DNA of 33,132 nucleotides. It comes from Caulobacter sp. GTDB taxonomy: Bacteria; Pseudomonadota; Alphaproteobacteria; Caulobacterales; Caulobacteraceae. The DNA lies in assembly GCA_026225565.1 (NCBI GenBank), contig JAMFTA010000152.1, forward strand, positions 1 to 33,132. The letters run 5' to 3'. Positions 1 to 33,132 of the stretch are shown piece by piece. The notes below the pieces were generated by a model. The model was given only the letters and a program-made list of their open reading frames with translations. It made no database searches and was not told the DNA's origin. Made by a program: the position numbers and the translations under genes. Positions within the stretch are counted from its first letter, which is position 1; every line of letters begins with the position of its first letter.

Positions 1-44
1 CCGTCTTGATTTGTCCAAGGCGCGCCCCTTGCCGGATACCTGGA

Positions 45-269
45 ATGATCGCCGAAAAGCCCCTTCAAGACCTCATCCGCATCGTGGGCAGCGGAGCCGG
101 CCTGACCTTCAACGCCAGCGCCCTCAGCACCAAGGACCTGGTGCAGATCGCCGCCAACGCCTCGTCCAACTCTCCCATCGTCACCATGCAGGGCATAGGC
201 TCGCGCCCCACCGCCGAGCTGATCCAGATCGCCTCCAACGGCCGTGGCCGGGTGGTCTTCGCCGATTAG
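45..269 (+). CDS. Small repeat protein of unknown function
   Basis: A 74-residue protein with no signal peptide and no cysteine. The ATG at 45 is preferred to the upstream in-frame TTG at 6 because the regular repeat pattern begins directly after it. Three imperfect copies of a unit of about 25 residues are visible: xDLIRIVGSGAGLTF, then KDLVQIAANASSNSPIVTM, then AELIQIASNGRGRVVF. Each has a D/E-L-[IV]-x-I-[AV] helix followed by a small-residue turn and a beta-like strand. I recall similar short proteins as common conserved hypotheticals in alphaproteobacteria, but know of no assigned function. It stands alone, with a palindromic repeat after its stop. The repeat architecture argues that it is real; function unknown. 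Confidence 0.7.
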   Translation: MIAEKPLQDLIRIVGSGAGLTFNASALSTKDLVQIAANASSNSPIVTMQGIGSRPTAELIQIASNGRGRVVFAD

Positions 270-279
270 ATCATATGGC

Positions 280-380
280 TGTCATCCCGGCCGAAGGGCT
301 GCTTAGCAGGCCGTAGAGCCGGGACCCAGAACGGCGGCACACTTGAAGCGCTGGGTCCCAGCGCTACGGCCGGGATGGCA
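280..380. repeat. Nested palindromic intergenic repeat
   Basis: Two nested inverted repeats fill the gap between two convergent genes. The outer arms are TGTCATCCCGGCCG (280-293) and CGGCCGGGATGGCA (367-380), with one mismatch. The inner arms are GCCGGGACCCAG (318-329) and CTGGGTCCCAGC (351-362), also with one mismatch. The transcript would form a long stem-loop from either strand, so the element could terminate both flanking genes. It resembles dispersed palindromic elements found in many alphaproteobacterial genomes; whether it is multicopy here cannot be seen from one window. Confidence 0.6.
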
Positions 381-388
381 TTCCTTAG

Positions 389-754
389 CTATTTCAGTGA
401 CTTCAGCGCCTGCTCATGGCGATAGGCGGCGATGTCGGCGCAGGCTAGATCGAGGGCGCTGCGCAGACGGTCCAACAGGGCGGCCTTCAGCGCCGGCGTC
501 GCCTGCCAGGCCGCCTCCGCCTCGCCGCAGACCGCCGCCAAGGCGCCCGCGCCGATGCCAGCCGAGGCGCCCTTCAGGGTGTGCGCCCCGTCGCGCCATG
601 CGCCGGGGTCGCCCTCGGGATCCAGCAGCCGCAGCCACAGGGCGGTCTGTTCGTCGAACAGGGCCAAGACCTCGTCGATCAGGCCCGCGTCTCCGGCGGC
701 GTAGTTTTCCAGATAGGGGAAGTCCACCGCCCCGGTGATGTCTCTGCGCGCCAT
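389..754 (-). CDS. Hpt-domain histidine phosphotransfer protein
   Basis: A 121-residue single-domain protein. The HPt signature AHTLKGASAGIGA places the phosphorylatable histidine at H58, followed by the usual K-G and small residues, inside an all-alpha protein of normal length for the family. Such proteins relay phosphate between a hybrid histidine kinase and a response regulator in the cytoplasm. The ATG at 754 has a strong purine-rich ribosome site (GGGGGAG) about 9 bases upstream. No kinase or regulator gene is adjacent, so its partners are unknown. It is read in the same direction as the two upstream genes (902-2530 and 2573-4249), with a 147-base gap, so it could be a distal member of that transcript; this is not established. 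Confidence 0.88.
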   Translation of the reverse strand: MARRDITGAVDFPYLENYAAGDAGLIDEVLALFDEQTALWLRLLDPEGDPGAWRDGAHTLKGASAGIGAGALAAVCGEAEAAWQATPALKAALLDRLRSALDLACADIAAYRHEQALKSLK

Positions 755-901
755 CGCCCTTACTCCCCCTGCCCGCCGACGAATCGGCAGGCGATCCTCC
801 GCCCTAAAGCGATGCGCGGTCCAGATGCGGCGGCGCGGGACGGGCCTCGGTCTCGCGCACGATCACGTGGGTGCGACAGCGGAGTTTCGGGGTGCGGACA
901 G

Positions 902-2530
902 CTAGGCCGGCAAGAGGTCGAAGGCGACGCTGAGTCTCACGCCGTCGCCGGCGAACGGCTCGGTGCCGTGCCACATATAGGAGGGGAACAACACCAGCCG
1001 CCCCGGCTGCGGCTTCACAAAATGCTCCGCCGGCAGGGGCAGCGCCGTGGCGATCCCCGGCTCCCCGAACGTCAGCCAACCCGCCCGCTCGGGAGAGGCG
1101 GCGATCCCGGCGGGGAGGACGATGTGGCAGGCGGAAGAGAGCCAGCCCTTGTGATGCACATGACTGACGTGGCGCCCGCCGCCCCCGTTCAGCCGCACCG
1201 ACCATAGCCCCTGCAAACGGCTCTGGCCGGTATTGCGCGCGCGCACCAAGTCAGACCCTTGTCCCAAGGCCGCCAACCGGCGCTCGATGGGCCCGGCCAC
1301 CGCTTGAAGAAAGCCCCGGATGGCGGGATCGTTCGACGCCATCAGATCGGGGGCCTGGCTGCCGTTCAAGAGCGACTGCTGGAAGGGATGGGCGCGGAAC
1401 AGATGGGCGCGCGCCAGGGCCGCGGCCAGGTCTGCTAGATAGTCGTCCAGCCGGCTCCACCCGTCGGGGGTGTCCAGAAGCGAGGTCGAGACCAGATCGT
1501 CGTAATCGTAAAGGGCGTGATAGCGCTCGTCGCCGAGCAGTCGCCACGCCGTCCCCTGATAGGCGATGACGTTCTGATCCAACGGAGCCTCGGCGCGAAG
1601 CTGGCCGATCAGCGGCGCGGCCTTGGAGGCCTCCCCCAGAGCCAGCAGCGCTTCGCAGACCGCGAGGCGGGTCCAGAGGCTCGCCGGCTGGGCCGCCACC
1701 GCCGCTCGCGCGTGGGCCAGCCCCTCCGCAGGATGGCCCGACAGGATGGCGAGATGGGCGACGCCGACCCGCACCGCGGCGTCGCCGGGGAACAGGACGG
1801 CGTCCTGCATAGCCGTCTCATAGGCGCCGGGGATGTCGCCGCAGAATTTCAGGGCGATGGCGCGCACTTCAAGGAGCCGTGGATCCGGGCCGCCGGTCAC
1901 CAGCGCGATGTCGAGGGGCTTGATCGCTTCTTTGACGTCGCCCGTCCGCATCCAGATCAGCTGCGCCAGCTCTCTTTGGGCGTCCCCATGACGGGGATTG
2001 CGGGTGAGCGCCTCGTAATAGCCCGATTGGCTCTCCTCCAACCGGCCGAGGCCCTGGAGCGCGCGGGCCAGCACCAGCCAGGTTTCGGGCGCGTCGAGCC
2101 CGGCGGAGAGGGCCTTGCGGGCGAAACTCGCCGCAGCCTCGAACTGCGACAAGTTCCCAAAAGCGCCGGCGAGATTGTGCGAGGCGATGGCGCTTTTAGG
2201 ATTCTCTTCAGCGGCGCGGCGGTAGGCGCTCAAGGCCTCCTCTGACCGGCCGAGCACCATCAGGGTCTGGGCGTGGGCGGCGAGGGCGGCGTGAGCGGCG
2301 GGGACGCGGGCCACGAACGGGGCGGTGATCGCTAGGGCCTCGCCCCCGCGGCCGAGGCCGCGCAGCAGGTCCGCCAATCCGGCGGCGGCCTCCGACGATA
2401 GCGGATCGGCCTTCAACGCCTGTCGATAGGCGGCCTCCGCCCGACGCACGTCGACGCGCCCGGTCAGATATTGCTGGGCTTCGCGCACCCGGCTCGGGGC
2501 GCTGGTCTTAAGGGAGGCGTTCATCGTCAT
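902..2530 (-). CDS. TPR protein with C-terminal 2OG-Fe(II) oxygenase domain
   Basis: A 542-residue protein. The first ~330 residues are a run of TPR-like 34-residue helical hairpins (for example PKSAIASHNLAGAFG and RHGDAQRELAQLIW). The last ~180 residues match the putative 2OG-Fe(II) oxygenase family PF13759. The candidate iron ligands are in HVHHKGW (H457 to H460), with a distal histidine in MWHGTEPF (H521), and the 2-oxoglutarate-binding arginine is in RLSVAFD (R532). There is no signal peptide, so it should act in the cytoplasm, presumably as a hydroxylase of a protein or peptide held by the TPR solenoid; the substrate is unknown. It follows the TPR-sulfotransferase gene after 42 bases on the same strand and is probably cotranscribed. 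A second in-frame ATG at 2524 is also a possible start. Confidence 0.87.
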   Translation of the reverse strand: MTMNASLKTSAPSRVREAQQYLTGRVDVRRAEAAYRQALKADPLSSEAAAGLADLLRGLGRGGEALAITAPFVARVPAAHAALAAHAQTLMVLGRSEEALSAYRRAAEENPKSAIASHNLAGAFGNLSQFEAAASFARKALSAGLDAPETWLVLARALQGLGRLEESQSGYYEALTRNPRHGDAQRELAQLIWMRTGDVKEAIKPLDIALVTGGPDPRLLEVRAIALKFCGDIPGAYETAMQDAVLFPGDAAVRVGVAHLAILSGHPAEGLAHARAAVAAQPASLWTRLAVCEALLALGEASKAAPLIGQLRAEAPLDQNVIAYQGTAWRLLGDERYHALYDYDDLVSTSLLDTPDGWSRLDDYLADLAAALARAHLFRAHPFQQSLLNGSQAPDLMASNDPAIRGFLQAVAGPIERRLAALGQGSDLVRARNTGQSRLQGLWSVRLNGGGGRHVSHVHHKGWLSSACHIVLPAGIAASPERAGWLTFGEPGIATALPLPAEHFVKPQPGRLVLFPSYMWHGTEPFAGDGVRLSVAFDLLPA

Positions 2531-2572
2531 TCCATAAACCGCGCGGGGAGGCTCGCAAACCTCATGGGCGAA

Positions 2573-4249
2573 TTAACCGTCCCCATAACCGAAGGCCTCG
2601 ACCCACGGCTGAAGCAGAGGCAGGGCCGGCGCCATCTGCTCGGCATAGGCGCGCCATCGCCCGACGCCCCGGGCATTCACGCCCCCCTGCAGCTGGCGGG
2701 CGGTTTGCGAGGAAACCTGGCCGCGACCCGCCGATGCGCCGAACGCCGTCATCGCCGGATCGAACTCAAGGCCGATGTGCTCGCACACCGCGCGCACCGC
2801 CCCTTCGAAATCGTCCACCAAGGCTTCGTGCCGATGATCGTAGATCTGAAGGTCGAGACTTGCGCGGTAGCGGCTGACCAGACTCATGTAGGCGTCGTAG
2901 AGCCGCGCCGCGTCGGCCAGGTCGGACAGTTCATAGGCGTATCCGTTGGGCCGCAGCCGCCGCTGAAAACAGCTGAAGACCACATCCCTAGGATCGCGCA
3001 GGGCGAAAACGATCCTTGCCTCAGGAAAGAGCTTGGCGATCAGCGGCAGCTTGGCCCCGTTGAAGGGCAGCTTGTCCACGAACACCTTGCCCGCTGGCTC
3101 CACGCCTGCGCCCCGCACCGCCGCCCAATAGGCGCGGCGATAGTCGTCGGCCTCAGGCGCATCGAGATCGGCGAGGCGGTCAAAACCGTCGGCCCGCACC
3201 AACAGGTCCGCGCCGGCCGCCAGCGCCTCGGTCTCTTCCAAGGCCGCCACGTCCGGGTGACGGGCGAGGGCTTGCTCAAGCAGGGTGGTGCCCGAGCGCA
3301 TGAACCCCATCAAAAAGACATGGCGGCGGGGCGGGGCCGCGTCGACCGGCGCCAGCGAGGGCGCCAGCGCCCAAGCCTCGGCGCCGAGGTCGGCGCGGGC
3401 GAAGGCGGTCTGCATGTCTCGGAAGGTCGCCGATAGGGGCCTCGTCTGAAAAGCCTGCAGGCTCTTGGCGTATGTCGTGCGGAACGCGGCATTGCTGTCC
3501 GCATAGGCTTGGAAGGCCTCCGCCGCCCGCCCCTGTCCATCCAGGGCGTCCCCCAAAAGGCCCGTCGCCTGATGGCGAGCGTTCGGACCGAGGGAGGCGA
3601 TGGAAAGCCAGTCCCGCGCCCCGTCCTCCGCCTTGGCGAATTGACGGTCGTCGATATCCGCCTCGATCAGCGCGCGCCGGGCGTCCGGATCGGCCGGGGC
3701 GATCTGCAAGGCGCGGGCCGCCATCGACCGGGCTTCCACGCCGTCGCCGCGGTGGGCGGCGAGCAGGGCCAGCTTGCCGAACGCCGGCCCCTGCGGATCC
3801 AGCTGGGCAGCCCGCTCAAAGCTCGCCCGAGCGTCCACCAGCGCACCGGCCGCCAGTTGCGCGGCGCCGAGGTTGAACTGGCTGTCGGGAATATCGGGCC
3901 GGGTTCGCACGGCGGCCTCCAGCACGCCCATGGCGCGGTCGTGGGCGCCGGCCCGGGTGAGGCGCACCCCCAGGGCGTTGGCGACCGCCACATCATCCGG
4001 ATCTATTCGATAGGCCCGCTCCAAGTCGATCAGGGCTTCGTCAAGCCGGCCCGAGCGCTCTCGCCCCACCGCCCGCACCTGCAATAGCTTGGGATGTTCG
4101 ATCCCTTGGCTCAGGGCGTGCTCCGCCCAACGGATCGCCTTGGGCCAGTCGCCGGCCTTGGCGGCGCCCAGCACGTCTGCGACCCAGGCCAGCACCCGCT
4201 CCTGAGGCGGACCGGCCTGGGGCGGAAGGGAAAGAGCGTTATCGGACAT
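2573..4249 (-). CDS. TPR-sulfotransferase (copy 1)
   Basis: A 558-residue protein with an N-terminal TPR solenoid (about residues 20-260) and a C-terminal PAPS-dependent sulfotransferase domain. The 5'-phosphosulfate loop is MRSGTT (317-322), and the 3'-phosphate-binding segment is RDPRDVVFS (from 418). The sequences ALEET (near 336-340) and VDKLP (391-395) resemble the positions of the catalytic E-E-T and the K-L-P segment of animal tyrosylprotein sulfotransferases. The family transfers sulfate from PAPS to tyrosine or another hydroxyl; the acceptor is unknown here. No signal peptide is present, so action is cytoplasmic. The gene is divergent from the TonB receptor at 4549 across 299 bases and lies upstream of the TPR-oxygenase gene. 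A paralogue is at 8915-10573. Confidence 0.9.
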   Translation of the reverse strand: MSDNALSLPPQAGPPQERVLAWVADVLGAAKAGDWPKAIRWAEHALSQGIEHPKLLQVRAVGRERSGRLDEALIDLERAYRIDPDDVAVANALGVRLTRAGAHDRAMGVLEAAVRTRPDIPDSQFNLGAAQLAAGALVDARASFERAAQLDPQGPAFGKLALLAAHRGDGVEARSMAARALQIAPADPDARRALIEADIDDRQFAKAEDGARDWLSIASLGPNARHQATGLLGDALDGQGRAAEAFQAYADSNAAFRTTYAKSLQAFQTRPLSATFRDMQTAFARADLGAEAWALAPSLAPVDAAPPRRHVFLMGFMRSGTTLLEQALARHPDVAALEETEALAAGADLLVRADGFDRLADLDAPEADDYRRAYWAAVRGAGVEPAGKVFVDKLPFNGAKLPLIAKLFPEARIVFALRDPRDVVFSCFQRRLRPNGYAYELSDLADAARLYDAYMSLVSRYRASLDLQIYDHRHEALVDDFEGAVRAVCEHIGLEFDPAMTAFGASAGRGQVSSQTARQLQGGVNARGVGRWRAYAEQMAPALPLLQPWVEAFGYGDG

Positions 4250-4271
4250 AGTCCCAGGCTAAGTCAGTAAA

Positions 4272-4283
4272 TGGCGATCGCCA
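4272..4283. promoter_or_regulatory. Perfect 12-bp palindrome upstream of the sulfotransferase
   Basis: TGGCGATCGCCA is a perfect palindrome 22 bases before the start codon of the divergent sulfotransferase gene. It could be an operator in that leader. Symmetry is the only evidence, and GC-rich 12-mers of this kind also arise by chance. Confidence 0.25.
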
Positions 4284-4433
4284 AATGGGGCATGATCGCC
4301 CCCAAACAGCCACAAAGAATGCCTTGCGCAGGGCCAAAACCACTCAGGTTTGGGCTTGCAAAGCAATCGTCCGCCCCAATGAGGCCCTAATGTGACAAAA
4401 AAGGCGCTGATCGGGTCAAAATCAGGGCCGGCA

Positions 4434-4468
4434 TTGACCACCTCCGTCATGAAACTATCATTGGTCAA
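4434..4468 (+). promoter_or_regulatory. Putative sigma-70-type promoter with inverted repeat, TonB receptor gene
   Basis: TTGACC (4434-4439) and TATCAT (4456-4461) are separated by 16 bases and have the form of a -35/-10 pair, giving a leader of roughly 80 bases before the receptor start. The same stretch holds an inverted repeat, TTGACCA (4434-4440) and TGGTCAA (4462-4468), which flanks the -10 box and could be an operator. No other gene-like content is convincing in the 299-base gap, whose AT content is higher than that of the flanking genes. Confidence 0.4.
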
Positions 4469-4515
4469 CTCGCGGGGTTTATGCCGCGCAGGACATTTTT
4501 TTCGGGCGGTTAAGT

Positions 4516-4540
4516 GGTCGCAAGCGACCTCTAAGGGGAT
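4516..4540 (+). promoter_or_regulatory. Leader hairpin and ribosome-binding site of the TonB receptor
   Basis: A small perfect hairpin, GGTCGC-AA-GCGACC (4516-4529), lies directly before the ribosome site AAGGGGAT (4533-4540). The ribosome site is 8 bases from the ATG at 4549 and fixes that start. The hairpin leaves the ribosome site free, so it may stabilise the 5' end of the message rather than block translation. Confidence 0.35.
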
Positions 4541-4548
4541 AATTCAAC

Positions 4549-7500
4549 ATGCAGTCCAGACGTACCCGTCTTATGGGATCGACGATCTTTGCCGGGGCCT
4601 TCGCGCTCGGCTTCGGCGGCGTTGCGGCCGCTCAAACAGCGACGCCGACCGTCGCCCCCGCCGAAGTGGTGGTCACGGGCAGCCGCATCCGCCAGCCGAA
4701 CCTGACCTCCGTCAGCCCGATGACCGTGGTCACCGACCAGGAGATCAAGCTCGAGGGCGCGCAGAACATTGAAAACCTGCTGAACGGTCTGCCGTCGATT
4801 ACGGCGGGCCAGCAGTCCAACGTCTCCAACGGCTCCACCGGCACCGCCACCGTCGATCTGCGCGATCTCGGCCCGGCCCGCACCCTGGTGCTGGTGGACG
4901 GCAAGCGCCTGATGCCGGGCGACCCCAAGTCGCCCTATGCCGACTTGAATAACATTCCCTCCGCCATGGTCGAGCGGGTTGACGTGGTCTCCGGCGGCGC
5001 CTCCGCCGTTTACGGCGCCGACGCCGTGGCCGGCGTGGTCAACTTCATCATGAAGAAGAACTTCCAGGGCGCCGAGGTTGACGCCCAATACGGCTTCGCC
5101 GAGCACGAGAACAACAATGCCAGCGCTCGTAATCTGCAGGGCGTGCAGGGCATCAGCAACTTCGCCAAAGCGCCTAACAACTACACGACGGGGCTTTCCT
5201 CCGAGGTCTCCGCCATTATCGGCGTGAACGCCCCGGACGATAAGGGCAACATCACTGGCTACCTCACCTGGCGGAAGCTGGAGGCGGTGACGCAGGACCA
5301 CTACGACGTCAGCTCCTGCTCGATCGCGGCGACTAGCAAGAACATCTCGGACTCGTACAACTACAACGCTCATACCTGCGCCGGTTCGAGCAACAGCCAA
5401 TACGGCCGTTTTACGCTGCAACCCGATAGCCGTAACGCCGGCTCCGTTGGCGGCACGCAATTTCACGTCAACCCGGACGGCAGCCAAACCTTCACCACCG
5501 CTAAAGTTCCTGCCTACAATTACGCCCCGACCAACTATTTCCAACGGCCTGAAGACCGTTACACCGCCGGCTTCAACGCCCATTACGAGGTCAATAAGCA
5601 GCTGGATCTCTATTCCAGCCTGATGTTCGCCGACGACCATACCCTTGCTCAGATCGCGCCTAGCGGCCTGTTCGCCGGAACCGGCTCCAACAAGACCGCC
5701 TATTATCAGATCAACTGCAACAACCCGCTGATGTCCGCCAGCGAGCAGACCCAAATGTGCGGTTCGGCGGCGGGGACCGGCGCGCTAGTGAACGCGCAAA
5801 TCGGCTTCCGCTTCGCCGGCTACAACCGTCAAGACGACCTTCGCCACACCAACTACAAGATGGACGTGGGTGCCCGCGGCGAAATCGCGCCGGGCTGGAA
5901 CTATGACGCCTATCTGCAATACGGCACCTCCATCTACGCGGAGCACTACAATAACGATGCGTCGATCCGGAAAATCCAGAACGCGCTTCTGGTGACCACC
6001 AACGCCGCAGGCCAGCCGGTCTGCACGACCGACGTCGGCAGCTGCGTGCCGCTGAATATCTTCCAGTACGGCAAGCTTACCCCGGCGATGCTGGGCTATG
6101 TGCTTACGCCGGGCTACAAGTCGGGTGAAACCGTCGAGCAGATCGCCAGCGCCTCCGTCACCGGCGATCTTGGCCAATAGGGCTGGAAGTCGCCATGGGC
6201 CAATTCCGGCGTCGGCGTCGCCCTCGGCACCGAATATCGTCGGGAAAGCCTGAACGTCAGCGTGGACGACGAATTCTCCTCCGGGGACCTTTCGGGTCAG
6301 GGCGGTCCGACCCTGGGCTCAGCCGGCAGCTTCGATGTCTATGAACTCTTCGGTGAAATTCGTGCGCCGCTGATCGAGGACAAGCCCTTTGTCAAGAGCC
6401 TGACCATGGACGCGGGCTACCGCTTCTCCGATTACAGCACCTCGGGAAAGACCGACACCTATAAGCTAGAAGGCGATTGGGCGATCAATTCCTCCATCCG
6501 TCTGCGCGCCGGTTACAATCGCGCGGTTCGGGCGCCCAATATCAATGAACTCTACGATGCCGCGGCGGTCGCCAATACATCAGCCGCCGATCCCTGTGCG
6601 AACCAAACCAGCTATAGCCAGGCCTGTCTGAACACCTTCATCGGCGAAGCCGCGACGAACCACGAAACGGTCGCCCAGGCGGCGGCGAGGCTGATAAACA
6701 TCGGCCAATGCCCAGCTGCGCAATGCTCAGGCCTCTTCAGCGGCAACGCCAACCTGAAGCCGGAAACCGCCGACACCTACACCGCCGGCGTGGTCTTCAC
6801 CCCGACTTTGAGCTGGCTGCGCGGCTTCAGCGGCAGCATCGATTACTACAACATTCAAGTCTACAACTACATCAACCAGCCGGCGGCGAGCGCTGTTCTG
6901 GGAGAATGCGAAGGCGGCAACATGACCGCATGCGGCCTGGTTCAGCGCGATCCGCTGACCGGGATCCTCTACGGCTCGACCGGCTATGTCGTCGACCAGG
7001 AGGTCAACAGCGGTTATCAGAAGACCCAAGGGCTCGACGTCACGGCCAATTATCGCTTCCATCCGGCCGACTGGAACCTGCCCAACTGGGGCACCCTGAA
7101 CATCGCCATGATCGGCACCCACGTCTTCAAGCTGCAGACCCAGCCGATCGCCCAAGGGGGCTCCTACGACTGCGCCGGCCTCTACGGGCCGACTTGCGGC
7201 GTGCCGCTTCCCCGTTGGCGCAGCAAGGTGCGGTTCACCTACACGCCCCCGACCCTGCCGGTCTCCTTCTCGCTCGATTGGCGCTATATCGGCGGTGTGA
7301 AATTTGACGCCAACCAAGGAAACCTGGGCTCCACGCCCAATGGCGTGCCGGTCACCACGGTCACGGGCAATTCACTGCTCGCCAGCCACCCGTCCGGCAT
7401 CACCGATACGGCTGATGAACAGATCGACGCCTACAACTACATCGATCTGTCGGCCACCTGGCGCGTTCGCGATAACCTGAACCTGCGCGCTGGGGTCACC

Positions 7501-7644
7501 AACCTGATGGATAAGGATCCGCCGATCTTGGACTCCAACGACATCCCAGCCTCCGGTCCGCCGGAAGGCAACGGCAACACCTATCCGGGGGTTTACGACA
7601 GCCTTGGCCGGACCTTCTTCATCGGTCTGACCGCGGACTTCTAA
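4549..7644 (+). pseudogene. TonB-dependent receptor, interrupted by one in-frame amber codon
   Basis: One reading frame runs from ATG 4549 to TAA 7642-7644 with a single TAG at 6178-6180 (codon 544), so the open parts are 4549-6180 and 6181-7644. Read through, it would be about 1031 residues, normal for this receptor class. Signal peptide about 1-28 (ending VAAAQ); TonB box EVVVTG at 39-44; plug domain about 50-170; the rest is a barrel rich in Tyr, Asn and Gly, ending in the aromatic GLTADF typical of outer-membrane barrels. The frame continues directly after the stop with GWKSPWANSGVGVALG, a conserved barrel segment, so nothing is lost but one codon; from memory of relatives, Tyr is the likely original residue. 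Loops carry Cys pairs (for example INCNNP and QMCGS). The ligand is unknown. It is flanked by hydroxylases and sulfotransferases. Nonsense mutation, sequencing error or readthrough are all possible. Confidence 0.85.
6178..6180 (+). other. In-frame TAG within the TonB receptor
   Basis: TAG follows the residues GDLGQ and precedes GWKSPW in the same frame. It is the only disruption seen in about 3.1 kb of frame. A single base change from a tyrosine codon (TAT or TAC), or from CAG, would explain it. Confidence 0.9.
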
Positions 7645-7670
7645 GCGACCCTACGAAGGCGTAGACTGGA

Positions 7671-7697
7671 AAGGCGGCGAACCTTGTTCGCCGCCTT
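7671..7697 (+). terminator. Rho-independent terminator after the TonB receptor
   Basis: A perfect 12-bp stem, AAGGCGGCGAAC (7671-7682) and GTTCGCCGCCTT (7686-7697), with a CTT loop, followed by TTCTT. It begins 26 bases after the receptor stop codon. The tail runs into the start region of the next gene, so that gene depends on readthrough or on its own promoter within or near the receptor gene. Confidence 0.8.
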
Positions 7698-7717
7698 TTC
7701 TTATGGTGGAAAGACCC

Positions 7718-8920
7718 ATGGAGGGACTGAGTTCGCCCATTCCCGCCCTGCAGCCTCATGAGGCGGTGGGGCGGGCGATGGCCGCCCGTGATTTCCGTCT
7801 CGCCTCAACCCTGTTGCGGGAGATCGTCGCCCAGGGGGGCGCAGACATCTCGACCTGGCTGCAGCTGGCCGCCTGTCACCGGGCGATTGGCGCGATCGAA
7901 GAGGCGCTGGACGCTGTGGAGGGCGCGCTGCGCCTCGATCCCAGAAGCTTCGTCTCCCTCTTGATGAAGGCGTCGCTGTTGGAGCGGGCCGGCCGCCTGC
8001 GCGAGGCGGGCCCCGCCTATGGCGTCGCCATTCTGCTGGCCCCGCCCGAGACGCAGCTGGACGGACCCACCCGCCAGGCCCTGGCCCACGGCCGGGCGGT
8101 GAACATGGCCTATGGTTCGGAGCTGGCCGATTTTCTTCGCGCCGAGGTGCAGGCCCAGGCGGCGGGCCCGCCCGCCCAGGCCCGGCGCATCGACGCCTTC
8201 ATCGACCTGATGCTGGGCCGACGGAAAAATTACCGGCAAGAGCCTCACGGCTACTTCTATCCCGGTCTGCCAGCCATCGAGTTTTGGGAGCGGGAAGAGT
8301 TTCCCTGGCTAGCCGAGTTGGAGGGAGCCACCCCGGCGATCCGCGAAGAACTCATGGCCGTGATGCAAGACGGCCCGGCGGCCTTCATTCCCTACATCGA
8401 CTATTCCGACAGCGCGCCACTCGATCAATGGGCGGCCCTGAACAGATCGCGCCATTGGGGCGCCTTCCATCTGCTCGCCTATGGTCGGCGGGTGGAGGAA
8501 AATTGCCGTAAGTGCCCGCAAACCCTGGCGGCGCTCGCAAAGACGCCCCAGCCGAAGGCGCCAAACCGCTCGCCATCGGCGATGTTCTCAGCGCTTGAAG
8601 CCCGCACCCACATCCCCCCCCATACGGGCATAGCCAACACCCGTCTTGTGGTGCATCTGCCCTTGATCGTGCCTGAGGGATGCCGGTTTCGCGTCGGCAA
8701 TGAGACGCGCACCTATGACGACGGCCGGGCCTGGGTGTTTGACGACACCATCGAACACGAGGCGTGGAACGACAGCGACGATCCCCGCCTCATCCTGCTG
8801 TTCGATATTTGGAACCCACGCCTCTCGCCTTGGGAGCGCGAGATGATCGGCGCCGTCAGCGGCGCCCTGGATCAGTTCAACGGGACGCCGGCGCCGGACC
8901 TTGGCGTCTCTAGCCTATGA
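7718..8920 (+). CDS. TPR protein with aspartyl/asparaginyl beta-hydroxylase domain
   Basis: A 400-residue protein. The ATG at 7718 is chosen over 7703 because GGTGGA lies just upstream of it, whereas the 7703 ATG sits in the terminator tail. Residues ~10-130 are TPR-like; the C-terminal half matches PF05118 (Asp/Asn beta-hydroxylase). Motifs are IPPHTGIANTRLVVHLPL (first iron histidine H302, with Gly at the usual carboxylate position as in AspH, then the 2OG arginine) and FDDTIEHEAWN (second histidine H347). The family hydroxylates Asp or Asn side chains using 2-oxoglutarate and O2. No signal peptide is present, so it should act in the cytoplasm. It follows the TonB receptor and its terminator, and its stop overlaps by 6 bases the stop of the convergent sulfotransferase. 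The substrate is unknown. Confidence 0.88.
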   Translation: MEGLSSPIPALQPHEAVGRAMAARDFRLASTLLREIVAQGGADISTWLQLAACHRAIGAIEEALDAVEGALRLDPRSFVSLLMKASLLERAGRLREAGPAYGVAILLAPPETQLDGPTRQALAHGRAVNMAYGSELADFLRAEVQAQAAGPPAQARRIDAFIDLMLGRRKNYRQEPHGYFYPGLPAIEFWEREEFPWLAELEGATPAIREELMAVMQDGPAAFIPYIDYSDSAPLDQWAALNRSRHWGAFHLLAYGRRVEENCRKCPQTLAALAKTPQPKAPNRSPSAMFSALEARTHIPPHTGIANTRLVVHLPLIVPEGCRFRVGNETRTYDDGRAWVFDDTIEHEAWNDSDDPRLILLFDIWNPRLSPWEREMIGAVSGALDQFNGTPAPDLGVSSL

Positions 8921-10573
8921 CGCCTCTGACGCCACGTCGGGAGCGTAGCCAAATCGTTCCACCCAGGGCCTTAAGATCGGCAACATCGCCGCCGTCTCGT
9001 CCCCATAACGCCGCCAGCGGCCCATGCCTTCGGTGAAAAGACCGCGGCGCACCTGTTCGGCGCTGGGGGTGCGCACATCCCGGCGCTTGGCCGTTTCGGC
9101 GAAGTCGCGCATCCCCTCGCTTTGAGCGATGCCGAGGAAGTCGCAGATGCGGCCGACTTCGCCGTCGAAATCGAGCACTATGTCCTCGTGCTTATGTTGG
9201 TAGAGGGTCAGACCTAATTTCTTCCGGTAACGATCCACAAGGTCCATCACCGCACGATAGAATTGAGCCGTCGCGACCAGATCTGTGAACGCCCATGCCA
9301 GCGCATTGATCTGGAAACGATGGCGGAACGAACTGACCACAACGTCCCTGGGATCGCGCACGGCGAACAGCACCTTGGCGTCCGGGAATAGCTTGGCCAC
9401 CATGGGCAGCCAGAGCGAGGACAGGGGAGCCTTGTCCACGAACACCTTGTCCGTAGGATCGACGCCGAAGCTGCTGACCCGCGCCCAATAGTCCGCCCGC
9501 AGACGATCCGCTTCTTCGGCGTCAAGATGTTTCAGCCGTTCCAGGCCCTCATCGTCGCTGAAATAGGCCGGCGTGAGCGCGCGCAAGGTCGCCTGCTCTT
9601 CCAGGGCCACGACGTCCGGATGGCTGGCCAAGACCTGCTCCAGCAAGGTGGTGCCGGAACGGACGAAACCGACGAGAAACACGTGCCCCTTACACGGCGG
9701 CGTCGCGACACCCGCAGCCGGGCTCCAATCCCCCGCGGTCGAAGCGTCCATTGCGGCCTGCAGACGCTCAGCCAACTGGATTCCGATCTCCACGTCCGGG
9801 CGAGAGTAGAGGGGGCTGTGGATCTCGCGCACCAGCTGATTGGCTTGGGTATAGAGCGCGAAGGCCTCGACCGGGCGGTCCAGCATTTCCAGCTCATCGG
9901 CGAGCAACTGTTGGGCGGCGGCCCTATGCAGGGGACTGATGGTTTTATCCAAAAGCGCCGTCAGCCGCTGGGCGGCGATAGCGTGATCGCCAGCCTTGGC
10001 GTCCAGCTTGGCCATCACCATCACCGCGCTCGCCTGGCCGGCGTCCAACGCCAGGGCCCTCTCCGCCAAAAGTCGTGCTGTGGAGCCGTCGTCTTTGCGC
10101 AGGGCGAGATCGGCCAAGGCCCCCAGGGGATCAGGATAACGGGGGTCGAGATCGGCCGCCCGTAAAAAGGCGCGTCGGCCCTCGTCGAGCTCCCCCAGCA
10201 CAAGCAGGCATGTCCCCCGCCCGTTGTGGGCCGGCGCATGGCCGGGATGGATGGTCGCCGCCCCATCGAAATAGATGAGCGCCTGTCGGTCTTTTCCCTG
10301 TTGAGATAGGGTGGCGCCAATGGAGGTAAGAATTAGGACGTCGTTCGGAGAAAGCTCCAGCGCCCGCATGAGGCGATCCAAGGCTTCGTCCAACCGGCCC
10401 TCCCGCTCAAGCGCAAAGGCGGAGAGGTTCAACAGCAAGGGGTGGTCGATCCCCGCTTGCAAGGCTTCGTCTGCAAGCACGATCGCCCGATCAGTGTCAG
10501 CCGCGTCGAGGGCCGCCATGACAGCGTCGAGACGGCGCTGAACCGTTAAAGACGTCGCTTGTAAATCGACCAT
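8915..10573 (-). CDS. TPR-sulfotransferase (copy 2)
   Basis: A 552-residue paralogue of the protein encoded at 2573-4249 with the same layout: TPR solenoid about residues 10-250, then a PAPS-dependent sulfotransferase domain. The 5'-phosphosulfate loop is RSGTTL (305-310), followed by VVALEEQ, which has E-E but Q in place of the T seen in copy 1; KVFVDKAPL lies near 376-384; the 3'-phosphate segment is RDPRDVVVS (from 406). The C-terminal GMGRWRRYGD matches GVGRWRAYAE of copy 1. No signal peptide is visible. The two copies have clearly diverged in the TPR part, which suggests different partners or acceptor sites. It is convergent with the TPR-hydroxylase and divergent from the tandem P4H-like genes across 177 bases that show only short, unconvincing symmetry. 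Confidence 0.9.
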   Translation of the reverse strand: MVDLQATSLTVQRRLDAVMAALDAADTDRAIVLADEALQAGIDHPLLLNLSAFALEREGRLDEALDRLMRALELSPNDVLILTSIGATLSQQGKDRQALIYFDGAATIHPGHAPAHNGRGTCLLVLGELDEGRRAFLRAADLDPRYPDPLGALADLALRKDDGSTARLLAERALALDAGQASAVMVMAKLDAKAGDHAIAAQRLTALLDKTISPLHRAAAQQLLADELEMLDRPVEAFALYTQANQLVREIHSPLYSRPDVEIGIQLAERLQAAMDASTAGDWSPAAGVATPPCKGHVFLVGFVRSGTTLLEQVLASHPDVVALEEQATLRALTPAYFSDDEGLERLKHLDAEEADRLRADYWARVSSFGVDPTDKVFVDKAPLSSLWLPMVAKLFPDAKVLFAVRDPRDVVVSSFRHRFQINALAWAFTDLVATAQFYRAVMDLVDRYRKKLGLTLYQHKHEDIVLDFDGEVGRICDFLGIAQSEGMRDFAETAKRRDVRTPSAEQVRRGLFTEGMGRWRRYGDETAAMLPILRPWVERFGYAPDVASEAS

Positions 10574-10750
10574 ATGCCGTCCGGTGACAGAGGATAAAGA
10601 ACCGCCCGTGGAGGGCTTATCGCGGGGCCACCGTTATCACGGCCGCACCGCTGCGGGAATGAGCAGGCGGATACGCCAGAAACCTTTCCCCGGTCACCGC
10701 CGCCAACTAGAATTCAGCTGCGCCGCCTATGTATCTGTTCCAGGACAGCG

Positions 10751-11695
10751 ATGACCGCCGATCTTACGCTATCCCGATTGGATCTATCGTTGGCGGTTCG
10801 AGAAGCCCTGGCGTTGTTCCTCGGTGAGCGGGAAGCAGCGCGGCCGCAAGATGGCATGACGCTGCTAGCCGAGGCGGCGGATCGCGGCGATGGAGAGGCC
10901 GCCAACCTGATGGCAACGCTTTGCGCATCGGGCGGTGCGGCGTCACCGGACTGGCCAGCGGCGTTGGACTATCTTCAACTGGCGGCGGAACTCGGGTCCG
11001 CTTCTGCCCAGGGGCAGCTCACGGTACTGGCGGACGGCCCATCGTGGAGCGCTCGTCGCGGCGCCTTCGATCTGGGGGCTTGGTTGACGCCTCCGCCTCG
11101 CCAGATCCTATGTGAAAGGCCGAGGGTGCGGGCTTGCGCTAATTTTGTCCCGCCGGCCATGTGCGACTGGCTGGTCGATCGCGCCCGGGGGCGGCTGAGC
11201 CCCGCAGCCACCTTGGAAGGGGATGAAGGCGAGGCGAGGTTAACCTCTAACCGCACCAACAGCCATTTCGCCTTCGACCTTATCAGCGCTGACTGCATCT
11301 TGGCGCTTGTCCGCCAACGGATCAGCAACCTGCTGACATTGCCGATCATCGCCATGGAGCCACCGCAGATTTTTCACTATGCTCCTGGCCAGGAGTTCAA
11401 ACCTCACGTGGACTATCTGCACCGCCCGGATCGGCCGCTCGATGGTGAGACACATCCGGGTGATCGGATCGCCACCTTTCTCGTCTATCTCAACGCCAAT
11501 TTTGAAGGCGGCGAAACTTGGTTCCCCCGCGCGAATCTCAAGGTCAAGGTGTCTAAGGGCGATGGGCTTTACTTTGCGAACGTGGACGCCGACGGCGCGC
11601 CCGATCCGCAGAGCTTGCACGCGGGACTGGCCCCGCTGAACGGAGAAAAGTGGCTGCTGTCCCAGTGGATTCATGATCGGCCGTTCGGTCGATGA
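10751..11695 (+). CDS. Sel1-like/prolyl-4-hydroxylase-type 2OG-Fe(II) oxygenase (copy 1)
   Basis: A 314-residue protein. Residues ~35-95 are a Sel1-like helical-repeat pair (LLAEAADRGDGEAANLM and ALDYLQLAAELGSASA). Residues ~200-310 are a P4Hc-type oxygenase domain with all key residues: H219 and D221 in KPHVDYL, H290 in SLHAGL and the 2OG-binding K300 in GEKWLLSQW. The conserved HYAPGQEF and FEGGETWFP segments are typical of bacterial P4H relatives. The family hydroxylates proline or related residues in proteins; the substrate here is unknown. AGGA lies 7 bases before the ATG. The stop overlaps the start of the next gene (ATGA), so the two are translationally coupled. No signal peptide is visible. 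Confidence 0.88.
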   Translation: MTADLTLSRLDLSLAVREALALFLGEREAARPQDGMTLLAEAADRGDGEAANLMATLCASGGAASPDWPAALDYLQLAAELGSASAQGQLTVLADGPSWSARRGAFDLGAWLTPPPRQILCERPRVRACANFVPPAMCDWLVDRARGRLSPAATLEGDEGEARLTSNRTNSHFAFDLISADCILALVRQRISNLLTLPIIAMEPPQIFHYAPGQEFKPHVDYLHRPDRPLDGETHPGDRIATFLVYLNANFEGGETWFPRANLKVKVSKGDGLYFANVDADGAPDPQSLHAGLAPLNGEKWLLSQWIHDRPFGR

Positions 11696-12606
11696 CAGTG
11701 GTCTCCAAGACAATTCAGGCCGCGAAGGCGCGTCTGCTGGGCGCCGAAGGCGGACCCCAGGCCGGCGTTGCATTGTTGCGAGAGGCGGCGGAGCGCGGCG
11801 ATCCGCAGGCGGCGAATCTGATGGCCACCCTCTGCGCTTCGGGGGCGTGGATGCCGCAAAGCTGGCCAATGGCGCTGGACTTTCTGGCGCTGGCCGCGGA
11901 GCGCGGCTCCCTCTCCGCCCAGGGGCAACTCTTGTTGCTGGCGCGCGAAGGTGAGACTTGGCAGGCGCGACGGGAGGCGATCCCTATGGAGGCTTGGCTT
12001 GCACCGCCCAATCGCCGCCCCCTGTGCGAGCATCCGCGTGTGCGCACATCGGAGGCGTTTATTCCCCCGCCGATGTGCGACTGGCTGATCGGTTTGGCGC
12101 AAGGCCGGCTTCAACCGGCGAAGATGGTCGAGAGCTATGGAGGGGAAGCGCGGCTGACGCCCGACCGCACCAACAGCGACTTTGTTTTCGATATATTCGG
12201 CGCCGACTGCGTCCTCGCCCTTGTCCGAGAGCGGATCAGCGCGCTGGTCAAGTTGCCCATCGCGGCCATGGAGCCGCCGCAAATCTTCCACTACGCCACC
12301 GGCCAGGAGCTGAGGCCGCACGTGGACTATCTTCAACGGGCAGACCGTATCGGCGTCGGCTCTTATGAAGGCGATCGCATCGCCACGGTGCTGGTCTATC
12401 TCAACGACGGGTTCGAGGGCGGTGAGACGTGGTTTCCTCGCCCCGATCTAAAGGTGAAGGCGGCCAAGGGCGACGCCCTCTATTTCGCGAATGTGGATGC
12501 CGCCGGGGCGCCCGATCCGGAAAGTCTTCACGCGGGATTGCCGCCGCTGCGGGGAGAGAAATGGCTGCTGTCCCAATGGATCCACGACCGGCCGTTCGGG
12601 GGGTAG
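11692..12606 (+). CDS. Sel1-like/prolyl-4-hydroxylase-type 2OG-Fe(II) oxygenase (copy 2)
   Basis: A 304-residue tandem paralogue of the preceding gene, about three-quarters identical by eye over the last ~110 residues and less so in the middle. Sel1-like repeats occupy residues ~25-85 (ALLREAAERGDPQAANLM). The catalytic residues are intact: H210 and D212 in RPHVDYL, H280 in SLHAGL and K290 in GEKWLLSQW. The main differences cluster at 213-226, just after the HxD motif, and in the central segment ~85-160, where substrate choice might be set. Its ATG lies within the stop of copy 1 (ATGA), so expression is coupled. It ends the cluster; the next gene is on the other strand. No signal peptide is visible. 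Confidence 0.88.
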   Translation: MTVVSKTIQAAKARLLGAEGGPQAGVALLREAAERGDPQAANLMATLCASGAWMPQSWPMALDFLALAAERGSLSAQGQLLLLAREGETWQARREAIPMEAWLAPPNRRPLCEHPRVRTSEAFIPPPMCDWLIGLAQGRLQPAKMVESYGGEARLTPDRTNSDFVFDIFGADCVLALVRERISALVKLPIAAMEPPQIFHYATGQELRPHVDYLQRADRIGVGSYEGDRIATVLVYLNDGFEGGETWFPRPDLKVKAAKGDALYFANVDAAGAPDPESLHAGLPPLRGEKWLLSQWIHDRPFGG

Positions 12607-12676
12607 ACGGCGGTCATCGGGTCAGTAGCTAGCGCCCGAGCGGCGCCGGCGTTCAGTCACCGGCGAAGAGCCCCTG

Positions 12677-12961
12677 TCAATGACCCGGAGCGCCGCCCTT
12701 CATCATGGTGCTGCGGTCGACATAGTCTCGCGCGTTGCGGGTGATGTCGGCCCACTGGGTCTTCGTCTTGCACTCTCGTGTTGAAAAACGGGTGCCTGTG
12801 ACTTCGATGGATTTACAGACGACCGTGTCGCCGTCATCGGCTGGCGCAGTCGTGCTTGCAGGGGCGGCGGCGATCGTCTGAGCCGGGGGCGTGGATTGAC
12901 CTTCCGACGCTGCGGCTAGGGCAAGCGCCGCAGCGGTTAATGCCGATGCGATGAAAGTCAT
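12677..12961 (-). CDS. Small exported protein of unknown function
   Basis: A 94-residue protein with a typical signal peptide (hydrophobic SALTAAALALAAA, cleavage probably near residues 19-23). A low-complexity Ala/Thr/Pro linker follows, then a compact domain TVVCKSIEVTGTRFSTRECK with two cysteines 15 residues apart that could form a periplasmic disulfide. I recall small alphaproteobacterial proteins with a similar VCK-x-I/V-EVTG-R pattern, of unknown function. The C-terminus ends KGGAPGH. It is convergent with the tandem oxygenase genes, with 70 bases between, and reads from its own upstream region; a link to the modification cluster is only positional. Confidence 0.75.
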   Translation of the reverse strand: MTFIASALTAAALALAAASEGQSTPPAQTIAAAPASTTAPADDGDTVVCKSIEVTGTRFSTRECKTKTQWADITRNARDYVDRSTMMKGGAPGH

Positions 12962-13063
12962 GACATTTCACTCATGTTTGTATCATTTGAGAGTTTAAAT
13001 TAGCGCGGCTCAACCGTTGATGACAAGTTGGCATTTCGAGATGCGGCGGCTGATTTCCGTGTG

Positions 13064-13807
13064 TCAAACCGGACGCACAAATAGTCCAACAGTCAGGGCG
13101 ATTCCCAGGATCACCACCCCGATGCGCAGCAGGCGCTCGTTCACGCGACTGAGCAGCCAGGCGCCGAAAAGGCCGCCGACCATGGCGGCCGCCCCCAGGA
13201 TCGTCGCCGCCAGCCAGTGCACGTCCTTGGAAAAAATGAAAATGGCCACCGCAGAGGCGTTCATCACCGCCGCCAGCACGTTCTTGGTGGCCGCTGCCTC
13301 GCGCACCGGCAGGCCTGCGACGGTCAGGGCCGCCAGCATCAGAAAGCCGATGCCGCCACCGAAATAGCCGCCGTAGATGGCGATGATAAATTGCGCCCCG
13401 CCGGCCTGCAAAGGGCTCAGCGCCTTGCCCTTACCCGCCTTGGGCGGTTTGCGCACGAAGCTGCCCCAGGCGAAGACGGCGGTGGCGAACAGCACCAGCC
13501 ACGGCACGAGCCGGGCGAAGAAGCTGGCCGGGGTGGCCAGCAGCAAGACGGCACCCAAGACGCCGCCGACCAGACTGATGATCAGGAGGGCGCGAAAGGA
13601 GAGGTTCTCCGCCCCCGACACCTTCTTGATCCCTGCCAGCCCGGTGGTCACCTGCCCGGGAAACAGGGCCACGGTGGAGGTGATGTTGGCGGCGCGGGGA
13701 TCCAAGCCCGACAGAATCAAGGTCGGCAGGGTGACGAAGGAGCCGCCGCCGGCCAGGGCGTTCTGAACACCCGCCCACAGGCCGGCTAAGACGAGCAGCA
13801 TCCACAT
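13064..13807 (-). CDS. TauE/SafE family membrane permease
   Basis: A 247-residue polytopic membrane protein with about eight hydrophobic segments. The sequence GLWAGVQNALAGGGSFVTLP near the N-terminus and YGGYFGGGIGFL in the second half are the two internal-repeat motifs of the TauE/SafE (DUF81) family, whose members are proposed exporters of sulfite or organosulfur anions. The open frame extends upstream to 14041, but that part overlaps the divergent MarR gene and is not family-like; the ATG at 13807 starts right at the first membrane helix. It is divergent from marR-MFS and may share its operator region. The substrate cannot be told from sequence. Confidence 0.85.
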   Translation of the reverse strand: MWMLLVLAGLWAGVQNALAGGGSFVTLPTLILSGLDPRAANITSTVALFPGQVTTGLAGIKKVSGAENLSFRALLIISLVGGVLGAVLLLATPASFFARLVPWLVLFATAVFAWGSFVRKPPKAGKGKALSPLQAGGAQFIIAIYGGYFGGGIGFLMLAALTVAGLPVREAAATKNVLAAVMNASAVAIFIFSKDVHWLAATILGAAAMVGGLFGAWLLSRVNERLLRIGVVILGIALTVGLFVRPV

Positions 13808-13905
13808 GGGCGAGCTATGTCGCACCGCGAGACAAGAAGAAAGTAGGGCGACCCTGGATCTCTTCGGAAAATCCGATGAGCCCTCCATCAGCGCCTTGTA
13901 GATAG

Positions 13906-13918
13906 TTAGGCTTCCTAA
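13906..13918. promoter_or_regulatory. Candidate MarR operator
   Basis: TTAGG-CTT-CCTAA is a perfect 5-bp inverted repeat with a 3-base centre in the AT-richer divergent gap, 12 bases before the MarR start. TAATAT (13916-13921) overlaps it and could be a -10 box. The position fits autoregulation by a MarR dimer. Confidence 0.4.
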
Positions 13919-13930
13919 TATGTTGAACTT

Positions 13931-14395
13931 ATGGAACCCCCTCCTCCCGCCCCGCAGCCTCCCGTCGATCTGGCGGCCCTGGCGGACCAGCTGCGCCCCG
14001 CCGTGCTGAAACTCAGCCGTCATTTGCGGCGAGAGGCGCAAAAGGTCGGGGTCTCAGCCCTGGACGCCCAGTTGCTCGGCATGATCAAGCTCTCGCCGGG
14101 TGCGGGCGTTTCGGATCTTGCCGATCTGGAGCAGATGAGCCGCCCGTCCATGAGCGCCCATCTGAAACGGCTGGAAGCGGCCGGTTGGCTGACCCGCCAG
14201 GCGAACGCGCCAGGCGGCGACAAGCGGCGGGTCGGGCTGGTGCTTACGCCCAAGGGCGCCCAGGCCCTTCTGGCCATCAAGCGCTCGCGCAACGACTGGC
14301 TGGCCGCCCGCCTGGCGGCCTTGAGCGCCAGCGAACTCTGCGCCCTCGCCGCGGGATTGGCGCCCTTAGGGCGGCTGGTGGAGGTGAAATCGTGA
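13931..14395 (+). CDS. MarR-family transcriptional regulator
   Basis: A 154-residue protein of usual family length. It has a Pro-rich N-terminus, then the winged helix-turn-helix: ALDAQLLGMIKLSPGAGVSD, the recognition region QMSRPSMSAHLKRLEAAGWL and the wing APGGDKRRVGLVLTPKG with the D-K-R-R motif typical of MarR proteins. It probably represses itself and the efflux pump gene that follows; the two overlap (GTGA at 14392-14395), so they are one operon. The inducer is unknown but is often a small aromatic or toxic compound in such pairs. Confidence 0.92.
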   Translation: MEPPPPAPQPPVDLAALADQLRPAVLKLSRHLRREAQKVGVSALDAQLLGMIKLSPGAGVSDLADLEQMSRPSMSAHLKRLEAAGWLTRQANAPGGDKRRVGLVLTPKGAQALLAIKRSRNDWLAARLAALSASELCALAAGLAPLGRLVEVKS

Positions 14396-15915
14396 CCCTG
14401 GCCGTCGACGATACGGTCTCTCCGCCGCAAACCGACTTCGATCCGGCGTCGGGCCAGGGCATGGCCGAGGCGATGCTGACCCCGCCGCTGACGCCGGAGA
14501 AAACCACCGCCCGCACCGGGCCCCTGCTGCCGATGATCATCGGCGCGGCCCTGTTCATGCAGACTCTGGACGCCACGGTGATCGCCAACGCCCTGCCGAC
14601 CATGGCCGTCTCCCTGCATCGCGACCCCTTGATGCTGAACCTGGCGATCACCGCCTATCTGTTGTCGGCGGCGGTGTTCCTGCCGATCTCGGCCTGGGTG
14701 GCGGATCGGTTCGGGGCCAAGCGCGTGTTTCGCGCCGCCATCGTCGGCTTTGCCGCCTCCTCGCTGCTCTGCGGCCTGTCGCAGAATCTATGGGAACTGG
14801 TGGGCGCGCGGATGCTGCAGGGGGTGGCGGGGGCGATGATGCTGCCGGTGGGGCGGCTGGTTCTGCTGAGAAGCGTGCCCAAGTCCGAGCTGGTGCGGGC
14901 CATGTCCTACCTGACCATGCCGGCCTTGCTGGGGCCGATCCTGGGACCGCCCATCGGCGGCTTCATCGTCACCTTCTCCTCCTGGCGCTGGATCTTCTTC
15001 ATCAATGTGCCGATGGGAATATTGGGGGTGACCCTGGCCACCCTGTTCATCCCCGATGTACGAGAGGCGGTGCGCGAGAAGCTGGATGTGCGCGGCTTCA
15101 TCCTCACCGGCTGCGGTCTGGCGGGGCTGGTTTACGGGTTCGACAACCTCGGCAAAAACATCCTACCCTTCGTTGTCGTGCTGGCCATGCTGGCGGGGGG
15201 GCTGATCTGCGGCGCGCTTTATGTATTCCACGCCCGGCGCACGCCCAACGCCATCCTCGATCTGTCGCTGCTCAAGATAAAGACCTTCACCGCCTCCACC
15301 GTCGGTGGGCTGTTCTCACGGCTGATTATCGGGGCGAGCCCGTTTCTGCTGGCCTTGGTGCTACAACTCGGCTTCGGTCTTTCGGCCTTCCAGGCGGGTC
15401 TGCTGACCTTTGCTGGCGCCGCCGGGGCGCTGTTGATGAAGACCACGGCGCGGCCGATCATCGGTCGCTTCGGCTTCAAGTCGGTGCTGATCGTCAACGC
15501 CATCGTCGTGGCGGCCATCTCGGGAAGCTACGCCCTCTTTCAGGCGAGCACGCCGCACTGGATTCTCTTGACCACCCTACTGATTGGCGGCTTCTTCCGC
15601 TCGCTGCAGTTCACCGCCCTGAACGCCATGGGCTATGCCGATGTGCCGCAACCACTGATGAGCCGGGCGTCGAGCCTCGCCAGCATGTTCCAGCAGCTGG
15701 CTCAGAGCCTGGGCATCGGGCTGGCGGCGACGCTGATCCATTACACCATCCTGGCACGGCACAGCCCCAAGATGGTCTCGGCGGACATCACCCCCGCTTT
15801 TGTCATCGTCGCGGCGCTGTCGCTGATCGCCCTCTTCTTCTATATCGCCTTGCCCAGGGATGCGGGGGCGGAGGTATCGGGCTGGGCGGCGACGCCCGCC
15901 GTGGTCGAGGACTGA
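14392..15915 (+). CDS. MFS transporter of the DHA2 (EmrB/QacA) type
   Basis: A 507-residue membrane protein starting at a GTG that overlaps the MarR stop. The longer frame back to 14185 lies inside marR and is not used. After a ~40-residue polar N-terminus come about 14 hydrophobic segments. The motif LDATVIANALPTMAVSL near helix 1 is characteristic of the 14-helix DHA2 drug:proton antiporters, as are WVADRFGAKRVF (motif A) and the GPILGPPIGGF segment (motif C-like). It probably exports toxic organic compounds across the inner membrane. Coupling to MarR supports inducible efflux. No membrane-fusion partner gene is adjacent. The gene converges on glpK with only 3 bases between stop codons. Confidence 0.9.
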   Translation: MTLAVDDTVSPPQTDFDPASGQGMAEAMLTPPLTPEKTTARTGPLLPMIIGAALFMQTLDATVIANALPTMAVSLHRDPLMLNLAITAYLLSAAVFLPISAWVADRFGAKRVFRAAIVGFAASSLLCGLSQNLWELVGARMLQGVAGAMMLPVGRLVLLRSVPKSELVRAMSYLTMPALLGPILGPPIGGFIVTFSSWRWIFFINVPMGILGVTLATLFIPDVREAVREKLDVRGFILTGCGLAGLVYGFDNLGKNILPFVVVLAMLAGGLICGALYVFHARRTPNAILDLSLLKIKTFTASTVGGLFSRLIIGASPFLLALVLQLGFGLSAFQAGLLTFAGAAGALLMKTTARPIIGRFGFKSVLIVNAIVVAAISGSYALFQASTPHWILLTTLLIGGFFRSLQFTALNAMGYADVPQPLMSRASSLASMFQQLAQSLGIGLAATLIHYTILARHSPKMVSADITPAFVIVAALSLIALFFYIALPRDAGAEVSGWAATPAVVED

Positions 15916-15918
15916 GCC

Positions 15919-17412
15919 TTAACCGTCGTCCTCGTCCATCCAGTTCATGGTCGCCTGCACCGCCTTCTTCCATTTGCGGTAGTGCTGCTCGCGGGTCTCG
16001 GGATCGAGCTTGGGTTTCCACTCGGCGGATTTCTTCCAATTGGCCTTCAGCGCCGCCTGATCGGGCCAAAAGCCCACCGCCAGGCCTGCGGCGTAGGCGG
16101 CGCCCAGGCAGGTGGTCTCGATCACCTTCGGACGGATCACCGGCGCGCCAAGAATATCGGCCTGCATCTGCATCAAGAGATTGTTGGGGACCATGCCCCC
16201 GTCGGCCTTCAGAGCGACCAGATCCACGCCGGAATCGGCGTTCATCGCCTCCACCACCTCGCGCACCTGCCAGCAGGTGGCCTCCAGCACCGCCCGGGCC
16301 AAATGCGCCTTGGTGACATAGCCGGTGAGGCCGGCGATCACGCCCCGGGCGTCCGCGCGCCAGTAGGGGGCGAACAGGCCGGAAAACGCCGGCACGAAAT
16401 AGCAGCCGCCATTATCCTTCACGCTCCCGGCCAGGGCTTCGATGTCCGGCGCTGTGTCCACCAGCCCCACATTGTCGCGAAACCACTGCACTAGGGCCCC
16501 GGCCACGGCGATGGAGCCTTCCAGGGCGTAGACCGGCTTGGCCTCGCCGATCCGATAGGCGAGGGTGGTGAGAAGGCCGTTCTTGGAGCGGATCGGCTTT
16601 TCGCCGGTGTTGACCAGTAAGAACCCGCCGGTGCCGTAGGTGCATTTGCCCTCGCCCGGTTCAAAGCAGGTCTGGCCGAACAGGGCGGCGTGCTGGTCGC
16701 CGAGCGCCCCGGCCACCTTCACGCCAGCCAGGACGCCGGTCGCCTCGCCGTAGACTTCGGAAGAGGAGCGGATTTCCGGCAGCATGGCGCGGGGGACGCC
16801 CATGGCCGCCAGCATGTCCTCATCCCAGTCCAGGGTCTTGAGATTCATCAGCATGGTACGGCTGGCGTTGGTCACGTCGGTGACGTGGCGGCCGGTGAGT
16901 TTCCAGATCAACCAGGTCTCCATGGTGCCGAACAGCACCTCGCCCGCCTCCGCGCGTTTACGGGCGCCCTTTACCTCGTCGAGCAGCCAGCGGATTTTCG
17001 GGCCGGAGAAGTAGGTCGCCAACGGCAGGCCGCATGTCTTGCGAAACCGGTCCTGGCCCTTCTGGCCGCCGAGCTTTTTGACCAGCTTGTCGGTGCGGGT
17101 GTCCTGCCAGACGATGGCGTTGTGGATCGGCAGGCCGGTGGCCTTGTCCCAGAGCAGCGTCGTCTCCCGCTGGTTGGTGACGCCGACGGCAGCCAGGTCC
17201 GCGGGTTTGATTTTCAGGCTCTCCAGCGCCTGTTTGACCACGGTCTCGACGTTGGCCCAGATCTCCAGACCGTCGTGCTCCACCCAGCCGGGACGGGGAA
17301 AGATCTGGCGGTGCTCCTTCTGCGCCACGGCGCAGATGTCGCCCTTGCGGTCGAAGACGATGCAGCGGGTGGAGGTGGTGCCCTGGTCGATGGCCGCGAC
17401 GTAGTCGGTCAA
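15919..17412 (-). CDS. glpK: Glycerol kinase
   Basis: A 497-residue FGGY-family kinase of standard length. It has the N-terminal phosphate-binding motif [13 protein letters not shown], the substrate segments [13 protein letters not shown] and [10 protein letters not shown], the [11 protein letters not shown] motif, and the C-terminal [10 protein letters not shown] and [16 protein letters not shown]. It phosphorylates glycerol to glycerol-3-phosphate with ATP in the cytoplasm. The start codon is TTG (17410-17412), set by GAGGGGA just upstream that overlaps the stop of the SDR gene 7 bases away, so the two genes are one operon. No glpF, glpD or glpR is nearby. Assignment as GlpK rather than another FGGY kinase rests on the long co-linear match to known GlpK motifs. 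Confidence 0.95.
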
Positions 17413-17419
17413 GGTCCCC

Positions 17420-18196
17420 TCAGATGCTCAGGCTGGCGAAGGCGACGCCGCCATCCACCGTCAGGGTCGAACCCACGACGTAATCCCCGGCGCGAGAGGC
17501 CAGGAAGATCGCCGCCCCCGCCATGTCCTCGTCCGTACCGATGCGGCGGGCGGGGATATGTTTGGAGATCTCCTCTCCGTAGTCCCGCGCCACCCGGTTC
17601 ATCTCCGAGGCGAAGGCGCCCGGCGCAATGGCGGTGACCACGATGTCATCCTTGATCAATTCGGCGGCCATGCGGCGGGTCAGGTGGATCAGCCCGGCCT
17701 TGGAGGCGTGGTAGCTATAGGTCTCCATCGGACTGGGGCGGATGCCGTCGATGGAGGCGATCATGATCACCTTGGCGGGGCGCTCGAAGCTGGCGCCGGC
17801 CTTCAGGGCGCCGTGCATCGCCTGGGTGAGGAAGAAGGGCGACTTGACGTTCAGGTCCATCACCTTATCCCAGCCGCTTTCGGGAAATTCGTCGAACGGC
17901 GCACCCCAGGCGGCCCCGGCGTTGTTGACTAGGATGTCGAGCTTAGGCTCAAACTGGGCGTAGGCGGTGGCAAGGGCGCGTGCGCCCTCCACAGTGGAGA
18001 CATCCTGGGGCAGGGAAATACAGACCCCGTCCTTGGACAGCTCTTCCGCCGTCTCGACGCAGGCGGGGGCCTTGCGGGATGAGATATAGACCTTGCCCCC
18101 CTGGGCGACGAAGCCGCGCGCGATCATCTTGCCGATGCCGCGGGAGCCCCCGGTGATCAGCGCCGTGCGCCCCTCCAGGGAAAACAGATTCTTCAT
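17420..18196 (-). CDS. Short-chain dehydrogenase/reductase
   Basis: A 258-residue classical SDR. Nucleotide-binding TGGSRGIG (15-22), structural NNAG (91-94), catalytic Ser148 in MIASIDG and the Y-x-x-x-K pair Y162/K166 in YHASK are all present, with the usual C-terminal GSTLTVDGG. It is a soluble NAD(P)-dependent oxidoreductase; the Arg in GGSRG and SSRK after the second strand suggest NADP(H). The ATG has a good GGAGGA ribosome site. It is the first gene of an operon with glpK, so the substrate may be a polyol or related carbonyl, but the sequence does not decide it. Confidence 0.92.
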
Positions 18197-18329
18197 GACG
18201 GTCCTCCGCGCGGCTCTGCGTCCCGCTCGGGTGGACCGTAACCGAATCTTCAGGGCGCGGGCTAGGCGCCCTGCCCTGGCCGCCTCTATCCGCCAGTGAA
18301 TTTCGTCATCCGGCCTGCGCCGGCGGCGA

Positions 18330-20168
18330 TCAAGGCTTCAGGCCGACCACCCGCCCTGGCGCGCCGGCGGCGTCGAAATAGTGCTCGCCGCCGGCGCTCT
18401 GCTCGTTCAGCACGGTGGTGAAGCCCTTGGCGGCGGGGGCTGAGCGCAGGGTGCGGGCGGTGAACTCCACCATGGCCCCGTCCTTCAAGCTTTCGCTCAT
18501 CACCCGCCCGTTCAGGGCGCCCTTGGACGGCGTGTCCAGGTGCAGGAGCACGCGCAAAGTCGGCGCCCAGTCGGCGTTGGAGACCGGGGCGGGATCGACA
18601 AAGCCGGTCTTGAAGTCGGGCCCGATGGCGGCCATAAAGTTGTGGGTGTCGGCGCGGCTGAAGCTGCCGTGGATACCCTGGCCCTGCTGATATTCGGTGT
18701 CCGCCACTTCCGCCGCGCAGACCTCCGGGTTGGCGCAGCCGGTGGAGAAGCTGCGGAAGCCGACAATCAGGCTGGGGGCGGGGGTGAGGGCCGCGCCCTG
18801 CAAACCCACCGCGCTCATCGGCAGGGTTCCGGGTATTGGGCCCAGCGCGTCGTTGACGAAGATCCCCCCCAGGTAGTCCTCAGCGAGAAGCGCCTTCACC
18901 ACCGTGGCGGCCAAGGCCTTCTGCTTGGACCCGAACAGATAAATCAGGTCCGATCCGCCGTTGGCGGCGATGGCCAGCGTGGGACGCCTGGCGCTCGGCC
19001 CGATCATCTGCGCGTCCGAGCGGGGATGCAGGCCGGTCTTCCATTCGATGGGCAGGCCATTGCCTTCGAACAGGGGCTGCTTCAGCGCCTTGGCCAGGTC
19101 CAGGGCCAGAAAGCCGCGGGGCAGGAAGCCGGGCTGCACGTCGCGATAGGATAGTTTGGCCGCGCCGCTGGTGGCGCTCTGCTTGGCGCTGACCGAGAAG
19201 CCGTGGTCGGCGGTGACCACGATATCGGTGGTCGTGTCGAGGCCCAGGGTCTTTAGGGCCTCACGCAGCTGGCTCAGATCGTCGTCGGCGTTCTTGATTC
19301 CCGCCAGGGAGGTCTCACCGTTGATGCCGGGGGTGAGGGTGTTCAGACTGTCGCCGTTGAAATGCTGGGTGCCGTCGGGATCGCGCGACCAGAACACCAG
19401 CACGAACGGCTTATCCGCCGCCTTGAAGCGGGGCAGCAGCACCTTGGCGGCCACAGCGACGAACCAATTTTGCTGCTGCACATTGGCCACGTGCACGCCC
19501 GAGCGGATGTTGTCGCCAGGGTCGCCGTTTAGGCCGCGGTCTTCCGCCCGGGGGTCCAGGCCAATGGCCTTGATCGCCTTGGCCACGTCGGGGGCGAGGG
19601 GGATGCCGCCGGGAAAACCGGTGTTGTCGTCGATGATGATCGTCCCGACGCCGTCTCGCGCCGTCACGTCCTGGATGGCTGTGGGCCCAAGCTTGCCGAT
19701 GGCGGCGGTGGAGAAGCCCCCTGCGCGCGCCGCCGCCAAGAGGCTCGTCTCATTCAGATAGTTGGCGCCATAGCGCTGGTTCATCCCGCCCAGAACCTCG
19801 TCGTTCTCCAGCCCGGCCAAGAAGGAGGGCGTGTCCGAGCTGGTCGGCGCGCCGACCCAGATGGTGTTGCCGAAATCGCCGGTGTCGCCGAGCGCATGGC
19901 CGGTGGCGATGGCCGAGGCGTTGGGGGTGGTCACGGTGGGATAGAGGGAGTGGCTGTTATGGAAGTCCACGCCCTCGCGGCGGATCGCCGCCATGGTCGG
20001 CGCGGTCTGATCGTCCACGATGCCCGAGCGCAGGCCGTCGGCGACGAAGATGATCACATTGTGGGGCCGCGCCGCCTGGGCGTAGGCGCTGGGCGCGGTG
20101 AGGAGGCTGACGGCGAGGACAGCCTGGAGAGCGACGGCGAGGGCGGAACGGGTCGATCGAGCGAACAT
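18330..20168 (-). CDS. Exported alkaline-phosphatase-superfamily phosphodiesterase
   Basis: A 612-residue protein. The ATG at 20168 is chosen because a purine-rich site precedes it and a clear signal peptide follows (hydrophobic core ALAVALQAVLAVSLLTA, cleavage near AYAQA). The mature part begins with the metal-binding VIIFVADGLRSG. YPTVTTPNASAIATGH holds the probable nucleophile threonine of the type I phosphodiesterase/nucleotide pyrophosphatase group. WSRDPDGTQHFNGDS and VTADHGFS supply further zinc ligands. It probably hydrolyses phosphate mono- or diesters in the periplasm. Paired Cys in FSTGCANPEVCAAE may form a disulfide. It stands alone, divergent from the metallophosphoesterase gene. 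The exact substrate is unknown. Confidence 0.88.
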   Translation of the reverse strand: MFARSTRSALAVALQAVLAVSLLTAPSAYAQAARPHNVIIFVADGLRSGIVDDQTAPTMAAIRREGVDFHNSHSLYPTVTTPNASAIATGHALGDTGDFGNTIWVGAPTSSDTPSFLAGLENDEVLGGMNQRYGANYLNETSLLAAARAGGFSTAAIGKLGPTAIQDVTARDGVGTIIIDDNTGFPGGIPLAPDVAKAIKAIGLDPRAEDRGLNGDPGDNIRSGVHVANVQQQNWFVAVAAKVLLPRFKAADKPFVLVFWSRDPDGTQHFNGDSLNTLTPGINGETSLAGIKNADDDLSQLREALKTLGLDTTTDIVVTADHGFSVSAKQSATSGAAKLSYRDVQPGFLPRGFLALDLAKALKQPLFEGNGLPIEWKTGLHPRSDAQMIGPSARRPTLAIAANGGSDLIYLFGSKQKALAATVVKALLAEDYLGGIFVNDALGPIPGTLPMSAVGLQGAALTPAPSLIVGFRSFSTGCANPEVCAAEVADTEYQQGQGIHGSFSRADTHNFMAAIGPDFKTGFVDPAPVSNADWAPTLRVLLHLDTPSKGALNGRVMSESLKDGAMVEFTARTLRSAPAAKGFTTVLNEQSAGGEHYFDAAGAPGRVVGLKP

Positions 20169-20320
20169 CAATTTCTCTCTAGGATGGCGGACGCGGGCCA
20201 CCTTGACGGCGGACTGTGACAAATGGTGCGGGGCTATGGCGCAGGCCGTCACGCAGCCGTCATGCAATCAGCTTAGCTGCAGCTTTATCGGTGTCTAAGC
20301 CCTTGCCCGGGAACGGCTGC

Positions 20321-21133
20321 ATGACCCTCAATTGTCGCACGGTATTCATTTCGGACGTACACCTGGGCACGCGCGGGTGCCAGGCTGAACTGTTGCTCGA
20401 CTTCATCAAATCCATCGAGTGCGAGAGCCTCTATCTGGTGGGCGACATCGTCGACGGCTGGAAGCTGCGCAGCGGCTGGCGCTGGCCGCAGACCCATTCG
20501 GACGTGGTGCAAAAGGTGCTGCGCATGGCCCGGAAGGGCGTGGCAGTGATCTATATCCCCGGCAATCACGACGACCGGCTGCGGGACTTCTGCGGCGTGC
20601 ACTTCGGCGGCGTGGTGGTGGCCAGGGACGCCATCCATGTGGCGGCCGACGGCAAGCGCTACCTGGTCACCCACGGGGACGAGTTCGACGGCATCATCAA
20701 CCAGGCCAAGTGGCTAGCCCATCTGGGCGACTATTCCTATCGCGCGCTCTTGACCCTCAACACCCGGTGGAATGGCCTGCGCCGCCGGCTCGGCCTCGGC
20801 TACTGGAGCCTTTCGGCCTTCGTCAAGCTGAAGGTGAAGAACGCCCTGCAGTTCATCGACGATTTCGAGCACGCGGTGGCCGAGGAAGCCCGCCGGCGTG
20901 GGGTCGACGGGGTGATCTGCGGCCACATCCACCATGCGGAAATGCGCGAGATCGACGGCATCCTCTACGTCAATGACGGCGACTGGGTGGAAAGCTGCAC
21001 CGCCATCGTCGAGCATCACGACGGACGGCTGGAAATGATCGATTGGGCCAAGACCCGGGGCTGGTCGATGCTGGAGCGGCAGACCCCGCCGTCGGGCGCC
21101 AAGCTGGTCTCCCCCTTCCCCGCGTTTGCCTGA
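20321..21133 (+). CDS. LpxH-like UDP-2,3-diacylglucosamine diphosphatase family metallophosphoesterase
   Basis: A 270-residue calcineurin-like phosphoesterase. Metal-binding motifs appear in order: SDVH (D12, H14), VGDIVDG (D42), GNHDD (N82, H83), THGDE (H118) and CGHIHH (201-205). The ATG at 20321 places the first motif right at the N-terminus, as expected; upstream in-frame starts add a non-conserved stretch. The overall pattern is that of LpxH-related proteins (COG2908), which cleave UDP-diacylglucosamine in lipid A synthesis. Caulobacter is known to use LpxI for that step, so members of this branch may act on another pyrophosphate. No lipid A genes are adjacent. Confidence 0.87.
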   Translation: MTLNCRTVFISDVHLGTRGCQAELLLDFIKSIECESLYLVGDIVDGWKLRSGWRWPQTHSDVVQKVLRMARKGVAVIYIPGNHDDRLRDFCGVHFGGVVVARDAIHVAADGKRYLVTHGDEFDGIINQAKWLAHLGDYSYRALLTLNTRWNGLRRRLGLGYWSLSAFVKLKVKNALQFIDDFEHAVAEEARRRGVDGVICGHIHHAEMREIDGILYVNDGDWVESCTAIVEHHDGRLEMIDWAKTRGWSMLERQTPPSGAKLVSPFPAFA

Positions 21134-21147
21134 TCAGACCTAGCGGA

Positions 21148-22014
21148 CTAAAACCGCCGCGAGGCCCCGATATAGATCTGGGCGCCCGGCGTGGCATTGT
21201 TGAGCCCGATGTTCACCCCGCCGTCGAACTGGATGTTGGGCGTGGCGGCGGGAATCCAGGCGAGGCCGAGGTCGAAGGAATATTGCCGCACGGTCCCCGT
21301 GGGATCGTCGTTGACGTCGCCCCAGATCTCCGCCGAGCCGGTCAAGGTTTGGCTTACCGCATGGCTAAAGCTGAGCAATCCTGCATAGTTGGCGTGGCGA
21401 CCGCTCCCATCCTGGTTCTTCAGGGCGTCGATCTCCGGGTCGATGGTTAAGGACCAGCCGGCGGGCAGGGCAATCTGCACCGGAACGATCAGCCCTTCTT
21501 CCACCGCCCCATTGCCTATGCCGTGGCGGGCGGTGGGCGCCTTGATGTAGGGGGCGAGGCCAATCGAGACGTCGCCGCCGTCCTCCCCGATCAGGTTCCA
21601 CTTCAGTCGCGTATAGAGGTCGCCGATCCCGGTCAGGGTCGATCGATCTCCGGCGCTGTGGGTGACCACTGTCTCCACCGGGGCGATGTTCAGCTCCACA
21701 TCCAAGGTATTGGTCAGGCCGAGCTTCAGGGTCGGATTGGTGAACAGATAGGTGTCGGTGGTCACCCCGCCGGTGCGCTGAAAGGCGGCGTTGAAAACAT
21801 CCGCCTCCAGCTGGAAGCGGCCCGCGTCCGCGGTGCAGGGCCCGGTGGATTTGGTCGGCCGGTCGGTACAGAGGCCGCGCAGGGCGACGTCGGGCGCTGG
21901 GTTCAGCAGGGTGAAGCCGCTGCGGTCCGGCTGGGGGGCATCTTGGGCGCGGGCGAGGCCGGGGACCGCGATGCCCAGAGCCAGGGCCAAGCTCAGCTTC
22001 AGTCTATGCCCCAT
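21148..22014 (-). CDS. Outer-membrane barrel-like protein (MetA-pathway transporter family)
   Basis: A 288-residue exported protein: signal peptide to about residue 23 (LALALGIAVPGLARA-QD), then alternating beta-strand-like segments and a terminal aromatic (GASRRF), typical of an outer-membrane barrel. Strand patterns such as NPTLKLGLTNTLDVELN, GIGDLYTRLKWNL and SIGLAPYIKAP match the 'putative MetA-pathway of phenol degradation' family (PF13557), thought to be channel-like. An N-terminal segment has two cysteines (LCTDRP and GPCTADAG). It converges on the phosphoesterase gene 15 bases away. No catabolic genes are nearby, so the family name should not be read as a function. Confidence 0.75.
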   Translation of the reverse strand: MGHRLKLSLALALGIAVPGLARAQDAPQPDRSGFTLLNPAPDVALRGLCTDRPTKSTGPCTADAGRFQLEADVFNAAFQRTGGVTTDTYLFTNPTLKLGLTNTLDVELNIAPVETVVTHSAGDRSTLTGIGDLYTRLKWNLIGEDGGDVSIGLAPYIKAPTARHGIGNGAVEEGLIVPVQIALPAGWSLTIDPEIDALKNQDGSGRHANYAGLLSFSHAVSQTLTGSAEIWGDVNDDPTGTVRQYSFDLGLAWIPAATPNIQFDGGVNIGLNNATPGAQIYIGASRRF

Positions 22015-22113
22015 GACGCCCCCGCGTATAAACGACTTGTGAGTAATCCTTGCGACACCTTTGGGACAGGGAGATGAGCATAGGGTGAATGGAATATCCC
22101 GGAACGCCTCGCC

Positions 22114-23028
22114 TTGCGCCGCCTAACGCTCATCGCCGCCGCTGTGGTCAGTTTGCTGGTCGTCGGCTGCGCTTCAGCGCCCCTACCCCCGCCCCAGCCG
22201 ACGCCGCCGACGCCGCCCCTATCCGCGCCGACGCTTCCGCACCTGGGAGCTCTGTTCGGCCTGGGCTGCTACGCCGAGGTCGGCTTTGGGGCGGCGGCCC
22301 ACTATAACGACGCGGCCCAAGGCGAACTGGTCTTCTCCCCCTTTGGAAGGCTGGAGACGGGCTGGGCCGTCTATGAGCCGCTCGCCGCTGAGACTCTGCA
22401 AACCCATTGCGCGCCCGATAGCCAGGGCTTCGCCAAAGCTGTGTCTGCTTGGCAGTCGGCCCACGGCCTGCCCCCAGACGGCGCCCTGACCCCCGAAACC
22501 TTCCAGACCCTCAAGGGCGTCTGGCAGGAGCGCCGGCCCTTCATCATGCTGCGGGTGGCGGGGATCTGTCCCGCTGGCGCGGACGAGGCTGGGCTTGAAA
22601 CGCTTCGCCCGAACGAGACCTTTGGCGACAAGCCGGTGATGCTGCGCCCTCTCGCCCTGGCGGCGCTTCGGCGCATGGCGGCGGCGGCGCGGCAGGAGGC
22701 GCCGGAGGCGGCCGCCGACCCCGCCCTGCTCACCGCTTTTTCCGGCTATCGCAGCCCCGACGCCGACCTCGCCCGTTGTGGGCGCGAGCACAATTGCCAG
22801 GGGATGGTGCGGGCGCAATGCTCCGCCCACCGCACCGGGCTGGCGGTGGATCTGAACGTGGGCTTTGCGCCGGGGTTCATGGCCGACGCCTCGGCGGACG
22901 CCAACCGGCTCTACCAGTCGCGGACTGAGACCTATCGCTGGCTGGTGCGCAACGCCGCCCGCTTCGGCTTCGTCAACTACCCGTTCGAGCCCTGGCACTG
23001 GGAGTGGACCGGCGAAGCGCCCTCATAG
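22114..23028 (+). CDS. VanY-type D-alanyl-D-alanine carboxypeptidase, predicted lipoprotein
   Basis: A 304-residue protein starting at TTG 22114; no in-frame ATG lies nearby, and GGAA is about 10 bases upstream. The N-terminus has a lipobox VVGC (lipidated C19) after a short hydrophobic core, followed by a Pro-rich linker. Residues ~85-135 resemble a peptidoglycan-binding fold (AVSAWQSAHGLPPDGALTPE). The C-terminus is an M15B peptidase domain with zinc ligands H239 and D246 in SAHRTGLAVDLN and E292/H295 in EPWHWEW. It should trim D-Ala from cell-wall peptides in the periplasm. Cysteine pairs (RCGREHNC and AQCSAH) could be disulfides. It converges on the outer-membrane protein gene at 23101. 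Confidence 0.85.
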   Translation: MRRLTLIAAAVVSLLVVGCASAPLPPPQPTPPTPPLSAPTLPHLGALFGLGCYAEVGFGAAAHYNDAAQGELVFSPFGRLETGWAVYEPLAAETLQTHCAPDSQGFAKAVSAWQSAHGLPPDGALTPETFQTLKGVWQERRPFIMLRVAGICPAGADEAGLETLRPNETFGDKPVMLRPLALAALRRMAAAARQEAPEAAADPALLTAFSGYRSPDADLARCGREHNCQGMVRAQCSAHRTGLAVDLNVGFAPGFMADASADANRLYQSRTETYRWLVRNAARFGFVNYPFEPWHWEWTGEAPS

Positions 23029-23100
23029 GCGCTGAATGTCCTGCGACCGATCTATGACGAAGCCCCTTCAGGGTGGCGAACTGTGCGGTCTTTCGAGCGA

Positions 23101-23856
23101 TCAGTAGTCAGCCTTCAGGGCGAGATAAAAGACATAGCCGTCCGCGTTTCCTGGACTCCAGGTCGGACCGACCGAGGCCAGCAGCGACCAGTGCGTCATC
23201 AGCTTGTAGGTCGCGGCGACATTCAGGGTCCGAAAGGCGTCGCCATCCTTCGCGTCACGGGTCTGCCCATAGAGTTCGGCGCCGAGGGACAGGCGTTCGC
23301 CGAGGGTCCGGCTGACCGCCACGCCCCCCTGCCAGAAATCAAGCTGGCCGGCTCCTGGGTTGATCTGATAGCCGCCGCCGCCGAACACCGACCAGGGACC
23401 AAAATCCTTTTCCGCCCAGACCGGCAAGAGCAGCCCGAATCGACCGCTCCCGAACCGGCGATCGGCCGTCGGCGCGAACAGGCGCGGGAAAACCGCGACA
23501 TCAGGCGTCCAGGTGTCATCCGACTGATGCAGGAACCGATATTTGACAGCCAGCTCCACATCGCCGGGGCCAGCGCGGAGGCCCTCCACAGCGAAGCTCC
23601 GGGCATTGTCGAACGCTAGGGGCAGGACCGCCGTCAGCTGCAGATCCTTGGCCACGCCATAGTTGAGGTCGAAACCGGCTTGGCCATCAAGGCTGCCCGG
23701 CGCGCCCGCGCCGACGGCGAAGTTGTAAATCTCCCAATGACCGACGTCGGTCGGGTCCGGGTCGTCGTTGAGGTAGGGCGGCCCCGCCGCCGCCGGGCCC
23801 ACCGCACCGCCGCCCGTCAAGGCGAGGATGATCGCAAGGCGCCGTAACGGTTTCAT
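23101..23856 (-). CDS. Exported outer-membrane barrel-like protein
   Basis: A 251-residue exported protein. The ATG at 23856 begins a good signal peptide (MKPLRRLAIILALTGGGAVG, cleavage near PAAAG); the frame also opens at TTG 23871. The mature protein starts PPYLNDDPDPTDVGHWEIY, seen in a group of alphaproteobacterial transporter-like barrels related to PF13557. Repeated amphipathic strands follow, such as AGFDLNYGVAKDLQLTAVLP and VELAVKYRFLHQSD, ending LALKADY. It is divergent from the PadR operon with a shared 76-base control region that contains a perfect palindrome, so PadR may control both. Substrate unknown. Confidence 0.75.
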   Translation of the reverse strand: MKPLRRLAIILALTGGGAVGPAAAGPPYLNDDPDPTDVGHWEIYNFAVGAGAPGSLDGQAGFDLNYGVAKDLQLTAVLPLAFDNARSFAVEGLRAGPGDVELAVKYRFLHQSDDTWTPDVAVFPRLFAPTADRRFGSGRFGLLLPVWAEKDFGPWSVFGGGGYQINPGAGQLDFWQGGVAVSRTLGERLSLGAELYGQTRDAKDGDAFRTLNVAATYKLMTHWSLLASVGPTWSPGNADGYVFYLALKADY

Positions 23857-23908
23857 GATCTTATCGAACAAATCTCATCGCCCCGTTTATCGCCGTTGCG
23901 CAACAACA

Positions 23909-23920
23909 CAACATATGTTG
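23909..23920. promoter_or_regulatory. Candidate PadR operator palindrome
   Basis: CAACATATGTTG is a perfect 12-bp palindrome 12 bases before the padR-like start and 52 bases before the divergent outer-membrane protein start. PadR dimers usually bind inverted ATGT/ACAT half-sites, and this palindrome contains both in the core ACATATGT. It lies where it could block both promoters. Confidence 0.5.
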
Positions 23921-23932
23921 AGTTAGCAGGCA

Positions 23933-24238
23933 ATGCGAACGCGAACTCCGTCCCCCCAGTCCCGCGCCGTCCTGGAGGCGTTGCTCAGCCAGCCTCTGGG
24001 GTGGCAATATGGCTATGAGCTGTCCAAGCGCATGGGGCTTGGGTCGGGAACCCTCTACCCTGTCCTCATTCGCCTGCATGAGCGCGGCCTGTTGGAGGCC
24101 AAATGGGTCGAGGCCGAGCGGCCGGGTCGCCCTCCCCGCCACGCCTATCGCTTGACCTCGGCTGGCGCCGCCTTCGCACGCGGACTGAAGGCTGGGCCGG
24201 ACGTGTCTCTCCCATCGGCCCAACAGGTGCTCGCATGA
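23933..24238 (+). CDS. PadR-family transcriptional regulator
   Basis: A 101-residue winged-helix regulator of the short PadR type. LEALLSQPLGWQYGYELSKR is the first helix region; GLGSGTLYPVLIRLHERGLL is the diagnostic PadR recognition helix; and AERPGRPPRHAYRLTSAG is the wing. The long C-terminal dimerisation helix is short here, as in PadR-s2 members. AGCAGG precedes the ATG. Its stop overlaps the next ATG (ATGA at 24235-24238), so it is the first gene of a coupled operon with two membrane-protein genes and, slightly apart, a beta-propeller gene. It probably represses this operon through the palindrome at 23909-23920. Confidence 0.92.
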   Translation: MRTRTPSPQSRAVLEALLSQPLGWQYGYELSKRMGLGSGTLYPVLIRLHERGLLEAKWVEAERPGRPPRHAYRLTSAGAAFARGLKAGPDVSLPSAQQVLA

Positions 24239-24783
24239 CTCTCAGCGCCGGGCCCAAGCGCCGGTTGGCCGACGCGATGATGGGTCATGCCGAACGGTCG
24301 CTGCGCCGCAAGCATCCTGAGTGGGCGGACGCCATGGCCAGCGAGAGCCTGGCGACCCTTTCCGATGACGATCGCCTGCGCTGGTCGGTCGGTTGCGTGG
24401 CGGCGGGTTATCGCGCACCGGGCGCGCTCGAATGGGCGATCTACCCTACCCTGCTTGGCTTTGGGATCGCGCTGATGACCGCCTATCAATGGAGTGTCGA
24501 CGAAAACTCACTGACGGTGGCGATGGTGAGCCTGATCGGCGTAGCGCTTGGCGTGCTTCAGCCCCGGCGATTCTGGCTGTCCGGGACTGTGATCGGCCTG
24601 GTGGTCGCCGCGGTGAACACCTTTGAGACCATCACCGGCGTGCTGCCGGCCTATGAGACGTACCATCATTCCCTGCAGCATGACGCGCGGTGGATCGTGC
24701 TGGTGGCGCCGGCGCTCTTCGCCGCCGTGGTCGGCGGCTATGTCGGTCGCAAACTCCGTGCAGCTTTGGATGCCCCTGTATGA
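24235..24783 (+). CDS. Four-helix membrane protein of unknown function
   Basis: A 182-residue protein. The start at 24235 overlaps the PadR stop. A polar N-terminal ~60 residues includes RKHPEWADAMASESLATL and DDDRLRWSVGCVAAGY, a pattern that I associate with membrane proteins encoded next to PadR regulators. Four hydrophobic segments follow: YPTLLGFGIALMTAY, LTVAMVSLIGVALGV, SGTVIGLVVAAVNTF and IVLVAPALFAAVVGGYVG. No catalytic motif is visible. The ATGA overlaps at both ends imply production in step with PadR and the DUF347 protein, perhaps as a sensor or a partner in the membrane; this is an inference. Confidence 0.82.
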   Translation: MTLSAGPKRRLADAMMGHAERSLRRKHPEWADAMASESLATLSDDDRLRWSVGCVAAGYRAPGALEWAIYPTLLGFGIALMTAYQWSVDENSLTVAMVSLIGVALGVLQPRRFWLSGTVIGLVVAAVNTFETITGVLPAYETYHHSLQHDARWIVLVAPALFAAVVGGYVGRKLRAALDAPV

Positions 24784-25613
24784 AGGCCCAAGAGGCGCCA
24801 AAAGGCGCAGCCGCAGAAGCGTTCAGCAAGGCGCCGCAGGCCACCCTGATGTTCTGGCTGGTGAAGATCTGCGCCACCACCGTGGGCGAGACCGGCGGGG
24901 ATGCGGTTTCGATGACGCTGAAGCTCGGCTATGCCGTCGCCAGCCTGATCTTCCTCGCCTTCTTCGTGGGGACGCTGGCAGCGCAGATCAGAGTCCGGCG
25001 CTATCATCCCTGGACCTACTGGCTGGTGGTGGTGGCCACCACCACGGTCGGCACGACCACCTCGGACTTCATCGACCGGACCTTGCATCTTGGCTACGTC
25101 GTCTCCTCCGCAGGCCTGTTGACGCTGGTGATCGCGGTGCTGATCGCCTGGAAGCTGACCACCGGCAAGATCGCGGCGGACCACATCGTCCAGGGCAAGG
25201 ACGAGGTGTTCTACTGGCTGACCATCCTGGTCTCCAACACGCTCGGCACCGCGCTCGGCGACTTCTCTTCAGAAACCATCCCCGACCTGATGGACAAGAT
25301 CGTCCACGCCCCCGTCGGCGGCTGGGATGTTTGGGGCTTTGAGCTGGCGGCGGTGGTGTTCGCCGGACTGATCGCCATCGTGGCGGCGCTGCACCTTCTG
25401 AAGTGGGCGCCCCAGGCGGTGCTGTTCTGGGCGGCCTACGTGCTCACCCGCCCTCTCGGCGCGACCCTCGGCGACACCCTGACCAAGCCGCACGCTCAAG
25501 GCGGCCTTGAGTTCGGGCGCTTCCTGGCGACGGGGGTCATCGCCTTCGTTATGATCGTGCTCATCCTGCTGACGCCGAAGCTGCGGAAACCGGCGCAAGC
25601 CGCCACCGCATGA
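24780..25613 (+). CDS. DUF347/COG4705 membrane protein
   Basis: A 277-residue polytopic protein. Its ATG overlaps the previous stop (ATGA at 24780-24783); the frame open upstream of this is not used. It has four copies of a short motif at the ends of membrane helices: TTVGETGGD (33-41), TTVGTTTSD (88-96), NTLGTALGD (153-161) and RPLGATLGD (224-232), the hallmark of DUF347 repeats in the COG4705 group. The evenly spaced acidic residue after each Gly-rich turn suggests a four-fold arrangement that could bind a cation in the membrane, but no function is established as far as I know. It is the third gene in the PadR operon. Confidence 0.88.
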   Translation: MKAQEAPKGAAAEAFSKAPQATLMFWLVKICATTVGETGGDAVSMTLKLGYAVASLIFLAFFVGTLAAQIRVRRYHPWTYWLVVVATTTVGTTTSDFIDRTLHLGYVVSSAGLLTLVIAVLIAWKLTTGKIAADHIVQGKDEVFYWLTILVSNTLGTALGDFSSETIPDLMDKIVHAPVGGWDVWGFELAAVVFAGLIAIVAALHLLKWAPQAVLFWAAYVLTRPLGATLGDTLTKPHAQGGLEFGRFLATGVIAFVMIVLILLTPKLRKPAQAATA

Positions 25614-25660
25614 ACCGCCGACCCGCCCCCTCCACCAATGTCAGAACCGGAGCCCACACC

Positions 25661-26677
25661 ATGCCCAGACGCCTCGCCGCCGCCGTCGCCTGGCTGGCGC
25701 TGGCCTCGCCCGCCCTCGCCGTGCCGGCCTACACCCTGATCAGGACCACGCCGCTAGGCCTGCCGGATCGGTGGGACTATGTGGTGTTCGACGCCCCGAC
25801 CCAGCGGGTCTATGTCGCCCACGGCGACAGCCTGGCGGTGCTCGATGCGCGATCCGGCGACCTGGTCGGCGCGGTCGCAGGGATCGCCGGCGGAACCCAC
25901 GGCACGGGAATATCGCCGACCACCGGCCAGGGCTTCACCGACGACGGCAAGAATGGCGTCGCCATCGCCTTCGATCTGAAGACCCTCAAGATCGCCAAGC
26001 AGATACCGGCGGACAAGGACGCCGACGCCATCGTCGCGGACGCCGCCAGCGGCCACATCTTCGTGATCGAGGGCGATCCCGGCGCGATCACCGTGATCGA
26101 TCCGAAGACCGACTCCGTCGCCGCCACCATCAAGGCCGGCGAGCCGATGGAATATGCCGTCTCGGATGACCAAGGCGTTCTCTATGTCGCCGGCGTCGAA
26201 AAAAGCGACCTCCTGAAGATCGACACCCGCACCAACGCCGTGGTCGCCCGCTGGCCCGCCCCGGACTGCGCCCGGCCCCACGGCCTGGCCATGGACAAGG
26301 TCGGGCGTCGGCTCTTCATGGGCTGCGTCAACAGCGTGACGATGGTGATGGACGCCGACAGCGGCCGCGTGGTCGCCAAGCTACCTATTGGGCGGGGCAG
26401 CGACGCCATCGCCTATGATCCGACGCGCAAAATGGTGTTCAGCCCCAATGGGGTCGATGGAACGCTGACCATCTTTCAGCAAACTTCACCCGACGCCTAT
26501 CGAGTGCTGGAAACCATCCCGACCGCGGTCAGCGGGCGCACCATGGCCGTCGACCCCGCCAGCGGGCGCCTCTACATCGTCGCGGCCGAAACCGACCCGA
26601 ACCCGAACCCCGGCGGACGGGCGCACATACGGCCCGGTACCGCCCGAGTCATGATCTTCGATCCCGCGACCCGATAG
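25661..26677 (+). CDS. Exported YncE-like beta-propeller protein
   Basis: A 338-residue protein. The ATG at 25661 is chosen because GGAG lies 8 bases upstream and a clean signal peptide follows (RRLAAAVAWLALASPALA). An alternative ATG at 25610 would overlap the previous stop but adds a non-signal-like tail. The mature part is a seven-bladed propeller of the YncE/YVTN type, with repeated blades such as VYVAHGDSLAVLDARSGDLV, IFVIEGDPGAITVIDPKTDS and LYVAGVEKSDLLKIDTRTN. Such periplasmic propellers bind ligands or proteins rather than catalyse. The single Cys pair (DCARPH and MGCVNS) might be a disulfide. Its position suggests a periplasmic partner of the membrane proteins encoded upstream. Confidence 0.85.
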   Translation: MPRRLAAAVAWLALASPALAVPAYTLIRTTPLGLPDRWDYVVFDAPTQRVYVAHGDSLAVLDARSGDLVGAVAGIAGGTHGTGISPTTGQGFTDDGKNGVAIAFDLKTLKIAKQIPADKDADAIVADAASGHIFVIEGDPGAITVIDPKTDSVAATIKAGEPMEYAVSDDQGVLYVAGVEKSDLLKIDTRTNAVVARWPAPDCARPHGLAMDKVGRRLFMGCVNSVTMVMDADSGRVVAKLPIGRGSDAIAYDPTRKMVFSPNGVDGTLTIFQQTSPDAYRVLETIPTAVSGRTMAVDPASGRLYIVAAETDPNPNPGGRAHIRPGTARVMIFDPATR

Positions 26678-26864
26678 GCCGCCTCCCTTGCAGGCTAAGG
26701 GACCGCCGCTGGCGGTGGAATTTCGCCAAAAGCGACCCTAATGTTCGTCGCGCTCAAACGGAAAATTTGCGCTGTAGGGGGAAAGCTGGAGCCACATTTG
26801 ACCGATTTCAAAGAAAAAGGCAAATCTGCTTCCTGCAGGGAAATTTAAGCAAATAGGGTAGCGT

Positions 26865-28199
26865 TCAATTTGCTATATAGGGGCCAAAGTGAGCGACTGC
26901 ATGACGTTTGGTATCTTTGTCGTCAAGAATAAAGACCTCGTATGTCGCTCCACCGGGAGCGATGCGCAAGACGACGTGGCCCTCATAACTTTTGTAAATC
27001 CGATCCATGATGGGGCCGATTGCAATCCGTGTTTCTGGACTCATGCCGGTTGAGAAAACGTCCCGGGGGCCAGGATAGAATTCGTGAGAGGCCATTCTCA
27101 CCACCACCTCTTCGCCGGGTTGGGCCGAAAGCCAGCTCTGCTGAATGATAACGCGCGGCCGGAGCGCCCGCAGGATGGCGCCGTTGGTGGAGTCCCGATT
27201 GCCGTGATGGTCCAGCGTCATGGCGTCCACCGATCCAACTACGGCGGCGACCGGCGTCTCGATGTCTCTCCAGAAGGGCTGGGTGTAGTCGGGAACCCCA
27301 GGAATATCGCCGCCGGTGTAATAGCTGAACGGCCCGTCGCTGATCTTTATGACGTTGCTGAAGGGGTTCTCATCGAAATGACAATCCTTGACCGCATCGC
27401 CCGGAATATACCGCTGCACCTCATCGCCGCGACCGGTCCAGATGACGCCGCTGGAGGCGATGTTGCGGATGTGGAACTGGGGAAATCTAGCGGGCTGTTG
27501 TAATCGTATCTGATCCAGCGCCCCCGGGTGAAGGCCGACCACCGCCTGCCCATGCCCCAATCGGAACGCGACCATGCTGAGGTAGTTGACGAGGGATTTG
27601 CCGTCGTTTCCCGCGGTACAGGCATGAAGGTCCACTGGAAGGGTATAGTTGGGAGCCGCCCGATCGATCAGTGTCTTGATCGGCACGAGATCGGCGACCT
27701 CCGTAATGCCAGCCAGGCGGTAGTGGCCGTTCGCAGAAAGGGGGCTGGAGGGTGTGATCGTTCCGATGTGATCGGTGTGGAAATGGGTCACCAAGGCATA
27801 GTCTAGGACGACCGGTCTGCCCTGGGGCGCGAACTGGCGAATGTAGCTGGCGATCCAATAGCCGGCTGAATGGGTGGCGTCCGGCCGCGCCGGAAACGGC
27901 TTCAAGGGAGCTACGGAGTCGATGAACGTCTGATCCGCTTCACCGGCATCCACCAAGAGGGTGGTTCCATCCGGCATCACCACAAAGGCTGAGCTTCCTC
28001 GGCCCGTGCTGATGTGATGGATGTAGAGGTAGCCGTCCGTCCAAGGCGGGAGATCCTGCAATGGCCCCTCAGCGCCCGCTGCGGTGGCGAAAAACAGGAT
28101 CGCGCAAATGACGGCGCGGCCGGTCCATCGACCAATCCTCCTGGAGCCCGCGCGACGGCGGCACACAGACTTGAGCTTTACCCCTCGGGCTCGCCCCAT
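26865..28199 (-). CDS. Exported metallo-beta-lactamase-fold hydrolase
   Basis: A 444-residue protein. The ATG at 28199 is the most plausible start: an Arg-rich n-region and the hydrophobic stretch AVICAILFFATAAGA form a signal peptide. The frame is open a further 534 bases upstream, but that part lies in the receptor gene and is not protein-like. The metal site motif HFHTDHIG (H139, H141, D143, H144) follows the strand LDYALVT; TTLLVDAGE (79-87) and LDHHGNRDSTNG further on are typical of ComEC/Rec2-like or related MBL hydrolases. It should act in the periplasm or outside the cell; substrate unknown. It follows the STN-type TonB receptor gene by 68 bases on the same strand, with a strong hairpin between, and is probably the last gene of the fecI-fecR-receptor locus. 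Confidence 0.82.
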   Translation of the reverse strand: MGRARGVKLKSVCRRRAGSRRIGRWTGRAVICAILFFATAAGAEGPLQDLPPWTDGYLYIHHISTGRGSSAFVVMPDGTTLLVDAGEADQTFIDSVAPLKPFPARPDATHSAGYWIASYIRQFAPQGRPVVLDYALVTHFHTDHIGTITPSSPLSANGHYRLAGITEVADLVPIKTLIDRAAPNYTLPVDLHACTAGNDGKSLVNYLSMVAFRLGHGQAVVGLHPGALDQIRLQQPARFPQFHIRNIASSGVIWTGRGDEVQRYIPGDAVKDCHFDENPFSNVIKISDGPFSYYTGGDIPGVPDYTQPFWRDIETPVAAVVGSVDAMTLDHHGNRDSTNGAILRALRPRVIIQQSWLSAQPGEEVVVRMASHEFYPGPRDVFSTGMSPETRIAIGPIMDRIYKSYEGHVVLRIAPGGATYEVFILDDKDTKRHAVAHFGPYIAN

Positions 28200-28202
28200 G
28201 GT

Positions 28203-28230
28203 CGCCGCCACCCGCGGAAGGGTGGCGGCG
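28203..28230 (-). promoter_or_regulatory. Strong hairpin before the MBL hydrolase start
   Basis: A perfect 11-bp GC-rich stem, CGCCGCCACCC and GGGTGGCGGCG, with a 6-base loop ends 3 bases before the ATG at 28199. It would hold the only purine-rich sequence near the start in a stem, so it may limit translation unless the ribosome on the receptor message or a ligand opens it. No U-tract follows, so it is a poor intrinsic terminator. It could also be a processing or stability element. Confidence 0.5.
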
Positions 28231-28267
28231 ATGCAGCTGAGAATTGCAACAGTCGCGGCCACTGTCC

Positions 28268-31063
28268 TCACCAATGATAGAGCACAGAGGCGGTGACCTG
28301 GCGGCCGAAGATGGGCCGCCCCACGCTGGCGTCGCTGACCGTCCCCACACCCAGCGCCGAGGCTCGTGAATTGCCTTCGGTCAGGCCTGCCGAGTCGGTG
28401 ATATTTGTGCCCAACAGGCGAAGTTCGATGCGATCGCTGGGTTTCAGGGTCACGCCGAGATCCAAGGTCGTATAGCTGGGCAGGACGCTTAAGTTGGAAA
28501 AGTCCTGAAAGCGTTTGCCCACAGTGTAGACGTCGGCGAAGGCCCGACCCCGCCAGCCGTTGATGGCAAATATGTAGGCGGGTTCCAACAGGACGTTGTA
28601 GGTCGGGACGCGCGGCAGCGTGCCGTGTTGAGAACTGGCGGCGGTGGAGCCCGTCAGCACCTGGATCGAATCGATGCTTGGGTCCTGAATAGTGATGGAG
28701 CCGGAGAGCTCGAAGAAGCTGACCGGGCGCCAATCCGCCTCACCCTCGAGACCAACGGCGGTGGAGTTCAACAGAACGCTCGAATTGGTGACCGAGCCGT
28801 TGGCCGCCGCGACCTGGGTGGTTGCGCTGAGCTTGTTGAACTTCGAGTAATAGACCGTCAGCGCCGTCTGGAACGTCTTACTGGAGAACTTCAAACCGCC
28901 TTCGGCCTGCTCCACCGTCGAGACCGGCACCTTCTGGCCGTTCGGCAACAGGGCGCCGCTGATAATAGTGGTGAACTGGGGGAAGCTGTAGGCCTCGGTA
29001 TAGCGGGCGAAACCATTGACATTATTATTAAAATCATAGGCCGAGCCGAAGGTGTAGGAGAGGCCGTGCAGGTTCTCGTGATGATCGGTGTAGCTGACAA
29101 CGCCCTGCACCGAGCGGGCCGCGAGCGGGCCCGTGGCGCTCAACACCTGCGTGCCGAGGACGCCCTGCTGGCCGAACGCCTGGCGCGATTCCGAACGGAC
29201 GCCGGCGTCGACCTGCCACTTGGACGTGATGTGTACGGTATCGGCCAGATAGCCGGCGATGGACGTGCCGCGGGCCGTGCCGCTGTTGCTGCCTGAACCG
29301 TAGCTCAGAAAGCCGTTCTCCGTCACCGAACCCAATATGTTTCCGGCGGCGTCCAGAGCATTTATATTAAGGGCATCCGGATTATTCTTCACGTTTTCCA
29401 ATATCGAGCTCAGCTGCTCCTGGTGTCCGTAGACGAAGTAGCTGGTGTAGAGGCCGGCAGTGAAGTCGTGCTTGCCGAGCGCGCCAAGATCAGCGCTTTT
29501 CTGTATTCGCACGTCGTTGATCACGTCGCGCATCTGGGTGCGGATGGCATCGTAGTTGTTGGCCATAACGAGGTTGGCGGTTGCCGCCGGACTATACGGC
29601 GCGGCGGAACCGGCGATTGAATAGTTCAGCGAGGTTGTGCCGGGAAAAGCGGCCTGAGTGCGTGACAGTTGGCTGGCGAGAAAGGCGGATGCGTCGGTGG
29701 GGGTGGCGGCGTTGAAGATGGCGTTCAGGCCGATGCGTCCGTCGATAAAGCGGGCGCGATCCGTCACCGTCCAACCGTCGCCAAGATCGTAGTCGCCGCC
29801 GAGGGTCAAGGTCGCCACATCCGGGTGGACGCCGTCGGACAGCTTGCGCGAGACGGTCGGCCCGGCCGGAGTTCCGTTGAGGGTGCGGATCTGCACATTT
29901 TCAAAGGCGCTGCTGGTCAGCGTGCCGGTGTTGGGATTGATCAGATTGCTGAGGGAGCCGCCGGTCAGCGGGTTAATCAGGGGGATGCTGGTGTAGAAGA
30001 CGCTCTTGTCGTTCAGATACTTAACGTCGGCGAAGATCTTCCCACGGGGCAGGATGTAGCTGACGCCCACCTGAAATTGGCCGCCATCGTCGCCGGGAGA
30101 GTAGTGCTCATCGCGCAGGCCGTCGTCGCGGCGATACGAACCGCCCATGCTCATCTGTAGATGGTCGGTGATCGGCCCGGACTGGTAGGCCGACACCCTG
30201 ACCAGGGAGTCGCTGCCAAACTCGATCTGGGCCGCGCCCTCAGGCGTGGCGGTTCCGTGGCGGGTGATCAGGTTGATCACGCCGCCGGAGGCGTTGTTGC
30301 TATAGATCGGGCCGGTGCCGCCCCGTTCCACCTCGGCGCGCTCGGTCATCAGATCGACCCGGAAAATTTCGTCGATGTTCAAGAACCGCTCGTAGTTGGA
30401 TTCAAATAGCGGAAGGCCGTCCTCACGCACATCGATGAGGCGAAAGCCGACATAGGGCAGCCCGCGGATGGCGATGTTTTCGTCACCGCCCTTACCCCCC
30501 GAATTTTCGACGTTAATCCCAGGTTGACCACGAAAAAGATCAACCAGGCTGCGCGGAGACTTATCGCGGATGGCCTGTTGCTTGAGGGTGGAGATAGAAT
30601 AGGGCGCGGTGAACTTGTCCATGTGCCCCGCGGTTCCGGTGACGACGACTTCCTGCACGGCGAAGACGTTGTTGACCGAGGTGGCGGCTGAGCCAGCGGT
30701 CTGGTCGGACGCGCCGGCCTCGTCTGTGCTCCTGCCCGGCCGCACCACGAAGCCGCCGATCGCCGTCCGCTCGAACGACAGGCCCGAGCCCGCCAGTAGA
30801 CGCTTTAGAGCTTCCTCATCGCCGAGGCGGCCCTTCACGCCGTGGGTCGCCTTGCCCTTCACCAGGGCGGGATCGAACACCACGTCCTTCCCGCTGGCCA
30901 CCGCGAACTCGCGAAGGGCGGCGGCGAGATTTTTTGTCTCAATCGCGTAGATCTTCGGGGTTTCTTGTGCGTTCGCGTGGCTTGGCGTCACAGTTGAACC
31001 TAAGATGATGACAGCACATCCGGCCATTAAAACGTCACGAAATCGTATGTTTAATTTGGCCAT
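28268..31063 (-). CDS. TonB-dependent receptor with STN signalling domain
   Basis: A 931-residue outer-membrane receptor. Signal peptide to about residue 32 (SHANA-QE). An STN domain (about 40-108: IYAIETKNLAAALREFAVAS to GGFVVRPG) is followed by the TonB box EVVVTGT (138-144), the plug (about 150-270, with NIAIRGLPYVGFRLIDVRED and NNASGGVINLITR), and a barrel ending VLYHW. STN domains pass a ligand signal to FecR-type anti-sigma proteins, and fecR and fecI genes lie directly upstream on the same strand, so this is a FecA-like transducer-receptor. GGGGGAAA precedes the ATG. The ligand is unknown; no siderophore or haem genes are in view. The partner downstream is an exported MBL-fold hydrolase. 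Confidence 0.92.
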   Translation of the reverse strand: MAKLNIRFRDVLMAGCAVIILGSTVTPSHANAQETPKIYAIETKNLAAALREFAVASGKDVVFDPALVKGKATHGVKGRLGDEEALKRLLAGSGLSFERTAIGGFVVRPGRSTDEAGASDQTAGSAATSVNNVFAVQEVVVTGTAGHMDKFTAPYSISTLKQQAIRDKSPRSLVDLFRGQPGINVENSGGKGGDENIAIRGLPYVGFRLIDVREDGLPLFESNYERFLNIDEIFRVDLMTERAEVERGGTGPIYSNNASGGVINLITRHGTATPEGAAQIEFGSDSLVRVSAYQSGPITDHLQMSMGGSYRRDDGLRDEHYSPGDDGGQFQVGVSYILPRGKIFADVKYLNDKSVFYTSIPLINPLTGGSLSNLINPNTGTLTSSAFENVQIRTLNGTPAGPTVSRKLSDGVHPDVATLTLGGDYDLGDGWTVTDRARFIDGRIGLNAIFNAATPTDASAFLASQLSRTQAAFPGTTSLNYSIAGSAAPYSPAATANLVMANNYDAIRTQMRDVINDVRIQKSADLGALGKHDFTAGLYTSYFVYGHQEQLSSILENVKNNPDALNINALDAAGNILGSVTENGFLSYGSGSNSGTARGTSIAGYLADTVHITSKWQVDAGVRSESRQAFGQQGVLGTQVLSATGPLAARSVQGVVSYTDHHENLHGLSYTFGSAYDFNNNVNGFARYTEAYSFPQFTTIISGALLPNGQKVPVSTVEQAEGGLKFSSKTFQTALTVYYSKFNKLSATTQVAAANGSVTNSSVLLNSTAVGLEGEADWRPVSFFELSGSITIQDPSIDSIQVLTGSTAASSQHGTLPRVPTYNVLLEPAYIFAINGWRGRAFADVYTVGKRFQDFSNLSVLPSYTTLDLGVTLKPSDRIELRLLGTNITDSAGLTEGNSRASALGVGTVSDASVGRPIFGRQVTASVLYHW

Positions 31064-31080
31064 GATTTCCCCCGGATCCT

Positions 31081-31093
31081 ACGCACAGTGCGT
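31081..31093. promoter_or_regulatory. Short palindrome in the receptor leader
   Basis: ACGCAC-A-GTGCGT is a perfect 6-bp inverted repeat 17 bases before the receptor ATG, just upstream of the ribosome site. It could be an operator or a small leader hairpin. Symmetry and position are the only evidence. Confidence 0.3.
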
Positions 31094-31170
31094 TAACCTC
31101 CTAAGACGCGAGCCGATCGAAGCTCCCTGGGGAATCTGTGTGAATTTTCCGCGACAGTCGCTGGCGAGGC

Positions 31171-31287
31171 GCTAGAGCCTTTTCCGATCAAGGCGAATCG
31201 CCCTGACGGAGAAAAAGGCTTTAAATCATGGAGTTGGAGCCCGTCGGGCGGCGAACCGGTGTCCGGTTCGCCTGAAAATTCTCTAGT
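31171..31287. repeat. MITE-like palindromic element between fecR and the receptor gene
   Basis: A block of about 117 bases has related ends: GCTAGAGCCTTTTCCG on the left matches, as an inverted repeat, the right end whose complement reads ACTAGAGAATTTTCAG. Inside are a quasi-palindrome centred near 31200 (AGCCTTTTCCG and its loose complement AGAAAAAGGCT) and a perfect hairpin GGCGAACCGG-TGT-CCGGTTCGCC (31250-31272). No coding potential. This is the form of a small non-autonomous transposable or repetitive intergenic element. The right end supplies the TAG stop of fecR. Confidence 0.6.
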
Positions 31288-32314
31288 GCGGTTGCAAGAC
31301 GATGGTGTTTTCGTCCTGGCGCGCGATCTGCACGGGAAAGGCGGCGATCACGGACTCGACGAAGTCATCGGGCCGGCCGGTATGGAAGACGCCGCTCACC
31401 CGGATATTGGCCAGCTTGGGATCGGCGAGCACGATTTGAATCCCGCCGTAGCGGTTCAGATCGGCCACGGTGTCCCCAAGCGGCGCGTCATCCAGGATCA
31501 TGCGGCCGTAGCGCCAGGCTTGCACCTTGCGCAGGTCCACCTGGCGCACCTCCACGGGCTTGGCCGCGGCTAGGTCAACCTGATCTCCTGGACGAAGCAC
31601 GGCGACGGGCGGGCCGGCGGCGACGCCCTCCATGGCTTGCAGAGAAGCGGAGGAATGCAGGCGTTGGGAGGCTTCGAGCCCATCGGCGCGATACACCGCC
31701 ACCCGTCCTTCCTCCAGCGTCACCAGCGCTGAGTCGCCGATACGACGAACCTCGAAGGCTGTCCCCAGGGCGCGAATTTCGTCTCGGCCGACGAAGACGC
31801 GAAAAGGTCGGTTCTGGTCCTTGGCGACCTGGAAAAAAGCTTGGCCGCGATCGAGATAGAGCCGCCGCTCGCTGGCGATGAATCTCACCCGCAGCTGGCT
31901 GTCGGTGTTCAACAGCACGCCCGATCCGTCGGCGAGGCGCAGCCGCCGCTGTTCGCCGGGCTTGGTCTTGAAGCTCTGTTCGGCGTGCAGGGCCACCGGC
32001 CCCGCCAGGACAGCCACGGCGGCGGCCGCGGCGGCTCCCCCGCCGGCCCACAGGGCGGTGCGACGACTGAACCTGAGCGGCGCGCGCGGAGGCAAGCGAA
32101 GCGTCCTGAGGGCGTCGCGCCCATCTGTAGTCTCGGCGGCGTGGGCCACCCCATCCCACAGCGCCGCGCAGTCGGCATAGGCGTCAGCACGGGCCGGATC
32201 CTGCTCCAGCCAGGCGCGGAACGCCGCCTCGTCGGCCCGCGTCCGCTGATCGGAGTGCAGTCGCACGACCCAGAAAGCGGCCGCCTCGCAGATCGGCGCG
32301 TTCGGCTCAATCAC
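31283..32314 (-). CDS. FecR-family anti-sigma/sigma-regulator protein
   Basis: A 343-residue single-pass membrane protein starting at GTG 32312-32314. The N-terminal cytoplasmic part (about 1-80; AAFWVVRLHSDQRTRADEAAFRAWL is the conserved FecR N-terminal helix with its W-V-x-L) binds the sigma factor. One membrane segment lies near 88-108 (Ala/Val-rich). The periplasmic FecR domain includes TKPGEQRRLRLADGSGVLLN, FQVAKDQNRPFRVFVG and ALGTAFEVRR, followed by a C-terminal STN-like segment (LNRYGGIQIVLADPKLANIR) that contacts the receptor. The start overlaps the sigma-factor stop by 8 bases, so the two are coupled. The stop codon falls in the end of the palindromic element. Confidence 0.93.
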   Translation of the reverse strand: MIEPNAPICEAAAFWVVRLHSDQRTRADEAAFRAWLEQDPARADAYADCAALWDGVAHAAETTDGRDALRTLRLPPRAPLRFSRRTALWAGGGAAAAAAVAVLAGPVALHAEQSFKTKPGEQRRLRLADGSGVLLNTDSQLRVRFIASERRLYLDRGQAFFQVAKDQNRPFRVFVGRDEIRALGTAFEVRRIGDSALVTLEEGRVAVYRADGLEASQRLHSSASLQAMEGVAAGPPVAVLRPGDQVDLAAAKPVEVRQVDLRKVQAWRYGRMILDDAPLGDTVADLNRYGGIQIVLADPKLANIRVSGVFHTGRPDDFVESVIAAFPVQIARQDENTIVLQPH

Positions 32315-32846
32315 GGAGCGGCAACCGAAGACGAAGGTGATTAAGGGCGCGAATCATGTGCCGCTCGACCACCTTGACGCTGAGCGCGTAACGGGCGGCG
32401 ATCTGAGTGTAGGTCAGGCCATCCTCACGATTGAGCAGGAACATTTCGCGCGTGTCCGGCGGGAGTTCGCCCAGGGCTGCGGCCAGTCGCAGAAGGGCTT
32501 CCCTGCCTTCAAAGACGCGATCGGGCGCAGCTTCCCCGCTGACCAATAAAAAATCTTCGATCGGACGATGTTGGGCCTCCCGATGGGTCTTGGATTTGCG
32601 CCAGAAACTGATCACCACATTGGAGGCGATGGTGAACAGATAGGCCTCGGCGTTCTGGATGGTCTCCTCATTGGTGCGGGCCAAATGGAGGAAAACATCC
32701 TGGGCGCAATCCTCGGCCGAGTCCTTGGGAACGCCCTTGCGGATGAAATAGCGCACCAAGGGATCGCGGTAGCGCAGCGCCAAGCCCCCCAGCCGCGCGT
32801 CGCGGCTCGGGTCGATTTTGGTTCGGCCTGCACCGACGTCGGCCAT
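32307..32846 (-). CDS. ECF sigma factor of the FecI type
   Basis: A 179-residue sigma factor. The ATG at 32846 is chosen because GGAG precedes it at suitable distance and the sigma-2 region follows soon after; the frame extends to GTG 32990 but that part is not sigma-like. Sigma-2 spans about residues 20-90 (RDPLVRYFIRKGVPKDSAED, NAEAYLFTIASNVVISFWRK), and sigma-4 about 120-175 (ELPPDTREMFLLNREDGLTY, then a helix-turn-helix YTQIAARYALSVKVVERHM). It should direct RNA polymerase to the receptor operon when released or activated by FecR. It probably also has its own promoter in 32847-33000, but no box is convincing. Confidence 0.93.
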   Translation of the reverse strand: MADVGAGRTKIDPSRDARLGGLALRYRDPLVRYFIRKGVPKDSAEDCAQDVFLHLARTNEETIQNAEAYLFTIASNVVISFWRKSKTHREAQHRPIEDFLLVSGEAAPDRVFEGREALLRLAAALGELPPDTREMFLLNREDGLTYTQIAARYALSVKVVERHMIRALNHLRLRLPLRD

Positions 32847-33019
32847 GCATCTCCACTGGGCGGCTCGATCAGCAAGGGCGGACGCCCTGCCGGCCTGCGG
32901 CCCACTATCTTCTAAAGACGCGCACGGCGCGCGCTTCCCCGAAAAAATCCAAGGCAAGACGATTATTGCGCGTTCCAAGGATGTGGACACCGCCAGCCAC
33001 CCGGAACTCGTCTCACGGA

Positions 33020-33131
33020 TATGGGCAGGAGCATTGCCGGCCCCAGACCGCCATCAACCGCTTCGTCGCCGATCCCGACAAAATCATCGCTGCCAAGCCA
33101 AGGGCGCCAAGTGTTGAATTCCATCCACTAG
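33020..33131 (+). mobile_element. Decayed 3' end of an IS630-type transposase gene
   Basis: In one frame the sequence reads GRSIAGPQTAINRFVA and then DPDKIIAA; after a frameshift it reads RQVLNSIH and stops (TAG 33129-33131). This matches, from memory, the C-terminus of IS630-family transposases common in this group (pattern RSIVDLQAAINRFVAET, then DPNKIIAAVKRG, then QVLxSIH-stop). About a dozen residues between FVA and DPDK are missing and the frame changes near 33092-33105, so it is a non-functional remnant. The element's outer end would lie beyond the window; no terminal repeat can be confirmed. Confidence 0.6.
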
Positions 33132-33132
33132 G

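Follow-up and report, generated by a model that had tools for sequence, protein, structure and literature searches.

A TonB-dependent receptor of Caulobacter is linked to a changing set of putative hydroxylases and sulfotransferases

What do hydroxylases and sulfotransferases act on when their genes surround that of an outer-membrane receptor? The window analyzed here, a stretch of 33,132 nucleotides from Caulobacter sp., raises this question. From its sequence, an earlier note had described six enzymes around a TonB-dependent receptor (TBDR), namely two sulfotransferases plus four 2OG-Fe(II) oxygenases that fall into three families, and all seven genes were recovered by Pfam at the positions given in Table 1. 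The source genome (3.69 Mb) contains 38 plug domains, 12 PF13469 domains (two in one frame), 3 PF05118, 1 PF13759 and 5 PF13640 domains. By simple arithmetic from these totals, chance would place ∼0.1 modifier genes at 6 kb or less from any one receptor, versus the six observed. ST1 lies 42 bp upstream of OG5 on the same strand, AspH starts 58 bp after the receptor, ST2 is convergent with AspH, and P4Ha and P4Hb overlap by 4 bp. The element TGTGACAAAAAAGGCGC between ST1 and the receptor resembles one found upstream of receptors in one clade; the typed core of the TGTGACAAAAAAGGCGC-like element was matched in 12 of 114 upstream regions, the window's own region being outside those 12.

Table 1. 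Features of the receptor cluster, with Pfam assignments (positions are those of the window).
Feature	Position	Strand	Description
OG5	902..2530	-	∼9 TPRs and C-terminal 2OG-Fe(II) oxygenase PF13759 (E 7.4e-20); 542 aa
ST1	2573..4249	-	TPRs and PAPS sulfotransferase PF13469 (E 2.4e-32); 558 aa
ST1/receptor divergent intergenic region	4250..4548		contains TGTGACAAAAAAGGCGC
TonB-dependent receptor	4549..7644	+	plug and barrel; in-frame TAG at codon 544
AspH	7703..8920	+	TPR-like N-terminus and aspartyl/asparaginyl beta-hydroxylase PF05118 (E 2.9e-47); 405 aa
ST2	8915..10573	-	TPRs and PAPS sulfotransferase PF13469 (E 8.1e-31); 552 aa
P4Ha	10751..11695	+	Sel1-like N-terminus and prolyl-4-hydroxylase-type oxygenase PF13640 (E 1.7e-11); 314 aa
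P4Hb	11692..12606	+	PF13640 (E 5.8e-12), P4Ha paralogue; 304 aa
Two-cysteine small protein	12677..12961	-	94 aa, signal-peptide-like N-terminus; recurring neighbour

The active sites had been read as intact, and indeed their residues are conserved throughout the aligned relatives. In OG5, H457, H459, H521 and R532 are present in 39/39 relatives, and the AlphaFold2 model (pLDDT 92.5) aligns its TPRs to the OGT superhelix and its catalytic domain to 3bvc. The window AspH scores 160.9 bits against a PF05118 cut-off of 22.6, while its TPR matches fall below their cut-offs. Residues H307, H318 and H352, which we take to include the iron ligands, occur in 125/125 relatives, and the closest solved protein is human AspH (E 1e-33). 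With a domain above cut-off and conserved histidines, the window AspH is a putative beta-hydroxylase of Asp/Asn in a polypeptide. In ST2, R305, G307, T309, E326, K381 and R406 are found in 71/71 relatives; presumably the RSGTT loop binds PAPS and the Glu, Lys and Arg are catalytic. The ST2 catalytic domain aligns most closely, among solved structures, to the tyrosylprotein sulfotransferase TPST2, and the solved chains nearest to ST1 are protein-tyrosine sulfotransferases; protein tyrosine is the putative sulfate acceptor. Both P4Ha and P4Hb carry the HxD...H...K motif of prolyl 4-hydroxylases (H219, D221, H290 and K300, in all 11 aligned P4H sequences, both window proteins included). The Sel1 match of P4Ha is weak (E 0.002), its closest solved protein is the prolyl 4-hydroxylase 2jig (E 1.4e-32), and proline is the putative substrate of the pair. 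TPR-like repeats were detected in 68/69 STs, 32/39 OG5, 53/116 AspH and 0/11 P4H proteins. Judged by sequence, the catalytic domains resemble the protein modifiers human AspH, tyrosylprotein sulfotransferases and prolyl 4-hydroxylases, often mounted on TPR arms. The enzymes look cytosolic because no signal peptide was seen on reading their sequences.

The receptor frame is interrupted by a TAG (codon 544, positions 6178–6180) that the earlier note had overlooked. Coding signal runs on both sides of it, and the position is occupied by a sense residue in 12 of 13 aligned relatives, which were chosen for open frames, and by a gap in the other. Recoding was rejected because three genes neighbouring the receptor use TAG as their normal stop; the codon reflects either a nonsense substitution or a mistake in the 242-contig draft assembly. 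The AlphaFold2 model of the receptor has a pLDDT of 78.7, and its best NCBIfam matches (BtuB, CirA and FepA) are all under cut-off.

The earlier note had proposed a search for conserved linkage in related genomes, whose absence would have counted against its proposal. Such linkage exists: in 80 receptor-profile loci, the best 80 of at least 596 matches, there are 0.263 modifier genes per kb up to 1 kb from the receptor and none at 6–10 kb. One or more of the four modifier families is present in 35 of these 80 loci, a share biased upward since the profile alignment was built from receptors of AspH-anchored clusters; the distance decay is unaffected. The other 45 receptors lack all four families up to a distance of 7 kb. 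Seen from the AspH genes, TBDR density likewise drops with distance, from 0.098 to 0 per kb. The anchor rule was satisfied by 96 of 100 AspH loci, and 62 of the 96 have no profile-detected TBDR within 6 kb, some being truncated by contig ends. Because the receptor profile misses some TBDRs (that of L238 was detected only by Pfam), an absent TBDR label is weak evidence. Ten AspH places were not among the fetched loci (G185:C15, G167:C1:2624890, G083, G037 twice, G024:C1, G146, G057:C3, G019 and G134). Profiles for labelling loci were built from catalytic domains only, because TPRs contaminated the first profiles. Linked clusters are found in Caulobacteraceae, Sphingomonadales and beta- and gammaproteobacteria, spanning three proteobacterial classes. 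Thus, the receptor-modifier linkage is real.

The enzyme set has been repeatedly gained or lost, with 11 presence changes for ST, 19 for AspH and 15 for OG5 on the receptor tree. Gene order and strand are reshuffled between loci while much of the gene set is retained. In gammaproteobacteria, a DUF3450-ExbB-type block is shared between loci, and the slot separating it from the receptor is filled by OG5 in Endozoicomonas (L199), filled by ST in Lacimicrobium (L201) and empty in Shewanella olleyana (L204). The locus of Sphingopyxis terrae NBRC 15098 (L187) has open genes for the receptor, ST, AspH and OG5. Elsewhere in the source genome, a second TBDR is flanked by a TPR-ST and by an AspH::sulfotransferase protein that fuses both activities; full-length matches to this fusion occur in 7 further genomes (200 searched). 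Several AspH-ST fusions have no TBDR in the fetched stretch. The distance decay, the reshuffled orders, the fusions and the protein-modifier-like domains lend good support to a joint role in hydroxylation plus sulfation with the receptor at its centre. This much of the earlier proposal stands; the search for the shared substrate gave neither a receptor residue that tracks the enzymes nor, among the matches listed, a cluster-wide peptide gene.

For the receptor, near-identical L127, L136, L140 and L182 were set aside (they remain in the 80-locus density), and receptors near contig ends were left unlabelled in the residue tests and in the presence-change counts, unless an enzyme was visible. Across 11, 19 and 14 phylogenetically independent pairs for ST, AspH and OG5, respectively, no receptor residue tracked the presence of the enzyme. 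Naive tests by column produced a few modest matches; the best (p 2.4e-4) was a Tyr column for ST that falls in a turn predicted to be periplasmic, as judged from the strand order of the AlphaFold2 model. Because the independent-pair contrasts yielded nothing convincing, these residues were rejected as modification marks and target residues are left unnamed.

For a peptide, an all-against-all comparison of 1826 small ORFs revealed none common to most of 73 cluster regions among the matches listed; many of the recurring groups in those matches look like antisense or conserved-DNA artefacts. The best candidate, the two-cysteine protein, matched no family in Pfam or NCBIfam. Loci with a modifier contain it 16 times, counting both members of a copy pair, and it occurs in 55/79 AspH genomes versus 38/120 others (p 1.5e-7, without control for descent). 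It was set aside as the cluster peptide because its family lies mostly elsewhere: at 20 further places, a modifier was found in 2 (L215 and L222) and a distant TBDR in 3 more (L209, L217 and L224). TonB receptors often lie near lasso peptide clusters. A lasso link was also rejected, as the B2 marker PF13471 has no match in the source genome and a by-eye comparison of the listed B2 places in 199 family genomes placed none on the same contig as an AspH place at a distance of 100 kb or less.

The earlier note knew of no described system with this complement; part of the idea is not new, since the receptor-oxygenase partnership has a precedent in CciT-CciO, the nearest known case. The function of the CciT receptor is reported to strictly require the adjacent cytoplasmic dioxygenase CciO (PMC11870441). 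In CciT-CciO of Caulobacter, as in PiuA-PiuC and Fiu-YbiX, an outer-membrane receptor gene adjoins a cytosolic oxygenase gene just as in the window; however, each has one oxygenase and no sulfotransferase, whereas the cluster here combines two sulfotransferases with four oxygenases drawn from three families. Oxygenases of the CciO/PiuC/YbiX type are short and are not known to carry a TPR arm. The PKHD-type partners of Fiu/PiuA-type receptors are short, while the window oxygenases carry extra N-terminal parts. The source genome may hold a separate CciT-CciO-like pair at C7, where a plug domain is followed 2.3 kb downstream by a PF13640 domain. OG5 has the same TPR-plus-oxygenase layout as human AspH, and the RSGTT, E, K and R residues of human TPST1/2 are conserved in window-type STs. 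These human proteins are animal secretory pathway enzymes, whereas those of the window look cytosolic and are clustered with a receptor. RaxX is the partner of RaxST in Xanthomonas, and we know of no TonB receptor, hydroxylase or TPR arm in that system. RaxST is described as a bacterial sulfotransferase linked to tyrosine sulfation (PMC4216712).

Our preferred reading is that the cluster is a receptor-partnered module for cytosolic protein modification whose likeliest substrate is the unexported receptor, a proposal we hold tentatively and at slightly less than even confidence. TPR or Sel1-like solenoid arms on several of the cytosolic enzymes could hold an extended polypeptide. The AspH-, PF13759- and prolyl-4-hydroxylase-type enzymes would add hydroxyl groups to this chain, and the tyrosylprotein-sulfotransferase-like enzymes would transfer sulfate from PAPS onto it. 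The chain would be the neighbouring TBDR, modified while unfolded prior to Sec export; its extracellular loops would arrive at the surface hydroxylated and sulfated, which may affect ligand binding or phage/colicin recognition. Counting against this reading are the 45 receptor relatives without a nearby modifier, the many AspH genes of the same family away from a detected TBDR, the fusions without a TBDR, the interruption of the receptor in this very assembly, the lack of a tracking residue, and the patchy occurrence of TPR-like repeats in AspH and P4H proteins.

It is somewhat unlikely that the enzymes instead modify a small secreted protein or RiPP-like peptide, their own or a neighbour's, with the receptor importing or releasing the product. 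Methanobactin operons of some groups are described as pairing a TonB-dependent transporter with a sulfotransferase (PMC3621798), which favours such a route. However, those operons are built on the precursor MbnA with MbnB/MbnC, and their sulfotransferase is of the PF00685 type, whereas those of the window are PF13469. No MbnB-type family was found by Pfam name among the 20 window proteins scanned, which lie outside 23083–26677. Lasso clusters with AspH or a sulfotransferase offer hydroxylation, perhaps sulfation, of one ribosomal peptide: a lasso precursor is reported to be beta-hydroxylated by CanE (PMC8498205), and a halotolerance table places a lasso B2 protein, sulfotransferases and an aspartyl beta-hydroxylase at near-consecutive cluster numbers (PMC10040529). 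The two-cysteine protein, apparently exported, also fits in recurring at clusters and in AspH genomes. Against these stand the missing PF13471, the distance of listed B2 places from AspH, the lack, among the matches listed, of a small ORF common to most cluster regions and the largely separate life of the two-cysteine family.

Processing of an imported ligand is unlikely, too: the receptor would take up a siderophore, peptide or glycoconjugate, and hydroxylation and sulfation by the cytosolic enzymes would serve to release, detoxify or use that compound. A model of this kind has been proposed for PiuC, YbiX and CciO (PMC12004943, PMC11870441); CciO homologues were suggested to act on an imported substrate, and this counts against the receptor as substrate. 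An OppC-type permease is found near some clusters, but none of the recurring neighbours is an inner-membrane importer that is always present. Additionally, the STs match tyrosylprotein sulfotransferases best and bear TPR arms, features we understand to be unusual among small-molecule enzymes. It is hardly credible that the linkage arose by genomic accident or marks a hotspot of unrelated genes; the order of the genes does vary and many members of the families lie elsewhere, but the sharp decay over 80 loci, the three classes, the repeated independent changes, the fusions and the same pairing at a second receptor all contradict it.

A more general form of the receptor module is distinctly doubtful: Gram-negatives would run a dedicated cytosolic hydroxylate-then-O-sulfate pathway for outer-membrane receptors, in which hydroxyls added by AspH, PF13759 and P4H enzymes serve as acceptors for the fused or neighbouring sulfotransferase and sulfated hydroxy-amino acids form a receptor surface code. 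If the receptor module itself is correct, bacterial protein hydroxylation and sulfation would be directed at outer-membrane receptors by the AspH, P4H and TPST-like kinds of enzyme known from the decoration of secreted proteins in animals. The question why the TonB receptors CciT, PiuA and Fiu keep an adjoining cytosolic oxygenase would also gain a wider frame. Modifier genes range from none through one to several across related loci, a natural series that allows a direct test in harmless, culturable strains. In many water and soil bacteria, the changing enzyme set beside one receptor family points to an undescribed decoration of the receptor or of a partner peptide.

The seven-gene cluster at 902-12606 that the earlier note had read around a TonB-dependent receptor was borne out by Pfam searches, on stronger evidence than the sequence alone could offer, and the active-site residues described as intact are invariant across the aligned sets. 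It comprises two TPR-sulfotransferases of PF13469 (ST1 and ST2), one TPR-PF13759 2OG-Fe(II) oxygenase (OG5), one PF05118 AspH-type hydroxylase (AspH), two tandem PF13640 prolyl-4-hydroxylase-type oxygenases (P4Ha and P4Hb) and the receptor. Gaps and strands suggest the transcription units ST1-OG5, receptor-AspH, ST2 and P4Ha-P4Hb. The window is the whole of contig C20 in a draft genome of 3.69 Mb and 242 contigs. It also holds consecutive genes for an ECF sigma factor, FecR and a second receptor with an STN domain, and a long open frame without a Pfam match.

Coordinates of features in the window, in other contigs of the same genome (G000) and in one fetched locus
Feature	Sequence	Position	Strand
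Receptor-enzyme cluster	C20 (window)	902-12606	
TonB-dependent receptor	C20 (window)	4549-7644	+
Receptor codon 544 (TAG)	C20 (window)	6178-6180	
Two-cysteine protein, 94 aa, signal-peptide-like start	C20 (window)	12677-12961	-
508-aa open frame	C20 (window)	14790-16316	+
ECF sigma factor, FecR, second receptor	C20 (window)	28268-32990	-
Second receptor cluster (L017)	C55	123-7268	
Further receptor with PF13640 oxygenase	G000:C7	41970-44794	
Member of ~180-aa family	L041	8698-9240	

The six enzyme genes are open frames, unlike the receptor, which carries an in-frame TAG at codon 544. Because this codon is open in aligned receptor relatives (a set chosen for its open frames), coding signal persists on either side and TAG is the stop codon of three genes neighbouring the receptor, this copy is, judging from the sequence, either a broken pseudogene or a mis-assembly of the draft. 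An AlphaFold2 model (pLDDT 78.7), read with the strand order, would place codon 544 in a periplasmic turn and ten invariant cysteines in extracellular loops. By reading, the N-terminus resembles a signal peptide. In a profile comparison, the nearest solved structures are those of BtuB, the colicin I receptor and ferric enterobactin receptors, with the match best over the plug. A conserved DNA element, TGTGACCAGAATGCGACAGGTGGGCGCCCGAAACATT, was seen ~70-190 bp before the called start of 12 of 114 receptors (including those of L048, L051, L053, L055, L060, L067, L078 and L133), differing from the typed core at 1 to 11 positions; it is possibly a regulator site or leader.

Linkage in other genomes was followed with a receptor alignment built from the receptors of AspH-anchored clusters, fetching the best 80 of at least 596 loci and labelling them with home-made domain profiles. 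Among these 80, at least one modifier (a gene for a sulfotransferase, OG5, AspH or P4H) lay within 7 kb of the receptor in 35 and at least two in 17, shares that are inflated by the choice of query. By family, the same 80 gave 21 loci with a sulfotransferase, 18 with OG5, 17 with AspH and 2 with P4H. Query choice does not explain the distance pattern: modifier density, in which a neighbouring methyltransferase (5/80) was also counted, reaches 0.263 per kb in the first kilobase from the receptor, then falls to 0.071, 0.073, 0.039, 0.024 and 0.008 over the five that follow, and is 0 at 6-10 kb. The enzyme families do co-occur with the receptor clade in related genomes. Relatives of the window AspH protein were found in 79 of 199 family genomes, and 96 AspH-anchored loci had within 6 kb a receptor in 34, a sulfotransferase in 23, OG5 in 18 and P4H in 5.

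Modifier-bearing taxa, all of them proteobacteria, include Phenylobacterium, Novosphingobium, Sphingomonas, Sphingopyxis, Qipengyuania, Paucibacter, Inhella, Steroidobacteraceae, Microbulbifer, Thalassotalea, Endozoicomonas and Idiomarina. At the few loci from other phyla (L174, L190 and L191) the profile labels revealed no modifiers. Gene order and strand differ widely between loci. Parsimony was applied to a tree of 114 non-redundant receptors, of which 87-91 had a known label. It required the presence of ST to change 11 times, that of AspH 19 times and that of OG5 15 times, where shuffling gave averages of 30.5, 30.7 and 25.9; therefore the modifier genes follow receptor clades, yet have been gained or lost repeatedly. 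The slot that follows the receptor varies among gammaproteobacteria: Endozoicomonas (L199) has OG5 there, Lacimicrobium (L201) has a sulfotransferase, and in Shewanella olleyana (L204) it is empty. The block beyond this slot is common to all three, its first two genes in L204 being of the DUF3450 and MotA/TolQ/ExbB types. At five loci the receptor adjoins a gene belonging to one and the same cluster; both members tested are SAM methyltransferases. Six loci free of enzymes, including one near-identical pair, have a neighbour in common, which the single test identified as a GH2 beta-galactosidase. L238 combines a receptor, a PF03567 sulfotransferase, a short AspH, a TPR-sulfotransferase and a further AspH, and in L233 each of these enzyme kinds occurs several times together with a receptor fragment. 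A family of ~180 aa with a signal-peptide-like start occurs at 25 of 189 loci, often adjoining the receptor or AspH; one member tested had no Pfam match.

The nearest solved relatives of both ST catalytic domains are protein-tyrosine sulfotransferases (E 1.7e-8 and 1e-7), and ST2 also matches retinol dehydratase (E 1.4e-7). For AspH the nearest is human AspH (E 1e-33) and for P4Ha a prolyl 4-hydroxylase (E 1e-32), whereas the PF13759 domain has no more than weak matches by sequence (3bvc, E 9e-4). From our reading of its strand list, the OG5 model (AlphaFold2, pLDDT 92.5) comprises about nine TPRs and a double-stranded beta-helix. The TPR part can be superposed on the OGT superhelix (VIA Z 20.8, rmsd 9.4, 337 aligned), although repeat proteins reach high Z easily, and the catalytic domain on 3bvc (Z 16.6, rmsd 4.0, 182 aligned). 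In Foldseek, human AspH ranks fifth (E 1.1e-11, TM 0.30 by query). Similarity of fold does not by itself show function. TPR-like repeats were detected in 68/69 sulfotransferases, 32/39 OG5, 53/116 AspH and 0/11 P4H proteins; P4Ha has a weak Sel1 match in place of TPR. No signal peptide was seen on reading the enzyme N-termini.

The genome totals 38 plug domains, 12 PF13469 hits, 3 PF05118, 1 PF13759 and 5 PF13640. All three PF05118 genes (C20, C55 and C225) adjoin or are fused to a PF13469-like gene; on C225 the sulfotransferase match is weak, its 24.2 bits lying below the cut-off of 27. On C55, a TPR-sulfotransferase is followed by a receptor distant from that of the window and then by a 649-aa AspH::sulfotransferase fusion. 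On C7, a PF13640 oxygenase lies 2.3 kb downstream from the plug domain of a further receptor, and the two are possibly a pair of the CciT-CciO type. Fusion relatives occur in 17 of 200 order genomes, with full-length matches in 8 of the 17 (own genome counted), an interrupted fusion in G091, two matching pieces of one open frame in G291, and only one half matched in the remaining seven. In L225, L227 and L234 the fusion directly adjoins a TPR-sulfotransferase. The receptor profile found no receptor near the fusion in L225, L226 and L228-L232, and is incomplete, the receptor of L238 having surfaced in Pfam only. The fusion is good evidence that hydroxylase and sulfotransferase would act on one substrate.

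Which substrate this might be has three readings. The first, that the enzymes modify the receptor itself, is favored by gene neighbourhood and by the precedent of CciT, whose function strictly requires the cytoplasmic dioxygenase CciO (PMC11870441; also PMC12004943); in the related PiuC case, piuC mutations are linked to cefiderocol resistance (PMC11878004). Against it, the residue-association test fails: over 11 ST, 19 AspH and 14 OG5 independent pairs, a comparison of low power, no receptor column was associated with enzyme presence beyond multiple-test expectation. An imported ligand is a second candidate, already proposed for CciO and PiuC; no constant importer was seen at the loci here.

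The third reading is a peptide substrate, with methanobactin and lasso peptide systems as precedents. Among the groups inspected, its sole recurring candidate is the small exported two-cysteine protein beside the window cluster. This protein belongs to no Pfam or NCBIfam family and has one match in its own genome, inside the cluster. Its relatives were found in 93 of 199 family genomes, partly in tandem copies elsewhere. They co-occur with AspH genomes and are present at 16 loci with a modifier, among which L127 is a copy of L034 and L077 is without a visible receptor. Tandem arrays of 3-5 copies were seen at L205, L206 and L207, with no modifier genes in the fetched stretches. A search of the open PMC literature, outside which most subscription journals lie, found no description of a receptor, hydroxylase and sulfotransferase combination. 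Whichever substrate applies, the co-function proposed in the earlier note is supported, and the clustered enzymes and their receptor would share a function.
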